Assembly: GCF_007744515.1 (NCBI RefSeq) | Contig: NZ_CP036268.1 | Span: forward strand, 510,482 to 574,481 | Source of the DNA: Stratiformator vulcanicus | Lineage (GTDB): Bacteria > Planctomycetota > Planctomycetia > Planctomycetales > Planctomycetaceae | Reading direction: 5' to 3' | Length of the DNA stretch: 64,000 bases | Shown: one piece after another, positions 1-64,000 of the stretch | Layout: every line of letters starts with the position of its first letter | How positions within the stretch are numbered: the first letter of the stretch is position 1 | Translations under genes and position numbers: made by a program | The notes under the pieces: generated by a model | The model's input: only the letters and a program-made list of their open reading frames with translations | Told to the model about the DNA's origin: nothing | The model's database searches: none

Positions 1-34
1 CCGCCCGCCGGAGTTCGACGCCAGATTCCTTCGC

Positions 35-2389
35 GCTTCAATGGGGCCGCGCGCTAGGACGCGCGGAAGGCTCCGTTCCATCGGGCCCACCGTTCGATCC
101 TTCTGGCGCTTCAATGGGGCCGCGCGTTAGGACGCGCGGAAGGCATGAAATTAAACACGTGGGCCGGGTCGACCTGCTTGCTTCAATGGGGCCGCGCGTT
201 AGGACGCGCGGAAGGGCAGCCGATGGGGCGGGCCGATCACAGACATCATCGCTTCAATGGGGCCGCGCGTTAGGGCGCGCGGAAGGCGCAAAAAGTCGAC
301 CACGCAACTCGCCCGCCGCTATCGCTTCAATGGGGCCGCGCGTTAGGGCGCGCGGAAGGCGCAAAAAGTTGACCACGCAACTCGCCCGCCGCTATCGCTT
401 CAATGGGGCCGCGCGTTAGGACGCGCGGAAGGCCCCGCATAGGCGGGAAAAGTCACCGGACCGACGTCGCTTCAATGGGGCCGCGCGTTAGGACGCGCGG
501 AAGGGGAGCAAGGTCTCGATCGCGTCGAGCGCAAAGCCGAGCTTCAATGGGGCCGCGCGTTAGGACGCGCGGAAGGGCCGTTCAGGATGGTGTCAGACGA
601 GTAGTCACCATCGCTTCAATGGGGCCGCGCGTTAGGACGCGCGGAAGGGGGCCTCCAAAGGCCCGGTGCGACTACTGGGTCGGAGCTTCAATGGGGCCGC
701 GCGTTAGGACGCGCGGAAGGAGGCCAAGGACGCGGCGGCGTTCGGCGATGCAATCGAGCTTCAATGGGGCCGCGCGTTAGGACGCGCGGAAGGGGAGTCA
801 TTAAGGGCCGTGGACCGCTACGGCGTCACGCTTCAATGGGGCCGCGCGTTAGGACGCGCGGAAGGCCTTTCAAGGGGTTTGAGTTGTCGCTTGCTTCGCT
901 AGTGCTTCAATGGGGCCGCGCGTTAGGACGCGCGGAAGGCTATCGATGAATGTACCCCTGATTGAAATTGAACCGGCTTCAATGGGGCCGCGCGTTAGGA
1001 CGCGCGGAAGGGGTCATCGCGTCAGCCCTATCTCGACGGCTTGAGCGGGCTTCAATGGGGCCGCGCGTTAGGACGCGCGGAAGGGTGATCGGAACGGTGA
1101 ATGTGCCCCCTGTCGGTTGGCCGCTTCAATGGGGCCGCGCGTTAGGACGCGCGGAAGGGAAACGGAGCATGGTGGACTGGCGAGGGCGCGGCTGTCGCTT
1201 CAATGGGGCCGCGCGTTAGGACGCGCGGAAGGGAAGTAGAGGCCGCTCAGTGTTTGCTTATAGAATACGGCTTCAATGGGGCCGCGCGTTAGGACGCGCG
1301 GAAGGGCCTCCGGGGGTGAGGGGAGAGTGAACCAACGGGAAAGCTTCAATGGGGCCGCGCGTTAGGACGCGCGGAAGGCGGGTTCGGCTCCTCAGTAGAT
1401 GGCGAGGAGTACGGGCTTCAATGGGGCCGCGCGTTAGGACGCGCGGAAGGGTGGGCGGTTGTGAATCGGCTCACCGCGTTTGGCAAGGCTTCAATGGGGC
1501 CGCGCGTTAGGACGCGCGGAAGGCAGCAATGGAGTACGCAAACAATCAGAAGGAAGTTAAGCTTCAATGGGGCCGCGCGTTAGGACGCGCGGAAGGATTG
1601 AACCGGAGCCTCCGGCATCGGGAGCGGTGAAGCTTCAATGGGGCCGCGCGTTAGGACGCGCGGAAGGTTCAGCGCGATCAAGTACGTCACCCGACACCGC
1701 CGCGCTTCAATGGGGCCGCGCGTTAGGACGCGCGGAAGGTATCTTTGAGATGATCAAAGACGACACACCGGCAGATGCTTCAATGGGGCCGCGCGTTAGG
1801 ACGCGCGGAAGGGAGGCCTTGCGCAAACAGGAAACGACTCATATCCCGCTTCAATGGGGCCGCGCGTTAGGACGCGCGGAAGGCTTCACCTGTAGCCGCA
1901 AGTCGCGCACGGCGTTTTCGCTTCAATGGGGCCGCGCGTTAGGACGCGCGGAAGGGGCGAACAAGACGGCCGCGGATCCACAGAACGGTTCGCTTCAATG
2001 GGGCCGCGCGTTAGGACGCGCGGAAGGTTCCTCTATACCGTTCAAAGGAAACATCAACATATTCGCTTCAATGGGGCCGCGCGTTAGGACGCGCGGAAGG
2101 CTGACCAATGAACAACTCCTACATCTTTGATGTTCGCTTCAATGGGGCCGCGCGTTAGGACGCGCGGAAGGCAACTCGGAAGTTGATTACGTGATGGTGA
2201 TCTCATTCGCTTCAATGGGGCCGCGCGTTAGGACGCGCGGAAGGGGCTCAAGGAGGACATCGGCCGCTGCAAGATCGGCGGGCTTCAATGGGGCCGCGCG
2301 TTAGGACGCGCGGAAGGGACTCGGCTGACAGGGACAGGACTTCGCTGGGTGGTGCTTCAATGGGGCCGCGCGTTAGGACGCGCGGAAGG
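35..2389 (-). CRISPR. CRISPR array, 33 repeats / 32 spacers (type I-G)
   Basis: There are 33 copies of a 36-bp repeat, starting at 35, 108, 180, 251, 324 and so on to 2354, separated by unique spacers of about 35-38 bp. On the plus strand the repeat begins GCTTCAATGGGG and ends CGCGCGGAAGG; an internal dyad (CCGCGCG, 6-nt loop, CGCGCGG) would form a crRNA hairpin. On the minus strand it ends in ATTGAAGC, resembling the ATTGAAAC end typical of many type I repeats, so transcription is read as leftward. The copy farthest from cas2 (35-70) carries a C for T change at 54, as expected at the old trailer end. Repeats 251-286 and 324-359 share an A to G change (275, 348), and their spacers (287-323, 360-396) differ at one base only. 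Confidence 0.98.
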
Positions 2390-2590
2390 TGCTCGCTTCG
2401 CAAATCGTTCTGAAACCACAACTTAACGTCCGCGATTCGAGCGGTTCGGGGATCGACGGGCAGCCGAGGGCGTTGCCAACGACCCGGCTGCGTAAGTGGT
2501 TGTCAAAGAACGAGTTCCGCATGCGAGGGCTCACGGGGGTTTGCGCGGCACCGAACCGCTCGAAGAGTATAATGCGATTTTGCCGCCATC
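2390..2590 (-). other. CRISPR leader region
   Basis: This 200-bp stretch without a credible gene lies between the newest repeat (2354-2389) and the cas2 stop. Its position beside cas2 and the intact terminal repeat mark it as the leader end where new spacers would be inserted. A second TTGACA occurs on the minus strand at 2501-2506 without a convincing -10 box. Confidence 0.75.
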
Positions 2591-2594
2591 TCAA
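2566..2594 (-). promoter_or_regulatory. Putative CRISPR array promoter
   Basis: On the minus strand, TTGAGA (2589-2594) and TATACT (2566-2571) are separated by exactly 17 bp. Each hexamer matches the sigma70 consensus at five of six positions. The -35 overlaps the end of cas2, and transcription would run through the leader into the array. Only the sequence match supports it. Confidence 0.55.
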
Positions 2595-2884
2595 ACGATA
2601 GTGGCAGCCGGTTCAGACGGTTCGACAAGAGGGGCTCCCCAGTACTCGATGCTGTCATCGGCGGCGCCGCCGACCGGACCGAGTCTCAAGACCATGACCC
2701 GGTCATCATCAAGTTTTAAGATATTCCACAACCGGCTTTTCAGGTCCTGAAGTTCCAGCGGTGTCAGTTCACAGCGGAAGATCGAGTACTGTAGCGGATC
2801 GCCAAAGCCTTTCATCTGGCGGTGGACCCGGCGCAGCCGCTTCGCGTCACAGATATCATAGGCGATGACATAGAGCGTTCGCAT
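2591..2884 (-). CDS. cas2: CRISPR-associated endoribonuclease-like Cas2
   Basis: This 97-residue protein has the usual Cas2 length and the ferredoxin-like start: strand LYVIAYDI with a conserved Asp at residue 10, then a basic helix (KRLRRVHRQMKGFG) and the QYSIFRCEL strand. In the family, a Cas2 dimer bridges two Cas1 dimers to form the spacer-integration complex. It begins 19 bp after the cas4-cas1 stop and is the last gene before the leader, so it is very probably co-transcribed with the operon. It starts at ATG 2884. Confidence 0.96.
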   Translation of the reverse strand: MRTLYVIAYDICDAKRLRRVHRQMKGFGDPLQYSIFRCELTPLELQDLKSRLWNILKLDDDRVMVLRLGPVGGAADDSIEYWGAPLVEPSEPAATIV

Positions 2885-2903
2885 GGCTTCCCCTTTGCGT
2901 TAA

Positions 2904-4646
2904 TTAACGCGTCGTAAAAGGGACGTACTCCGGGAGATCGCCGAGCACCCGTCGGGAGAGCAATCGGCTTTGCACTTCGAGGACGCGGCGGTAAGAGATC
3001 TTATAGCCGAAAATCGGATGCGTGATTTCGGTCGAGAGGCGACGTTCGAACGCAGCGAGAACGGCTTTGCGGGCGGTGTCGGTCAAAGCCACGGCACCGG
3101 CGCGAGAAATGAAGCTGCCCGGGGTCAGCTCACCGTTATTAAACAGAGTGAGTGTGACGGAGTCGCCGATGAGTGGCCGGAACTCCTCGGCCAGATCGAG
3201 TGCCAATGAGGGGCGACCGTAGCGGGGTGTGTGGAAGAATCCGAGCAGCGGGTCGAAGCCGACGCTTCTTAAAGAGACGGTCAGCTCTTTGACCAGCAGG
3301 GCATAGACGAAGGAGAGGACCGCGTTAACCGGATCCTTCGGCGGTCTCCGATTGCGGGAACTGATATCGAATTCGTACGGACCGCTAATCAGAGGAAAGA
3401 ATGCCTGAAAATAATCTCGCGCAGCCGCGCCTTCGAGGCCGAGAAGTGTCGGGGCGGAGTCGGCCGCAGCAGCCTCGGCGGCGGCAACTTTTAATCGACG
3501 AAGGACGTCGGCGCCCGGGTCGCCGAGATGCCGCCGGAGCAAGGTCCGGCAATTCTTAATCTTGCCGACGATCAAATCGCGGGCAAGACATAGCGACTCC
3601 TCGGGTCGGCTCGCGATGCCGAACTGCCGGATGCGAAGTTCCACGTTCTTGTGGTCGTGCCCCGTCGTCATCGAGTGGAACCAGCCGCCGTAGGTGTAAT
3701 GACAGATCGGAATATTCCGGACCGAAAGCTCCTTCGCAGCGGCGGCCGAGACAATGACATTGCCGAATAGCGCGACCTGGCTGACGTCGATCAGCTTGGT
3801 ATCAGAAAGCTGCTCACCCTTAAATTTAACCGTCAGCCGTTCACCGGACTTACCCACGAAGGCTCCCTGTTTCGTCACATACAGTGGCAACGCGTTGTCA
3901 CGAGACGGAAGAAGTTTGCGGAGTCCGTTGCGGGTCGAAGCGGAGGTGTGGTCCTCTAAATCGTTGTTCGGGGTGATGCGCTTCAGAAAGTTCGTCTCGT
4001 CCGGCAGGCAGATGCCGACGAGCGAGCAACGGGGACATTTCGGGCTGTCGTCGAGCGGCGGCGGCATCTGCTCGGATTCGGTCGCCTGTGTTAATTCGGA
4101 AACAAGTGATCGCGTACGACTGACAAGTTCATCGTCGAACGGCACGACGACGCGCTTTTTCGAGGCGATAAAGTAGAGCACTCCTCCGTCGGACTGAAAG
4201 CCGTTCTCGCGGAGAATTAATCCCTGAGCACAGAGTTGAACCCGCTCGGGTTCGTAAGCCTGCGCCGGCACATCGGGGACGCGGCCGCGTTTATAGTCGA
4301 CGGGAGTGGCGACGTTGCCTTCGATCTCGGCGAGGTCGAGCTTGGCGACGAGACCTTCGGCGGGTGCGGACAGATCGAGCGAACGGGCATGAAGCTTCGG
4401 CGGCTCATCGTCACAGGCTTCGCTCTGCTCTTCTTCGGCACCTTCTTTCGGCCTGCGGATAAATTTTCGATCGGGCCGATCGACCCGCCGATGCCCGAAG
4501 GTTCCTTGGGCGGTTTCGAGGTTGTCGGCCCACTCCCCCTGCACCCACTCGAGGTAAGCGAGCCGGGGGCAGTAGGCGAACTCATTGAGCATCCGGGCGG
4601 GGATGAGGGGGGTGGTGAGCGTCGCGTCGGTCATCGGCTGCCTCAC
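2904..4646 (-). CDS. cas4-cas1: Cas4-Cas1 fusion, adaptation nuclease/integrase
   Basis: This is a 580-residue fusion. Residues 1-220 are Cas4, a RecB-like Fe-S nuclease: Cys26 and the C-terminal cluster Cys204, Cys207 and Cys213 would bind the iron-sulfur centre; VDYKRG (116-121) and the Q-rich motif near 137-141 are nuclease motifs. From about residue 250 it is Cas1, with the LEGAAAR glutamate, the GFFHTPRYGR histidine and the LALDLAEEFRP acidic motif that together form the integrase site. Cas4-Cas1 fusions are typical of type I-G (I-U) loci; Cas4 trims prespacers and helps select the PAM end. The GTG start at 4646 overlaps the preceding stop by 4 bp (GTGA). A later in-frame ATG lies four codons downstream. 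Confidence 0.96.
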   Translation of the reverse strand: MRQPMTDATLTTPLIPARMLNEFAYCPRLAYLEWVQGEWADNLETAQGTFGHRRVDRPDRKFIRRPKEGAEEEQSEACDDEPPKLHARSLDLSAPAEGLVAKLDLAEIEGNVATPVDYKRGRVPDVPAQAYEPERVQLCAQGLILRENGFQSDGGVLYFIASKKRVVVPFDDELVSRTRSLVSELTQATESEQMPPPLDDSPKCPRCSLVGICLPDETNFLKRITPNNDLEDHTSASTRNGLRKLLPSRDNALPLYVTKQGAFVGKSGERLTVKFKGEQLSDTKLIDVSQVALFGNVIVSAAAAKELSVRNIPICHYTYGGWFHSMTTGHDHKNVELRIRQFGIASRPEESLCLARDLIVGKIKNCRTLLRRHLGDPGADVLRRLKVAAAEAAAADSAPTLLGLEGAAARDYFQAFFPLISGPYEFDISSRNRRPPKDPVNAVLSFVYALLVKELTVSLRSVGFDPLLGFFHTPRYGRPSLALDLAEEFRPLIGDSVTLTLFNNGELTPGSFISRAGAVALTDTARKAVLAAFERRLSTEITHPIFGYKISYRRVLEVQSRLLSRRVLGDLPEYVPFTTR

Positions 4647-5587
4647 ACGATGCGGCGGGCGGGGGTGAAGTTCTTGTAGTAGGTGCTCGGGCGGAACTGG
4701 TCGGATTGATAGACGGCGGATATTCCCCTTTCCGTTGCTTCACGGCGCCCGTCATCGGTGGTGGGCCAGGAGAGTGTTAAGAGGGACTTAACGAGTGAAG
4801 CAGAAAGCGGGCGATTCCAGATCGGCCAGACGAAAGCCGGATCGTTCCGTTTCGCAGTTTTGCGAAAGCCCACCGTTGCGGCAGAGCTGGGTCGTGGAAC
4901 AATTGGGAAGAATGGTAGCCCTACGAGCGCCAAGAAGTTCGCGCCGCGCACGGACTCGGGCTTTTCGGTCTTGGGATCGTCGGCCCGATAGGCGTAGGAC
5001 TTTGCCTCTTCGGGAGCGAGACGAAGTGGCGAGCCTGCGGGTCGAAAAACCCACCTTTCGAAAAGGGCGTGCCGGACTTCTTCGAGCGTAGCTTGCTGGA
5101 TGATCTCGTGTGCGTAATGAAGGAACCCCTGTCCTTGCGCGTCTCCGGACCGGACCATTCTGAGCGCGGTGTCGATGAAGGCACTTCCACCTTTCGAGGC
5201 TATATCCACCCCTAGAGCCGCGAGCAAGTCCGCTGCGACGCGCGATTCGCCTGAGGCGGCGTGCTGTTTTTTAATAAGATGCTCGCGGAACTTGAGGCGA
5301 TCGAACGGCAACTTTTTGTCGATCACCCAGCAGTCACGGGGCATGTTCTTCAACTGGTCGGTGACGACGTTTGGGAAGTCGACAGAAGCAATGCCGTGCC
5401 CTGTTAACCGTGGCAGCCACGTGCCGCGTGCGGATTCCCAACAGAGACGGACCATATCTCGCGCACCAATTTCGGATACGACCCGCAGGAGCCCCACGGC
5501 GGCGAGGAAGCCGAGCGGGTTGGTGCCGTCCAGGCCGGGCAGGAGGAGGCCTTCGGACGGTTCGGCGGTCTGAGTTGCGGTCATCAA
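4643..5587 (-). CDS. csb3: Type I-G Cascade subunit Csb3 (Cas8u2-like)
   Basis: This 314-residue protein opens with the Csb3/Csx17-family signature PGLDGTNPLGFLAAVGLLRV, followed by mixed alpha/beta sequence without a catalytic motif I can identify. The position between cas3 and cas4-cas1, and the size near 300 residues, fit Csb3 (GSU0052-like, proposed Cas8u2 large subunit) rather than the longer Csx17. In the effector it would contact the PAM-proximal DNA and recruit Cas3; this role is inferred from the family. The reading frame opens with TTG at 5587; ATG at 5584 is the more likely start. It lies 24 bp after cas3 and overlaps cas4-cas1. Confidence 0.82.
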   Translation of the reverse strand: MMTATQTAEPSEGLLLPGLDGTNPLGFLAAVGLLRVVSEIGARDMVRLCWESARGTWLPRLTGHGIASVDFPNVVTDQLKNMPRDCWVIDKKLPFDRLKFREHLIKKQHAASGESRVAADLLAALGVDIASKGGSAFIDTALRMVRSGDAQGQGFLHYAHEIIQQATLEEVRHALFERWVFRPAGSPLRLAPEEAKSYAYRADDPKTEKPESVRGANFLALVGLPFFPIVPRPSSAATVGFRKTAKRNDPAFVWPIWNRPLSASLVKSLLTLSWPTTDDGRREATERGISAVYQSDQFRPSTYYKNFTPARRIV

Positions 5588-5611
5588 ATCTTCCGTTTCC
5601 CGTTGAAGGAT

Positions 5612-8600
5612 TTATGCGTTGTCTTCCTTCGCGCTGGCCCGTTGATCGGCGAGGCGGAGGAGGGCTTCGAGGTAGGCCAGGCCCCACCAGCCGTACCGGC
5701 GGGTAAGTCGCCAGAAGCGTTCCCCGACGCCGGAGTCGAGCCGGTGGGCGGGGATGAGTTCGGACCGCTGGGCTGCCGTCAGCGCGACGTCGTCGACGCG
5801 GACGGCGGGGAGTTCTTCATCGGGCACGACGGGCGCGAAGGGGCGGGCATAACCGTGGTGCGCGGCGATGAGATGCAGGGTCAGTTCGGGATCGCCTTCG
5901 CCTGCAGCCAGGCCGTGGGCCTCGACGAGTTGCATGCTCAACATTTCGTGCCGGAAGCCCCACGGGAGGCCGGCGCGTCGATACGCGTCTTTAATTGCAG
6001 TCCGACTGAGGGGAACGCCATCGGATTTGGCAAGGATCCGGGCTGAGGTCCCGGCCCGAAGGCACGCATCGGTGCGGTCGCCCCGCCAGAGCATCGCCTG
6101 AAAGCGTTCATCGGCTTTTCCCAAGTCATGCCATTTCGCGGCGTTGCCGAAGAGTTCGTGAGGGAGACTTTGGCCGACCAATGCCAGCGTCTGTTCGATC
6201 TCGGCGACGACATGGGCCGTGTGATCTTTCAGGGAGATTTCTCCCAGCTGGTTACGCGAAGTTTCGTCCTCTTCGTCGTCGAGCGTGGGGAGGGTTTGGC
6301 CGTGGTGCGGGTCGAGACGGTTGCGGGCATAAAGCACGACGCCCTTGCGGTCGGGGTAGAGTTCGATCCGCGGGTTGCCAAGCGAGGCGAAGGCCGAAAA
6401 CTCGGCGTGCTTATCTGCGGCCGCGTCGATAAACCCTTGCCAATCGTCATTCGAAAGCTTCTCGTGAAGGTGCCGGGATGCCGCTTGGAACAGCGCTTCG
6501 ATCGCCGGCGCATCGGCGGGGTACAGGTGCCGCAGCGCGGGATGGAGTCGGACCGCGGCGCGGTTCTTGGCGGTGCGAAAGGCCTGTTCGGCGCGGTCTC
6601 GGATTCGGGTCCGCGTCTCTCCCTCATTCTGCACCTGCTCCCAATCAGGGAGATGCCCGAGCCATGCGGAGTTTTCCATATCGGCCGGAAGGACGAGCGT
6701 GGATCCGGGCTTAAGATCTGCCGGCTCTGATAGGAGCGTGGAATCTCGTTTCCCTTTCCAGAGAACCCCCAAGGGCGGGCGATCACCTTTCGTCTCTTTG
6801 GAGCCGTCGTCCGGTTCGGGTTGACCGAGCGTGTCGGCGTATTGATTGACTTGGTCGAGCGCGCCGTCGAGCCAGCGTCGGACGCGTGAGATCGGCAGCC
6901 TCAGACATTCGGCGGAGGTCGGCGGGAGGAGCGCGACGGTGTCACACCAATTCTTCGGCCCGGAGCCGTCTTCGTTGATCAGGTCGGCCCGCCAACAGAC
7001 CGCGACGTCGGGTTCGGTCTCTTGGGGGCCGTGAATGAAGAGGGCGACATCGGGGTCCGGTTCCGGAGTCGGCTCGGTTTGGCACCACAGGTCGACGTAG
7101 GCGGGCATCATCACCGGCGCGTCGAGGAGCGCCGAGGGTGGCAGCTGGGCGGCCGGAATCCGCCCGGAGTCATCGCTCTGCTTAAGAAGCCTTGTGAAGG
7201 CGTCGATGCCAAAGTCGACCTGGTCCGCTTCGGACTTTGCCTCGGTTAGCCAGTTCCACGTGCGGGCGAGGGCGTTCCCGTAGATCGGGTCGAGCGGCTT
7301 GTCGTCCTTCAGCTTGTCTTCGGCTTTGACATCCTTCTGGTAGATGAAGATCGAGGCCCGGGCTTCGACCGGACGGCCCCCGCGGTTAAGCCGGCCGAAC
7401 CGCTGCCGCAGGGCGTCGAGCGATGCGCACTCGGTAAGCAAGACATCGAAGTCGTAATCGGCACCGACCTCCAGACACTGCGTCGCGACGACGATGCTGG
7501 ACACCTCGGACTTGTCGGGGCGCTCGATTCCTCCAACGAGCGCTCGCAGTCGACGCGCCTGATCGTCCCGGTCGATCGGCCGCGTGGCGCCGATGACGAG
7601 TTCGATCGCGGTTCCTTCGGGAAGGCTCGGCTTTTTCGACTTCTTATTTCCCGTTTCTTTCGGCAGCGCTTCGAGCGTGGCGAAGATCTCCCGCGCGGTG
7701 GCGACGCGATTGACGATGATGCCGATCGCCGCCGGGCCGTTGTTTAACAATTCCGTCGCTTCGCTGACGACGTCCTTCTGGAGGTTCTTCGAGGGCGGTC
7801 TCAGGGTCGCCGGTTTCGACGCTTCGAGCCGACGCTTCAGGCGGTCGTTCGCGCGGTCCGCCTCACCGAGCCGGACGACGCCACGGCTTTGCATCGCTTC
7901 GTTGGGCGTGGCGGTCATGGGGACGACGGTGAAAGGCGGGACGCCGATGTCCCTTTCGGCCCATTTCGTGGGATCGACGAAGCGGGAGACGTTCTCCAAC
8001 GTCTGTCGAAAGGGTTCGCTGATGTGGGCCTCGTCGAGAAACAGGAGGGAGTCGTAAGCGATCAGCGCTGCCGGGATCGGGGCGGCTTTCGAGGAGACCC
8101 CGTAGCCGCGAAAGAGGAGCCGCGAGCCGAGCTGATCTGGCGTCGTGCAGACGACGGTCGGCTGGACGACGGAGCGGGCCCAGCGATTGTCGCGGTAGAT
8201 TCCGCCGCGGAGCTCGAGTACGTCGAGCGGCGGAGCGGGATCCTCGGGTTCGGTCCCGGCGATTCGCCGCAGGTTTGCCGCGACCTGCCGAAGGGCCGGC
8301 TTGTCGCCGGCGTCGGACTGTTCTGCGATCCACAGGGCGTTGGCGATCCTCCGAGATCGTTCGAACGCTTCGTCGACGATGACGCGCCGGTTGACGCTGA
8401 AGAAGATCCGGCGGGGGGCAGAACGTTCGGCAGGCGAACGATCGGCTTGGGCGGCGAGCGCGAAGACCGCGATGTCGATGCAGGCCGTCTTCCCACTGCC
8501 GGTGGGCAGATCGACGGCTCCCGGCCAGTCCCCTTCGATGGCATTCTCCGCGAGGCGGTGCTGCCAGTCGTAAGGCGGGTGTCCGTGCAACTCTTCGAAG

Positions 8601-8632
8601 AAAGACGCAAAGTCGAGGCGCGTTTCATTCAC
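5612..8632 (-). CDS. cas3: Cas3 helicase-nuclease with C-terminal HD domain
   Basis: This 1006-residue protein has a superfamily 2 helicase first: Walker A DLPTGSGKT (41-49), a DEAH box (FLDEAHISEP), motif III PMTATPN, and motif VI-like FGRLNRGGR. The HD nuclease follows near residues 820-950: WHDLGK (His near 835), a RHEM motif and LIAAHHGYARPF. Helicase-then-HD order is the reverse of ordinary Cas3 and is characteristic of type I-G/I-U. It would unwind and degrade target DNA after Cascade binding. The start is GTG at 8632, overlapping the csb2 stop (GTGA), which indicates translational coupling. Confidence 0.95.
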   Translation of the reverse strand: MNETRLDFASFFEELHGHPPYDWQHRLAENAIEGDWPGAVDLPTGSGKTACIDIAVFALAAQADRSPAERSAPRRIFFSVNRRVIVDEAFERSRRIANALWIAEQSDAGDKPALRQVAANLRRIAGTEPEDPAPPLDVLELRGGIYRDNRWARSVVQPTVVCTTPDQLGSRLLFRGYGVSSKAAPIPAALIAYDSLLFLDEAHISEPFRQTLENVSRFVDPTKWAERDIGVPPFTVVPMTATPNEAMQSRGVVRLGEADRANDRLKRRLEASKPATLRPPSKNLQKDVVSEATELLNNGPAAIGIIVNRVATAREIFATLEALPKETGNKKSKKPSLPEGTAIELVIGATRPIDRDDQARRLRALVGGIERPDKSEVSSIVVATQCLEVGADYDFDVLLTECASLDALRQRFGRLNRGGRPVEARASIFIYQKDVKAEDKLKDDKPLDPIYGNALARTWNWLTEAKSEADQVDFGIDAFTRLLKQSDDSGRIPAAQLPPSALLDAPVMMPAYVDLWCQTEPTPEPDPDVALFIHGPQETEPDVAVCWRADLINEDGSGPKNWCDTVALLPPTSAECLRLPISRVRRWLDGALDQVNQYADTLGQPEPDDGSKETKGDRPPLGVLWKGKRDSTLLSEPADLKPGSTLVLPADMENSAWLGHLPDWEQVQNEGETRTRIRDRAEQAFRTAKNRAAVRLHPALRHLYPADAPAIEALFQAASRHLHEKLSNDDWQGFIDAAADKHAEFSAFASLGNPRIELYPDRKGVVLYARNRLDPHHGQTLPTLDDEEDETSRNQLGEISLKDHTAHVVAEIEQTLALVGQSLPHELFGNAAKWHDLGKADERFQAMLWRGDRTDACLRAGTSARILAKSDGVPLSRTAIKDAYRRAGLPWGFRHEMLSMQLVEAHGLAAGEGDPELTLHLIAAHHGYARPFAPVVPDEELPAVRVDDVALTAAQRSELIPAHRLDSGVGERFWRLTRRYGWWGLAYLEALLRLADQRASAKEDNA

Positions 8633-10398
8633 GATCCGGCCCTCCAGGGCTTGAAGAATCCGTAGCCGCGGTAGCGCCCCGCCCCGATGGCGATCGGGCC
8701 GATAACCGGGTCGGCGAACCGCAGGAAGACGTGCACCTGCGGCCGCGAAGCGTTGGTGCCTTTCGACGGATAAGGCGGAAACCCGCCGCCGGTCGCGACG
8801 GTCTGCGGCGCGGCGTCGCCTCTGTCGGTTCGCAGCTTGCGCCGCTTGCTCGTCGCGCGTGGGCTCCCGCGATGCCAGCTCGTCGTGTCGACGTCGATCT
8901 GCTCCGGCCGGGGCAAGCCGATTCGATCAACGCCGCCGCGGATGATCTCGCGGACCTCTTCTTCCCACGCGATGCGGTCGTTGCGGCGGTCGGCTTTGGG
9001 GAAGCGATCAAGGACGACCGGTGTGACCGACGCCCAGCACTCGGAACCGGGACGTCGGTTTCCTGACCCGGTCCACGTCTCGGGGTCGAGCGTTTGACTC
9101 GGTTCGTCCCACGACCGCTTTTGCAGCGTCACCTTGCCGATCCCGTGCAGATCGAGGGTGACCGCTTTCGCGCGGCCTGATTCGTCGATCAGGAGCGGGC
9201 CGAGGATTTGCCCGCGTTCGCTGCGGGTCACGTCTTCGGGAAAGGCAAGGGCGAGCCCGAGCAAATGGCCATCGGCGTGCTCCCTCCCGACGAACGGCAG
9301 CGGAAGAAACGAAAGGTGGCCGAATTGTCGATCGGCCGGCTTTCCATCGGCCGCGTGCCCGCTGACCCAATCGGGCACCTCGCCGCCTGCGGCGTCCATC
9401 ACGGCCCGGCGGAGTGCCGCGGTTGCCTTGAGCGTTGTGGCGAGTAGCAGCCGGGGGCCCGATTCCTGGGCGAGGATCAACAGGTCGGAATCGAAGTGTG
9501 AGGAGCGCAGCTCGGACGGCCGAGCCTTCACGCGGGCGTAGCCGGTCCGCTGGCCGACGTGGGGCCGTAGTCGGGCCGGTGTCGCTGCGTTCGCTTTGTA
9601 TTTTTCTCCCGTCTGCTCCTCGTAGGCTTTCTTCGCAATCTTCTGACGTTCTCTCGCGGCTTTCTGCAGGGTTTTGTCCCCGGACCCCTTCATCGCGGCG
9701 ACGTCGCGTTCGGCGTCTTGAATTTCTGCGACCAACTCGGCGAATCGCTCGATACGCGGAATTTGCGTTTGGTCGGGAAGCGAATCCAGAAGCCCGGGAG
9801 AAATCGCGCGGCAGAAATGCTGTGACGACAGTTCTTCAGGAACCCAGACCTCTCCCGCGTCCGGCCCTGCGTCATCATCGGCGACCCACATCCGCACAAG
9901 CGAACTCGAATGCCCAATGCGGGTCACCTTGGCGCACAGGCGGTCGAGGGCGTCGCGATGTGATTCGATCGCGTCCGCCTCGGCCCAATGAAGGCGGCAT
10001 GGCTCGGAGCCGACGTACCGGCGGGGAAAGGTCCGCGGCTGTCGACTTCGCGTCATCGCCGGCGTGGCCTGAATCGTCGCCGCGGAGGGGCCGGCCTTGT
10101 CGTTGACCGGAACATAGACCGTGACGATCGACCGTTCGGACGCGGCGTCGACCCGAGGCAAATGCAGCTCCGGTTCGCCGAGCCGTTCGATCACGCGGAG
10201 CACATCGGCTTCGGCGGCATAGTCCTGCCGCGCGATCTCATCGGCATCGACACCGGGCTCGGTTTCGAACCAGGCCGCTGCGAGTGCCATGAAGACGCGG
10301 GCCGGGTGGGGCGGCCATTCGGCCTGATCGCGATTCGTCGGGTCGGTCGCGACGGCGTAGCCGGTGAGGTACTCCCAGGCGATGGTGAGATCGGGCAT
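8629..10398 (-). CDS. csb2: Csb2 (Cas5-Cas6 fusion), type I-G Cascade subunit
   Basis: This 589-residue protein is of the GSU0054/Csb2 type. It starts LTIAWEYLTGYAVA, then WPPHPARVFMALAAAWFE, a family signature, and ends with a Gly-rich segment (PIAIGAGRYRGYGFFKPW) typical of RAMP C-termini. In type I-G this protein combines the Cas5 role (capping the crRNA 5' handle) with the Cas6 role (cutting repeats). It overlaps csb1 by an ATGA and cas3 by a GTGA, so the three are probably translationally coupled. No separate cas5 or cas6 gene is present, as expected. Confidence 0.93.
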   Translation of the reverse strand: MPDLTIAWEYLTGYAVATDPTNRDQAEWPPHPARVFMALAAAWFETEPGVDADEIARQDYAAEADVLRVIERLGEPELHLPRVDAASERSIVTVYVPVNDKAGPSAATIQATPAMTRSRQPRTFPRRYVGSEPCRLHWAEADAIESHRDALDRLCAKVTRIGHSSSLVRMWVADDDAGPDAGEVWVPEELSSQHFCRAISPGLLDSLPDQTQIPRIERFAELVAEIQDAERDVAAMKGSGDKTLQKAARERQKIAKKAYEEQTGEKYKANAATPARLRPHVGQRTGYARVKARPSELRSSHFDSDLLILAQESGPRLLLATTLKATAALRRAVMDAAGGEVPDWVSGHAADGKPADRQFGHLSFLPLPFVGREHADGHLLGLALAFPEDVTRSERGQILGPLLIDESGRAKAVTLDLHGIGKVTLQKRSWDEPSQTLDPETWTGSGNRRPGSECWASVTPVVLDRFPKADRRNDRIAWEEEVREIIRGGVDRIGLPRPEQIDVDTTSWHRGSPRATSKRRKLRTDRGDAAPQTVATGGGFPPYPSKGTNASRPQVHVFLRFADPVIGPIAIGAGRYRGYGFFKPWRAGS

Positions 10399-11651
10399 CA
10401 GTCCTCCCCTCCCTGCTGCGCGGCGAGCTGCTGGCTCTTGGCGACCAGCTTCACCAAGGCATCCGATGGCGTGAGGACGAGGGGCTGCTCCATCCAGGGC
10501 AGGCCGACGTTGCGGGCCGCGTCGACGGCGTCGTGAAACACCTTGATCGCATCCTCAGCGGGGAGGTGGAAGGCTTCGACGCCTGAACGATCGAGGCGTT
10601 CCCACTGCAGGTCGCCCTTGGTTGGGTAAAGCAGGCACCGCGAGCGGAGGTCGAGGCCCGATTCATCGGCCAGCGCCGCCGCCGCGAGACCGAGCGCCGC
10701 GAGCACCGTCCGGCCCGCCCGATCCCGTTCGACGGAGAACACACCGTCGACGGGAAATCGCAATCGCCGCAGAGCGGGAAGGGAGAGCACGATCGTCTGC
10801 TCCGCGTAGGCGATCGTGACGCCGCCTGATGACGTGACGTCCGGGGTCACGTTGCCAAGGTTTATTTCCGAGACTTTTTTCCCGAAAGGCTTTGGGTTCT
10901 TCTTTGAATCTTTGGCGGCTTCCGGCTCCAGAACCGTCCACCCGCCGTCTTCGGCTTGGTACAGCTCCGGGTTCTTCCGGACGATCGGATCGACGCGACT
11001 CGCCGTGCGCACGCCGTGTGTGGCGTCGATCCCGACGATTTCGCTCACGATCGCCCGTTCGAATTTCGCCCCCAGGCCCCCCTTCGGACCCGTCGAGTCC
11101 CACATTCCGAACAGCAGGGCGGTCGGGCAGAGTTCGAACAGCGGGGTCGCGTTCTTCAGTGAGACGCGGTCGACCGCCCGGCCGCGTTCCGATTGGCGGA
11201 AGGGGACGCCATCGAGCAGGCTGTCGCGCAAGATCGCATCGGCGATCCGGTGCGGGGCTTCCAAGGATGTCACCTTGCCGACCGGGTCGAGCAGCCGCAT
11301 CCCCTTGTCTTCGAGCGCTTCGTCGCCCGGATAGAAGGGATCGAAGTTGACTTCAATCAAGGGCAGGCGGAGACGCCCCTCGTCGAACGCCCGCTGCAAG
11401 GCTTCCTCCATGCGATTGGCCTGGCTCTGGACGGAATCGAGCAAAACGCAGTCGACCTCTGCGGTCAGGTCGGGGTTTTCGTCGGTGGGGGCAGGGACGC
11501 AACGTTTTTCGGTCGCGTACACCGCGCCGGCATAAGTCGGAGGAAAGACCTTATCGCCTTGGCCGCCGGCGGGTTGAAGCCGGGTCCGGCAACGAAAAGC
11601 CGCCGCGGTACCGCTGACGGCGGCGTGAAGGGTGTCGAGGGTGAGGGTCAT
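10398..11651 (-). CDS. csb1: Csb1 (Cas7-type backbone subunit), type I-G
   Basis: This 417-residue protein is of the GSU0053/Csb1 type, with family-like segments FPPTYAGAVYATEKR, DSVQSQANRMEEALQRAF and LFGMWDSTGPKGGLGAKFER. In the type I-G effector several copies would line the crRNA as the Cas7 backbone. It is the first cas gene, 73 bp after the WYL regulator on the same strand. Its stop overlaps the csb2 start (ATGA at 10395-10398). Confidence 0.94.
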   Translation of the reverse strand: MTLTLDTLHAAVSGTAAAFRCRTRLQPAGGQGDKVFPPTYAGAVYATEKRCVPAPTDENPDLTAEVDCVLLDSVQSQANRMEEALQRAFDEGRLRLPLIEVNFDPFYPGDEALEDKGMRLLDPVGKVTSLEAPHRIADAILRDSLLDGVPFRQSERGRAVDRVSLKNATPLFELCPTALLFGMWDSTGPKGGLGAKFERAIVSEIVGIDATHGVRTASRVDPIVRKNPELYQAEDGGWTVLEPEAAKDSKKNPKPFGKKVSEINLGNVTPDVTSSGGVTIAYAEQTIVLSLPALRRLRFPVDGVFSVERDRAGRTVLAALGLAAAALADESGLDLRSRCLLYPTKGDLQWERLDRSGVEAFHLPAEDAIKVFHDAVDAARNVGLPWMEQPLVLTPSDALVKLVAKSQQLAAQQGGED

Positions 11652-11724
11652 CAGTAGGTTCCTTTCGATGGGTTTCCGAACTTCTCGATGAGTTTCCGAA
11701 GTTCACGTCAATTTCAGTATGCAG

Positions 11725-12723
11725 TCATTCCCGTTCCGCCGCCTGATACCGCCACACTAACTCCTCAGCCTCAGCCCGAATCGCCGCGACCAGTTCCTCC
11801 GGCTCCAAGACCGTGGCCTTACCGCCGAACGACAGAATCCAGCTCTTGAGCTCTTCGGTGGAAGTAAGAACGAAGGTGGTTGTCAATGCTCCGTCGTTTC
11901 CCCAGGACTTCGCTGTGCAGCCAGGCCAATAATGCTCGTCGATGTAGCGGGCGACCTGCGGGGCGAAGCGGATGCGGACGGTCGTCGGCGGGCCTTCTTC
12001 CACATAGACGCCGAAGCTGCCTTCATGGAACTTCTTAAGATTAAATGTGGGGTCTCGCACGAACTTAAAATTCTCGACGGTGACCGAACTGACGCGGTCG
12101 ACCTTAAAGGTCCGGAATGTGCCGTGCTCCTCGGAGTCGGCCGTCAGGTAAAGCGTCCCTCGGTGGTTGGTCAGGCCGTACGGGAAGACGCGATAAGTGA
12201 CCGGTTCGGTCGATCGCATCGATTGGTAAGTGATCTCGGCGATCCGATTTTCGTCGACCGCCATGCACAGCCGATCGACGACGTCCGCCTGTTTGCTGTA
12301 GTCGCTGAATCGCTGGCGGGTGTCGTGGAAGCCGGCGGGGAGCCGGTCGAGATGCTTCAGCATGTCCTCGCTGAGTGACGCCCGGACCTTCCGCATCAGT
12401 CGATTCAGGCCGTCCCATAAATGCGTCCCGGCGAGTGGCAGGAGCATCCGACGCGCGACGAATAGGGAGAGTAATTCGTCGTAGGTCGCTCCGATCTTAA
12501 CGGCCTCATTCGGCTCTGTAAGTTTCCAGCGTTTTCGTCCGTAAGATTCTTCCACCGCTTCGAGTGGGAAGCCCATCGTTCGCAGGAACTCGACATCTCG
12601 CCGGATGGTTTTCTCGGTGACATCAAGTTCCTGTGCCAAATCCTCGACCGTGCAACCGAGCTTCCGCGCGGAGAGAATCCGCAGCAGCAGAAACTGACGT
12701 TCGATCTGCTTGAATTCACTCAT
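11725..12723 (-). CDS. WYL-domain transcriptional regulator of the cas operon
   Basis: This 332-residue protein has an N-terminal helix-turn-helix (ARKLGCTVEDLAQELDVTEK, then TIRRDVEFLRTMGFP), a central WYL-type ligand-sensing region (ITYQSMRSTEPVTYRVFPYG, then LYLTADSEEHGTFRTFKVDR) and a C-terminal WCX-like segment ending in a probable alpha-helix. WYL regulators are often linked to CRISPR-Cas and other defence loci and sense nucleic-acid signals or ligands. It is the promoter-proximal gene of the cas transcript, so autoregulation together with cas control is the simple inference; whether it represses or activates cannot be read from the sequence. Confidence 0.9.
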   Translation of the reverse strand: MSEFKQIERQFLLLRILSARKLGCTVEDLAQELDVTEKTIRRDVEFLRTMGFPLEAVEESYGRKRWKLTEPNEAVKIGATYDELLSLFVARRMLLPLAGTHLWDGLNRLMRKVRASLSEDMLKHLDRLPAGFHDTRQRFSDYSKQADVVDRLCMAVDENRIAEITYQSMRSTEPVTYRVFPYGLTNHRGTLYLTADSEEHGTFRTFKVDRVSSVTVENFKFVRDPTFNLKKFHEGSFGVYVEEGPPTTVRIRFAPQVARYIDEHYWPGCTAKSWGNDGALTTTFVLTSTEELKSWILSFGGKATVLEPEELVAAIRAEAEELVWRYQAAERE

Positions 12724-12807
12724 ACCGCGTTCCAGGTCTTGAATAATCTCGGACGGGTAGAAGTTAACGACCCGCGGTGCCAGCCCGTGTCCAACCCGCG
12801 CGTACAG

Positions 12808-12837
12808 ATGTGATACATGTTCACATTTGCCGGTAAA
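12808..12837 (-). promoter_or_regulatory. Putative WYL-cas promoter with overlapping operator dyad
   Basis: A 19-bp dyad ATGTGATACATGTTCACAT (12808-12826; six-base outer arms match perfectly) lies 85-103 bp upstream of the WYL start. On the minus strand it overlaps a possible -10 (TATCAC, 12810-12815), spaced 16 bp from a possible -35 (TTTACC, 12832-12837). A regulator binding the dyad would block this promoter. The rest of 12724-12997 shows no gene. Confidence 0.4.
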
Positions 12838-12997
12838 AGCCGCCGCGATTCAAGCGAGTTCGAATCGGTGGAGGGCAGGCGGAAAATTGGTTCCTGCGCT
12901 CATCGCACCGCAGACTCTCGCCGGTTGGGCGATTGAACCCGGCCGTTTCGACGCGGTGCAGAGAACAGCACCGCGTTAAGACTGAAAAAAGATCAGC

Positions 12998-13660
12998 CTA
13001 AGCAGCGGCGACATGGAGCGACGTAGGTCGCGGGAATCGACGGACGCTGTTGCCGATCACGATTGGTTGATACTTAGCGCGTCGATTTCGACGACCCTTA
13101 ATAACCAGCACTCCCAACGCTCCGGCCAGCGCGGCGGCGATGGTAATCGTATCCCCCGCCTCATCCGGCCCGGTCGACATTGCAGCGTACCTGACATTCG
13201 CCGCCATGTCAGCCGGCGGAGCCGTCACGATCATGTGCCCCGCAGTGAAGCACTTCTTCGAGGCCCGGCCCAATGCACTGACGTTGAGGCCGACGCCGGC
13301 GACGGTGATGGCGTCCATCACGCCGAACTTGCCGTCTTGGAAGTTCTGATAGGAGTTGTGCAGGCCCCCGGCCAGGTCAATGCTCTCTCTCGCCATAATC
13401 GCCGTGCGAGCCGCACGAGACTTTGCGAACAAGGCGCCACAACGAACCAGCCCCGGTCCGTAAATGCTGATCGCGAAGTCGACGGCGACACCGGTCACCA
13501 CCCCGACAGTCTGCCCGGTCGCATAGGCATCGGCCTGACGATACGCCGGCCCGAGGTCCGGCACATTCAGCCAGTCGACGTGGCTGAACGGGTTGACGGT
13601 GTCGAGAAACCCGTCGGTCCAACCACGCAGGGCATCGTCGGAACTTCTGCCATTTAGATC
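12998..13660 (-). pseudogene. Cassette G: 5' fragment of the pre-toxin/Hint region
   Basis: The open frame 12998-13564 (188 residues), and the DNA up to about 13630, match the giant toxin around residues 5325-5510. The match covers the WTDGFLDTVNPF segment, DLGPAYRQADAYATGQTVGV, the Hint block A (SKKCFTAGHMIVTA; Cys codon 13250-13252) and the first membrane segment ending VIKGRRNRR. The sequence then diverges into an unrelated basic tail (AKYQPIVIGNSVRR) and stops. No rest-of-Hint, toxin tip or immunity gene follows, so this is a truncated 5' portion at the far end of the array. Homology ends near 13079 on the left. It may be debris of an earlier exchange. Confidence 0.85.
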
Positions 13661-13678
13661 TAATCGAATCTTCTCTAA

Positions 13679-14161
13679 TTAAGGAACTGCACTTGGATGC
13701 ATTAGCGTGACGCATGTAATATTTTGGCAGTCACTTGAGTATTGTAAATGGATAGACTTTTTGTCATCGTCGTACCGATCCCACGGTGGATTTCGTCCAA
13801 GAATAGAATCTTGATGCTGCTCGCAGCAAAGAGTCGGATCGCCCAATTGCTTGCGAACATCCTCCTTCGAATAGCTAAATCTCAACCCACATGGCAGCAG
13901 TCCCTCAAAGCGTGAGAAATTGTCCTCGAATTTCGAGTAACTTTCCGCATGTCCTCCGCACAAGAAAATGGACTCTATAAATCCTGACAACGACGCATTA
14001 ATATTCACGCCGATATCTGGAAGGTGTAAATACATTATATCCCCTTCCAGCCCCGTTTCTCGCTCACCAATATCTCCATTAAACCAAGCTTGATCCGGAG
14101 TACTGTCTATCGGCTTTCCCAAGCATTCGATCAGGCGCGAAGCATCAATTGGGGGTATCAT
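13679..14161 (-). CDS. Putative immunity protein for toxin cassette F
   Basis: This 160-residue, acidic, apparently soluble protein has no signal peptide. I cannot assign it to a named family. It contains the segments FEGLLPCGLRFSYSKEDVRK and a C-terminal ITCVTLMHP strand. Its ATG (14159-14161) shares one base with the TAA (14161-14163) that ends cassette F once that gene's frameshift is corrected, so the two were evolved to be translationally coupled. A position directly after a toxin tip is the standard immunity-gene arrangement; the function is inferred from context. Confidence 0.65.
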   Translation of the reverse strand: MIPPIDASRLIECLGKPIDSTPDQAWFNGDIGERETGLEGDIMYLHLPDIGVNINASLSGFIESIFLCGGHAESYSKFEDNFSRFEGLLPCGLRFSYSKEDVRKQLGDPTLCCEQHQDSILGRNPPWDRYDDDKKSIHLQYSSDCQNITCVTLMHPSAVP

Positions 14162-14705
14162 TAGTATATTCCACTTTTCTTGTTGAGTTTATCGAGAATC
14201 TTAAAAGCCTCGTCAATTTCCGCAGCTTTAAATCCCTCATCCAGAAGCTGCTGACGCCAAGCGTCGCGATCTGCCCGAAACGCCTTTCGAAGATCTTGAG
14301 CATCCCCTAAAATTCTTTGAGTCGAATTTCGCCCCCCCATACGTTCGTGAAGATTTTTGATGGCTACGTGTGCGAACCATCATCGCATTCGTTTCGCGCC
14401 GAAGGGCTCGAAATTCCGCATCGGTCAATTTTTGACTCCGAGATAGTTCAATCTTTTTTCGAATCGCCGCAAGCGACGGCATATGATCCGGCGTTAATCC
14501 ATCGCCGATGCTACGTCGAGAAAGAGGGCCGAACGATCCGGTATCCAATATGTTAACGCCATCATAATCCGCATTATGCACCAGCACCGGCGGGCCGCGG
14601 GGGGCGTCGACGGCGGCGACGTAGTAGGTGTGCGCTCCGGCGACGCGGAAGTTGTAAACCGCAACGCCTGCGGGACGCTCCACGCGTTCGGTGAGCACCA
14701 CCGTG
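14161..14705 (-). pseudogene. Cassette F: Hint 3' end plus frameshifted toxin tip
   Basis: From about 14705 the sequence matches only the last part of Hint (HTVVLTER, then VYNFRVAGAHTYYV, ending VLVHN). A tip of about 138 residues follows, starting ADYDGVNILD. The tip has DHMPSLAAIRKK and a distal H-x8-YGG motif (HQKSSRTYGG), suggesting a metal-dependent or HNH-like nuclease, but I cannot assign a family. A run of seven G (7 C on the plus strand, 14332-14338) shifts the frame; with six G it continues RNSTQRILGDAQDLRKAF to the end NKKSGIY and a TAA overlapping the next ATG. As read, translation instead ends at 14237 with a scrambled basic tail. Between 14706 and 14851 no Hint homology or gene is evident. 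Confidence 0.8.
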
Positions 14706-14851
14706 TGTGACCGGCAGCCGGGGCAGGTTCCCCGTCGAAAAGACCGGCTTCGTCGCCGTGAAGCGACGAAATACCCATCATCTCCTTCCGCCCAATGACT
14801 GCCTCACACCGCTCGACGACTGACCTGCGCGGCTGTCGGTCAAACGTATAC

Positions 14852-15151
14852 TCACGGATGCTCTTGCTCGTCGCATTTTCCGTTAGCGTAGTGATAATGT
14901 TCTGCATATGCGGACGAGAACCGCCCGATAAACTCCGACGACCTTTGATGAGCTTTGGTCGGCTTAAAAAAATTACGGCCAATCGCCCAATCGTACACAG
15001 GAGTATCAAGTTCGTACGCAGTCAAGGTGCCGGAAAGCTCATTTTCAGCAATCCACATTTCTGCAATCTCTCGCTCGCTAAACACTGCGGCGGAATGAAT
15101 ACCTCCCTCGCCCAAGAACACCCAAACAATTGTGTATTCCGACTCTTCCAT
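14852..15151 (-). CDS. DUF7710-like protein, putative immunity protein for cassette E
   Basis: This 99-residue protein has the pattern I associate with DUF7710: a YTIVWVFLGEGG start, AEMWIAENELSGTLTAYEL, YDWAIGRNFF, and the terminal FIGRFSSAYAEHYHYANGKC. No catalytic motif is evident. Its ATG follows the cassette E stop without a gap, which is the toxin-immunity arrangement. The immunity role is inferred from that position. Confidence 0.75.
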   Translation of the reverse strand: MEESEYTIVWVFLGEGGIHSAAVFSEREIAEMWIAENELSGTLTAYELDTPVYDWAIGRNFFKPTKAHQRSSEFIGRFSSAYAEHYHYANGKCDEQEHP

Positions 15152-16261
15152 TTATTTCCCCTCAAAATATAGCTTCCATCTCCACCATTTTCGAATTTGA
15201 TTAATCGCTTTCCGGATATCTCTTTTGTTTTCGGTGATCACCGTTTTCTGGGCTGCTGACAATGGACGATCTCCATCCAAAGGCTTTCCATTGGCACCAA
15301 TCCTAGTTCCTAGGCCTTGTCCGTATACGTGAGCATGCGCTGGCAAGTGGTCGTTACTGCGTGTGTAATGCTCTACACGGACGCCTTTTCGCTCCAAAAT
15401 CGTCTTGTTGGGCAATGTCGGCTCAGTGTAGGTGGCATTATGCACCAGCACCGGCGGGCCGCGGGGGGCGTCGACGGCGGCGACGTAGTAGGTGTGCGCT
15501 TCCGCGACGCGGAAGTTGTAGACCGCGACGCCTTCGGGATGCTCCTCGCGTTCGGTGAAGACGACAGTGTGGGTCTGGCCGTCGGGGCCGGTTAATTTCT
15601 CGCCCGCCTTCAGCTCTCCCGCGTCGATCCATGCCTCGCGGTTGGCCGACCAGAACGGGTGCTCGTCCGTCGTTTCGAACGTTTGCGTCTCGCCGGATTC
15701 ACTGCGGACTTTTAAGAACCGCAGATGGTCGGAGGTGCGTTCATATATCTCATCGACCTCCTGCCAGCCGATGGCTTCGCCGTGTTCATCACGGGCTAGC
15801 ACACGGTCACCGACTTTAATGTCCTCGATCGGCTTGCGGTGTGAGGTATCGAATTCGGCCGGAGTTGCGATTGCAGCGGTAGACACCGCCGTCGCCGTCG
15901 CTTCGCCGAGGAAGAAGCTTCCCGCCAGCACGGCCGCGCTGCCGAGTAATAGCGTCAGCCCGATCACGCTTCGCCATAGCGAGTTGCGGGACCTTCGCGG
16001 CCGCTCAAGCGGCGCGTCGACTCGCTGCGGTTCTTCGATTCGCTCAACCGGCTCCGGCGGTGTCGATAGGAATCGCTGCGGCTCGCTTTGATCGAGCCCG
16101 CCATTGAGATCGAATTCGTTATTAAGGTCGACACCGACATCGCCGACGCCGTCCGGAGTCGCCGACGTGTCCCAGCCGGTCGCTAACAGTTGCCAACCCT
16201 GCGGCTTCATCTCACGCTCTCGTTTATCGCGTCGGCCTCTTAATACCACCAGCCCCAGCAC
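15152..16261 (-). CDS. Cassette E: Hint module (no block A) with unassigned His-rich toxin tip
   Basis: The 369-residue frame begins at the end of the first membrane segment (GLVVLRGRRDKRERE) and continues through the cytosolic linker, the second membrane segment (VIGLTLLLGSAAVLAGSFF), the Hint core (KPIEDIKVGDRVLARD, TTDEHPFWS, HTYYV) and the VLVHN end. Homology extends to about 16300 without a clear start codon, and the CFTAGH block is absent. The 95-residue tip (15155 to about 15440) has EHYTRSNDHLPAHAHVYGQG, then TRIGANGKPL and a helical IRKAINQIRKWWRWK end. The clustered histidines suggest a metal-dependent enzyme, but I cannot name the family. It is probably a silent donor cassette unless expressed by read-through. 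Confidence 0.8.
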   Translation of the reverse strand: MLGLVVLRGRRDKREREMKPQGWQLLATGWDTSATPDGVGDVGVDLNNEFDLNGGLDQSEPQRFLSTPPEPVERIEEPQRVDAPLERPRRSRNSLWRSVIGLTLLLGSAAVLAGSFFLGEATATAVSTAAIATPAEFDTSHRKPIEDIKVGDRVLARDEHGEAIGWQEVDEIYERTSDHLRFLKVRSESGETQTFETTDEHPFWSANREAWIDAGELKAGEKLTGPDGQTHTVVFTEREEHPEGVAVYNFRVAEAHTYYVAAVDAPRGPPVLVHNATYTEPTLPNKTILERKGVRVEHYTRSNDHLPAHAHVYGQGLGTRIGANGKPLDGDRPLSAAQKTVITENKRDIRKAINQIRKWWRWKLYFEGK

Positions 16262-16334
16262 CCCGGCCGCGATGACGATCGTGTGCCCGGCTGTGACTTG
16301 TAAATTTGCATGTATTATCCCAGCAACTCACAAT

Positions 16335-16802
16335 TCATTGTGCCCAACTCCACTCAAGCCCGTGCGCGACAACTCGCAATGACCAGTCATCTCCCGGAAG
16401 GATGAATTCAATTCCGCCAAATTTCTCCATCCCAAGCTCCTCAACCAACTTAGAATTCTGCACCGAATAAAAGAAAGGGTCCGGGCATATATTTGTCCTA
16501 GTCCATCTTTTCATTCCGCCAGAGAAATCTGATGATCGCCGTGACGCCACTGGAATCTTTGTTAGATCGTAGCGCGAATCGTCAAACGATTCTCGATTTC
16601 CGATTGCACACATGAGCCTGATATCAGCGGGATGATGGAATCTTAACTCAACGGAAAACTTAGAATTCCCGCTCAGATCGCGAAGACTTAAAACCGCAAA
16701 TTTAACCGACAGTCCTTCCGATTCATTGAAAGTGACGGAGATGCCTGATGCGCTCGAAAAGTTATGCCACGGCACAGGAACCGGAATTAGTGTTTCGCGC
16801 AT
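16335..16802 (-). CDS. Putative immunity protein for cassette D
   Basis: This 155-residue, beta-rich protein has no signal peptide and no motif that I recognise. Segments include LSVKFAVLSLRDLSGNSKFS and a Trp-rich C-terminus (LRVVAHGLEWSWAQ). It starts 24 bp after the ParB-like cassette D and is AT-richer than the flanking Hint DNA, like the other immunity genes here. Position is the only evidence for immunity. Confidence 0.55.
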   Translation of the reverse strand: MRETLIPVPVPWHNFSSASGISVTFNESEGLSVKFAVLSLRDLSGNSKFSVELRFHHPADIRLMCAIGNRESFDDSRYDLTKIPVASRRSSDFSGGMKRWTRTNICPDPFFYSVQNSKLVEELGMEKFGGIEFILPGDDWSLRVVAHGLEWSWAQ

Positions 16803-16826
16803 TTCAATTCACCAAATTACTTGAGA

Positions 16827-17951
16827 TTAATCTGCAATTGGAAGAAGAATGTCGAACAACCACCTGCCACCATCCCTGAGTTCTGTTACAGGGATAACGC
16901 GACCGCTTCCGCCTAACGTCTCCATTTTCTCAATAGCTTTACGCAGTTTTTTCGTGGTGCGGACCTGCAAAGTCTTTGTCGGCTTCTTGCCAGCGAGCGC
17001 CAATGCAGCGAGCGTTCGATTATTCGCCGTATAATACTTTCCCTTGTGACGAAAAAAATAAACTGTTACATCATCTGGTTTCAATTTCCCACTTCTTAGA
17101 TCCGCCGCTACGTCTGCAACACTCCGGCCCCGAATAAGGGGATTCGGGCCATCTATCCGAAAGCGTGGTTTCATATTTGGTTGACTAAATAAGATTTCTT
17201 GATTGCAAGTGTTATGCACCAACACCCCCGCGTCGCCGGCGCGGTAGACGTGTTGACCAAGCACTTCGAGGTTATAAACCGTCTCGGGCGGGCCGCGGGG
17301 GGTGATGGCGGTGATTAGCCGCGGGCCGTGGAGTGTGTCGACCTGTTCGCCGATGTTGAGATCGCCGGCGGGGATGAAATCCTGGCGGTCGACCGACCAG
17401 TACGGGTGGTTGGCCGTGACGCCGGTCGGCGTGTCATCGCCCTCGACGGTGAGATTAATCAGCGGCGCATCGCTGGTGTGGACGAAGCGGCCGGTGACGA
17501 CATGACCGGCTCCCGCTTCGATCGGCGGGCAGGCGGCGATCGCGATCACCTCGGCCGCGCCGAAGGCGCCGAGTTCCGGCATGTCGAGGTCGACGTGAGA
17601 GCCGACCGAGGCGTCGTGCGCTTCCAGCCAAGTCCGCGGCCTGAGTAGTTCGACCGTGAGGTCATCGAGCTTCAGCGTCACGGCTCGCCATGAGGCGTCC
17701 GGTTCGGGTCCATGTTCAACTTCCTCTGCGAGCGGGTTCTCGCCCAGCACGCGATGGCCGAGCCGGATGTCCTCGATCGGCCGCGAGAACGGCTCCGCCG
17801 GACCCTCAACCGTCGATGCCGCCAGCGCCGGTGCCGGCCCCGCCGACAGCCCGAACCCGAGACCTTGCAAGGCCAACCCCGCCGAGATGGTCAGGCAACC
17901 GACTAGCCACAGCCAACGGAAGACGGGGGGTTCACTTCGTGAGCGGCTCAC
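16827..17951 (-). CDS. Cassette D: divergent Hint module with ParB-like toxin tip
   Basis: This 374-residue frame begins with a basic stretch and one membrane segment (FRWLWLVGCLTISAGLALQG). The 3' part of a second, clearly different Hint lineage follows: RPIEDIRLGHRVLGENP, TANHPYWSVDR, VYNLEVLGQHVYRAG and a VLVHN end. Like cassettes C, E and F it lacks a block A cysteine. The tip (about 16830-17210) has IRGRSVADVAADLRSGKL, then VYFFRHKGKYYTANNRTLAA and LALAGKKP. This resembles ParB-like domains, which read a short parameter and a NR-x-AA-x-AG motif, so a ParB-like nuclease is suggested. The divergent Hint implies acquisition from another toxin locus. A GTG start at 17951 is possible but weakly supported. 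Confidence 0.72.
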   Translation of the reverse strand: MSRSRSEPPVFRWLWLVGCLTISAGLALQGLGFGLSAGPAPALAASTVEGPAEPFSRPIEDIRLGHRVLGENPLAEEVEHGPEPDASWRAVTLKLDDLTVELLRPRTWLEAHDASVGSHVDLDMPELGAFGAAEVIAIAACPPIEAGAGHVVTGRFVHTSDAPLINLTVEGDDTPTGVTANHPYWSVDRQDFIPAGDLNIGEQVDTLHGPRLITAITPRGPPETVYNLEVLGQHVYRAGDAGVLVHNTCNQEILFSQPNMKPRFRIDGPNPLIRGRSVADVAADLRSGKLKPDDVTVYFFRHKGKYYTANNRTLAALALAGKKPTKTLQVRTTKKLRKAIEKMETLGGSGRVIPVTELRDGGRWLFDILLPIAD

Positions 17952-18224
17952 CAGATCGGCCTAGTTCAAATACTACGACGTAACAGACTGCGCTATGGCG
18001 TACAGAGTTACGCTTTCAGTTCGCAGAAACACACACAATTCCAAGTAATATTACCGGTAGTTTTCTGAAATAAAACAAATTAGTGGAACCGCCACGCAAC
18101 TTCAGAAAATCCGAAGTCAAATCGATCATTAATCACCACAAAGTCGAACTTGCCCTCAAGATATATTATGACCAAAATAAATGCTATTCAGCATGCGTCA
18201 CGAGTTTAGGACACCCCTTATCGA
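17952..18224. other. AT-rich gap between cassette D and the Imm1-like gene
   Basis: These 273 bp are AT-rich, without Hint homology or a credible gene on either strand. It is the longest gap inside the cassette array and probably marks the insertion edge of the foreign cassette D. Confidence 0.5.
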
Positions 18225-18701
18225 TCACCATGGTTGTAGTACTTCTTCATCTCTTCCCGGCCAATCAAGACCGTACCAACTATCCCAATCAAGCGATGAA
18301 GGGCACCGGCCCGAATTCACGTATTCCTTTAATCCTTTAAAGGTTTTTTCAAGCGAGATGAATATCCGGGCAGGCTCGCGATAGAAGGCCCCCCCATCAA
18401 ACACAAGTCGATATTCGTCCATTTTGCCGTCAGATATCGCAACCGAAATTGCTTTGTCTACTTTGTTGAAGAAAATAAGCCTGAATTCACTCTCGGAGCC
18501 TCGGGTCAGTGTTAATTCGCTAAGCACAGTTCCGTCGACAACGCACGAAAAAGCTCCTTGTCCCGAGCCAGACTCCCAATAGCTCGTATCGTGCTCGTAA
18601 ACGGTTCTGCGAATAAACGAAGCTGGCGGATTCTGGATCCGATGTCCTGAGGGGGATTCATATTCGATTTCCCAGTCTCTCTGCACGCTATTAGAAGACA
18701 T
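18225..18701 (-). CDS. Imm1-like immunity protein for the deaminase cassette
   Basis: This 158-residue soluble protein has a terminal pattern of an aliphatic helix followed by a Pro-x-x-Leu-x-Trp segment (LEKTFKGLKEYVNSG, then CPSSLDWDSW), as in Imm1 proteins, preceded by beta-strands that include the FRLIFFNK segment. Imm1 proteins are frequent partners of deaminase toxins, and here the gene directly follows one: its start lies 11 bp inside the cassette C end. The family call rests on pattern recognition, and the partner relationship on context. Confidence 0.65.
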   Translation of the reverse strand: MSSNSVQRDWEIEYESPSGHRIQNPPASFIRRTVYEHDTSYWESGSGQGAFSCVVDGTVLSELTLTRGSESEFRLIFFNKVDKAISVAISDGKMDEYRLVFDGGAFYREPARIFISLEKTFKGLKEYVNSGRCPSSLDWDSWYGLDWPGRDEEVLQPW

Positions 18702-19707
18702 TTATATTACCCAATTTGTCAAGAATGGTCACGGAATCAAGCTCAAGTAAATCCTTTATACCCTCAATCGTGCCGTCATTTTGACAAAACCGGCAGGTGC
18801 GTCTATCGACAAAGATTGTGATATTTTTTCGTGCGGATGAGATAATTTCGCCTGACGCTTCCATCAATGCTTGGGCCTCGGCGTGGTGGAGAGCTCTGGC
18901 TCTTCGATTTGTACCCGCGGCATCAGCAAATCCGCGACGTATCGACGGGGGAATCTGAGAGCTCGCGCCGTTTACACCATAGAACGTCTTCCCGTTCACG
19001 CTTATTCTCGCCACTGTCCCACTTGCGGGATCGCTCGGGTCGAATGGAGAAAGACCATTTCGACTTCTGAACGAGTCAATATCTTGGAAGCCACGAGGAA
19101 TTCCGTTTACCTCATAATCCGCATTATGCACCAGCACCGGCGGGCCGCGGGGGGCGTCGACGGCGGTGACGTAGTAGGTGTGCGCTTCCGCGACGCCTTC
19201 GGGATGCTCCTCGCGTTCGGTGAAGACGACGGTGTGGGTCTGGCCGTCGGGGCCGGTTAATTTCTCGCCCGCCTTCAGCTCTCCCGCGTCGATCCATGCC
19301 TCGCGGCTGGCCGACCAGAACGGGTGCTCGTCCGTTGTTTCGAACGTTTGATACTCGCCGGTGTCACTGCGGACTTTTAAGAACCGCAGATGGTCGGAGG
19401 TGCGTTCATAAATCTCATCCACCTCCTGCCAGCCGATGGCCTCGCCGTGCTCGTCGCGGGCCAGGACCTTGTCACCGATCTTAATTTTCTCGATCGGCTT
19501 GCGGTGCGAAGTGTCGAATTCGGCCGGAGTAGCGATCACAGCGGTAGGAACCGCCGTCGCCGTGGCTTCGCCGAAGAAAAAGTTCCCCGCCAGTGTCGCT
19601 GCGCTGCCGAGTAATAGCGTCAGCCCGATCACGCTTCGCCACAGCGAACGACGTGATCGGTGAGAATTCTCAGGCGGTATTTCGAACATATGGGTTTCTA
19701 CAGTCAT
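18691..19707 (-). CDS. Cassette C: Hint module (no block A) with deaminase toxin tip
   Basis: This 338-residue frame has an ATG (19705-19707) overlapping the preceding immunity gene's TGA, so it could be translated by coupling. It has one membrane segment, then the Hint core, but lacks the CFTAGH block and also carries a 7-residue deletion (VYNFRVA missing between HPEGVA and EAHTYY). The tip (18694 to about 19127) has VARISVNGKTFYGVNG, HHAEAQALMEAS and VDRRTCRFCQNDG: the HAE and C-x2-C zinc motifs of the cytidine-deaminase fold. It is a nucleic-acid or nucleotide deaminase toxin; the BURPS668_1122-type group is my best subfamily guess. In this state autoprocessing is doubtful. Confidence 0.85.
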   Translation of the reverse strand: MTVETHMFEIPPENSHRSRRSLWRSVIGLTLLLGSAATLAGNFFFGEATATAVPTAVIATPAEFDTSHRKPIEKIKIGDKVLARDEHGEAIGWQEVDEIYERTSDHLRFLKVRSDTGEYQTFETTDEHPFWSASREAWIDAGELKAGEKLTGPDGQTHTVVFTEREEHPEGVAEAHTYYVTAVDAPRGPPVLVHNADYEVNGIPRGFQDIDSFRSRNGLSPFDPSDPASGTVARISVNGKTFYGVNGASSQIPPSIRRGFADAAGTNRRARALHHAEAQALMEASGEIISSARKNITIFVDRRTCRFCQNDGTIEGIKDLLELDSVTILDKLGNINVF

Positions 19708-20261
19708 TGTGTCGCAAGTTGCCAGTATTCGATTCCGGTGACTTCTTTCGATTCGAGTCTTGATTGAAGTGTCTCAGAAATGATTGTCACCATCTTGTAT
19801 TCACGCAGTCGAAGCATGTGAAGATTGTCGGCCCTTGGCGGATCGATTACGAGCTTTGCAATACCTCGAATGGTCCCCGCACGATCTCCGTCACCTTCCT
19901 CATATCGCTGAACCCACGAATGAGTAAGATCGACGCAATTGCGCGACTCAAGTTCATTCATCACGAACCAATCGTTATCGCTTCCGTGCACCGATGCGGG
20001 GACAAACTGCACAGAATCCTTTGCGACATCGCGAACTATTGCGGCAAACTTTGCCGAAACGATTTGAGCACCGAACGCGGTCGGATTGTAATCCGTCGCT
20101 GGCCCGCAACTAGCTACGTCAAATGGGATGGGTATTGCACCCTCGTATTTCTTGCATCTTATAAATGCCCATCGGTCGACAGGTGTCCCATCATCAAATG
20201 CACGAGAAATCGACAATACCCACTGATCGTCTCCCGGCAACATTTTGAAATAGTGCATCAT
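19704..20261 (-). CDS. Imm11/DUF1629-like immunity protein for the AHH cassette
   Basis: This 185-residue protein has the pattern expected for the Imm11 (DUF1629) group: an N-terminal two-strand region (WAFIRCKKYEGAIPIPFDVA), a CGPATDYNP segment, a central helix (AAIVRDVAKDSVQFVPASV) and a C-terminal LHMLRLREYKMVTIISETL. Its ATG shares one base with the TAA of the AHH cassette (TAATG), and its stop overlaps the start of cassette C. It is probably the specific inhibitor of the AHH nuclease; the family is recognised, the pairing inferred. Confidence 0.72.
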   Translation of the reverse strand: MMHYFKMLPGDDQWVLSISRAFDDGTPVDRWAFIRCKKYEGAIPIPFDVASCGPATDYNPTAFGAQIVSAKFAAIVRDVAKDSVQFVPASVHGSDNDWFVMNELESRNCVDLTHSWVQRYEEGDGDRAGTIRGIAKLVIDPPRADNLHMLRLREYKMVTIISETLQSRLESKEVTGIEYWQLATQ

Positions 20262-21688
20262 TAATACCCCCGAACGTCAACCTTCGACGCGGCAGCTTTC
20301 AAGAGTGCATCGAGCCCTTCGTTGTGGATTTCACGCCGAAGCTGATATAATTCATCAAGTAATGCTTCACGAAACGCATCTCCAGATTTTCCTGCGGTTG
20401 CCGATTGTAGACGCTCCAACACGTATGAATTGTAAAATTTTCCGTGTGGCCCTACGTGACCTCGGATACGCGTTCTGTTGTATGAATGCTGCAAGCTAAT
20501 TCCGGCTTCATTAAATAATTCCTGGAATTGGGTCTTATATATTTGGTCTTTATCGGACGCGATATGATGAATCATGCCTCGATTCCGCTGCTTCGGCTTC
20601 AACGATAACAAGCCCATTTCGAGTGCTTCATCAATCGAATGTGAATCATAACTGGCATTGTGGACCAGCAGCGGGAAACTTCCAGCCGAATCTTTGCTCC
20701 CCACGTAGTACGTATGAGCGTCTGCAACGCGAAAGTTGAAGACCGCAATTCCTTCGGGGTGATTGATTCGATTTGAAAGGACGAGCGTGTGAAAATGGCC
20801 CTTAGAATCAATAAGCTTTTCGCCAGCTTTGAGGTCTCCCGCGTCGATCCATGCCGCGCGACTCGCGGACCAGAACGGGTGCTCGTCGGTCGTTTCGAAC
20901 GTTTGCGTCTCGCCGGATTCACTGCGGACTTTTAAGAACCGCAGATGGTCGGAGGTGCGTTCATATATCTCATCGACCTCCTGCCAGCCGATGGCTTCGC
21001 CGTCTTCGTCGCGGGCCAGGACCTTATCACCGACCTTAATCTCCTCGATCGGCTTGCGGTGCGAAGTGTCGAATTCTTCTACAGTGGCCTGCGTGGCTGC
21101 AGCGGTAGACACCGCCGTCGCCGTCGCTTCGCCGAGGAAGAAGCTCCCCGCCAGCACGGCTGCACTGCCGAGTAATAGCGTCAGCCCGATCACGCGTCGC
21201 CACAGCGAGTTGCGGGACCTTCGCGGCCGCTCAAGCGGCGCGGCGTCTCGCTGCGGTTCTTCGATTCGCACGATCGACTTTTGCGGTGTCGATAGGAATC
21301 GCTGCGGCTCGCTTTGATCGAGCCCGCCATTAAGATCGAATTCGCGATTAAGGTCGACACCGACATCGCCGACCGGAGTCGCCGACGTGTCCCAGCCGGT
21401 CGCTAACAGTTGCCAACCCTGCGGCTTCATCTCGCGCTCTCGCTCGCGTCGATTTCGACGACCTTTAATAACCAGCAGACCCAACGCTCCGGCCAGCGCG
21501 GCAGCGATGGTAATCGAATCCCCCGCCTCATCCGGCCCGGTCGACATTGCAGCGTACTCGACATTCGCCGCCATGTCAGCCGGCGGAGCCGTCACGATCA
21601 TGTGCCCCGCGGTGAAACACTTCTTCGAGGCCCGGCCCAATGCACTGACGTTGAGGCCGACGCCGGCGACGGTGATGGCGTCCATCAC
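20261..21688 (-). CDS. Cassette B: complete Hint module with AHH-type nuclease tip
   Basis: This 475-residue frame has no convincing start of its own. It opens inside a region nearly identical to the giant toxin, and homology continues to 21725. It is the only orphan cassette with the whole Hint domain: CFTAGH (Cys codon 21617-21619), both membrane segments, TTDEHPFWS, HTYYV and an LLVHN end. The last third of Hint (from KLIDSKGHFHTLVLSNR) has diverged from the other copies. The tip has an IHHIASDKDQIYKTQFQELF motif and GHVGPHGKFYNSYVLERL, matching the AHH family of HNH/EndoVII-like nucleases. Recombination with the giant gene would create a functional exported AHH toxin in frame. Confidence 0.85.
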   Translation of the reverse strand: MMDAITVAGVGLNVSALGRASKKCFTAGHMIVTAPPADMAANVEYAAMSTGPDEAGDSITIAAALAGALGLLVIKGRRNRREREREMKPQGWQLLATGWDTSATPVGDVGVDLNREFDLNGGLDQSEPQRFLSTPQKSIVRIEEPQRDAAPLERPRRSRNSLWRRVIGLTLLLGSAAVLAGSFFLGEATATAVSTAAATQATVEEFDTSHRKPIEEIKVGDKVLARDEDGEAIGWQEVDEIYERTSDHLRFLKVRSESGETQTFETTDEHPFWSASRAAWIDAGDLKAGEKLIDSKGHFHTLVLSNRINHPEGIAVFNFRVADAHTYYVGSKDSAGSFPLLVHNASYDSHSIDEALEMGLLSLKPKQRNRGMIHHIASDKDQIYKTQFQELFNEAGISLQHSYNRTRIRGHVGPHGKFYNSYVLERLQSATAGKSGDAFREALLDELYQLRREIHNEGLDALLKAAASKVDVRGY

Positions 21689-21725
21689 GCCGAACTTGCC
21701 GTCCTGGAAGTTCTGATAGGAGTTG
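20976..21725 (-). repeat. Direct repeat copy 1 (cassette B), pre-toxin/Hint
   Basis: Nearly identical to 23512-24261 in the giant gene (constant offset 2536 bp), with few mismatches over 750 bp. Homology weakens leftward to about 20835 and ends abruptly at 21725, just after the GATAGGAGTTG motif. Both copies are read in the same frame, so a crossover keeps the coding frame. Confidence 0.95.
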
Positions 21726-21785
21726 GGCGCGTTTAACGATGCGACATGGTTGAATAGCTAAAAAGCGTCGAGGAAGATTGCGGTC

Positions 21786-22751
21786 CTATTCCCAGTTTTC
21801 GAACGTCAGCCCAGGCAACTTCTTAGGATCCTTTCCCTCGAACACGGAAATGATGGCCTCCCCGGCTTCTTGATAAGTGACCTCTTTCTGCAAGCCGCCG
21901 CTGAGCTCCGCGAGCGGCACCTCCATGACGATTGTCTCCGGGTCTAGATATGCGAACTGCAGCACGTCGTTTTCCTCGTTGACGACTCCAAAAAACGAAC
22001 CCTTGACCGCATTCAGAATTACCCATCGGTCGAGGGCGTCGGCGAGTGTGCCGACAAGCGGATCGTCTGACGGACATCCCCGACGATACTTGGCGTCAAA
22101 GTAAAAGTGCCCCAACGACGGGTGATCGGGGTCGACGTTGTAGTCGGGTAACTTCGATGGTGACGGAACATCCGACCGCAGTGCATCCAGTTCCGCCTTG
22201 TAGTCCGGCGTCGGGCCGTCGAGCGGTTTGTATTTGTCGAACAGAGCAATCAGGCGGTCGGACTCCGGATTCTCACTGAGGATCACATATTTTCGCGCCG
22301 AATTGCCACCCTTCGCGTGCTCTCGATTCGGATCAGCTCCGCGCTTCAACATTTCCTCGATCACGTCAAACCGCCACGGCTGGTTGTTATGAACGAATGA
22401 AAGCAGAGGGATGTCGCCCTCATCATTAACGATGTCCACGTCCGCCCCTGCCTTGAGCAGCACCATCACCGTATCGGGCGTTGTCGACCGGCAGGCGTAA
22501 TGCAGCGGCGTCCAGTTATGACGATCCCTCGCGTTGACATCGAGGCCAAGGCCGATCAGGTACCGCACCGCCTCGGGACTCGAAGAGCCAGCTAACGTGT
22601 CGACACCTTGGTGAAGATAAGTCTTTCGGTCATTCTCGGTAACTCGGAAAATGTTGATCCCATCGGAAATGAATGCTTGAATTTTCCCGATATCGCCTTT
22701 GCGAATAGCACGGAGTAACCAGACGCTGTCATCAATATTGCTGAAATCCAT
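21786..22751 (-). CDS. Ankyrin-repeat immunity protein for the GH-E toxin
   Basis: This 321-residue protein has three to four ankyrin repeats in the N-terminal half, for example VRYLIGLGLDVNARDRHNWT followed by PLHYACRSTT, then VMVLLKAGADVDIVNDEGDI and EEMLKRGADPN. A C-terminal unit of about 110 residues (YFDAKYRRGCP, ALDRWVILNAVKGSFFGVVN, then a beta/helix end) I cannot classify. Ankyrin proteins are known immunity proteins in polymorphic toxin loci. The ATG lies 3 bp after the giant gene's stop, so the two are co-transcribed. The C-terminal unit may provide specificity for the GH-E tip. Confidence 0.75.
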   Translation of the reverse strand: MDFSNIDDSVWLLRAIRKGDIGKIQAFISDGINIFRVTENDRKTYLHQGVDTLAGSSSPEAVRYLIGLGLDVNARDRHNWTPLHYACRSTTPDTVMVLLKAGADVDIVNDEGDIPLLSFVHNNQPWRFDVIEEMLKRGADPNREHAKGGNSARKYVILSENPESDRLIALFDKYKPLDGPTPDYKAELDALRSDVPSPSKLPDYNVDPDHPSLGHFYFDAKYRRGCPSDDPLVGTLADALDRWVILNAVKGSFFGVVNEENDVLQFAYLDPETIVMEVPLAELSGGLQKEVTYQEAGEAIISVFEGKDPKKLPGLTFENWE

Positions 22752-22754
22752 GGA

Positions 22755-23192
22755 TCAACTACCGTTTTCGAGAAATTCTATCATGTCGTCCAAAATATCA
22801 CCGATATCTCCTTTACCTGCCTTTTCTCCGAAATGTCTCAGATTATCCATTCGATCCTGAAGCTGAAAGTAGTCCGGTCTACTGTTAACGAAATCGTTCA
22901 ACTGTTTCTGCGACAGGTCCAATTGATCCGCAGCCTCCGCGATGCGGCGATGCTCGTAGCCTTTTCTATGCCCGAAATGAAAGTCGTCATAGACGGCGCC
23001 CGTTTCTTTGTCCTTAAATCTTCCATTTCCGAGAGGTAAATAATCGTCCAAGATTTTCCGCTTAGTCCCGGCCCGCAGCGACGGTCGTCCTAGATTCCCT
23101 CCGGCAGGTCCGCCGGAGTAAGCGAAGCGGCCGTCGGAACCGTGGAGATTCCCAAGATGATCTCGCTTCGTTCCCGGGACATCATAATCCGC
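22755..23192 (-). other. GH-E nuclease toxin tip of the giant protein
   Basis: This 145-residue C-terminal module follows VLVHN. It has the GH-E signature: FGHRKGYEHRRIAEAADQLD, a helical QLNDFVNSRPDYFQLQDR segment, then RHFGEKAGKGD. GH-E proteins are HNH/EndoVII-fold nucleases of polymorphic toxins. The tip starts ADYDVPGTKRDHLG; ADY directly after the Hint end is shared with cassettes C and F. Confidence 0.82.
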
Positions 23193-26100
23193 ATTATGCA
23201 CCAATACCGGCGGCCCGCGTGGTGCATCAACAGCGGCGACGAAGTACGTATGCGCTCCGGCGACGCGGAAGTTGTAAACCGCGACGCCTTCGGGATGCTC
23301 CTCGCGTTCGGTGAAGACGACAGTGTGGGTTTTTCCGTCGGGGCCGGTTAATTTCTCGCCCGCCTTCAGCTCTCCCGCGTCGATCCATGCCCCGCGAATC
23401 GCCGACCAGAACGGGTGCTCGTCCGTCGTTTCGAACGTCTGCGTCTCGCCGGATTCACTGCGGACTTTTAAGAACCGCAGGTGGTCCGACGTGCGTTCAT
23501 AGACCTCATCGACCTCCTGCCAGCCGATGGCTTCGCCGTCTTCGTCGCGGGCCAGGACCTTATCACCGACCTTAATCTCCTCGATCGGCTTGCGGTGCGA
23601 AGTGTCGAATTCTTCTACAGTGGCCTGCGTGGCTGCAGCGGTAGACACCGCCGTCGCCGTCGCTTCGCCGAGGAAGAAGCTCCCCGCCAGCACGGCTGCA
23701 CTGCCGAGTAATAGCGTCAGCCCGATCACGCGTCGCCACAGCGAGTTGCGGGACCTTCGCGGCCGCTCAAGCGGCGCGGCGTCTCGCTGCGGTTCTTCGA
23801 TTCGCACGATCGACTTTTGCGGTGTCGATAGGAATCGCTGCGGCTCGCTTTGATCGAGCCCGCCATTAAGATCGAATTCGCGATTAAGGTCGACACCGAC
23901 ATCGCCGACCGGAGTCGCCGACGTGTCCCAGCCGGTCGCTAACAGTTGCCAACCCTGCGGCTTCATCTCGCGCTCTCGCTCGCGTCGATTTCGACGACCT
24001 TTAATAACCAGCAGACCCAACGCTCCGGCCAGCGCGGCAGCGATGGTAATCGAATCCCCCGCCTCATCCGGCCCGTTCGACATTGCAGCGTACCTGACAT
24101 TCGCCGCCATGTCAGCCGGCGGAGCCGTCACGATCATGTGCCCCGCGGTGAAACACTTCTTCGAGGCCCGGCCCAATGCGCTGACGTTGAGGCCCACGCC
24201 GGCGACGGTGATGGCGTCCATCACGCCGAACTTGCCGTCCTGGAAGTTCTGATAGGAGTTGTGCAGGCCCCCGGCCAGATCGACCGCCTCCCGCGCGGCG
24301 AAGGCGCGGTGAGCCCAGGTGCCGCATTTAACCAGCCCGGGTCCGTAAATGCTGATCGCGAAGTCGACGGCGATGCCGCTGACGACCCCGACCGTCTGCC
24401 CGGTGGCATAGGCATCGGCCTGACGATACGCCGGCCCGAGGTCCGGCACGTTCAGCCAGTCGACATGACTGAAGGGGTTGACGGTGTCGAGAAACCCGTC
24501 GGTCCAACCACGCAGGCCGTCTTGAAGACTGCCGTCGTTGGCGTCCTGAAGCGCTCCGCCGACCGCATCGATGTAGTACTGGCCGAAGCCGGCGGCAGCC
24601 GCGAAGAAGGACTGAGTTTCTTCGGGGAAGATATTGATCCAATCGGCACTGGCCGGGTCGACCATTGATGTTGAGAGCAGATGTTCGTGATCCTCGAACG
24701 TCGTGCCGATGAGATTGGGAGAACTAAAAGGTGTGCCCGGAAGTGTGGGGGTTACGTTTACAATGATGGTGCCGAGGATCGACGGGTTGCCGCCGTCCAT
24801 AACCGCGTGAATTTGGACGAAATCAAACTCAGGTTGCCACGTGGACCAATTAAACGGGCTGATATCTCCGGTCCAGGATGCCGTCATCTCTTCGGCCAAT
24901 TCCCAGGCCGTACCCGCATCGACGAGGTCGTCGACATCAATCGAGTGATCATAGATTTCGGTGTAGGTCCAATCGGAGGAAATGTCCTCGTCGAGGGCAT
25001 CGTCGACGACAACGAGCGTCGGATTGCTGACGACGTTGCCGGAACTGTCGACCCAGGTATCGATTAAGCCGTCGCCGTCGGTATCTTCGTGCTCCTGCAG
25101 CATGTCGCCGTTGGCATCGGTCATGAACCAGGTGGGAATTGTCTGGCCGACCGTATGGTCGAGCGATTCGTTAATGGTAAAGTCTGTGCTACCCGTTTCG
25201 CTGTAGGCAATGACTGGTGGTTCGTCTGCGGACAGGATCGCGGAGTAGTTCATGGAGATGTTCATCTCTCCATTTCCGGTACCGGTATGGGTTTGATCAA
25301 TCCGCAATTCGGCGGTCAGACCTTGCGCGACGCTATCGGAACTGAGTGTGCCTTCGGCTTTTTCGTTGAGTGAGAAGTCCGAGTCGCCGTTGGCGATGTA
25401 GGAGACGCTGACGTTGATTTTGCCGTCCGGGTCGGCGCCGCCCCGCTGAATCAGCGTTCGGTTGGAGGAATTCTTGTGGTGGCCTTTATTCGTATAGCTG
25501 ATGTCGCCGACGGCATCGGGCCATTCATCGGCCCCTTCAAAGAACCCCGGGACGACCCACGTGTAGGGAATGTCTTTCTTAATATCCCAGGTTTCGTCAA
25601 ACGAGTCTGAGTCAATCTCGACGCTGCTGAAGCCTGCGGTGACGATTTCGGGATCGTTGGAGCCATCGTGCGTGACAATTCGATCCTCGGTCGAGAATCC
25701 TGTCACCTCGGAAATCGATGTGCTTTTCCAGCTATTAATATCGGGACTTGATCGGGTCACGACAACCTTTTGGTAGTCTCGGTTCATGCCGGTGATTTCC
25801 CCCTTTATATTTTCACGGGAGCCATCGGCATAATTGGTTAGTGTTCCGTAAAATCCTCGTCCGTGTTGGTAGTCTCGATCGGTGGTCGTGGTGTCGACCG
25901 TCACCCCATTTTCGACCGTTTGCTCTTCGGAATTCGTGGTCACCTCGACCCCGCTGTACGATAGTCTTGTCGAATGATTGACGATCTTGGTGGCGGGGTC
26001 GACGTTACTGCCGGACTCAGGATCCTTGTAGAGGTCGATTGGGTCGTCGGGCAATCCGTGCTGCTTGACCGTTTTAATTTTCGATGCGGTTGTTTTCGTC

Positions 26101-29100
26101 GTGTGCAACTTTTGCACTTCGGACACATAGACGTCACCGTCTCCGCCGACCTGAAGCACCGAATTGATGCCATTCAGAACGGCTGAGTAGAAGTTGCTAT
26201 TCCAGATACCCAGCGAGCCGACTAACGAAGCGGCTGTAAGGCCTGTCGCGACATTCAAGAACGATTCCGCTTTCGCGCGGTTTTCGGACCTGCGGTCATG
26301 CGTCTCGTACCGGTCGGTCGTGACGGTCGTTTCACTACCCCATTGCTCTTCGCCGTTAGTGCCGAACACGAGTTCGGCTGTTCCGGCGGTATGCACAGTT
26401 TCAGACGAAGTGCTGTCGCCTGTCTCGAACAGGTCACGCCAGCCGTGCCCGAAATACCCGTTGGCCGACCCGCCGATCAGGCGCCAGTCGTTGTCGGTCA
26501 CTTTCTTCGTACTATGAGAGTTGGTCTTAGTAGTCACTGTCGATTCGGTCTCAGAGTTTCCTCCGTCACCGGTAACGGTTTCGGTGCCGTCGAAGTCGTT
26601 CACGACGGTCTTGGCGAGTGATGCGCTGAATGAGCTTTCACCGATCTCGGTCGTGGTATCGGTCTGGTAGAGTTTCGTCGTCTTTTTCGGGCTGATGCCG
26701 ACCGCTTGGCGTTCGTAAATCGTCGAGTCAATGATGACGGTCGTCGACTCGTTCCAATCCGAAGTTCCTTCGATGTTCGGGGTGCCCGATGTGGAGCGGG
26801 CGACGGTGGTCGTTTTTGTTTCGCCATCAGCATTGGTTTCGATTGTCACCGATTCGTCAAAGTTTTCGGTGACGGTGCTGTCGGTAAGTTCGGACTCGAT
26901 TTGAGTACGGTCGTTGCGACCGCCGTGGGTCGGCTCGTTGATCCGCTCGGAAGTTTGAGTGAGGGAAATGCGATTGAGGCTGGTCGTCAGGTTCGATGTT
27001 CCGACATGCGTCGCCGATTCGATGCTGTTCGACTGAGCGAGGGCGTCCGTGGTGACGGTGGTTTCTGTTCGTTCGATCGTGGATTGCGTGGTCGAGTCGC
27101 CGTTCTCCGTCTGAAACGAGTTCGCAATGATCGTTAACGTTGTCAGCGGGTCGATGTTGCGTGTTCCGGTGGTCAGTGAGTTCGTTCTCGAAGTTTTGTC
27201 TGACTCGGCGGTGAAGTCTTCGTAGATGTAATTGGTCTCGGTCGTGGTCGACTCGCCAATGCCCGGGTCGGGGGTCGCGCTGGTCGTTTCGTAGTAATAT
27301 GTCCCGTCCACCTTCTTGTCGGTCTGAGTGATATTAATCGTATCAGTTCTTGTAAGACCGGCATGACTTGGAACCGGTTTGGAGACGACCCGATTTGTTG
27401 TGGACTGTTTAAACTCGTCAAAGTTACCCGATTCGATACGCTCGAACGATTCGGACGATGACGCTTCTGCGTCCGAGTCGATCGATTCGAAATTGGAAGC
27501 GTCGATCGTGAAATAACCTTCCCGACTGGTATGGCCCGATGAGTCGATATCGTTTGTCGACTGTCCTCCCGATGCTGCGCCGTAGTCACGGTTGTCGTGA
27601 AAGAAAGATGATTTGTCGACATTTCCTGACCCGTCGACCGTGACAGTCTCTTCTCCGACTCGACCGGAGTTTGACGTCGTCCAGTCCCAAGTGGTCGTCG
27701 TCTTAATTTCCTCGTCAGTGACTTTGTCCGTCGACCCGCGGGTATGCGAACGCGTATAGCTGCCCGAGGAGTCGCTACCTGTCGAATCAGTGCTGAAGAT
27801 ACTTCGGGTCGTACGCTCCGGCGTGCTTTCGACAACGACTTCGTTACCCTGATCAAGTTCCGTTCGGAAAGAGGTGCCCGACTGATCGTGTCCGAAGTCG
27901 AGCCGCCGCGTCGTGTCGGCTGCCACTGTCGTATCGGCGTCAGTCACGGACCGGTCGTTCGATTCATAGCGGACGAGTTCGCCATCGACAGTCACATACC
28001 GCTCGATGTCTGCGGTAGAGCTCTCCAAATTGTTCGTGTTCAAAGACGTGACAAACTGGTCGGAGCCGGAATATACAAGAATTTCGCCGATGAAGTCGGC
28101 ACGGCGCGATTCGTTCGACGTTGTTGTCGACTGGAATGATCCGTTTCCAGACGCGTCCTTCGAAGTCGTTTTTTCATCCTCCTTTGTACCTGCTGCGGAT
28201 GACGATGTGACCTTCCGCGATGTCTCAGCGAGCGATTGAAACTCGGATGTCCCAGTCGCATCAGTGGTGCCGTTTCGATCCCATTGCTCAAAGCCTGACG
28301 TCGCTCCGTTGTCGTTTAGCGAGTAGACTTCCGTTCGGTCACTGTAGGTTTCACTTGTCGTGCTCTGACTATTCTGCCAGTTCATCGAGCCACGGGCGTT
28401 ATCGACCGGCCCGCCCATTTGAATTCCCAAATTGCGAACGTCCGTTGGGGAAAGCCCGCCTGTTGACTGAGGTGGCGCGCCGGTATAGGCGGCGACTTCG
28501 CTTGAAACGCTGGAGGTGATGGTGCCGTCGTCTCGATCCTCTACCTCGCGACTCTCTTCAACACGACTTGCGAGAACTCCGTTTGTAAGGGTTCGATCCA
28601 CATCAAAGTCGAGTAAATATGTCCCCGTTCCACTGTCGGTCGCACCATTCGTCGAGCCTGAAGCGCTGACAGATACGAGTTCGCTACCGGGCGTCGAGAT
28701 CTGGTCCACTCGACGATAGCCGGTTGTCGACAGTCCCGAGTAGTCCGACCATGAGGTCGTTCCGGACTCATCGAAGTCATAGTTCGAGGATGAATTTTCC
28801 GAGCCGTCGGCGAATGTCGTTGTTCCGAGGACCGTGATCTCTGTGTAAGATCCGCTGCGGCTCTCACTCGATCCTCGATTCACTATGGAATGAGAGGTGC
28901 CATTCGGATCAGACCCGCTGTTTGATACGGAAGTGAGGTTGAATGCCGAACTCGCATTCGACTGCCCCGACTCGCTCCACGTTTCCGTTTCTGAATAGTC
29001 CAAGCCCGCATTGCTGATTACCCCGGTGCCGGTCGTCGTGACGGTATACTTCCCCGAGATATTAGAGGAAGAGTTTTGGTTTGATGTCGTAAAAGTCCAG

Positions 29101-32100
29101 TCTTCCGTTGCTCCCTGACTAGCGGCCCCCGTCAAGTGGGTCGCGTTCTGTTTTTCCGAGTGTTCTTCACCCTGAGTTCCCCATCGGAGACCGGTGTGCG
29201 ACTTCGTACCACTCGCAATGCTTACGGTTCCATCAATGATCCGCTCGGTTGTATTTAACGTATTGGCCCAACTCCCGTGACCTATATCCGAATCGCTACT
29301 CGAGCCTTCTGAAAACTCGGTGCCGCCGTCGGAAGCGTCGTCGTCAGTATAAGTTGAGAAGGACTCATTACTGCGGTCCCACAGAAGAATCCCGAAATCG
29401 AAGTCGGAACTCGTGACTGTGATGTCGGAACCCGTGATAGCTGACCCGGTCCCGGAAAAACTCCCAAAGGTCGTCTCCGTGAAGAGGCCTTTGCCGAGTT
29501 GATGGTTCGAGTCACCGACGTTGAACGATTCGAATGCTCCTGTCGGCGCGGTGTAACTGCCATTGGCAGTCAAGTCATGTTTGACATCCGACTGCAGGCG
29601 GAACGTCGAGCCAAATCCATCCACGTATCCGCTCAGTGACTGGCCGCCGACCGGGTCATCGTGATGGGTGCTGGCAACTATAAAAGAGTAGTCTCGATTG
29701 CGAATCTCCGCCGTCTCGACCTTGTCTTCGAATATATAGTTTGGACCCGAGTTCGAGGTTCGGGTCGTCGTGTCTGTTCGATTCCAGTTGAGAATGTCGT
29801 CGATGATGTTCTGAGTCGAATGCTCAACCGTGGTGTTTTGAACGCCGTCGACATCGATCTGTCGAGTTCCCTCGGCCTCATAGAGCAGCGTCTGCGTCCC
29901 GACCAGACTGCCGACTTCGGTAACAGTTCGGACAATTGATTCGGCACCGATCGTGTCGGTCTCCGTCGTCGTATGGTCGACGATTATGCTGTAAGGATCG
30001 ACGATGCTGTGAGAAAATTCGAACTCTTCTTCAGAAACCGAAGTTTCGCCCGGAGCGGCAGTGACCGTGGCCTCCGCGGTGAAATCCCAGTACTCGGTAC
30101 TGTCGACTCCAATCGCAAGAAAGCCCCCTGAGTAAATTTCAGTCGACGTCGATTCGCCAGTCACACCAGAAAGGCTTGTCTTAAAGTAGTCGGTGTAGGG
30201 CTGAAGCGATGTGTCTGATGCCCCATCGGCACGCCGGACTCCTTCGAAAATTCCCAGGTAGTTCTGGTTTCCTGAGATGACACGACCGGTTTCCGGAACA
30301 TATTCGACGGAATCATTTTGGAATTCTCGCACGCGATAAACGCTGGTCGCGCCAAGTCCGTGCGCCTCGACACTGTACCCGTAGCTCCCTGACAGCGTGA
30401 CGGTATAGTCGCTGCCGCCTGCAGTCGCGAAATCTTGAGTGACAATATATGTCGCGCTTAGCGATTCCAGTCGATGCCAAACGCCCTGAGCATCTTCATA
30501 CGAATGCTCAGTTCGTTGTCCGGCGATCGTGGTCGTTACCGTCAGGGTGCCGCCGTCGATGTCGGTAACCTCAACGTTCACATTACCAATATCGAAACTT
30601 GCGTCGTCGATTGCAGCGTACGTGAGTAGCCCGTTCAACGGATTAGTGTCGAACACACGAACTCCGCTATTACCGATATATGTGCCGGCAAGGTAAGCGT
30701 TCGCTTGATCGGCACGCTGGGCAGCACCGGGCCAGAAAGTCCCATCTGCAAAAGTGAGCCGGTTTTCCTCTTCAATCGTTACGGTCGGAACTGACGGGCG
30801 ATCGACGATTGTGGCGGCAGCCTCGATCGTCCTTTCGAAATCGACTGTGACTAATGTCCAATCTCCCGCGGCGACGCTGCCATCGACCGCCTGCAAGGGT
30901 GCGACTCGTAGTCTGACGTTATATATCCCGTCTGCAGTCAGATATGGCAGAAGATTCAACACAAATTCGCCGCCGGACGAGACGTCGGCATAAGTTTGGC
31001 CATCCACGACTCCGTCGCCGTTGAAGTCGAACTCCACCGCGTAGACATCGGCTCCATCGTCAACGGTTGACAATACTCCCGAAATCACCGGAGCTGACGT
31101 CGGGCCCGAAGGAGAATTGACACTCGTGATCTCGGGCAGGTCGACAGGCTCAACGTTGACATCCCAGTCGAAGGCAAAGCTTGTCGAATCGCCACGAACC
31201 GCCCGCCCGTCTGGCTCGTAGCGAATCAGCGTCAGTAGGACGGTATGGCTTCCCGGTTGGCCTAGGTCCCCTGTCAAGTCGATCTCGAATGTTCCGTCGG
31301 ACGCCGACCACACAACTTGATCCGCGACGCCATCACCGGTCCATTCCAGTTCAACCAGATAGGTTGAGTCGGCTTGAAGATCGGCGACCGAGCCGACCAC
31401 GATTGGCCTGGCCGCTGTTGGATTGCCCGCGCCAGCTATGGGATCCAACAGTCCGACTTGGTTGAAGCTCGGGAGAACGTTGTCGAGCGAGACGGCGAGC
31501 GCCGTCCAATTTCCCAATACCTGCACTCCGTTCGCATCGATCCCGACGGCGCGAAATGCAATCTCACTGCCGAACGACTCCGGAGTGATCGCCCAGAGTG
31601 CAAATTCGAAAGATCCGTCCGACGCGATGTTTACTATGATTTCGTCATAGACGCCGTCGCTATCAAAGTCGACTTCAACAAGTGGTTGGGAGTACGACAA
31701 TGTGGCATTAACCAGCGTACCCGTGATAATGCCTTCACCGCCTACTGCCGTTGTCTGCAGAAGGTTTTCCACACTTAGCGGCTGGGACTCGGCTTCGACC
31801 AGCCGTATGCCGAGACTCACCCAAGTCCCTTCGAGATAATTCGAGGTCGCCGGGTCCCATGTTCGCGCCCTTAGTGCAACAGTGTGTTCACCCGTGACTA
31901 GACCGGCAGCAAGAAGGTCGATCTGAAATGTACCGTCGATTTCAGGTGTGACGGCCCAATCCGAGAGGCCGTCTTCGTCGAAGTCGACCAAAATTTCGAT
32001 GAACGAGTCGGTAGAAAACGTTCCGCTTATCAGATTGCCCGAAATCATGCCGTCAGACGTGACGTTCCATTGCCCGTCGATCGTCGAGTCGATCGCGATC

Positions 32101-35100
32101 AAATTTTCGACTTCGGGCACCGCCAGCTGCGCCGGACGGTTAATCTCAAATCGTTCCCAGTCTCCATAGACCGTCGCGAATGTTGTGTCGTCTTCCAACA
32201 CCGCTCGAAAAAAGAGTGCCTGCGATCCTGAGCCGATTTGCGCAGCATCAACAGTTAAGGAGAATACTCCGTTGACGAGTTGAACGATCTGCTCCGAGAC
32301 GCCGTCGCCGTCACGGTCAAACTCGACGGATATGCCTGTCTGGCCCGCAGGCGCAAGAATTGTTCCTGTAAGATTCAAGTCTGCGTTGGGGTCCGTGAAT
32401 CCAGCATCGTCCGAAGGAGCAAAGATCACGCGCGGTGCAGAGTCGTCGTTGCCAGTCGGAGGTGCGTTCGGGTCCACATACTCGAAGATCAGTGATTTCC
32501 AATCGCCAACGCTGACGTTGCCGCCTAGATCAGTTGATGTCGCCCTGACTTGAATTTCGACGACGCCGGGCACGGAAGCCCCCGACAAGTCAATTGAAAA
32601 ATTTCCGGTGGCACTCAGGCCTTGGGTAAGGTCGGCAATGCCGTCATCGTCGATGTCGACCTCGATCACGACATCAGATTCGGGAGAGATTCCGATGACC
32701 TCTCCCTCGATAGTTGGATCAAACGTAGCGAGTTGATCGTTGAGCGAACCTGCACTGCCGATTCGCAAATTCGCGACCTGCGGGTACTCGACCTCAGGCA
32801 GGACAATCGGCTCAAGTGAAACTGCGACAGTAAGCGTCGCCGTACCGCCGAACGAGTCGGTCACGAGAATGGTCAGTTCACGCGTTTCCGAGTTTGTAGA
32901 GAACCAGTCGGCAGCGAGTACCAGTTCTCCTCCGAAACCGACGCCGAACAAGCCGTCGTCGTTTCCGGACGTGATTGCAAAACTTAGGTCACTAACGGAG
33001 CCGATTTCAGGAGGTGGGACGAGCGAACCAACAAGCGTCCCTTCGCCGGAGTCGGTTTGTATGACGAAGCTCAGTGCCGCATCGCTTGGAACTTGGGCGA
33101 CCAGTCGATTATCTATAACAGTTACCGATACGACTTGGTCGCTACTCGTCGACCCGTCTGACACCCGGATCGTCAACGAATGAATTCCAACTTGTAGAGG
33201 GCCAGCGTTCTCGTTTACAAGAAGCCGAGATCCGTCGATCGAGAACGTATCGGAACCGCCGACAATTTCGAAACTGACATCGGCGGACTCCGGGTCGACC
33301 GCCCGCAGCTCACCTACTAAGTGAGGGCCGACTTGTCGCTGGTCGATCGTGAATGCGGACGAGATTATCGTCGGCAATTCATTGACATCGTTGATACTCA
33401 GCGACACCGAAGACGTTGCTGCCGGCTGGTCCGTGCCGTCGAACCACGCCTCAACCAAGAACGTGTAACTCGGAGTCTGTTCGTGGTCGAGCGGCCCGCT
33501 AACCAATAGTGAGCCGTCCGGTCCGATCGTAACCGGGAGTGATTCGTCCGATGATCGGATCCTGTAGGTGACCGGCAATCCTTCAGGGTCGATCGCAGTC
33601 ACTGTGCCCGGCGAGTTTAGTGCCTGATTTTCGTCAACGTCGAAGTCGTAGTGTTGCTGGGAAAACAAAACCGGCTCGTCGACATTCACGACGAGGACTT
33701 CGATCGGGATAGTGTTGATTCCTCCATATTCATCAACAATCTCCACATCAAATATCAAAGTCGTATCAACCTCGGCGTCGACTGAGCCTACAAAGCTCAG
33801 CGTTCCAGTCGTCGCATTGATGGCGAACCGCGAAGAATCCCCGCCTTCCCGAATCGAGAATTGTGCAGATTTGGTGACTCCCGAATTCACCTTGCCGAAG
33901 GCAGCGTCGGGCGGGACGGACTCTTCAACGGAGAATTGCTGCGTCTCATTCGATACTTCTGCAACATCCTCGACCTCGACCGCTACGGTAAGTGCGAGCG
34001 ATCCGTACTGACCGGAGGCCCGGATCGAAAGCGATTGGATCGAAGCTAGTTCGTGATCAACCAAGCCGGTCAGCGTCAAAACACCGCTCTGCGCGTCGAC
34101 GCTGAAGTCCGTATTTTGCCCGTTCATCGCAAAAGCGATTGGTCCCCCCAGCAGCTTCCTCAACTCATAGCTTGCCACCGATCCCAACTCTGTACCGGAT
34201 GTCGCCGCCTCCGAGACGGAGAATCGGCGACGCAAAGTGACTCCGGTTTGCGAGGAGTCCAAATCGTACGCAGGAAGAACATCGATGCGGACGTCTGTGG
34301 TAGAAGACGCACCCTCGCCATCGGAAACGGAAACAATGATGTTGTAAGACCCGACTAGAGCGCGGTCGAGCGGTTGGACGAGACTCAGGTCGCCGGTGCC
34401 CGAGTCCAAGGCGAAAGGGCCGCTATCGCCGACGATCGTGTATATCAAGCTGCCGTGATTTTCCGGATCGGTAGCCGAAACTCTGCCGACGATAACCCCG
34501 CCATCATACGGGGCGTCCTCCTCCAAAAAGAATACATAGCTCGCCGAGTCAAAAATCGGGGCCTGATTGGCGACAACGGTTAAGGTGACGACTGAATTGC
34601 TTGTTGTCGTCCCATCGTCGGCGGTGACCGTCACCTGATGTGACGTGGCCGCCATATAGTCGAGCGGGGCAGCGAGGGTTAATTGGCCGTTGCTGTCAAT
34701 ATTAAACATCGCGGCGTCGGCGCCGCTGAGGGACCAGGTAAGGGAGTTGGTGTCTCCCGTGGACGCGAATTGATGGACTAGGGTGCCGGTGGGTCTGCCG
34801 TCGAGCAGGGATGTTGATACATCCGCGATCGCCGGCGCGGCATCCTGAATATTAATCGTTACATTGGCCGATGTGGCGACTCCATCGCCGTCGGTCGCGA
34901 TAACTTCAATGACTTCGGTCGGCGACTGCTCGAAATCGACTGAGCCGGTGAGCGTGATCTCTCCGCTGATCGCATCAATCGCGAAACGATCCGAGCCCGT
35001 CCCCAGCGAGTAGGTGATCGTCCCGCCGGCTTCATCATCGGGATCGACGGCTACGGCGGTGCCGACGGAGGTCTCGTTCTCCGCGAGTTGGAACGGTCCC

Positions 35101-38100
35101 GCATTATTAAAGACCGGGGCTTCCTGCTGATCGGTGACATTAATAACAATCGTCGCCGTGTCTTTGAAGGCCGCGTTATCGGGGTCGGTGGCTTCGACGG
35201 TGAGCGTGTATTGGCCGGGGCCAACTTCGTAGTCGAGCGTCGCGGCTGCGGCGACGGTAATCGCGCCGGTTGCCGCGTCGATGGTAAACTGACCGTCTTC
35301 GTTCCCGGCTGTGATGGCATAGGTAGGCGGCAGGCTATCGAAGTCGGCATCGGTCGCCATGACAGTCGCGACGGGCGTGCCTGCAGCAGAGTTCTCGATA
35401 ACGTTAGCGTTGTAAACCGGTTGCCCGAAGATCGGCGCGTTGTCGTTCACCGGTAGAACATTAATCGTGACGAGGACCGTAGCGGTTCTTAAAGCGTCAT
35501 CCGGATCGGCTGCCTCAATTTGCAGCTGGTATTGAGCGGGAGGCGTGTCGGCATCGAGCGACTCTCCGGCTGCGAGCGCGATCTCGCCGCTGGATGCATC
35601 GATAGCGAATTTGCCGTCCTCATTGCCCGAGACGATGGAATAAACGGGAGAACCGCTCTCGGCATCATCGTCGATCGCCGAGACTGTTCCGACGAGCGTT
35701 TCCGATGCGGCGTCTTCACCGATCTGCCATGTGTAAGATGCGGCCCCGAAGACCGGGTCGAATTCATTAATGTCCGTCAGTTCGACGGTCACCCAATGCG
35801 TGACCGCGGTACCGCCATCGTTGCTCGCTTCGATTAAGAGCGTGTAGTCGGCGGCGACTTCCCGATCGAGTGTTGCGCCCGAGGCCACGCTGATCTGACC
35901 GGACGCGTTGATGTCGAACAAGGCACCTCCGGTGCCATCGACGATCGAGTACCCAGGAGTCGTGCCGTCGGCATCGGTCGCCGTCACTATGCCAACCGCA
36001 GTTCCGGACGAGCTGTTTTCATCGATTGAAAACGGCGAAGCCGGAGGGTCAAACACCGGCAGATTGTCGTTCTCATTAAGAACGTCAATCGTTACGACGG
36101 CCGTGTCGGTATTAAGGCCGTCAGTCACTTCAATAGTGATCGAGTGCGAGGTGGCCGTTTCATAGTCGAGCGTACCGGCTAGTCTGAGTGTGCCATCCGG
36201 GTCGATCGAAAACAGTTCATCGTCGGTGCTGCCGGGATCGTTAACGATCGACCACGTGAGGGAATTAGTGTCACCGGTCGGAATGAATTGCGTCACCGCC
36301 GTGCCGATTGCGGCGTTTTCCGCAAGGCTCGTCGTCAGGTCTGAGATTGAGACTGGAGCATCGGTGATATTGATCGTCACCGTCTCAACACTCAGCAACG
36401 TCGAATCAACGGCATCGCGAACTTCAACGTCGAGCGTGTAGCTAGCGACCGTCTCGTAGTCGAGCGATGTGCCGGAGGCGACTCGCAATTCACCGGCGGC
36501 GTTAATCTCGAACAGCCCCTGGCCGCTGCCGCCGACGATGACATAGACGGGATCAGCCGCCCCCACATCAGGGTCGAGCGAGTTCAGCAGTCCAAAGGGA
36601 CTCGTGCCGTCGTCAGTCTCGTCGATCGAAAAATTGAACGGTGCGCCGACAAAAGTCGGGGCTTCATTCGCATCGGTGACATCAATCGTCACGACGGCCG
36701 TGTCGGTATTATGGCCGTCCGTGACTTCAACAGTGATCGAGTGCGAAGTGGCCGTTTCATAGTCGAAAGTGCCGGCCAGCCGGACGGTGCCGTCCGGGTC
36801 GATCGTGAACAGTTCATCGTCGGTGCTGCCGGGATCGTCAACGATCGACCATGAGAGCGAATTGACATCGCCGGTCGGGATGAGTTGCGTAACCGCCGCT
36901 CCGGCCGCAGCGTCTTCCGCAAGGCTCGTCGTGACGTCTGCGATTGAGACTGGGGCATCGGTCACGTTAATCGTAACGCTCGCCGTGACGGCGGCATTCA
37001 CGCCGTCACTCACCGAAATGGTCAAGACATACTGCGGCGTCGTCTCATAATCGAGTACGGCCCCGCTTGCGACCGAGATAAATCCATTATTGTCGATCGT
37101 GAACTGATTTAGCGGATCGCCTGCGGTGATCGCATAGCTTAATGGTTGCTGCTCGGGATCAGATGCACTGATTGTTCCTGCCGGCGCCTCATCTTCCCGT
37201 AGTTGAAGCGGCCCGTTCGTCGCGAAGCTTGGAGCTTCGTTCACGTCAGTGACGTTTATTGTGACGACGGCGGTGACGAGATGATTTCCATCGTCCGCGG
37301 AAATCGTCAGTTGGTGTTGCTGGGTGGCCTCATAGTCGAGCGTCTTACCGCTCGCGACGGAGATCACGCCGGAGCCGTCAATCGTGAACAAACCGAGCGG
37401 GTCGCCGCCCACAATGTCGTATGTCAGCGGAAGTTGCTCAGGGTCGACCGCAGCGACCGACCCGATGATTAATTCGTCTTCGGTAACCTCAATCGGAGCC
37501 AATGTCGGGAAGGCTGGAGCTTCGTCGACATCGCCGATATTAATTTCAATCGTCGCCGTTGCCGGAGCATTCTGCCCGTCGCTCGCTGAGACCGTGAGTG
37601 TGTATTGCGGTGTGGTCTCGTGATCGAGGCTGACCCCGGCGGCGAGTTTAATGGTGCCGGACGCATCGATCGTAAAGAGATCGGAGCCGTCGCCCGGTAC
37701 AATCGCGTAGACCGGTGTTGTGCCGTCGGCGTCCGTTGCGCTAACGGTGCCCACCGCCGCCGCGGCCACTTCGTCCTCGTCAATCGTAAACGCATACGAG
37801 GCCTGACCGAACACGGCCGGTGAATCGACCAGATCATTAACGTCAACCGTCAGCAGGAATTCATCGAAGTAACTCGTGTCGTTCTGGTTCGTCGCCTCGA
37901 CGATGAGATTCAGTTGCGAATCGGCCTCGTAGTCGATTGGCCCGGCGACGGTCACCCGTCCGTCGGAATCAATCTGAAACAGCCCGGCATCGTCACCGGA
38001 GAGGGAGTAGGTGACAGGGTCGCCATCCGGAATGATCGCGGCAAATTTTTCCACCAGCGTGCCGAGGGCGACATTCTCGTCCACGCTGATCGACTTCGTC

Positions 38101-40508
38101 GGAGGATCGGCGACGATCACCCCGGCGGCTTGCAGGCCGTTCTCCGGAATGACCCCCGCCTCGGCGAGCCAGTTACTGACGATGACGCCTGACTCGGCGA
38201 GCGGATCGGCGATAGACAGGCCGTTATCGAGCGTGACTTTGTCGAGACGGACGTAGGACGTGCCGTACCAGTAGGTTCTTAATTCGATGACGGCATCGTC
38301 AGCCGACGAGAATTCGAGTGCGAAGTCCTGATAGGTCCACGAAGCATTAAATTGCTGACGCGTGAGAATGCGGCTTGTAAGAACCTGTTGACGAGCCGCG
38401 TCGACGACATCAATCTTCACCACATTGGCATTATTCGCCGTGTGATTGTCGACCAATAACCGATAGGTCGCGACGTGATCACCTGCGGGTACCGAGTGGG
38501 AATAGGGACCGTACGCCATGAATTGTCCGGGCGTGTCGACTCCGACTTTCGCCCGCCAACCATCAGCCTGAGCTACTCCGATTTGGTGGTAGAATGCTGC
38601 ACTTTCCGCTTCGTAGACGACGCGATCGACCCGTGCCCCAGGCACCTCGGTCACGTCGACCCGATCCATGCGGACGTAGGAGTTCCCGTGCCAAAACACG
38701 CGAAGCTGAAGACTCTGGCCCGCGCTTGCTTCGTAGAAAAGATCAAAATCCTGATATGTCCAAGCCGAATGAAACTCTTTTCGAGTGATCGTTCGCTGAG
38801 CAAGCGGCTGCAACGTTGCATTATCGAAGACATCGATCGTCACAATTTGATCGTCGGCGAAGGTGTTATTGTCCACCATCAATCGAAACGACGCCTTGCC
38901 CGCCCCGGTGACGGTCGCGGTATGCCCCTTGTAAGCCAGATAGTTCGGTGTATCGAGTGCTGTATTCGCCGACCAGCCATCGGCATCAGCTCGCCCGACT
39001 GGATGTGCGAAAGCGTTCTCAGCTTCGAAGGTTCGCTTCGCGAGTCGACCACCGGGGTGCTCGGTGAAGGTCACATTGTCGACCCACACGGCTGCGGTGT
39101 CGGTCCAGAAGGCACGGAAGCCGTAGGTCTTGCCTTCTTCGGCTTCGAAGGCGATGTGGAAGTCCTGATATGTCAGCGCGGCGTCAAAGTCGTAGCGACG
39201 AATCGTCCGTTCGTGCAGTGTATTGCCCGTGGCTCCATCGTAAACATGCAAGTGGAAGATCGCGTCGTTGCTTGACGTGTGGTTATCAATTTTGGCGCGA
39301 AATGTGACGGTATGCACTTCCGCATTAAGCGCCAGCGGAACTGGAGAGTGGACGATGTAGTTTGCCGAGTCGTCAGCCACAGTCGCCGACAAACTGGTAC
39401 CGTCGACATGACCGATGACGTACCCAATGTCGGTTTCCGCTTCAAACACCGTGTGGGCCAATCGAGCGCCCGGATGTTCGGTCAGCGTGACACGGTCGAT
39501 CCGAATGCCGGTCGAATCATACCAGTACGTGCGAAAGCCGTACGTAGTGCTGCCGTCCGCTTCAAAAGCGAGGTGAAAATCCTGGTATGTCACCGGGTCG
39601 TCGAATTCAAAGCGGCTGATCGTCCGCTCGTGAAACACCGTCGCGCTGTTATTAAAATCAAAGACTTCCAGCCGGACAATATCGATGTCGCCGGACGTGT
39701 TGTTATCGACCAGAAGCCGTAACGTCACGGAGTGAACTCCGGCCGCCAGATCGTGCCCGGTCGGGCTCTTCGCTACGTAGCCAGCGTCGTGCAGACTGAC
39801 ACCAAGCGCCCAACCATCGACGCCGACCTGCCCAACATCATGTTGCAGTTCCGTCTCCGCTTTATAGGTCGTATTGGCCAGCCGAGCCCCGGGATGCTCG
39901 GTGACGGAGACGTGATCGACCTTCACAGCGGCCGCGTCGAGCCAGTACACGCGAATGCCATAAGCCGTGCTGCCGTCTGCTTCGAACGCGAGATGAAAGT
40001 CTTGAAAAGTATTTGCCTCACCGAAATCAAAGCGGCTCACCGTCTGCGACTTAAGTGCCGTGCCGCTATTAAAGTCATAGACTTCCAGCCGGGCGACATC
40101 GATGTCGTCTTGCTCACTATTATTGACCGAGAGCCGGAACGTGGCGGTGTGAACCTCGGCATTAAGATTCAGGGCGGTCTGGCTCTGAGCCATATAGCCG
40201 GCGTCGTCGAGACTGACCGACGTCGACCAAGCGGCGCCCTCCTGCCGGCCCACGGCGTTCTGCAAGTCGCTTTCGGCCTCGAACACCTGAGGGGCCAGAC
40301 TCAGCGTTACTTCGGAGTCATCGGGCGATGCACCGCTGAGCAACACCCGCTGCTCCAAGGGCTCCGTAACGACCATAGGTCGTCGGCGAGTCCGAGCCAC
40401 GCGGCGGGATCGAAAATACGGCGCGTACCGGGAGCGCAAATCGGTCAACCAATGGGAAAGAAGCATGGCGAGGCGAGAGGGGCGACGAGTGCGGCAGCCC
40501 GAGCACAT
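22755..40508 (-). CDS. Giant exported polymorphic toxin (5917 aa), LEPR-XLL/cadherin/Hint/GH-E
   Basis: Domains in order: a basic N-terminus with LEQRVLLSG (51-59), the planctomycete LEPR-XLL-type export segment; five CBM-like repeats of about 130 residues, each starting with an FEAE-like motif (75 to about 735); about 18 cadherin-like repeats (about 800-2565), often with DEN, ATDAD or SVDENV-like motifs; several Ig-like repeats with D-x-D-x-DG loops (about 2570-3240); a Ser/Thr/Asp-rich stalk (about 3240-5200); a pre-toxin region (about 5260-5450); the split Hint domain (Cys5452 to Asn5772) with two membrane segments; and a 145-residue GH-E nuclease tip. The size and adhesin-like ectodomain suggest contact-dependent delivery to a neighbouring cell. 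The ATG at 40508 is 25 nt from a predicted transcription start; ATG 40466 is an alternative. Confidence 0.93.
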   Translation of the reverse strand: MCSGCRTRRPSRLAMLLSHWLTDLRSRYAPYFRSRRVARTRRRPMVVTEPLEQRVLLSGASPDDSEVTLSLAPQVFEAESDLQNAVGRQEGAAWSTSVSLDDAGYMAQSQTALNLNAEVHTATFRLSVNNSEQDDIDVARLEVYDFNSGTALKSQTVSRFDFGEANTFQDFHLAFEADGSTAYGIRVYWLDAAAVKVDHVSVTEHPGARLANTTYKAETELQHDVGQVGVDGWALGVSLHDAGYVAKSPTGHDLAAGVHSVTLRLLVDNNTSGDIDIVRLEVFDFNNSATVFHERTISRFEFDDPVTYQDFHLAFEADGSTTYGFRTYWYDSTGIRIDRVTLTEHPGARLAHTVFEAETDIGYVIGHVDGTSLSATVADDSANYIVHSPVPLALNAEVHTVTFRAKIDNHTSSNDAIFHLHVYDGATGNTLHERTIRRYDFDAALTYQDFHIAFEAEEGKTYGFRAFWTDTAAVWVDNVTFTEHPGGRLAKRTFEAENAFAHPVGRADADGWSANTALDTPNYLAYKGHTATVTGAGKASFRLMVDNNTFADDQIVTIDVFDNATLQPLAQRTITRKEFHSAWTYQDFDLFYEASAGQSLQLRVFWHGNSYVRMDRVDVTEVPGARVDRVVYEAESAAFYHQIGVAQADGWRAKVGVDTPGQFMAYGPYSHSVPAGDHVATYRLLVDNHTANNANVVKIDVVDAARQQVLTSRILTRQQFNASWTYQDFALEFSSADDAVIELRTYWYGTSYVRLDKVTLDNGLSIADPLAESGVIVSNWLAEAGVIPENGLQAAGVIVADPPTKSISVDENVALGTLVEKFAAIIPDGDPVTYSLSGDDAGLFQIDSDGRVTVAGPIDYEADSQLNLIVEATNQNDTSYFDEFLLTVDVNDLVDSPAVFGQASYAFTIDEDEVAAAAVGTVSATDADGTTPVYAIVPGDGSDLFTIDASGTIKLAAGVSLDHETTPQYTLTVSASDGQNAPATATIEINIGDVDEAPAFPTLAPIEVTEDELIIGSVAAVDPEQLPLTYDIVGGDPLGLFTIDGSGVISVASGKTLDYEATQQHQLTISADDGNHLVTAVVTINVTDVNEAPSFATNGPLQLREDEAPAGTISASDPEQQPLSYAITAGDPLNQFTIDNNGFISVASGAVLDYETTPQYVLTISVSDGVNAAVTASVTINVTDAPVSIADVTTSLAEDAAAGAAVTQLIPTGDVNSLSWSIVDDPGSTDDELFTIDPDGTVRLAGTFDYETATSHSITVEVTDGHNTDTAVVTIDVTDANEAPTFVGAPFNFSIDETDDGTSPFGLLNSLDPDVGAADPVYVIVGGSGQGLFEINAAGELRVASGTSLDYETVASYTLDVEVRDAVDSTLLSVETVTINITDAPVSISDLTTSLAENAAIGTAVTQFIPTGDTNSLTWSIVNDPGSTDDELFSIDPDGTLRLAGTLDYETATSHSITIEVTDGLNTDTAVVTIDVLNENDNLPVFDPPASPFSIDENSSSGTAVGIVTATDADGTTPGYSIVDGTGGALFDINASGQISVASGATLDREVAADYTLLIEASNDGGTAVTHWVTVELTDINEFDPVFGAASYTWQIGEDAASETLVGTVSAIDDDAESGSPVYSIVSGNEDGKFAIDASSGEIALAAGESLDADTPPAQYQLQIEAADPDDALRTATVLVTINVLPVNDNAPIFGQPVYNANVIENSAAGTPVATVMATDADFDSLPPTYAITAGNEDGQFTIDAATGAITVAAAATLDYEVGPGQYTLTVEATDPDNAAFKDTATIVINVTDQQEAPVFNNAGPFQLAENETSVGTAVAVDPDDEAGGTITYSLGTGSDRFAIDAISGEITLTGSVDFEQSPTEVIEVIATDGDGVATSANVTINIQDAAPAIADVSTSLLDGRPTGTLVHQFASTGDTNSLTWSLSGADAAMFNIDSNGQLTLAAPLDYMAATSHQVTVTADDGTTTSNSVVTLTVVANQAPIFDSASYVFFLEEDAPYDGGVIVGRVSATDPENHGSLIYTIVGDSGPFALDSGTGDLSLVQPLDRALVGSYNIIVSVSDGEGASSTTDVRIDVLPAYDLDSSQTGVTLRRRFSVSEAATSGTELGSVASYELRKLLGGPIAFAMNGQNTDFSVDAQSGVLTLTGLVDHELASIQSLSIRASGQYGSLALTVAVEVEDVAEVSNETQQFSVEESVPPDAAFGKVNSGVTKSAQFSIREGGDSSRFAINATTGTLSFVGSVDAEVDTTLIFDVEIVDEYGGINTIPIEVLVVNVDEPVLFSQQHYDFDVDENQALNSPGTVTAIDPEGLPVTYRIRSSDESLPVTIGPDGSLLVSGPLDHEQTPSYTFLVEAWFDGTDQPAATSSVSLSINDVNELPTIISSAFTIDQRQVGPHLVGELRAVDPESADVSFEIVGGSDTFSIDGSRLLVNENAGPLQVGIHSLTIRVSDGSTSSDQVVSVTVIDNRLVAQVPSDAALSFVIQTDSGEGTLVGSLVPPPEIGSVSDLSFAITSGNDDGLFGVGFGGELVLAADWFSTNSETRELTILVTDSFGGTATLTVAVSLEPIVLPEVEYPQVANLRIGSAGSLNDQLATFDPTIEGEVIGISPESDVVIEVDIDDDGIADLTQGLSATGNFSIDLSGASVPGVVEIQVRATSTDLGGNVSVGDWKSLIFEYVDPNAPPTGNDDSAPRVIFAPSDDAGFTDPNADLNLTGTILAPAGQTGISVEFDRDGDGVSEQIVQLVNGVFSLTVDAAQIGSGSQALFFRAVLEDDTTFATVYGDWERFEINRPAQLAVPEVENLIAIDSTIDGQWNVTSDGMISGNLISGTFSTDSFIEILVDFDEDGLSDWAVTPEIDGTFQIDLLAAGLVTGEHTVALRARTWDPATSNYLEGTWVSLGIRLVEAESQPLSVENLLQTTAVGGEGIITGTLVNATLSYSQPLVEVDFDSDGVYDEIIVNIASDGSFEFALWAITPESFGSEIAFRAVGIDANGVQVLGNWTALAVSLDNVLPSFNQVGLLDPIAGAGNPTAARPIVVGSVADLQADSTYLVELEWTGDGVADQVVWSASDGTFEIDLTGDLGQPGSHTVLLTLIRYEPDGRAVRGDSTSFAFDWDVNVEPVDLPEITSVNSPSGPTSAPVISGVLSTVDDGADVYAVEFDFNGDGVVDGQTYADVSSGGEFVLNLLPYLTADGIYNVRLRVAPLQAVDGSVAAGDWTLVTVDFERTIEAAATIVDRPSVPTVTIEEENRLTFADGTFWPGAAQRADQANAYLAGTYIGNSGVRVFDTNPLNGLLTYAAIDDASFDIGNVNVEVTDIDGGTLTVTTTIAGQRTEHSYEDAQGVWHRLESLSATYIVTQDFATAGGSDYTVTLSGSYGYSVEAHGLGATSVYRVREFQNDSVEYVPETGRVISGNQNYLGIFEGVRRADGASDTSLQPYTDYFKTSLSGVTGESTSTEIYSGGFLAIGVDSTEYWDFTAEATVTAAPGETSVSEEEFEFSHSIVDPYSIIVDHTTTETDTIGAESIVRTVTEVGSLVGTQTLLYEAEGTRQIDVDGVQNTTVEHSTQNIIDDILNWNRTDTTTRTSNSGPNYIFEDKVETAEIRNRDYSFIVASTHHDDPVGGQSLSGYVDGFGSTFRLQSDVKHDLTANGSYTAPTGAFESFNVGDSNHQLGKGLFTETTFGSFSGTGSAITGSDITVTSSDFDFGILLWDRSNESFSTYTDDDASDGGTEFSEGSSSDSDIGHGSWANTLNTTERIIDGTVSIASGTKSHTGLRWGTQGEEHSEKQNATHLTGAASQGATEDWTFTTSNQNSSSNISGKYTVTTTGTGVISNAGLDYSETETWSESGQSNASSAFNLTSVSNSGSDPNGTSHSIVNRGSSESRSGSYTEITVLGTTTFADGSENSSSNYDFDESGTTSWSDYSGLSTTGYRRVDQISTPGSELVSVSASGSTNGATDSGTGTYLLDFDVDRTLTNGVLASRVEESREVEDRDDGTITSSVSSEVAAYTGAPPQSTGGLSPTDVRNLGIQMGGPVDNARGSMNWQNSQSTTSETYSDRTEVYSLNDNGATSGFEQWDRNGTTDATGTSEFQSLAETSRKVTSSSAAGTKEDEKTTSKDASGNGSFQSTTTSNESRRADFIGEILVYSGSDQFVTSLNTNNLESSTADIERYVTVDGELVRYESNDRSVTDADTTVAADTTRRLDFGHDQSGTSFRTELDQGNEVVVESTPERTTRSIFSTDSTGSDSSGSYTRSHTRGSTDKVTDEEIKTTTTWDWTTSNSGRVGEETVTVDGSGNVDKSSFFHDNRDYGAASGGQSTNDIDSSGHTSREGYFTIDASNFESIDSDAEASSSESFERIESGNFDEFKQSTTNRVVSKPVPSHAGLTRTDTINITQTDKKVDGTYYYETTSATPDPGIGESTTTETNYIYEDFTAESDKTSRTNSLTTGTRNIDPLTTLTIIANSFQTENGDSTTQSTIERTETTVTTDALAQSNSIESATHVGTSNLTTSLNRISLTQTSERINEPTHGGRNDRTQIESELTDSTVTENFDESVTIETNADGETKTTTVARSTSGTPNIEGTSDWNESTTVIIDSTIYERQAVGISPKKTTKLYQTDTTTEIGESSFSASLAKTVVNDFDGTETVTGDGGNSETESTVTTKTNSHSTKKVTDNDWRLIGGSANGYFGHGWRDLFETGDSTSSETVHTAGTAELVFGTNGEEQWGSETTVTTDRYETHDRRSENRAKAESFLNVATGLTAASLVGSLGIWNSNFYSAVLNGINSVLQVGGDGDVYVSEVQKLHTTKTTASKIKTVKQHGLPDDPIDLYKDPESGSNVDPATKIVNHSTRLSYSGVEVTTNSEEQTVENGVTVDTTTTDRDYQHGRGFYGTLTNYADGSRENIKGEITGMNRDYQKVVVTRSSPDINSWKSTSISEVTGFSTEDRIVTHDGSNDPEIVTAGFSSVEIDSDSFDETWDIKKDIPYTWVVPGFFEGADEWPDAVGDISYTNKGHHKNSSNRTLIQRGGADPDGKINVSVSYIANGDSDFSLNEKAEGTLSSDSVAQGLTAELRIDQTHTGTGNGEMNISMNYSAILSADEPPVIAYSETGSTDFTINESLDHTVGQTIPTWFMTDANGDMLQEHEDTDGDGLIDTWVDSSGNVVSNPTLVVVDDALDEDISSDWTYTEIYDHSIDVDDLVDAGTAWELAEEMTASWTGDISPFNWSTWQPEFDFVQIHAVMDGGNPSILGTIIVNVTPTLPGTPFSSPNLIGTTFEDHEHLLSTSMVDPASADWINIFPEETQSFFAAAAGFGQYYIDAVGGALQDANDGSLQDGLRGWTDGFLDTVNPFSHVDWLNVPDLGPAYRQADAYATGQTVGVVSGIAVDFAISIYGPGLVKCGTWAHRAFAAREAVDLAGGLHNSYQNFQDGKFGVMDAITVAGVGLNVSALGRASKKCFTAGHMIVTAPPADMAANVRYAAMSNGPDEAGDSITIAAALAGALGLLVIKGRRNRREREREMKPQGWQLLATGWDTSATPVGDVGVDLNREFDLNGGLDQSEPQRFLSTPQKSIVRIEEPQRDAAPLERPRRSRNSLWRRVIGLTLLLGSAAVLAGSFFLGEATATAVSTAAATQATVEEFDTSHRKPIEEIKVGDKVLARDEDGEAIGWQEVDEVYERTSDHLRFLKVRSESGETQTFETTDEHPFWSAIRGAWIDAGELKAGEKLTGPDGKTHTVVFTEREEHPEGVAVYNFRVAGAHTYFVAAVDAPRGPPVLVHNADYDVPGTKRDHLGNLHGSDGRFAYSGGPAGGNLGRPSLRAGTKRKILDDYLPLGNGRFKDKETGAVYDDFHFGHRKGYEHRRIAEAADQLDLSQKQLNDFVNSRPDYFQLQDRMDNLRHFGEKAGKGDIGDILDDMIEFLENGS
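23193..24155 (-). other. Split Hint autoprotease domain with transmembrane hairpin insertion
   Basis: This region covers residues 5452-5772. Block A (CFTAGHMIVTA, Cys codon 24153-24155) is separated by about 175 residues from the next Hint strand (KPIEEIKVGDKVLARD, from about 5641). The insert has one membrane segment (ITIAAALAGALGLLVIKG, about 5487-5503), a basic RRNRRERERE stop, an 80-residue linker, and a second membrane segment (VIGLTLLLGSAAVLAGSFFL, about 5593-5614). Block B (TTDEHPFWS), block F (HTYFV) and the VLVHN end follow. In Hint toxins this domain releases the C-terminal tip. Confidence 0.85.
23512..24261 (-). repeat. Direct repeat copy 2 (giant toxin), pre-toxin/Hint
   Basis: Partner of 20976-21725, nearly identical over 750 bp. 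A further partial copy of the right-hand part lies at 13079-13630 (cassette G). The shared DNA covers TM2, the insert, TM1, block A and part of the pre-toxin region. Confidence 0.95.
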
Positions 40509-40539
40509 CCTGCCGGGCGATCAGGTAGTGGTGGCAAAG

Positions 40540-40572
40540 ACACTACCCGGATGGCTTAGGGTGTCAACACCC
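40540..40572 (-). promoter_or_regulatory. Putative promoter of the giant toxin gene with operator-like dyad
   Basis: On the minus strand, a perfect TTGACA (40562-40567) is followed after 16 bp by TAGTGT (40540-40545). This would put the transcription start about 25 nt before ATG 40508. The -35 lies inside a dyad GGGTGTCAACACCC (40559-40572), so a regulator bound there would occlude it. Sequence match only. Confidence 0.5.
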
Positions 40573-40824
40573 ATGGTTGTGAAAATATTTATTGGTACAA
40601 CCGGACCGATGACAGAACCTGTCACCTGTATGATAGTGCGGTATTCCGCGGTTGGCCGTAAGTGGTTACTTCGCGGGGCATTGCGGTCTACCCGCACGGG
40701 AGCGGGAAAAACGAAATGGCCGATCTCGAATTCGGAAACAATCGTCCCCATTTCTGACGCATCCGGCCTCAAGGCCCCTGATAGCTAAAAAAACCAAGGC
40801 CCGTCTCTCCCGTGATTGAATGGG

Positions 40825-40861
40825 AAAAAGCAGCGGCGGTTGATGTCTCGACCGCCGCTGC
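40825..40861 (-). terminator. Intrinsic terminator
   Basis: A perfect 11-bp stem (40830-40840 with 40851-40861) with a 10-nt loop is followed on the minus strand by five T. It would end transcripts of the small genes at higher coordinates and isolate the giant gene's promoter. Between 40862 and 41035 no firm gene is seen; an open frame passes through but also runs through this hairpin. Confidence 0.75.
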
Positions 40862-41035
40862 ATTGTAGCTACTATGGGACTGAAGCCATCGAATTCAGCT
40901 TCGCCGTCGTCGTCGCCTTCGGCGACTTGGCCGCCCGTCATACTGGCAAAGCCACAATTCGGTCCCTCCGATGACAGTGAGGTGAATAAGTTCTTCCACT
41001 TTGTCTCCAAGAATTCCGTGTAAGTTAAGCCGATG

Positions 41036-41221
41036 TCAGGTGGTCTGCTTCCGCGATCGCTGCGAGAACAGCGACGTGTTCCGCCGGAGGTCGACGGCGT
41101 CCCAGTCGATGTAGGAGCCGCTTTTGTCCTCTTCATCCGGTCCGAAGCCGCGATGCTTGATGGTCTGGACGGTCTCGCCCGTCGCTCGGGCGACGGCACG
41201 ATAGAGGTCAATGCTTTTCAT
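41036..41221 (-). CDS. Small conserved-looking protein (61 aa), unknown function
   Basis: This 61-residue protein starts MKSIDLYRAVARATGETVQT, then IKHRGFGPDEEDKSG and YIDWDAVDLRR. The first half could be a short helix-turn-helix-like unit (RAVARATGETVQTIKHRGF), but this is not enough to call a DNA-binding protein. It starts at ATG 41221, about 25 nt after a strong terminator hairpin, and belongs to the cluster of tiny genes at 41036-41895. Codon use looks coding. Function is unknown. Confidence 0.6.
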   Translation of the reverse strand: MKSIDLYRAVARATGETVQTIKHRGFGPDEEDKSGSYIDWDAVDLRRNTSLFSQRSRKQTT

Positions 41222-41247
41222 TGATCGGAACCTTTTCTGGAATTAAG

Positions 41248-41273
41248 AAAGGCCGCTCCCTTCGGGAGCGGCC
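41248..41273 (-). terminator. Intrinsic terminator
   Basis: A perfect 10-bp GC-rich stem (GGCCGCTCCC 41251-41260, GGGAGCGGCC 41264-41273) with a 3-nt loop is followed on the minus strand by TTTCTTAATT. It separates the 44-codon gene from the 61-codon gene. Confidence 0.82.
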
Positions 41274-41334
41274 TGCGGGATTAAATCGTTGGTACTGGTT
41301 TCGCCATGCGGCTCAGCCGAATTCCTCATCAACC

Positions 41335-41469
41335 TTACATAGAACAGCCGACGGAGAGTTCCGCGGCCGTCAAGTTCAGCGTCTGCTCCGGCTCAGTCGG
41401 GATTCCCCGGAGCCAGCGGACGTACTGGTCCGGCATTAAGCCCGCGGCGATATGGGCGGTGTAGATCAC
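41335..41469 (-). CDS. Small protein (44 aa), unknown function
   Basis: This 44-residue frame starts at GTG 41469 ([20 protein letters not shown], then [20 protein letters not shown]) and ends at TAA 41335. Its GTG overlaps the TGA of the 40-codon gene (GTGA), which is typical of coupled translation. It is also the in-frame tail of the longer MoaD-like open frame, so either reading is possible. No family is recognised. Confidence 0.45.
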
Positions 41470-41895
41470 CCCGCGGGCGGTGCAGCTTCCAGCTTGAGCC
41501 TCGTCTTGAGTAACAGCGTCGCCTCGTGCCGCTGCCGGAGCCGCTCCCGAATCTTGAGAGCCGCCCGGGCGGCCTCTCTGGTCTCCATAGTTGGTCTCCT
41601 TAATGAAAGAAGCCGGGCCGATGGTGTGCGTCGACCCGGCTGCGGTGTGTGGCGATGCGAAAGCGTCAAGCCGCGTGCCGGGCACTGTCGCCTTCGTCGG
41701 GGTGATCGAGACGCGATCACCCTCAGTCAGCACCTGCTCCGACGAAGCGGGGAGCCGGTTGACGCGAATGAGATAGTCCCGCGGCGACCCGTGGGGAATG
41801 TGCTTGGCGAACAGCTGCGAGGTCGTGGTGCCATCGGCGACCTCCACCCAGTCCGCGAATCTGCCGCCATCGTTGTTGGTCAGCATAACCTTCAT
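41335..41895 (-). CDS. MoaD/ThiS-like (beta-grasp) protein, open frame with long tail
   Basis: The first 70 residues read as a beta-grasp, ubiquitin-like protein: [47 protein letters not shown] and [16 protein letters not shown]. That is the length and strand order of MoaD/ThiS-like proteins, but no C-terminal Gly-Gly is seen. The frame continues without a stop for another 115 residues through a terminator-like hairpin and over two small genes in other frames. A one-base shift would give a stop at 41666-41668, so the real gene may be about 75 codons with a frameshift. It lies beside a VirD4/TraG fragment, suggesting origin in a conjugative element. Confidence 0.5.
41466..41588 (-). CDS. Small basic helical protein (40 aa), unknown function
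   Basis: This 40-residue protein, [20 protein letters not shown] followed by [15 protein letters not shown], is a charged, probably entirely alpha-helical peptide. A strong Shine-Dalgarno (AAGGAG) sits 7 nt before the ATG, and a terminator-like hairpin (41611-41641) precedes it. The clear ribosome binding site and the GTGA overlap with the next gene support that it is real. Function is unknown. Confidence 0.55.
41611..41641 (-). terminator. Terminator-like hairpin before the 40-codon gene
   Basis: Arms AGCCGGGCCGA and TCGACCCGGCT (11 bp, one mismatch) enclose a 9-nt loop and are followed on the minus strand by TCTTTCATT. If real, the MoaD-like gene should end before it, although no stop is found in that frame. 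Confidence 0.5.
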
Positions 41896-41914
41896 AGGTT
41901 CGTTTCTTCAGTAA

Positions 41915-42577
41915 ATGGATTTCATTAATGTCAGTCAGCGCATGAAAAGAGCCGGCTCTGAGCTGGATGAGCGAGTCGTCGTTTCCGCTATAGATTCCGC
42001 TTCAAGAAGGCCTCCTTTCGATTGGGGGCTAAGAGTTCAAACGACTAATTCGCTCCATAGATATATGCCACAAAACGAGAAGCAATTAAGCATCCGCCCT
42101 GAGTTCCAATCCGGGCCGCTGCCATTCGGTGTAAATGGTAGTGTTGGGCGGATGGAATCGATCGTCAGTGCCGCCGGTGAGGTGGCCGGTCACGGCCTGC
42201 GGATGCACTATGTGTTCCAAGACCTGACGCAGGCCAAAGACATCTACGGCGACCGCTGGCAAACCTTCGTTGCCAACTCCGGCGTCGTGCAATGCTTCTC
42301 GGCCAACGACATCTTTACGGCCGAGTGGATCTCCAAACGCCTCGGCCGCACGACCGTCGCCTACAGCGAACGCAGCGGCGCCTCCGGCATGGCCCTCGCC
42401 AGCCAACCCTTCGCCGGAACCGGCCGCACCGAAACCGTCGACCTCCTCGCCCCGCATGAAGTGATGCGGTACTTCGCCCGAGAGGATCGACACCTACGGC
42501 AACTACTGCTCGTCTCCGGCCAACCGCCGCTGGTGTGCCAGAAGGGGTATTACGACAAGATCAAGATGGTGGTTTAA
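41915..42577 (+). pseudogene. VirD4/TraG-type conjugative coupling protein, C-terminal fragment
   Basis: From about 42143 the frame matches the C-terminal half of VirD4/TraG ATPases: GRMESIVSAAGEVAGHGLRM, FQDLTQAKDIYGDRWQTFV, ANSGVVQCFSANDIFTAEW and LLLVSGQPPLVCQKGYY. The homologous part begins just after where the LDEF Walker B motif should be; the 77 residues before it do not resemble the family. The N-terminal ATPase half is therefore missing and the gene cannot be functional. No other conjugation gene is in the window. Confidence 0.82.
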
Positions 42578-42936
42578 AAGAGACGAATGCACTGTCGGCA
42601 CCTGAGACGTGCAGATTTCGGGTTATCAAAGAGCCGCTGCCATCATACACCAGCACCACGTCGTCGAGTCCACCCTTGGCCGGGTCGGAGTCGTAGAGAT
42701 AGCGGAACTCTTCGTCGATCGTCCCGTCGGCGTTCGAATCGACCGTCTTGCCGATCCGGCGGTTCGAGGCGTCGTAGGTGTAGCTGACGATCTTGGTCGC
42801 CACGCCGAGCGAGTCGCGGAAGGTGACTTCCGTCAGCCGATTGCGGTGGTCCCACTTGTATTCAACGTAATCGCCGGTGGCGATCGTGGTCTTGTTCTCG
42901 TCGCGGGCTTTGTTAAGTTGATCCGCTAGCCTAGCT
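42561..42936 (-). pseudogene. Rhs/YD-repeat protein fragment
   Basis: A frame of about 120 residues reads KARDENKTTIATGDYVEYKW, HRNRLTEVTF, SYTYDASNRRIGKTVDSNAD and YLYDSDPAKG, then DDVVLVYDGSGSLITRNLH. These are YD-repeat and conserved pre-core motifs of Rhs proteins. It has no N-terminal part (an in-frame stop lies just upstream) and no core or toxin domain, and runs tail-to-tail into the VirD4 fragment. It is a relic. Confidence 0.8.
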
Positions 42937-43000
42937 CAAATCGCCCGCTTCCAGTTGGCGGAAGCATTATGCCCGACGTAGCGTGCCGATATATTAAGTG

Positions 43001-43150
43001 TCAACGGTCGATGTGTATTGCCCCGCGCTCGCTGGGGGCGACTAAAAGGTCGTCCCCAGCCACCCGTCGCGCGATGCAAAGCCCGTCTGCCGAGAAGGCA
43101 ACCTCCGTTGCATCCCAGTTCGGCAATGTGTCGAAGACGCGACAAAGTGT
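43001..43150 (-). pseudogene. Possible C-terminal gene fragment (WD/beta-propeller-like?)
   Basis: One minus frame reads DTLPNWDATEVAFSADGLCI followed by ARRVAGDDLLVAPSERGAIH and a stop. The AFSADG pattern resembles beta-propeller strands. An in-frame stop just upstream means that only a fragment could remain. The evidence is weak; otherwise 42937-43353 holds no gene that I can support. Confidence 0.22.
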
Positions 43151-43353
43151 GGGCCGAGGCCAAAGTTATTCAGAAAGTGTGGCGACTTTTGCTCGAAATG
43201 GCTGATCGACGTCAGATAGTGATCTGGCGGAAAATGCTTCGCGGACGGCACGTTTTCGTCCGCAGCAGCGTTGAGCATGTGTTCGTTATACTAATGCGAT
43301 TATGAAACGGCTTCTAAAAAGTTGATGAGCAAATGCCGCTGGCTTGGGTACCT

Positions 43354-44835
43354 TCAATTTGTGCTGGCAATTACTTCGGCTTTGGGGACAAGCGTCGGAT
43401 CCTTAAAGTCAGGCCCGATCTGTTCCGCGTAGTCGTCGAGGACCTTTTGCAAAGTCGCTCTCGCGGTCTCCGCGTCGGGAGATCCGGTTCCTAAGCTGAT
43501 ATCGTGAGTCTCATCAATATCAGTTTGCAGGTCATAGAAACGTCCGTCCCACAGTAGTTTGTAGCGAGTTCCAACCACGTAGCGGCGGTGCGCCTTCGGG
43601 ACGCCATCGTAAAATTGCGAGAGTTCGCCCTTAACGATATTGGGATGAGACCCATCGTCAATATAAACCCATTCGCGAGGATTGCCCTGCTCTCCACGAA
43701 TTTGTGGAAGCAGCGAGACTCCGTCGAAGGTGTCATCGGACGGAAGTTCCGCACCTGCCGCCGCAACGCAAGTCGGCAGTAGGTCTGTGATACACATTAA
43801 CTCATCCCGGACCACTCCCGAAGCCCCGCCCGCCGTCCAGTTGGCGATGAAAGGCACCCGAGTCGCCCCCTCATAAAGTCCGCCTTTTGTGCCGGGCAGG
43901 TAAAGTTGGCCTTTTGCGATGCTTTTTTTATCAGCGGGGCTATCCTTGTGACCGTTATCACCAACAAACAAGATCAGCGTGTTGTCTCGCACTCCGGCTA
44001 ATTCCAGAGCCTCGATAATTTGTCCGACGAGCGTATCAACGTAATTCACCGAGTTGGCATAGGAAGGCTCCGCGTCGACGCGAGGGATTTTAGGGTGCCT
44101 GATATGTGCTAGTTTCGTCGCATAATACAGGAAAAATGGATTCTCCTTGTGACGAGTGATAAAGTCACAAGCCCAGCGATTCATAACATCCGGCCCGAAT
44201 TGCCCCTTGAGCACGGTCGCGTGCTCCGCCTTATAGACGTTGTCGACTGTCGCGCAGTGCATGTCGCCGCCGTTGATTCGTTTTACACTCGTCGGCTGGT
44301 TGAATTCGCTTAAGTAGCCGCGGGCGTTGAAAGTCATGACTTGCGGATCATGAAATTGGTACTGTCCGCAGTAGATGGCGGCCTCGTCATAGCCCTTGAG
44401 TGACGGGTTAAAAAGCGGCCCCATCATCCACTTGCCGACATGCCCCGTCGTATAACCTGCCCGCTTCATTAACTTCGGGATAAATATCGTTTCGAGCTTG
44501 GGTTTCGGATAGCGAAATCCGTGCTTGCCGGTCATCAATGTCTGTCGGGTCGGCGAACACATCGCCCGGGCGTGCGCGTGAGTCCATCGCACGCCGGTCT
44601 CAGCAAGGGCATCGATGTTGGGCGTGTGAATAGGAATGCCCCGGCATGTCAGGCCCCCGTTTGCCCCGACGAACTGGTAACCCAGTTCATCGACAATGAT
44701 TAGAACGACATTCGGACGTGACGCCTTACGCGGCGGTTCGGCCGCTCCTGCAAGTGTCGCGATCGGACAATATGCAAGAGCCGCGAAGGCGAAAGATAAT
44801 TTAACCAACCGACCAGATTGGGGAACCGTCGTCAT
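43354..44835 (-). CDS. Secreted sulfatase
   Basis: This 493-residue protein has an N-terminal signal (LSFAFAALAYCPIATLAGAA), the sulfatase start RPNVVLIIVDELGYQF with the metal-binding Asp49, and the formylglycine motif CSPTRQTLMTGK (Cys93 to Arg97). LFVGDNGHKDSPADKK is the second metal-site motif. The canonical DD pair near residue 49 is D-E here, which is tolerated in the family. Planctomycetes use large sets of such enzymes to desulfate polysaccharides; the substrate cannot be told. It is the last gene of a leftward run, starting 60 bp after the DUF1552 gene. Confidence 0.92.
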   Translation of the reverse strand: MTTVPQSGRLVKLSFAFAALAYCPIATLAGAAEPPRKASRPNVVLIIVDELGYQFVGANGGLTCRGIPIHTPNIDALAETGVRWTHAHARAMCSPTRQTLMTGKHGFRYPKPKLETIFIPKLMKRAGYTTGHVGKWMMGPLFNPSLKGYDEAAIYCGQYQFHDPQVMTFNARGYLSEFNQPTSVKRINGGDMHCATVDNVYKAEHATVLKGQFGPDVMNRWACDFITRHKENPFFLYYATKLAHIRHPKIPRVDAEPSYANSVNYVDTLVGQIIEALELAGVRDNTLILFVGDNGHKDSPADKKSIAKGQLYLPGTKGGLYEGATRVPFIANWTAGGASGVVRDELMCITDLLPTCVAAAGAELPSDDTFDGVSLLPQIRGEQGNPREWVYIDDGSHPNIVKGELSQFYDGVPKAHRRYVVGTRYKLLWDGRFYDLQTDIDETHDISLGTGSPDAETARATLQKVLDDYAEQIGPDFKDPTLVPKAEVIASTN

Positions 44836-44895
44836 TAATGATCTCAGTCTGAAAGTTGATTTTACTATCGAGGTGCTCGGCTTCAGCTCAAAAAG

Positions 44896-46182
44896 CTAAA
44901 CGATCTCCAGCCCGCGCATCGTGCCCGTGCTAGTGGCGAAGCTGTCGGTCTCGATGCCGAGCCGTTGCAGAACGCTGACGAAGAGGTTGGGGAGCGGATA
45001 GTCAGAGTGGCCACCCAACGCCTGATAGCCTGAGTGACGAAATCCGCCACCGGCAAGCAGCACGGGTAGGTTCGTGTTCGTGTGAGCATTCCCGTTGCCA
45101 AGCGGAGTGCCGTAAAACACGGATGTCTCATCCAGCAGGGAATGACCACCGGTACGTGAATCATCCAGGCCGGCCAACAGATTGCGAAGCTCTTCGAATT
45201 GAGCCGATTCAATCAGTCGCAACTGCTTGAGCTTCGCGGGTTGATTGCCGTGGTGCGTCAGCGGGTGGGTGCCGGTGTCGACGCCTTTTATGTTCGGCTT
45301 CGCAGCGTTTTGGTGGATATAGATCGAAATTAATCGCGTGGAGTCGGTCTCAAAGGCGAGTCGGGTCAGGTCGAACATCGCTCGCGTTTTTTCAATGAGT
45401 GCGCCGGGGTCTTTAAAGTCCTGCGGCGGATCCATCTCGACTCGCGCCTTCGGCTTTAATTCCCACTGCTCGGTCTTGTGCAGCCGTTGCTCCAAGTCGC
45501 GGACGCCCGTATAGAACTGATCGAGCTTTTGGCGATCAGCCGGCCCGAGCCGTTTTCCTAATTGCCACGACCGTTCGCCGATCGAATCAAGAATGCTGCG
45601 GCCTTGCCGCAGTTTCTTAACCTGTGCATTCACGGCCTCGGGCGAGCCTTGAATAAATAGTTTTCGGAATAGGCTCGATGGCGAGTCTTCTCCGGGGATT
45701 TGCACTCCCGACTGCGTATAGGAGAGGCTTTGCTTTGTCCCGATCGCCAGTGCGAGCGAGGGAAAGCGGGTCAGGTGACCGATCCGCTCAGCGGCGAACT
45801 GGTCGACCGAAATTGTATTGCGAAAGCCGCTGCGGCCGGGATGAGGCGCGGCTGTGAGGAAGCAGCGCTCCGCGGTATGCCCGCCGTCGACTTCCGGGTG
45901 CGAGACGCCGGCAAAGGCCGTCATCCGATCTCGGAAAGGCTTTAGGATCTCCAGGTACGGCGACGTCTGTTTCCGCTCGCCTTCACCCTTGGCGAAGAAG
46001 TATTGCGGGAGAATTCCCTGATTGGTTTCAATCGCGACGAATCGCTGCGGACCTACCGCGTCGGTGCTCTTTGCAAAGGCCGGGGTCATGGCGTCCAAGG
46101 CAGGCAGAGCCAAACCGACGCCGACTCCTCGCAATACGGTGCGTCGGCTTAACTGTGATCGGCTGGTCGATCGAATACTCAT
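44896..46182 (-). CDS. DUF1552 family exported protein
   Basis: The open frame extends to 46239, but ATG 46182 is preferred because it begins a Tat signal (SRRTVLRGVGVGLALPALDA). The mature protein, about 400 residues, has DUF1552 features: NQGILPQYFFAKGEGERK, GHTAERCFLTAAPHPGRSGF, and a GTHPLTHHGNQPAK segment with candidate metal-binding histidines. The biochemical role of DUF1552 is not known. It is nearly always the partner of a DUF1592/1588/1585 cytochrome-like protein, as here with the gene immediately upstream. Confidence 0.9.
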   Translation of the reverse strand: MSIRSTSRSQLSRRTVLRGVGVGLALPALDAMTPAFAKSTDAVGPQRFVAIETNQGILPQYFFAKGEGERKQTSPYLEILKPFRDRMTAFAGVSHPEVDGGHTAERCFLTAAPHPGRSGFRNTISVDQFAAERIGHLTRFPSLALAIGTKQSLSYTQSGVQIPGEDSPSSLFRKLFIQGSPEAVNAQVKKLRQGRSILDSIGERSWQLGKRLGPADRQKLDQFYTGVRDLEQRLHKTEQWELKPKARVEMDPPQDFKDPGALIEKTRAMFDLTRLAFETDSTRLISIYIHQNAAKPNIKGVDTGTHPLTHHGNQPAKLKQLRLIESAQFEELRNLLAGLDDSRTGGHSLLDETSVFYGTPLGNGNAHTNTNLPVLLAGGGFRHSGYQALGGHSDYPLPNLFVSVLQRLGIETDSFATSTGTMRGLEIV

Positions 46183-46274
46183 TGCAAGTACCTCTTCTAT
46201 TTCAATTGAACTGTCTTGTTGACGCTGAAGCCGAATCAATTCGACGATGAAAACGACCTCGAAGAAAGCTTCGG

Positions 46275-48857
46275 CTACTTCGACCGGAACGCTTCGCTGA
46301 GAACAATATCTCGCAGGATCGTCTGCACGGGATATCCGTCAGACGCGGTCTTCTGCAGGATCGATTCGATTTCGAGCCGATCCGCGAACGTCGGGCGGGC
46401 ACCGGTCGCAAATGTCATCAGGCGTTCGGTCAGGTTACGCGCGAGTTGCTCTTCACGACTGAGCAGGTAGTCGCGGAACTCGTGAATATCCTTAAAAGAC
46501 GACCCTTCATAGGTGACACCCGACGCATCGACCGGCAGTCCGATTTTATATTTTCCTCTCCGCTCGTTCGGCGGGATCTTCGCTGTTGTTCCCATGCCGA
46601 GCGAGCGGTAGTTCTCTCGCCATGCTCCCATGACGTCGAAGTTTTCTAACGCAAAGCCGGGGGGATCGATCTTCGCGTGACACGCAGCGCACGATTCGAA
46701 CCGGCTATGTTTGGCGAGCAAGTCACGGATGGTCGTCGCCCCTCGTGTATCGGGTTCGATCGCGCCAGCCCCCGGCGGGGGAGGGGCGGGCGGGGTACCG
46801 AGAATGCGGTCTTGCACCCATGCTCCCCGCAGCACCGGCGAAGTTGTTAAACCATTCGCCGTTATCTTAAGAATGCTGGACTGCGTTAAGAAGCCACCGC
46901 GGGGCGAGTCGGATGGGAGCGAGACCCGCTGAAGCTCTCTCCCTTCAACGCCCTCGATATCATAGAGCTTGGCCAGCCTTTCGTTCACCATGACGAAGTC
47001 AGCATCGACAACCGTCTTGGCCGGAAGGTTATCGCGGACCATCACGCCGAATGTCGCCACCGTCTCATCGACTGCTGAGTCAACGAGGTGGTTGTCGCAG
47101 AAGTATTCCGGAAACAGGTCTTTGTCGGGCGACGTGTCGTGAATCTTTCGCAACTCCAGCCATTGGCCTGCGAAATCACCAAAAAATCGCCCGGCTCTCG
47201 GATCAGCGAGCAGCCGCGAGAATTCACGCATCAGGACGGCATCACGTTGTAATCCCTCTGTCCGTGCCGCCTCAAGCAGCGACTCGTCCGGAGTGGTCCG
47301 CCATAGCAAATAGGAGAGTCGAGTCGCTAACGCATAGTCATCCAAGCGACCCGGTGCTTCTTGGAAGTACAGAAAATCAGGGGAGCAAAGCACCGCCTTG
47401 TAAGCCGTCCGCATCGCATCCTGAAAACATAGCTTGTTCTTAATACCTTCGATCGCGAAGGCGAGGCATCTTTTGACCTCCGATTCCTCGGGTGGTCGGC
47501 GGTAGGCACGGTACATGAACTGTCGCAACAGTCGTTCCGCATCCGCAGCCGGTCGCCGCGATTCGACCATCATCATTTTCGGCGGCAATTGAAACGTCTC
47601 GCGAAGGCCTCTTTTGTTCGCAGTTAAATCCGGTCGATTCAGAGGCTGAGGTGGACGAAATCGACTCCGCTGCGTCCAAGGCGTCATCGGCAGGTCTCCG
47701 AAGAGTTGCTGATAACTCTCGGAGGGCCAAGGCTGCTTCTTCACATCGCGATCGCACGATTCGTCGGCGAAGGGACCCTCAATTTCAAACCAGTCCACGG
47801 CGATCCCGTGACGCGGAACATCTTTGTTCCACTTCGAATCGTTCATGGTCGCGCAGAAAAACTCGAGCGGTTCGCCTTCGTATTGCCAAGCCGTAAATTC
47901 AACGATTCCGCCCTCTGGCCCTTCGGGAACGTCAAACTTGCCGAGCACTCGCTTGGCAGCGGTATTAATCCACGCGACTTGCCCTTCGGTCGGAGGGAGC
48001 AATTTTTCTTCTTCTCCCGAACGATCAACAAGTGCGGCCCGGCATCGAACGCGGAAGCGATACCAACCCGGAATCTGCTGCGACTTATTGCGAATACGTC
48101 GGGGAGCCTGCGCGTTATTCGGCTGACCGACGAAAAATGTCCACTCCGGCCGATCGTCGATACTCTTATAAATTTTCTTCCAGCCTTTACCCAGATAACG
48201 TCCTTCTTCCGAAAACCAGGTGCGCACCGTCGTTGGTTCCGGTGCCGGCCGCAGCCGCATTGCGCCGTCGATCGCGACCTCCGCTGCCTCAAGGTAGCGG
48301 GCCAGTTGAACATAAGAAACTTCTTGCACGTCAGCGACGTTGTCGAAGCCGTGTGACTCGGGATCAGGCGGTAGCATTTCCTTCAGCTGAAGCCATGGCG
48401 CCTTGAGCAAGTCGCGAAGCGTGACTTCATACTCAAGCGGATTCAGTCTTCGTCCGCCGACCCGACCGTGCGTTGTATATCGATCCCGCCACGCGTCGTG
48501 CAGAGCATTGTCGGTCAATTCGGAGAATTGTTTAATGTCGTGCGGATCGGGACGCTCTTCCGCAGCCGGTGGCATCTCGCCTGAGACGACACGGTCGTGA
48601 ATGCGGGTCCACGCGTCCAGGCTTTGGGGGTCGGCCGAATCAAACTTTAGCGCCTCAAGATTCAGTCCCGCCTCGGCATCTTCGCCTTCGTGGCAGTACA
48701 TGCAGTGATTGGCAAGAAATTCATGTCCGACCGGAGACTCAGCGGCATTAAGTTCCGAGAACGAGTAGACCAATCCCGCCATGGCCGTAGTCACTGCAAC
48801 CAAGTACCTTGAGAAAGATTGGGTGAAACTGCTTGATGTCGTATTGTTAATTGTCAT
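46275..48857 (-). CDS. Planctomycete cytochrome-like protein (DUF1587/1595/1592/1588/1585)
   Basis: This 860-residue exported protein has two c-type haem motifs: CMYCH at 52-56, and CAACH near residue 722 in the C-terminal DUF1588/1585 region (FALENFDVMGAWRENYRS follows it). Middle segments such as LLRQFMYRAYRRPPEESEVK and YALATRLSYLLWRTTPDESL are typical DUF1595/1592. It is paired with DUF1552 and is thought to act in the periplasm or an extracytoplasmic compartment, with function unknown. An N-terminal hydrophobic segment (LVAVTTAMAGLVYSFS) is the signal. Confidence 0.93.
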   Translation of the reverse strand: MTINNTTSSSFTQSFSRYLVAVTTAMAGLVYSFSELNAAESPVGHEFLANHCMYCHEGEDAEAGLNLEALKFDSADPQSLDAWTRIHDRVVSGEMPPAAEERPDPHDIKQFSELTDNALHDAWRDRYTTHGRVGGRRLNPLEYEVTLRDLLKAPWLQLKEMLPPDPESHGFDNVADVQEVSYVQLARYLEAAEVAIDGAMRLRPAPEPTTVRTWFSEEGRYLGKGWKKIYKSIDDRPEWTFFVGQPNNAQAPRRIRNKSQQIPGWYRFRVRCRAALVDRSGEEEKLLPPTEGQVAWINTAAKRVLGKFDVPEGPEGGIVEFTAWQYEGEPLEFFCATMNDSKWNKDVPRHGIAVDWFEIEGPFADESCDRDVKKQPWPSESYQQLFGDLPMTPWTQRSRFRPPQPLNRPDLTANKRGLRETFQLPPKMMMVESRRPAADAERLLRQFMYRAYRRPPEESEVKRCLAFAIEGIKNKLCFQDAMRTAYKAVLCSPDFLYFQEAPGRLDDYALATRLSYLLWRTTPDESLLEAARTEGLQRDAVLMREFSRLLADPRAGRFFGDFAGQWLELRKIHDTSPDKDLFPEYFCDNHLVDSAVDETVATFGVMVRDNLPAKTVVDADFVMVNERLAKLYDIEGVEGRELQRVSLPSDSPRGGFLTQSSILKITANGLTTSPVLRGAWVQDRILGTPPAPPPPGAGAIEPDTRGATTIRDLLAKHSRFESCAACHAKIDPPGFALENFDVMGAWRENYRSLGMGTTAKIPPNERRGKYKIGLPVDASGVTYEGSSFKDIHEFRDYLLSREEQLARNLTERLMTFATGARPTFADRLEIESILQKTASDGYPVQTILRDIVLSEAFRSK

Positions 48858-48935
48858 CCGGCAACTCGTTTGCTAAGTGTGGGCACCTGCGTTCGCCCCT
48901 AATATTTGTCTTGTCATGAAGACCCGAGATCGGCA

Positions 48936-50345
48936 CTACGCCAATATGTTTTGGGCAACTCGACCGTAGACATCGGTTAAACGGAAATCGCGTCCTGCGT
49001 AGCGGTACGTCAACGCTTTGTGGTCGAGACCCAATATGTGCAAGATCGTTGCGTGAAGATCGTGGATGTGCATCCGGCCTTCGACCGCGTTCTCACCGGT
49101 CTCGTCGGTACCGCCGTAGCTGAATCCGCCTTTGACGCCGCCGCCAGCCATCCACATGGTGAATCCGCCGGCGTTGTGGTCGCTGCCATCCTTCTTCGCG
49201 TTGCCGACGGTACGTCCGAACTCTCCGCCCCACAAGACAAGCGTATCGTCGAGCAGGCCGCGCCGATCAAGATCGGTCAGTAGGGCCGCGATCGGCTGGT
49301 CAGTCGCCCATGCACGTCCTTCGAGACAATCGCGGTGATTATTGTGCCCATCCCACCATTGATCATTAATTTCGACGAAACGAACTCCGGCTTCTAACAG
49401 CCGCCGGGCAACAAGGCACTGCGTGCCATTCACGTGCATGAGGGCATCTCGACCCATCGCCTTGCGCTTCTCACGATTGGTCACACCGTACATATCGAGT
49501 GTCGATTCCGACTCGTCGGAGACATCCAGCAACTCCGGCAACGCAGCCTGCATCCGAAAGCCGCGTTCGTACGATTCAATTAACCCGTCGATCTGTCGGT
49601 TCGTCGGATCCTGCATTGCAAGCCGCTCATTCGCGGCTCGTGCGAACGCCAATTGCTGGCGCTGCAACGCGGGAGATAAACGAGCATTCGCCAAATGTCT
49701 TACGTCATCGCGGCCAATCTCATGAAACGGCCGACCGATTGACAAACCCTGGTAAGCCGCGGGGAGAAAAGCGCTGCCCCAATTCTGACCGCCGCCCGCT
49801 TCGTGCTGCATGTTCATCACGACGAAGCCGGGCAGGTTGTCGTTTTCCGTGCCGAGACCATACTGAATCCACGCACCCATCGAGGGTCGCGTCAGCACGC
49901 TATTGCCCGTATGCAGAAAGAGCGTCGCCTCGTTGTGAATCGGGAAATCGGTGTGCATCCCCCTGAGCAGGCATAGTTTGTCGGCATGTTTGGCGATATG
50001 AGGGAACAACTCCGAAATCCAGAGCCCCGATTCGCCGTGCTGCGAGAATTGAAACCGCCAGTCCCGATTCTTGTCTTTATTGAGAAGGTAGGGCTTATAA
50101 TCAAAAGTGTCCATCTGCGAGGGAGCACCCCGCATTTGAATAAATAGCACCCGCTGCGCCCGCGGCGCGAAATGTGGTTTCTTGGCGGCCAGAATACTCT
50201 CAGGTTGCGGTGCGGCCGGCGCGTTTCTGGCGGCGAGCCCGGCGAGCGCGAGATATCCGAACCCCTGCGAGGCCTGCTTCAACATCGAACGACGCGAGAC
50301 AAGTTGTCCCGACACATTTGAAATCGGTCGTGATGAACTCGGCAT
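48936..50345 (-). CDS. DUF1501 family Tat-exported protein
   Basis: This 469-residue protein has a Tat-like signal (VSRRSMLKQASQGFGYLALA), then the DUF1501 motifs LFIQMRGAPSQMDTFDYKP, PIHNEATLFLHTGN, and WGGEFGRTVGNAKKDGSDHN followed by GGFTMWMAGGGVKGG. DUF1501 is a sulfatase/alkaline-phosphatase-like fold family, nearly always encoded next to a PSCyt1/DUF1549/DUF1553 gene, as here (the upstream gene ends 70 bp away). The substrate is unknown. Confidence 0.93.
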   Translation of the reverse strand: MPSSSRPISNVSGQLVSRRSMLKQASQGFGYLALAGLAARNAPAAPQPESILAAKKPHFAPRAQRVLFIQMRGAPSQMDTFDYKPYLLNKDKNRDWRFQFSQHGESGLWISELFPHIAKHADKLCLLRGMHTDFPIHNEATLFLHTGNSVLTRPSMGAWIQYGLGTENDNLPGFVVMNMQHEAGGGQNWGSAFLPAAYQGLSIGRPFHEIGRDDVRHLANARLSPALQRQQLAFARAANERLAMQDPTNRQIDGLIESYERGFRMQAALPELLDVSDESESTLDMYGVTNREKRKAMGRDALMHVNGTQCLVARRLLEAGVRFVEINDQWWDGHNNHRDCLEGRAWATDQPIAALLTDLDRRGLLDDTLVLWGGEFGRTVGNAKKDGSDHNAGGFTMWMAGGGVKGGFSYGGTDETGENAVEGRMHIHDLHATILHILGLDHKALTYRYAGRDFRLTDVYGRVAQNILA

Positions 50346-50414
50346 TGGAGATCGATTTGATGAAAGAGTTGATTAAGTAGCAGCCTCAGTCGACTTCAGC
50401 GGACCCTCAAAGAG

Positions 50415-52856
50415 TCAGAGTAGGTAAGTGAATTCCGCGCTCAGAAAGAGGGAGTGACAATAGATTGACCAGCGTGCAAGCTCATCCCCGGGGAGTGAAC
50501 TCAGAAGTCGCTTGGCCGCATTGAGGTCGCCGTCTGTCGGCAATCGTGAGTACAGCGTTTGGAACAGGTAATTCACGCGGGCTTCAATCTGGTCGTTTTC
50601 CGCCAACGCGCGCTTCGCCAAGCTTTCGGCAGCATCAAGAACCAGCGGCGCGTTCATCATATAGAGCGACTGCGACGGCACGGTTGAGACGTCGCGGACC
50701 CCCAATCCCATCGAAGGTTCGGGGAAGTCGAAGACCGCCAACAGATCGTCCGATTCGACGCCGCGGAACACCGGCAGATAAACGCTGCGAGAACGGTACT
50801 CGTGCTGCCTGCGAAGTCTGATTAAGTCATTGGGCCTGAGCATGCGATAGCCGAGTTCTTCAACGGTCGACGTGTTCTCAGGTTCCGATTCCAGCTTGCC
50901 CGCTACCGCTAGCAGACTGTCGCGAATGGCTTCGGCTTGCAGCCGACGACTTCGGCTGCGCCAGAGCAGCTCATTCTCCGGGTCGATTCGATAAGCGTTA
51001 ATGTCGTGCAGGCTGGCGAGTTGGTAGGTTCGCGAGAGAACGCAATCACGGATTAACGCCTTAACTGACCATTGATGCTCATGCACAAAGCGGTGAGCCA
51101 GATAATCAAGTAACCGCGGGTGCGTCGGCGGCGTTCCCTTGGAGCCGAAATTATCGACGCTTTTGACGAGACCCTGCCCGAAGAGATGGTGCCACACGCG
51201 ATTGACGAACACCCTGGCCGTCAGCGGGTTGTGCGGATCGACAATCCACTCAGCAAGTTGAGCTCTCCCGCTTTGCTTTTCCGGAATTGCGAATTCACCC
51301 ACCGAGTCGATTGCCGTTAAAAAGCCTCGCGGGACCGTCTCACCGAGTTGATCCCACTCACCTCGAATCCGAATTTCCGTGGGGGCAGGCTCGGCCGAAT
51401 CTGCGACACCAAAGGCGTATTCGAGCGACGATTCGCGTTTGAGTCGATTGACCTTGTTCGTCAGGGCCTTGACGGCTTGCGGGTCGGCATTTGACTTTTT
51501 CTTAAGTGCCGCAAGACGTTTATTCAACGCCGCGTGCTCTTTCGCCTTGAGGAGCTTCTTCTGCATCTCGTCTTCGTCGACGAGGGCGATCGCCCGTTCG
51601 TCATGGGCGGACTTCAATTTCCACTCGCTCGGCTTGCTCACCTTCGGCCCCGAGTGGAGCTCGGTGCTCATAAATATCCCGGCGAGGGCGTAATAGTCCC
51701 GCGTTGGAATCGGATCGAATTTGTGGTCGTGGCAACGAGCACAGGCGATAGTCAGGCCGAGCAGCGACTTACCCACGACATTAATTTGCTCGTCAGCCCA
51801 ATCGGGTTTGACCTCCGGTATCTCCTTTTCGCGTCGATAAAAGCTTTTCGGGCCGATCGCCAAGAACCCCGTCGCGACCAACTGCTCGCGACGTTGCTGC
51901 TCACTTTCCGACGGCATTAAATCGCCGGCGAGCTGTTCGCGCACGAACTGGTTGTACGGCTTATCTGCATTGAACGCGTCGATGACATAGTCGCGGTACC
52001 GCCAGGCATACGGCAACGTGACGTTCCAAGCCATGCCGTTGCTTTCCGCGTATCGGGCGACGTCGAGCCAATGCCGCCCCCAACGCTCGCCGAAGTGAGG
52101 GGACGCTAGCAGTTGCTCAACGACATCCCGAACGGCGTCATCGCGATCCGCCCGATGAGCAATGAGAAACTCCTCAAGTTCGTCAGCGGGGGGCGGGAGC
52201 CCGATCAAATCAAAATAGAGGCGACGCAGGAGCCGATTCGGCTCGGCCTCTCGGACGGGACGAACTCCGGCTTGTTCCATGCGTGAAAATACGAACCGGT
52301 CAATGTCGTTAACGGCCCACGATGCGTTTCCGACTTGCGGCGATTCGTAGTCGACGATCGGTTGAAGGGACCACAGTTCTTCCGGCTTGACCGGCGGCGC
52401 AAGCGATTCACGTTTTTCGGTCGAATCTTCATCGACTCGTGGGTCGAACAGGCCATCCCCGATCCATTTCTTAAAGTCTGCGATGACCTCGTCGGGAAGC
52501 TTGCCGTCGGGAGGCATCTCCAGCGATTCGTATTGCAGCGCTTCGACCAGCAGGCTGTGATTCGGCTGACCGACGATCACAGTTGGACCCGAGTCACCCC
52601 CGCGCAACACAGATCGACGAGAATCCAGCAGCAGGCCGCCAGATTGCTCCGCATCCGAATGACACTCGTAGCAGTGCGCTACTAAAACGGGACGGATTTT
52701 TGTCTCGAAGAATTCCTTTTGGCTCACGTCACCCGCCAAGGCAGGCGCAGCGACCGCATGAAGAGCGCACAGCATGAGCCCAAGCCGAACCTCCACGGTT
52801 ATCCCGCGGGAAGTTAGAAATCTCTCGTTGCTTGGTTGGACTGTCTCAATAAACAA
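50415..52856 (-). CDS. PSCyt1-DUF1549-DUF1553 planctomycete cytochrome-like protein
   Basis: This frame of 813 residues has a haem motif CYECH (62-66) in the PSCyt1 start (IRPVLVAHCYECHSDAEQSG), DUF1549 (WAVNDIDRFVFSRMEQAG, NRLLRRLYFDLIGLPPP, FGERWGRHWLDVARYAES) and DUF1553 (ARVFVNRVWHHLFGQGLVKS, FGSKGTPPTHPRLLDYLA, ending with SLFLSAEFTYLL). GTG 52796 would begin a better signal (RLGLMLCALHAVAAPALAG) than ATG 52856. A Lys-rich helical stretch near residues 435-475 interrupts the middle. It is paired with the following DUF1501 gene. Confidence 0.93.
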   Translation of the reverse strand: MFIETVQPSNERFLTSRGITVEVRLGLMLCALHAVAAPALAGDVSQKEFFETKIRPVLVAHCYECHSDAEQSGGLLLDSRRSVLRGGDSGPTVIVGQPNHSLLVEALQYESLEMPPDGKLPDEVIADFKKWIGDGLFDPRVDEDSTEKRESLAPPVKPEELWSLQPIVDYESPQVGNASWAVNDIDRFVFSRMEQAGVRPVREAEPNRLLRRLYFDLIGLPPPADELEEFLIAHRADRDDAVRDVVEQLLASPHFGERWGRHWLDVARYAESNGMAWNVTLPYAWRYRDYVIDAFNADKPYNQFVREQLAGDLMPSESEQQRREQLVATGFLAIGPKSFYRREKEIPEVKPDWADEQINVVGKSLLGLTIACARCHDHKFDPIPTRDYYALAGIFMSTELHSGPKVSKPSEWKLKSAHDERAIALVDEDEMQKKLLKAKEHAALNKRLAALKKKSNADPQAVKALTNKVNRLKRESSLEYAFGVADSAEPAPTEIRIRGEWDQLGETVPRGFLTAIDSVGEFAIPEKQSGRAQLAEWIVDPHNPLTARVFVNRVWHHLFGQGLVKSVDNFGSKGTPPTHPRLLDYLAHRFVHEHQWSVKALIRDCVLSRTYQLASLHDINAYRIDPENELLWRSRSRRLQAEAIRDSLLAVAGKLESEPENTSTVEELGYRMLRPNDLIRLRRQHEYRSRSVYLPVFRGVESDDLLAVFDFPEPSMGLGVRDVSTVPSQSLYMMNAPLVLDAAESLAKRALAENDQIEARVNYLFQTLYSRLPTDGDLNAAKRLLSSLPGDELARWSIYCHSLFLSAEFTYLL

Positions 52857-52936
52857 GAATGCTCTTCCGTCGAATTAAATCTGTCGCGGCGGATCTTAGA
52901 ATCGTCGCCTGCGTTGAGTTGCAGGGAACTTTTCTC

Positions 52937-53440
52937 TTACGATTCCATCCCGAAATTAAGGTCAATCGTGTTACTACCGCCCTCCACGGTGACCTCCATC
53001 GTCGCCCCTTCGCACGGGATCGTGATGCCTTTTTCGACATCGGAGTCACTGGGGAAGAGGCGAGCCGTATGCTTGCCGACGACGGCACCGTCGCGAAGAG
53101 CATAGGTGCTTAGCTCGTAAGTCCCTTTCTTCGTGATTTTCGACTCGGCCGTTTTACCCGGAAACATGCTGTCCTTCGAATTCGCCCCTTCCGGAACGAC
53201 GGGCGAAAATTTTATATAGCCGCTTTTCACAGGTTTCCCGTCACAGGTTACCTGTCCCGTAACGGTACCGAGAGGCTTTTTATAGCCGCCTCCGCACCCC
53301 GCACAGGCCAGCACCAGCCCGCACAGCAGGAACGGTCGCATCGTCGTACTGATCATGCCGTCTCTCATCGCGATGGTTGAAAGTTCCGAGACAATATGCG
53401 GCGGTGGCCGAAGCGTCGGCCACTGTCCACGTTGCGACAA
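52937..53440 (-). CDS. Planctomycetal lipoprotein with carboxypeptidase-regulatory-like fold
   Basis: The frame of up to 167 residues more likely starts at one of the internal Met codons (53371 or 53359), giving MISTTMRPFLLCGLVLACAG with a lipobox cysteine. The rest has the small beta-sandwich pattern GTVTGQVTCDGKPVKSGYIK, then KGTYELSTYALRDGAVVGKH, seen in many short planctomycete lipoproteins, commonly encoded next to DUF1559 genes as here. The role is unknown. Confidence 0.85.
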   Translation of the reverse strand: MSQRGQWPTLRPPPHIVSELSTIAMRDGMISTTMRPFLLCGLVLACAGCGGGYKKPLGTVTGQVTCDGKPVKSGYIKFSPVVPEGANSKDSMFPGKTAESKITKKGTYELSTYALRDGAVVGKHTARLFPSDSDVEKGITIPCEGATMEVTVEGGSNTIDLNFGMES

Positions 53441-53446
53441 ATAACC

Positions 53447-54439
53447 TCAGAACTTCCCGACGGTATTTCCGTCCGATTTCGCGATTAAGTACTCCAGCAC
53501 ACTGTCAATGTTCTCGTTATAACAATTGTCGCCGCCGTGGTTTTGGTCCCACTGAATATTCTCGCTGAGGAAATGGACAGACCCGTCGAACATGAGGATT
53601 TGAGCGCCACCGGCATGTGCACTCGACATACTGAATCCCGCGCCTCCCCCGGGCCTGTTGATGCCGCGCCTGAGGTCCAACAGCGATTCCGATATTAAAT
53701 TCGGTTTATCGCCCGTGCCGATGCAACACCAACTCGCCGCCCGATCGACTTGACCACCGGGACGGGCATAAGCTCGCTCGCCGACCGCGATGGTGTTGCT
53801 CGTTCCGTCGGTGATATCACGGAATTTTGTCTTGGAATTCGGATAGAAACCACCGGATAGATTGTTGAGGTCGGAAAGCACGTGAGGCTTTGGCTTGCAA
53901 CCAGAATGGTGAATGGTGGCCGCGTAGTTGCTGGTTCCCGCAAATACATTTCCGCCCGAAGCACCAATTGCCGTCCTTTGATCGTTAGCGGACGGCCCGA
54001 TGTCGCTGGGGCAACGAAAGACAGGTAGCTTCGTCTGAATCAGCGCGGGGCTGTCTTCAGGGAACTTGTCGTCTCCGATGCCGAGCTCTGTGTAGAGCGC
54101 GGCTTGATCCATATAGGGTAGCAAGAGGGCAGACCAGACCCAGCAGTCGTCTGGATCGTTGCCGCCGTTATTAATGTTCGCGTTGTTAGTTTGATAGTAA
54201 TCTGGCCGATTAAGAAACAGGTCGACCCCCTTGGGTAAATTGCCATAAGTCCCGTGGAAATTATGCAGCGCCAACCCGATCTGCTTCAGATTATTCTTGC
54301 ACTGCGAGCGACGGGCGGCTTCGCGTGCCTGCTGCACGGCAGGCAGCAGCAGGGCGATCAGGATCGCGATGATCGCGATGACGACCAATAGTTCAACAAG
54401 CGTGAAACCCCTTCGGTTTCGACGAGCGCTTAGTGACAT
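53447..54439 (-). CDS. DUF1559 pilin-like secreted protein
   Basis: This 330-residue protein has a type IV pilin N-terminal methylation motif ([20 protein letters not shown]), then [20 protein letters not shown] and [11 protein letters not shown], the standard DUF1559 start. It has the H-x9-DG terminal signature ([20 protein letters not shown]). Planctomycetes encode dozens of these pseudopilin-like proteins; they would be processed by a prepilin peptidase, and their role is unclear. It follows the FecR gene by 39 bp in the same direction. Confidence 0.95.
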
Positions 54440-54478
54440 TGCAATTTACCTTTTCAGTGGGCGATCTGAAACGCCCGG

Positions 54479-56230
54479 TCATGAGATGGCCGAACGGCCT
54501 GCAAGACGTCGCGAGCGACGGCCTCGCCGAGAGTATTGATTCGCCCCGAGTTGGGCGGAAGTACTGCCTGAATCCAAAGCGGTGTCGAGCGACGCGTCAT
54601 CGGCCAGCGGTGTGACCGCCTCCCAGGACGTTCCGCAGCGAATGTCATCAATGTCAAAGCGTCGCCCGGGTCCGTTAAAGATGTGAACGGAGTCAATTTT
54701 CCCGTGGTGCGAAGCGGTCCGGCCGACGACGGTCCACACGACCGGCTCGGCTGAATCGACACGATCATCACTTCCATAAACTTTAAGGAACACCTGCTCC
54801 GGGCGATCAGAGCCGGTCACGACTTTAATGACGAACAGATAAGTGGCACCGTCGACCAACGGAGTTTCACCAACGGTATTGCCGGCGGTATCGTGGATGA
54901 TCGGGCGGTTGTTCGACAGAATCCCCGCACCCAGTCGTGTCTTGGTCGCCCAGTCTTTTGTTCGTTCATTTAATATGAACTGAAGCCATTGGTATTTGTC
55001 GCCCGTTGAAACGCCCGGGCGGATCAGAAAGCTCGCGTACCACACACCGTCAGAGTCAAGATCGATCGGGTGAGATAACAGCCGCTTTGAAGCCTCGCGA
55101 TAAGTCCAATCGGTTTCTTCTGTGGGCAGTGTTAAGCAGCCGGGCTCCGCCGATGCCAGACCGATCGGCGTCGGTAAGAGTACATCGGGCGAGAACTCGA
55201 CAGGCAATTTGCTGGCGCGAGTCGTGCGATACCAGTGCGACTTCCAACCGAGTCCGTCGTCCGCCTGCGCCTCGTTGCCGGGGGCTTCGGCAAACGGGTA
55301 ATCGAAGGATTCTCGAGCCGTCAAGCGGCCGATACGACTGCGATCAATAACCGGCAAACTGTTCTGGAAACGCTCAGGATCGAAAGAAATCGTCTCTCCG
55401 AAGCCGTCACTACTAAGATCAAATCGCCGCGAATTCCCGGCTGCCAAGACGGACTTACGACCGGAGCGACCACCGAATCGGACTTCGCCCTCGAGAACAT
55501 GCAATTCGGTCTCGCCAGACAACGAAACGTCGGCGGCGAACTCGGTGCCGAGGTCGATCAGGTCCTTGGCCGGCGTCCGTAGAATAAAGCCCGCCGCCTC
55601 TTCGGGGGCTCGCACGACGGCACGACCGGAATGCAGCTCGGCCTCGCCGGCAGAATGGAGATCGATCACGACGGGGCCGGTTATCCGGGCCGTCGCTCCG
55701 CCGTCGAAGCGGATCAGTGCGGTCCCACTATTAAGTTGCAGCGGCCCCGCCATGAGGCGAGACCCCTGCGGTAGAGCACGACCGCTCCAGCGGCAGTCTT
55801 CGGCACGGGCCAGGGTGGCGACATATTCGTTGGAGCGAGTGACGATCCGCTCCACGACAACTTCCCGCGTGCCCCGCGGAAACGTCGCCGCGAACGTCCA
55901 GACAGATAATACGGAAACCATTAAGGTCGAAGCAACGATCGTCAGGCCGGACCAGATTCCGCTTCTCGGTCTTGACCCGAGCCGGCCGACGACGCCATTG
56001 ACGAAGTCCGATTTTTCGGCCTGAATTGCGAACTTCACGGAATCGACGAAGTCACGCGATTCATAGGGCTGCATCAGCAGGCCCAACATGCGGTGCTGCT
56101 CATAGAGATCGCCGACCTCTTTGAGTAAGTCATCATTCGACGCCAGCAATTCGTCTAATTCGGCGATCCCACTTTCGTCGAGATCACCTTCGAGGAAGTC
56201 AGCCCATAGCTCTTGAAATCGCTGATTCAT
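54479..56230 (-). CDS. FecR-domain protein with LamG-like C-terminus
   Basis: This 583-residue protein has a cytoplasmic N-terminal helical region (FLEGDLDESGIAELDELLAS), a membrane segment (WSGLTIVASTLMVSVLSVWT), and a FecR domain (GTALIRFDGGATARITGPVV, then LRTPAKDLIDLGTEFAADVS, HVLEGEVRFGGR). The C-terminal 250 residues look like a concanavalin/LamG-type domain (FDIDDIRCG at its end). Its ATG overlaps the stop of the sigma factor gene (ATGA), so it is the likely anti-sigma factor, sensing through the extracytoplasmic part. Confidence 0.9.
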   Translation of the reverse strand: MNQRFQELWADFLEGDLDESGIAELDELLASNDDLLKEVGDLYEQHRMLGLLMQPYESRDFVDSVKFAIQAEKSDFVNGVVGRLGSRPRSGIWSGLTIVASTLMVSVLSVWTFAATFPRGTREVVVERIVTRSNEYVATLARAEDCRWSGRALPQGSRLMAGPLQLNSGTALIRFDGGATARITGPVVIDLHSAGEAELHSGRAVVRAPEEAAGFILRTPAKDLIDLGTEFAADVSLSGETELHVLEGEVRFGGRSGRKSVLAAGNSRRFDLSSDGFGETISFDPERFQNSLPVIDRSRIGRLTARESFDYPFAEAPGNEAQADDGLGWKSHWYRTTRASKLPVEFSPDVLLPTPIGLASAEPGCLTLPTEETDWTYREASKRLLSHPIDLDSDGVWYASFLIRPGVSTGDKYQWLQFILNERTKDWATKTRLGAGILSNNRPIIHDTAGNTVGETPLVDGATYLFVIKVVTGSDRPEQVFLKVYGSDDRVDSAEPVVWTVVGRTASHHGKIDSVHIFNGPGRRFDIDDIRCGTSWEAVTPLADDASLDTALDSGSTSAQLGANQYSRRGRRSRRLAGRSAIS

Positions 56231-56796
56231 AGCGAAGCCCTCGCGGCGACCTTCTGCTTAATGCACTCTTGCAACTTCTGGCGAAGCACATAGAGATGTT
56301 TCTTAATCGCACCGACGCTGCGGCCGGTGCTCTCTGCAATTTCGGCGAGCGGCGTTTCACTGCTGTAACGCAAGCCCAGCAGTTCGCGACCCCGTTGATC
56401 CAATTGCCTGACGCATTCCCGCAAGTCTTCCAATTCCCGCGGCACTTCAGCGGGCTCAACGGAAATTCGCTGTTCCAACTGGGCAGACAGCGCGACCGGC
56501 ACGTAGCGCGAGTGGTAATCAGCCTGGCGACGTAGTCGGGTGCACTCTGCCATTAATTGAAATTTCGCAATCGCGAATAACCACGCCTTCAGGTCAGTTC
56601 CGGCCTCGAACTCCTCGAGTCGCCTGAAGGCTTGAATGAAGACTTTCTGGGCGACATCGTCGGCGTCCCCGCCGGGCGGGCAGCGGGAAATGAGCCATGC
56701 CCGAATCGAACGCTCGTGTTCGGCGACGATTTCACCAAACGCTTCAACGTCCCCTGCCTGAGCTTTTCGCACGCTGCGATCGAGATTTCGGCTCAT
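56227..56796 (-). CDS. ECF RNA polymerase sigma factor, planctomycete type
   Basis: This 189-residue protein has sigma70 region 2 (DADDVAQKVFIQAFRRLEEF, then LKAWLFAIAKFQLMAECTR) and region 4 (LDQRGRELLGLRYSSETPLA, then EIAESTGRSVGAIKKHLYVL). Its length and the VFIQAFRRL and WLFAIA motifs fit the Rhodopirellula/Verrucomicrobium-type ECF family. It heads a leftward transcript with the FecR anti-sigma candidate, suggesting it drives the DUF1559 to sulfatase genes downstream. Confidence 0.95.
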   Translation of the reverse strand: MSRNLDRSVRKAQAGDVEAFGEIVAEHERSIRAWLISRCPPGGDADDVAQKVFIQAFRRLEEFEAGTDLKAWLFAIAKFQLMAECTRLRRQADYHSRYVPVALSAQLEQRISVEPAEVPRELEDLRECVRQLDQRGRELLGLRYSSETPLAEIAESTGRSVGAIKKHLYVLRQKLQECIKQKVAARASL

Positions 56797-57027
56797 GCAA
56801 TCCTCCCTGCCGGAGACTTCTGCGGACTCCGCAATCGGGTCGCATCAACGTATAGCGTTATTTCGAGATCGGTTACCCGGAACGCGATGCTTTTCAGAGG
56901 ATTTCGACCTGCTGGCGTCGTTTCTCCGTTGACCTGGCTCGACAGGGAGGGTGCCATAAGCCACTGTGAATAAATGGCTTACGGTCAATACGGGAGGTGT
57001 CTTGGCGACGCGATGGGGCGTTTGAAA
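56797..57027. other. Intergenic region upstream of the ECF sigma gene
   Basis: About 230 bp with no gene. An inverted repeat (TAAGCCA ... TGGCTTA) lies near 56958-56982. Without a T tract it is not a clear terminator, and may belong to the sigma gene's control region. Confidence 0.35.
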
Positions 57028-57759
57028 TCAGTTCAAAGGCATGTGACGCGGCGTGATGACGATCTCGGGAACGACGGCTCGGGGCGGGAGTAAGGCGACC
57101 GTGAGTGCCATCGCAGCGACATCATCCGGTTGCAGCATTGCCGCTCTTCGCTCGGGCGGCGGGGGTGTCGGTCGGCGATCGACGATCGGCGTGTTCGTTT
57201 CACCCGGATAGATATTGGTGACGCGCACGCCGTCCTCGTTTGCCTCTTGGTTAGCGATCAGACCGAGCGATCCTTGGGCAAACTTCGAGGCCGTGTAGGG
57301 CACTCCGGCGAGCGGGATGGACCGCAGCCCGCCGAGTGATACGACATTGATAATCGTTCCCGTTCCGCGGGCCCGCATCGACTTCAAAACGCTCCTCATC
57401 GCCAGGAATGTCGCATTGAGATTCGCGTCGAGCACTTTCTGAAAGTCATCCGGGTCAATGTCAGCGAATGACCGGCCCGACACATTGGTGCCCGCACTGT
57501 TGACAAGAAAATCAAGAGGACCGACCTCGGCTTCGCACCACTCGATCGCCTGCTCGATCGCCTCTCGGTCGGTCGCATCGCAGACGCGGTGGCAGCCCCG
57601 GTCTCCATATTCTGGAGCTTCCAACGCTTTGCGCAGTGTGTCTTCACTCCGACCAATGATGACGACCCGGCATCCTTCCGCGGCGAAAGACCGCGCGATC
57701 GCGTCGCCGATCCCGCTACTGCCGCCGACGACAAGGGCGACCTTACTTTCCAGCTTCAT
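57028..57759 (-). CDS. Short-chain dehydrogenase/reductase (SDR)
   Basis: This 243-residue classical SDR has the cofactor motif VGGSSGIGDAIA, an NSAGTNVSG motif, the catalytic Tyr-x-x-x-Lys in PYTASKFAQGSLG, and TNIYPGETNTPI after it. It lacks a signal and would be cytosolic, with an NAD(P)-dependent alcohol or sugar dehydrogenase activity; the substrate is unknown. It ends the leftward sugar-metabolism group, 47 bp after the Gfo/Idh/MocA gene. Confidence 0.92.
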   Translation of the reverse strand: MKLESKVALVVGGSSGIGDAIARSFAAEGCRVVIIGRSEDTLRKALEAPEYGDRGCHRVCDATDREAIEQAIEWCEAEVGPLDFLVNSAGTNVSGRSFADIDPDDFQKVLDANLNATFLAMRSVLKSMRARGTGTIINVVSLGGLRSIPLAGVPYTASKFAQGSLGLIANQEANEDGVRVTNIYPGETNTPIVDRRPTPPPPERRAAMLQPDDVAAMALTVALLPPRAVVPEIVITPRHMPLN

Positions 57760-57806
57760 TACCTGTCCTATCAGATGGTGCAGAATTTGATTTGAGCGAT
57801 AAGGAT

Positions 57807-59291
57807 TTAAACCGGAAGTTCCCAGCCCGGTCTTCGTTCGCGTCGAATGAGTGCGTTGGCGGCCTCGTCTGATAAAAACCGTTCTTCAATAGGGTCCCAC
57901 TCCAGTGGGTGTTCCAACTCTCGAACGATATTAATTAGGTGGCACACCGTCGCGGTTCGATGCCCGGCCTCGATCGGAGCTGCCAGCGGCGTGCCGTGTC
58001 GTATCGCATCGAGCCAATTTTGAAGGTGCGGGCGTGCCACGTGCCCTGCCCCCTTCCAGAGAGCCATCGCCGACCGATCAGGTTTCGAGGTTAATAGTTC
58101 CGGTTGATCCACGGAAAATTTATTGCGACCCATTTCGGCAACCCCCTTTTCACCGATAAATCGCATCGGCCCATTGTCAGGCGTTAAAGAGACGACGGTG
58201 CCGTCGGCATATTGCATGTCAACCGGAAAGTAGCGTCGATGGTCATCGCGGCCTTGAATGGGACTGCGGGAGGGCGGCGGTGTTTTCTTTAGCCAGTCCG
58301 CCGCGAGTTGCTCGCTATTTTCCACAGGATCGCACGTCAACTTCACGGGGCCGGTGTCGTCTTTACCGAGCGCCCATTGGATCATGTCGAAGCTGTGCGC
58401 ACCCCAATTCGTCACCAAATGCCCTGAAAAATCACGCCACAGATCCCAGCCACGCCAATTGACACCGTGAACCTTAAATTGGTCCTTCGACCAAAGCCGG
58501 CGATGATAAGGACGCAGCGGAGTCGGCCCGCAGAACAAGTCCCAGTTCATCGCCTGCGGCACCCGCTCGGGGCGATAATCCGGGCAGGGCATCGGGCCCG
58601 GATAGTTCGAAATCTCGACGCGATGAATTCTTCCAAGGCCGCCGTTGCGAATGAACTCGCAACCGAATCGGTTCATCTCCATCGATCGCTGCTGGCTTCC
58701 GACTTGAAGTACCCGTCCTGTGCGTTCCACAGCATCGCTTAAGGCACGCCCCTCTTCAATCGTGACGGAAACAGGTTTTTCGAGGTAAACGTCCAGCCCT
58801 CGTGCGAGAGCTAGCAAGGCCACCATCGCATGATGATGATCGGGAGTGGCGATGATAACCGCATCGAGCGACTCTTCATCCAGCATCCGCCGGTAGTCTT
58901 GATAGGCGGTGCAATCGGCGGCGTCTCGCTGATGGAAGTCGGTGAGGACCTCTGAAAAAGGTTTCTTCGCCGAGAGTGTGTCCTGCACGTGCCCGAGATG
59001 AGCATCGCATATCGCAGTGATTTTCGCCTCGGCCGGTAAGTTGCCAATTAAATATCGACCGCGAATTCCCGCGCCGCCCAGTCCGACCCGGAGTCGATCC
59101 GCTTCCCGAATCGACTTCGACGCCCCGAAAGCTCTGAGGGGCCAAGCTAATGCGAGGGCCGTGCCGAATCCACCGAGGATGGTCTGCCGCCGGCTGAGTC
59201 GAGGCGTCGTCGATTGTTCGTTCATCAAGTTGTCGTGCATCGCCAAAGCCTGATTAACCTGAGCCAATGTTCCTAAATTAAGAGATTGCAT
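57807..59291 (-). CDS. Gfo/Idh/MocA family oxidoreductase, Tat-exported
   Basis: The frame has 494 residues. ATG 59225 (MNEQSTTPRLSRRQTILGGF) is the likely start, since it opens a Tat signal. The mature protein has a Rossmann fold (LRVGLGGAGIRGRYLIGNLP), the EKPVSVTIEEG motif (the catalytic Lys region), and a HLVTNWGAHSFDMIQWALG segment with the family His. Such secreted planctomycete dehydrogenases act on carbohydrate derivatives. It abuts the preceding isomerase gene without a gap. Confidence 0.93.
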   Translation of the reverse strand: MQSLNLGTLAQVNQALAMHDNLMNEQSTTPRLSRRQTILGGFGTALALAWPLRAFGASKSIREADRLRVGLGGAGIRGRYLIGNLPAEAKITAICDAHLGHVQDTLSAKKPFSEVLTDFHQRDAADCTAYQDYRRMLDEESLDAVIIATPDHHHAMVALLALARGLDVYLEKPVSVTIEEGRALSDAVERTGRVLQVGSQQRSMEMNRFGCEFIRNGGLGRIHRVEISNYPGPMPCPDYRPERVPQAMNWDLFCGPTPLRPYHRRLWSKDQFKVHGVNWRGWDLWRDFSGHLVTNWGAHSFDMIQWALGKDDTGPVKLTCDPVENSEQLAADWLKKTPPPSRSPIQGRDDHRRYFPVDMQYADGTVVSLTPDNGPMRFIGEKGVAEMGRNKFSVDQPELLTSKPDRSAMALWKGAGHVARPHLQNWLDAIRHGTPLAAPIEAGHRTATVCHLINIVRELEHPLEWDPIEERFLSDEAANALIRRERRPGWELPV

Positions 59292-60371
59292 CTACCGCGT
59301 TAACTTCAATGTCTCTGCCGCGTAATGCTTGCTGATTTCAATGTGCCTGTTTTCCAGTTCCGCCCGATCGGCGAGGCTGAGTGCATCGACCGGAGAAAAA
59401 ATCTCTGATGAGCGCTCGCGGACCATCGACAATACTTTCGCGACATCTGCGCCCGGCACGTGGGGCATCGTCGCCCAATACTCCGGAGTCAGGCAGGGTA
59501 CCTTTAAAGGGTCGCGTGTGATCATCTCGAGCGAGAAGCGGACATCGGGTTTCACCCGCCGTACGTGCGAAACGATCGATTCTAAAGGCAGGCAGCCCTC
59601 ACCCAGCGGTACGTCTGCCAACAGAAAACCTTCCTCGTAAGGCTTTACACCTTGGTCTTTTAAATGGACCGAATGGGCCCATGGCGCGAACGCTTCGACC
59701 GCGGCGAGCGGGTCGTCGACGAGAGCGAGATTGTTGCCGGTATCGAGACAAACGCCAATAAATTTGCTGTCGATGCGTTTCATCAGCCCGACCCGCTCAT
59801 CAACCCGTTGGTCTTTGTGATTCTCAACAGCGAGCGGCACTTGAAGTTGCTCAACGACCGGGGCGGCCAGTTTCAACATCGATTCGCCACGTTTTTCCGC
59901 AGCTTTAAATTGATCCAGCGTTTGAAATTGTTCATAGCGACGGCCCGGGATGATTGTCGTGCGCACGGCGAGCGCGCCCGCTCGGCGGGCGATGCTGATG
60001 TCTTTGCGGAATCGTCCGATATCGCCAGCGTCTTTCGGGGGGCGGGTGATGCCTTCGATATACATGCTATAGTCTTGAGCCTGCTGCCGCAGTTTCTCTG
60101 CCGCGGATTCATCAAGCCGAGATAGCTCTGCCTGAATTCCACCGACGCCCAAAGTATGGCAATGCTCAAGAAAAGTGGCGGGGTGATAAAGGTCATAGCC
60201 ACTTGCCCTGTCTCGCGTTGCCTCACGCAATCGCTTTCGCGTGTAGATGACGAGTCCCATCGACGTTGTGACCCGACTCTCTTCCTTCGCATTCGCGATC
60301 GTCGCGATACGCGGATAACCCGCCAGCAACGAAGCGGCCGCGCCAGTTTTAAAAAAATGTCTGCGATTCAT
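59292..60371 (-). CDS. Sugar phosphate isomerase/epimerase-like TIM barrel, Tat-exported
   Basis: This 359-residue protein begins MNRRHFFKTGAAASLLAGYP, a Tat signal. It continues with the AP-endonuclease-2/xylose-isomerase-like fold: VGGIQAELSRLDESA, LQVPLAVENHKDQR, FIGVCLDTGNNLAL and HSVHLKDQGVKP. Candidate metal ligands are the Glu in VENH, the Asp in CLDTGN and the His in VHLKD. It is probably a carbohydrate isomerase or epimerase working with the neighbouring oxidoreductase. Its stop directly precedes the next frame. Confidence 0.92.
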   Translation of the reverse strand: MNRRHFFKTGAAASLLAGYPRIATIANAKEESRVTTSMGLVIYTRKRLREATRDRASGYDLYHPATFLEHCHTLGVGGIQAELSRLDESAAEKLRQQAQDYSMYIEGITRPPKDAGDIGRFRKDISIARRAGALAVRTTIIPGRRYEQFQTLDQFKAAEKRGESMLKLAAPVVEQLQVPLAVENHKDQRVDERVGLMKRIDSKFIGVCLDTGNNLALVDDPLAAVEAFAPWAHSVHLKDQGVKPYEEGFLLADVPLGEGCLPLESIVSHVRRVKPDVRFSLEMITRDPLKVPCLTPEYWATMPHVPGADVAKVLSMVRERSSEIFSPVDALSLADRAELENRHIEISKHYAAETLKLTR

Positions 60372-60411
60372 CTTCCACTCGAATTAAGACAAAAGGATTG
60401 GCCGATTCAAT

Positions 60412-61392
60412 CTAACCGCCGCGTACTCTCATGTGGATCGAATAGAGGCCGGTGCGTGCGGTAATAAATAACGTCTTGCCGTCGGGGCCGCCGAACGTCA
60501 CATTGGACGGCGCCTCCGGCACCTCGATGTCGCCAATAAAGCGTCCGGTCGGCGAATAAATCCTGACGGTCTTCCAAGTGACATACAAATTACCGCGTTC
60601 GTCCAACGTCAACCCATCAGACGGGTGATCGGCGGCAGTTTTTCGGTTTGAGAGCATCCCGTCTGAGTCGATGTCGTAGCGAAAGACGCTTTTCTGACGT
60701 GGCACGGCCACGAACAGGCTTTTGCCATCCGCAGAACCCACAATGCCGTTGGGGCGCCACAGGTCTTCGGTAACTCGCTGCAGATTGGTGCGATCGGGTG
60801 ACAGGCGGTAGACATAGCCACCATCCTGCGTGGAATCGCCTTTGCGGGGGTACTGATCGGTGAAGTACACCGAGCCATCAGGGGCGAGCCAGATGTCGTT
60901 GTTGCCGCACAGTGGTCGACCTTCAAATTGATCGACGAGCAACTTTGCCCGACCCTTTTCGCTGAGGTCAAACACTCCATGGGCTCGTCCGGAGCAACCA
61001 ACGAGTTGTCCGTCCCGAGCGGAAAGACCGCCGATGGCGAACTCGTCGCCGCGCCAGTAACGCTGCAATTTCCCGTTGTGCGACCAGTGATGCAATGCCT
61101 TCGGGGGTGTATCGACGAAGTAAACTCCGCCTTCACCATCGCTGGCAGGACCTTCGGTAAAACGAAACCCGCCCGCAAGCTTCACAACGCGACTGTCGGA
61201 ATCGACGAGGTCTGACAACTCGATCTCGTCGATCTCGGCAGAGACCGCGGTCGAAGCCAAGACGAGCCAAATCGTCAACCGGCCGACGCCTCGCAATAAT
61301 CCGTAAAGAGTCTCTCTGATAAAGGTTGCGCCGGATGGTGCCTCCGGGGGGCGCGATTTGTGTACCGGGCTCGGGGAGAAGGTCGCGAGCAT
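60412..61392 (-). CDS. SMP-30/gluconolactonase-like exported protein
   Basis: This 326-residue protein has a signal segment (LTIWLVLASTAVSA) after a long N-terminus of about 38 residues. It shows a six-bladed propeller with FTEGPASDGEGGVYFVDTPP, GNNDIWLAPDGSVYFTDQYP, NGIVGSADGKSLFVAVP and DGLTLDERGNLYVTW. Glu and Asn/Asp in the EGPA, NND and SDGL-like motifs are the metal ligands in SMP-30 lactonases. It would hydrolyse a sugar lactone, consistent with the following oxidoreductase and isomerase. The start is uncertain because no other in-frame ATG exists before the signal. Confidence 0.9.
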   Translation of the reverse strand: MLATFSPSPVHKSRPPEAPSGATFIRETLYGLLRGVGRLTIWLVLASTAVSAEIDEIELSDLVDSDSRVVKLAGGFRFTEGPASDGEGGVYFVDTPPKALHHWSHNGKLQRYWRGDEFAIGGLSARDGQLVGCSGRAHGVFDLSEKGRAKLLVDQFEGRPLCGNNDIWLAPDGSVYFTDQYPRKGDSTQDGGYVYRLSPDRTNLQRVTEDLWRPNGIVGSADGKSLFVAVPRQKSVFRYDIDSDGMLSNRKTAADHPSDGLTLDERGNLYVTWKTVRIYSPTGRFIGDIEVPEAPSNVTFGGPDGKTLFITARTGLYSIHMRVRGG

Positions 61393-61591
61393 GTGAGGCC
61401 GATCCGCAGTGCAGGTAGGGTGTTCAGGCCATGGTTTCCTGAAGAAGATAGCATCAAGGTTACTTTATCTGTCTTGCCGACGAATCGCGAACTTGAGGAG
61501 TGAGCAGGCGGTCACTTTCGAGTAACCTCGCACCGGTAAGTGCTATTATGTTGATGGGAGGATTTTACCTGTGTTCATTGAGGTCTGACGC
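61393..61591. other. Divergent intergenic region
   Basis: Two transcription units diverge from these 199 bp: the leftward sugar-catabolism genes and the rightward cytochrome-like gene. Promoters for both should lie here, but I see no convincing consensus box. A GAGG ribosome site (61580-61583) precedes the rightward GTG. Confidence 0.45.
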
Positions 61592-64000
61592 GTGGCAACC
61601 CGTCGAGCTATTCGCCTATTTCGCCCCCGCGCGAACTCGATTCGAAGTCTGTGGCTGGTTTGCTTAGCACTCGTGTTGCCGATGGGTTCCGCGACGAAGT
61701 TGCTTGCAGCCGAGGACGCAATCTCGCCTCAACATCTTTCCGCAATGACGGAGCGATACTGCGTCGACTGTCACGGTGAGTTCCTGCAGGAAGCGGGTCT
61801 GCGACTCAATACGATGCGGTTCGATGCCACGGATGCCGCCAATTTGGCTCGCTGGCTCCAAGTCTACGACCGTGTCGCCGACGGCGAGATGCCACCGGCT
61901 GATGCCGAGCACCCGTCCGCTGAAGAGCGAGAGCAATTCGTCGCGGAACTAAGCCAATCGCTCGCGCGCGCTGAACTCAGGGTACATGCCGAATCGGGGC
62001 GGGTGCCGCTGAGAAGACTGAATCGGGTGGAGTACGAGTGGACGCTGCGCGATCTCTTATCTCAGCCCCACTTGGAATTAAAAGAAATGCTGCCGCCCGA
62101 TCCCTCGGTCGGAGGAATCGAAACGGTCGCGACCGCGCAAGATTTTTCCTACGTGCAGATGTCGCGATATCTTGACGCATCGCGGTTGGCCCTCGACGCT
62201 GCGATGGATTTAAAGAGTCGACCGCAGCCAATCAACTTAAGACTGGACTTGCAGAAACAGAGCCGATTGACGCGAGATGTCAATACGAAGTGGGGTAAGA
62301 TCGAGCCCGATGCCCGGCGGAAAGATGGTCGAGCGGAACGGGGCGAAGTCCGTTGGGTCGACGAATGGAGCGTGTTCGTACGCCAGCCAAATAGCGCCCA
62401 GACGCCGTATTTTCTGACGCACCGCGAACCAGTCGCCGAGGGGCTTTATCGTTTCCGATGCCGATGTCGGGGCGTTGAATATGATCACGGTTCGATTCGC
62501 GACACCGATCAAAATCATGTCCTCTCACTTTACAGCGGCGAATCTCGATTGCTTAAGACTTGGGATGTTGCGAACAAGCCGCGTGTCGTGGAATTTACGG
62601 CTTGGCTTAAGGATGGGGACGGTATAGAGCTTTACTGTGCTTCGCTCGATGATCGAAACACAGCCGGTGCGGGCAAAATGAAGCCGTACGCTGGACCGGG
62701 AATTGCCGTCGACTATCTGGAGATGGAAGGGCCGCTCATTGATCAGTGGCCGGCGGATGGGCATCGCCTGCTGTTCGGCGACCTCCGGGTCATTGATTGG
62801 CGGGAAGACTCGGGCTTTCGGAAGCCGATGGAATTAGTTGATACGGGGGCGATGGGGAAGCGGGGCAGTCAACGCCGCGAGAAAAGTCCGCCACGGATGG
62901 TTCAGTCAGCCGAACCGGCCGCTGACGCCGAACGCCTGCTCCGCCGATTTATGAATCGAGCCTATCGCCGCCCCGCCGACGAAGCGGAAGTTCAACGGTG
63001 CCTCGCCTTCGCGACCCGGGCCATTGAAGACCGATTCTGTTTTCAAGATGCGATGCGATTGGCCTATCAGGCTGCATTAAGTTCGCCCGACTTTCTATTC
63101 TTAAGAGAGCAGCCCGGCGAATTGGACGACTTCGCCCTCGCCTCCAGACTCTCTTACTTTTTATGGCGTAGTCTGCCGGACGATGAATTGAGGGCGTTGG
63201 CTGATGCGGGGCGATTGTCGGAACCGGACGTGCTGCGTGAGCAAGTCGAGCGACTATTAAACGATCGTCGCTCGGAACGATTCATCATCGACTTTTGCGA
63301 TCAGTGGCTCGATCTTCGAGAAGTCTCTGCGACTGCGCCCGATCAGGATCTTTACCCCGAATACTTCTGCGATAACCATTTGGTGGAATCGGTGGTCAAG
63401 GAAGCTCGCGCCTATGTGGGAGAAATGGTTTCAAAGAATCTCGGGGCCGCCGCTATCGTTGACTCCGATTTCGCGATGCTGAATGAGCGGTTGGCGGAGC
63501 ACTACGACATCAATGGCGTGCTGGGCAGCGATATTCGACGCGTCGAGCTTCCGGAGGGTTCGGTACGCGGAGGTCTACTCACGCAGGCGGCCATTATGAA
63601 AATCACGGCCAACGGGCTTACGTCGTCTCCCGTCACGCGAGGGGCTTGGGTTCTGGATAACATTTTGGGGACGCCGCCACCCCCTCCCCCGCCCAACGCC
63701 GGGGCCATTGAACCCGATACTCAAGGTGCGACGACGATTCGCGACCTGCTCGAGAAACATCGACGGGTCGAATCCTGTGCGGCTTGTCACCGCTTAATCG
63801 ATCCCCCGGGCTTTGCGTTGGAGAACTTTGACGTCATGGGAGCCTGGCGGGAACGGTATCGCAGCTTCGGCAAGGGTGACCCGGTCAAAAGAGAAGTCGC
63901 CGATCGCCGCGTTAAATATCGCCTCGCTGCAAGAGTTGATGCTTCCGGGAAAACGATCGAAGGAGTCACGTTTGACGATGTCGAAGGACTTCGCACGGTG
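61592..64000 (+). CDS. Planctomycete cytochrome-like protein (DUF1592/1588/1585), partial
   Basis: The frame runs from GTG 61592 to the window edge (803 codons) without a stop and has a signal segment (SLWLVCLALVLPMGSATKLL). It has a haem motif CVDCH near residue 56, LLRRFMNRAYRRPADEAEVQ, and DDFALASRLSYFLWRSLPDD. The second haem motif CAACH sits near 63777-63791, followed by FALENFDVMGAWRERYRS. It is a paralogue of the 46275-48857 gene with the same domain order; only the DUF1585 end is cut off. It is oriented away from the other cluster, and a DUF1552 gene would be expected next. Confidence 0.93.
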   Translation, partial: MATRRAIRLFRPRANSIRSLWLVCLALVLPMGSATKLLAAEDAISPQHLSAMTERYCVDCHGEFLQEAGLRLNTMRFDATDAANLARWLQVYDRVADGEMPPADAEHPSAEEREQFVAELSQSLARAELRVHAESGRVPLRRLNRVEYEWTLRDLLSQPHLELKEMLPPDPSVGGIETVATAQDFSYVQMSRYLDASRLALDAAMDLKSRPQPINLRLDLQKQSRLTRDVNTKWGKIEPDARRKDGRAERGEVRWVDEWSVFVRQPNSAQTPYFLTHREPVAEGLYRFRCRCRGVEYDHGSIRDTDQNHVLSLYSGESRLLKTWDVANKPRVVEFTAWLKDGDGIELYCASLDDRNTAGAGKMKPYAGPGIAVDYLEMEGPLIDQWPADGHRLLFGDLRVIDWREDSGFRKPMELVDTGAMGKRGSQRREKSPPRMVQSAEPAADAERLLRRFMNRAYRRPADEAEVQRCLAFATRAIEDRFCFQDAMRLAYQAALSSPDFLFLREQPGELDDFALASRLSYFLWRSLPDDELRALADAGRLSEPDVLREQVERLLNDRRSERFIIDFCDQWLDLREVSATAPDQDLYPEYFCDNHLVESVVKEARAYVGEMVSKNLGAAAIVDSDFAMLNERLAEHYDINGVLGSDIRRVELPEGSVRGGLLTQAAIMKITANGLTSSPVTRGAWVLDNILGTPPPPPPPNAGAIEPDTQGATTIRDLLEKHRRVESCAACHRLIDPPGFALENFDVMGAWRERYRSFGKGDPVKREVADRRVKYRLAARVDASGKTIEGVTFDDVEGLRTV

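What the first reader, a model, noticed from the sequence alone, without database searches (positions are those of the whole stretch)
41036..41895. Cluster of tiny genes and terminators with a MoaD/ThiS-like protein
Seen: a beta-grasp-like frame, a 40-codon gene with a strong AAGGAG site, a 44-codon gene overlapping it by GTGA, a strong terminator, a 61-codon gene and a second terminator. Gene-hairpin-gene order with such short genes is unusual. Known: MoaD/ThiS-like proteins also occur in bacterial ubiquitin-like modification operons. Inferred: remains of a mobile-element operon, since a VirD4 fragment lies next to it. No E1, E2 or JAB gene is present.
Basis: partly seen in the sequence, partly recalled or inferred. 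Interest (0 to 1): 0.55.

Follow-up and report, generated by a model that had tools for sequence, protein, structure and literature searches.

The report
Wreck of a planctomycete ubiquitin-like operon
The cluster of tiny genes is the wreck of a bacterial ubiquitin-like protein-tagging operon, whose enzyme genes were lost by deletion here but survive in other copies in the same genome and in many other planctomycetes.

Summary
The same chromosome holds three more complete copies of one operon: a MoaD/ThiS-like Ubl, an E2-like protein with a Cys-rich RING-like tail, a JAB protein and a ThiF-type E1. In the window about 1.9 kb is missing, from codon ~23 of the E2 gene to the last ~60 codons of the E1 gene. 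The "40-codon gene" is the E2 start, the "44-codon gene" the E1 end; their GTGA overlap comes from a one-base shift. The Ubl frame has lost its conserved Glu-Gly end. The 61-codon gene belongs to a genuine operon-associated family. The VirD4 piece lies outside the repeated unit and looks incidental.

In public genomes, nearly all planctomycete, 54 of 58 long enough loci keep Ubl-E2-JAB-E1 in order. The gene-hairpin-gene layout is real: 53-54 of 63 Ubl-to-E2 gaps fold far better than shuffles, against 0 of 62 E2 coding pieces; 12 further loci have almost no gap. I infer that the hairpin keeps Ubl in excess. The window locus is a pseudogene; the intact operon is a new variant of a known kind, function untested.

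The parts
41689..41895 (-). Ubl (MoaD/ThiS-like) core, 69 codons; the conserved KIEGA end and the stop are lost by changes and indels, so the frame runs on
   Evidence: 91% identical to the Ubl of L036 and L038, 87% to L037; DNA alignment
41335..41895 (-). continuous 186-codon frame: Ubl core, unrelated linker, E1 end; probably a by-product of decay
41611..41641 (-). hairpin between Ubl and E2 gene, weaker than in L036 (-22.3 against -31.5 kcal/mol for 70-nt pieces)
   Evidence: recurrent position in relatives
   Evidence: residues 1-24, 88% identical
41516..41532 (-). deletion junction, shared by the E2-side and the E1-side match; about 1.9 kb missing
   Evidence: overlapping matches; sequences
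   Evidence: 90.4% DNA identity to L035 and L036 over 41347-41532; protein comparison
41250..41274 (-). terminator-like hairpin, 11 pairs
   Evidence: a similar hairpin at the same place is seen by eye in L036 and L038
41036..41221 (-). 61-codon operon-associated small protein (three helices predicted, low confidence); frame intact
40895..40999 (-). 34-codon frame MEEL..., counterpart of the small hydrophobic/Arg-rich protein at the end of the other copies
   Evidence: the gene in L035-L037 and, by eye, in L038
40830..40861 (-). end-of-operon terminator hairpin followed by TTTTT
40777..42075 (-). extent of the decayed operon unit, from matches to L038 and L036
42140..42577 (+). VirD4/TraG C-terminal fragment next to the unit; judged incidental

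Best explanation
The locus is a decayed copy of a ubiquitin-like conjugation operon. Shown by sequence: three other copies in this chromosome carry, in order, a 76-codon Ubl, a hairpin, a 334-residue protein with an E2-type HPH...C motif and a Cys-rich tail, a JAB protein with a complete JAMM motif, a ThiF-family E1, then very small genes including the family of the 61-codon gene. In the window a deletion of about 1.9 kb joined the start of the E2 gene to the end of the E1 gene, a one-base loss shifted the frame just past the join, and further changes removed the Ubl end. Inferred for the intact operon: JAB trims the Ubl tail after the Glu-Gly, E1 adenylates the Ubl and passes it by its Cys to the E2 Cys, the fused RING-like tail helps pick targets, and JAB can take the tag off again. 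The hairpin between Ubl and E2 genes probably lets fewer or less stable transcripts cover the enzymes, so that the Ubl is made in excess. The window copy can do none of this by itself.
For: Pieces on both sides of the gap match the other copies: about 84% DNA identity on the Ubl side, 88-90% on the E1 side. The two matches overlap at window 41516-41532; E2 side CACGAGGCG and E1 side TACGAAGCG are alike there, and the shift lies just after (ttcacccaagac in copies, ttactcaagac here). Components: ThiF PF00899 E 1e-27 in L037; ThiS over cut-off in relative L069; Prok-JAB weak, E about 0.003. JAMM residues E22, H82, H84, S92, D95 invariant in 12 of 12 aligned. H169-P170-H171, C178 and eight Cys of the tail invariant in 22 of 22 aligned E2-RING proteins, three of them the own-genome copies. 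The AlphaFold model (pLDDT 78.9, pTM 0.52) has mostly E2s among its best Foldseek hits, though weak (best E 0.07), and Ubc13 aligned over 116-117 residues at rmsd 3.5-3.7, Z about 7. Order kept in 54 of 58 public loci. Ubl ends in K/R-I/V/L-E/D-G plus at least one residue in 78 of 80 loci (44 by pattern, 34 read by eye; the other two, L158 and L159, did not show it). Hairpin.
Against: The surviving pieces changed mostly at silent sites: Ubl dN/dS 0.08 against L036 and 0.17 against L037, E1 end 3 amino-acid-changing against 10-14 silent differences, so the decay is young relative to the divergence, or something is still selected. The 186-codon and 61-codon frames are open. Against selection: the Ubl has Arg at Gly12, invariant in 8 of 8 aligned relatives, and the E1 end has Asp at His203, nearly invariant in 13 aligned. 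The enzyme chemistry and the role of the hairpin are inferred only. JAB and E2 are not recognised above library cut-offs, and helical proteins unrelated to E2 reach equal or higher Z. Twelve of 76 loci have a Ubl-to-E2 gap under 30 bases, so no room for the hairpin as defined.
Confidence: 0.92

Rival explanations
1. The window encodes a real 186-residue fusion of Ubl and the E1 end, selected as a decoy or regulator of the intact paralogous systems in the same cell.
For: The frame is open across the Ubl, the old hairpin region and the E1 end; both homologous parts show few amino-acid changes.
Against: The linker of 59 codons runs through the old intergenic hairpin and, in another frame, the E2 start; the Ubl lacks the Glu-Gly end; an invariant Gly is Arg. 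No dedicated search for such fusions in other genomes was made.
Confidence: 0.04
2. Four genuine small genes forming their own minimal module that borrows E1, E2 and JAB from the other copies.
For: The 61-codon and 34-codon frames are open and their families also occur in the other copies; in 21 of 25 loci of relatives brought in by the 61-codon protein no other operon gene lies within about 1.5 kb.
Against: The 40- and 44-codon frames are ends of two larger genes, and the Ubl should not be conjugated without its end.
Confidence: 0.03
3. Remains of a conjugative or plasmid-borne element operon, as the reader inferred from VirD4.
For: A VirD4 fragment lies next to the unit; recombinases of one family lie by some operons; several copies per genome and patchy spread.
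Against: No plasmid or phage match of the E2-RING protein; the genome has only one other VirD4 match, far from the operon copies found.
Confidence: 0.1

Closest known systems
Bacterial Ubl-E1-E2-JAB operons described by Iyer, Burroughs and Aravind 2006 (PMC1779556; passages seen)
   Same: Neighbouring genes for Ub-like, E1-like, E2-like and JAB proteins, described there as mobile gene clusters.
   Different: Here the E2 is fused to a Cys-rich RING-like tail, the E1 is a short ThiF-type protein, and a small accessory gene and an intercistronic hairpin recur. The window copy lacks the enzymes.
RING-containing ubiquitylation operon of Caldiarchaeum, said in a 2014 review to have relatives in Planctomycetes (PMC4197634, one passage seen; PMC5654768, passages seen)
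   Same: Ubl, E1, E2, RING-type protein and JAMM protease in one cluster; Ubl made as a precursor trimmed by the JAMM enzyme.
   Different: E2 and RING-like parts are one protein here; the Ubl is MoaD/ThiS-like with a Glu-Gly rather than Gly-Gly end. Whether the planctomycete operons meant there are these was not checked: the review's reference 15 was not looked up, and the 2011 prokaryotic RING paper listed in PMC11354881 is not held.
BilABCD (PMC11354881, passages seen)
   Same: Ubl, E1, E2 and JAB protease; JAB trims the Ubl precursor.
   Different: BilA has two Ubl domains and BilD a two-part E1; here one Ubl and an E1 of 217-234 residues (L069, L071, L037) matching the BilD model only weakly (L037 E 1.7e-8 over 111 residues).
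E1-E2 and JAB (Cap2/Cap3-type) defence proteins in PADLOC
   Same: The E1 finds PADLOC 'E1-E2' models best (L037 E 2.2e-16, about 110 residues of a 426-position model) and JAB models weakly (E 3e-5).
   Different: Only the adenylation core matches; the E2 here is fused to a zinc tail, not to E1. No cyclase or other CBASS gene was searched for.
Bub operons (PMC13373217, passages seen)
   Same: Putative ubiquitination-like operons, hundreds found in diverse bacteria according to that paper.
   Different: Of the papers defining Bub one was tried and is not held, so gene content could not be compared; no search for CapK/CapS, CapW or CapH/CapP was made here.

Membership tests
Bacterial Ub-like conjugation operon, as a functional system (window copy) | E1, E2 and JAB genes beside the Ubl | tested here: not met
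   Only the start of E2 and the end of E1 remain
Bacterial Ub-like conjugation operon (intact copies) | beta-grasp Ubl with a conserved Gly end | tested here: met
   ThiS over cut-off in L069 (23.0 against 22.5 bits), below it in L036 (14.2); K/R-I/V/L-E/D-G in 78 of 80 loci (34 by eye)
Bacterial Ub-like conjugation operon (intact copies) | E1/ThiF adenylation protein | tested here: met
   PF00899 E 1e-27, 1.7e-29, 3.7e-24 in L037, L069, L087; Cys185 invariant in 13 of 13 aligned
Bacterial Ub-like conjugation operon (intact copies) | E2 fold with catalytic Cys | tested here: inconclusive
   HPH and Cys178 invariant in 22 of 22; fold hits mostly E2s but weak; no Pfam match
Bacterial Ub-like conjugation operon (intact copies) | JAB with JAMM motif | tested here: met
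   E, HxH, S, D invariant in 12 of 12; Pfam and NCBIfam scores below cut-off
RING E3 | cross-brace zinc domain that binds E2~Ubl | tested here: inconclusive
   Cys pairs invariant; Midline-1 zinc domain E 8e-4, FYVE and other zinc domains weaker; ligase action not testable
BilABCD | tandem-Ubl BilA | tested here: not met
   One Ubl domain of about 70 residues
BilABCD | BilD with inactive plus active adenylation domains | tested here: not met
   E1 frames of 217-234 residues in L069, L071, L037; L037 covers 202-320 of a 453-position BilD profile
Conjugative element gene cluster | complete VirD4 | tested here: not met
   Only positions 313-445 of 468 of the family are matched, outside the unit
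Conjugative element gene cluster | other transfer genes nearby | not tested
   No search for further transfer genes was made

The most novel reading that the evidence does not exclude
Planctomycetes carry a distinct, widespread ubiquitin-like tagging pathway in which E2 and a RING-like E3 are one protein and an RNA hairpin after the Ubl gene sets the ratio of tag to enzymes; the window shows one copy of it dying beside three more complete paralogues.
Probability: 0.4. Interest if true: 0.7.

Novelty: new variant of a known kind. Interest (0 to 1): 0.45.

Why it matters
The window locus by itself is a pseudogene and modest. Its value is the signpost: it leads to an operon found in many Planctomycetota, with up to six Ubl matches in one genome, whose central protein (E2 fused to a RING-like tail) matched no Pfam, NCBIfam or PADLOC model in the members scanned. 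A fused E2-E3 with a minimal E1 would be a compact system for studying how ubiquitin ligation chemistry was put together. The recurrent hairpin after the Ubl gene offers a directly testable answer to how a cell makes much more tag than enzyme from one operon.

Tried and rejected
Considered and rejected: independent small genes (they are gene ends); VirD4 linkage; a plasmid or phage origin judged by similarity of the E2-RING protein (no match). Considered and left open: a CRISPR link. A single full CRISPR repeat lies about 130 bases past operon copy L037 and a truncated one past L035, but a simple exact-word finder saw no array in the 19 relatives' loci L069-L087, so I treat it as local history. 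The 61-codon family I first called HU-like by eye; its model is poor (pLDDT 68.5, pTM 0.28), and members scanned had no match above cut-off in Pfam, NCBIfam or PADLOC (best a bZIP model at E 0.13), so that name is only a label of mine. PHROGs was not searched.

Led nowhere: the genome-contig scan with one E2-RING protein (nothing confirmed); the E2-RING alignment was too diverse for that scan; the DNA search for a flank motif (no match). In one search a few Ubl matches carry stop codons, but these matches run past the end of the Ubl core, so I do not read them as decay.

Weak points: the hairpin counts rest on heuristic start codons for the E2 gene and on 80 loci that are not independent (L158 and L159 have identical E1); 12 of 76 loci have gaps under 30 bases. 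Other places are also structured to a degree: z -2 or below in 8 of 51 E1 coding pieces, 11 of 45 regions before the Ubl, 26 of 58 regions after E1. The stem figures come from the best stem per gap, so they have no chance level. Four of 58 loci lacked one or more enzyme genes (L113, L116, L151, L166) and were not followed. L072 has a stop inside the E2-RING match. Three loci carry titles of other phyla (L117 Chloroflexota, L134 Emcibacter, L184 Actinomycetes); they may be mis-binned. The model also hit unrelated helical proteins at similar or higher Z.

Full report
What was checked. A further hairpin lies at 41641-41611 between the Ubl frame and the 40-codon frame.

Own-genome copies. The Ubl frame has three more matches on the 5.2-Mb chromosome, 87-91% identical over residues 1-69; the 61-codon frame has four more, 65-85% identical. 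Fetching those places gave loci L035-L038. L036, L037 and L038 hold Ubl, E2-RING, JAB and E1 with the 61-codon family; in L036 part of the E1 is masked. L035 keeps only a piece of JAB, E1 and the small genes. L088 holds a lone E2-RING remnant. L036 and L038 are 97.8% identical over 2.2 kb.

How the window copy decayed. Window 41516-42075 matches the Ubl side of L036 at 83.9% and 41347-41532 matches its E1 end at 90.4%; the two matches overlap by 17 bases, while the matched places in L036 lie about 1.9 kb apart. The two flanks are alike at the junction, which fits a deletion between short repeats. The join itself would keep E2 start and E1 end in one frame; a one-base loss just beyond it shifts the frame. 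This makes the 40-codon and 44-codon frames. The Ubl frame lost its KIEGA end and stop, and now runs 186 codons in frame with the E1 end. A small hydrophobic gene found after E1 in L035-L037 was not found in L038, and I see no such frame in the window. Silent differences outnumber amino-acid changes in what is left, so the decay is young compared with the split between copies; Gly12 to Arg and His203 to Asp speak for relaxed constraint.

The intact operon. E1: ThiF family with an invariant Cys; that this Cys sits where ThiF has its active Cys is recalled, not tested. Its best NCBIfam match is ThiF (E 4e-21, far below that model's cut-off) and its best PADLOC match an E1-E2 model (E 2.2e-16). 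JAB: complete JAMM motif, Pfam and NCBIfam scores below cut-off. Ubl: ThiS over cut-off in one of two proteins scanned (L069 23.0 bits against 22.5; L036 14.2). The E2-RING protein: no match in Pfam for L036, L069 and L087, nor in NCBIfam or PADLOC for L069 and L087. In 22 aligned members HPH, Cys178 and Cys 228, 231, 243, 246, 251, 254, 258 and 261 are invariant. The model has modest confidence. Its best Foldseek hits are mostly E2s, none at E below 0.001; VIA-align gives Ubc13 Z about 7 with 116-117 residues, among unrelated helical hits of equal or higher Z. Sequence comparison with the PDB gives zinc domains of the B-box and FYVE type for the tail, best E 8e-4. I take E2 plus RING-like zinc tail as likely, not proven.

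How widespread. The E2-RING protein was found in 16 of 392 genomes of the phylum, own genome included; the Ubl in 40 of 170 genomes of the order, own included, with up to six matches in one genome. Of 25 distinct E2-RING places outside the own genome, 19 were fetched with wide flanks; all 19 have Ubl, E2-RING, JAB and E1, and 18 of 19 the 61-codon family. A scan of named genomes with the Ubl alignment found 118 relatives, of which the best 80 were kept. Of the 80, 58 have at least 3.3 kb beyond the Ubl; 54 of these have E2-RING, JAB and E1 in the same order and strand. Of 50 with enough flank on both sides, 33 have the 61-codon family upstream, 3 only downstream and 14 none. In 21 of 25 examined loci of relatives brought in by the 61-codon protein no other operon gene lies within about 1.5 kb, so the family is not confined to the operon. 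Titles of the 80 loci include Lacipirellula, Gimesia, Rhodopirellula, Schlesneria, Gemmataceae and Phycisphaerae. In an E1 tree of 65 rows one Lacipirellula copy pairs with a Pirellula row rather than with the other Lacipirellula copy.

The hairpin. Of 76 loci with both genes, 63 have a Ubl-to-E2 gap of 30-400 bases and 12 a gap under 30. Against dinucleotide shuffles 54 of 63 reach z -2 and 47 z -3; a repeat gave 53 and 45. Same-length pieces of E2 coding sequence gave 0 of 62 at z -2, E1 coding 8 of 51, the region before the Ubl 11 of 45, and the region after E1 26 of 58. Strict terminator-like hairpins: 17 of 64 gaps against 1 of 320 shuffles. In 61 gaps with a stem found, the median best stem is 14 pairs and ends 25 bases before the E2 start; 36 of 61 have four or more T in the next eight bases. 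Because so little room is left after the hairpin, I infer that E2 is reached by read-through or through processed message, which would keep the Ubl in excess. A promoter inside the Ubl gene is not excluded. That partial terminators set such ratios in other bacterial operons is recalled.

Comparison with print. Iyer et al. 2006 describe several bacterial Ubl/E1/E2/JAB operon types (passages of PMC1779556). A 2014 review says that Actinobacteria, Planctomycetes and Acidobacteria carry operons related to the Caldiarchaeum cluster with Ub, E1, E2, RING and deubiquitinase (one passage of PMC4197634). So the kind is known. I saw no description of an E2-RING fusion with a MoaD/ThiS-like Ubl in the listings and passages from my searches, but the 2011 RING paper, a Bil paper and a Bub paper that I tried were not held, so no claim of absence from print is made.

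Verdict. The intact operon is a new variant of a known kind with a testable RNA feature.

Noticed in passing
window 34-2395: CRISPR array, 36-base repeat at about 72-base spacing, 33 repeats. One search found six more copies of the repeat at C1:1589.7-1590.1 kb; one spacer there matches, by eye, the reverse complement of the start of the window.
   Followed up: partly
L037 7146-7181 and L035 6141-6157: A lone full CRISPR repeat, identical to the window array's, and a truncated one lie just past two copies of the Ubl operon, with the same flank. Possibly shared duplication history.
   Followed up: partly
window 22755-40508 (-): A 5917-codon frame with cadherin-like repeats by eye, ending in what looks like a Hint-type processing domain and a possible C-terminal toxin; not searched.
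   Followed up: no
window 42561-42803 (-): Short frame that reads by eye like an RHS-repeat fragment, next to the VirD4 fragment; the stretch looks like a graveyard of broken genes.
   Followed up: no
L036 3839-5263, L084 7633-9111, L162 9387-10889, L163 6644-8236, L172 8959-10536: Tyrosine recombinases of one family directly beyond the operon end, on the opposite strand; 7 of the 80 loci have such a frame somewhere.
   Followed up: partly
L053 and L061 (G426): A distant version in another family of the phylum: L053 has a longer E2-RING-like frame, a JAB-like frame and E1; L061 JAB-like and E1 matches.
   Followed up: no
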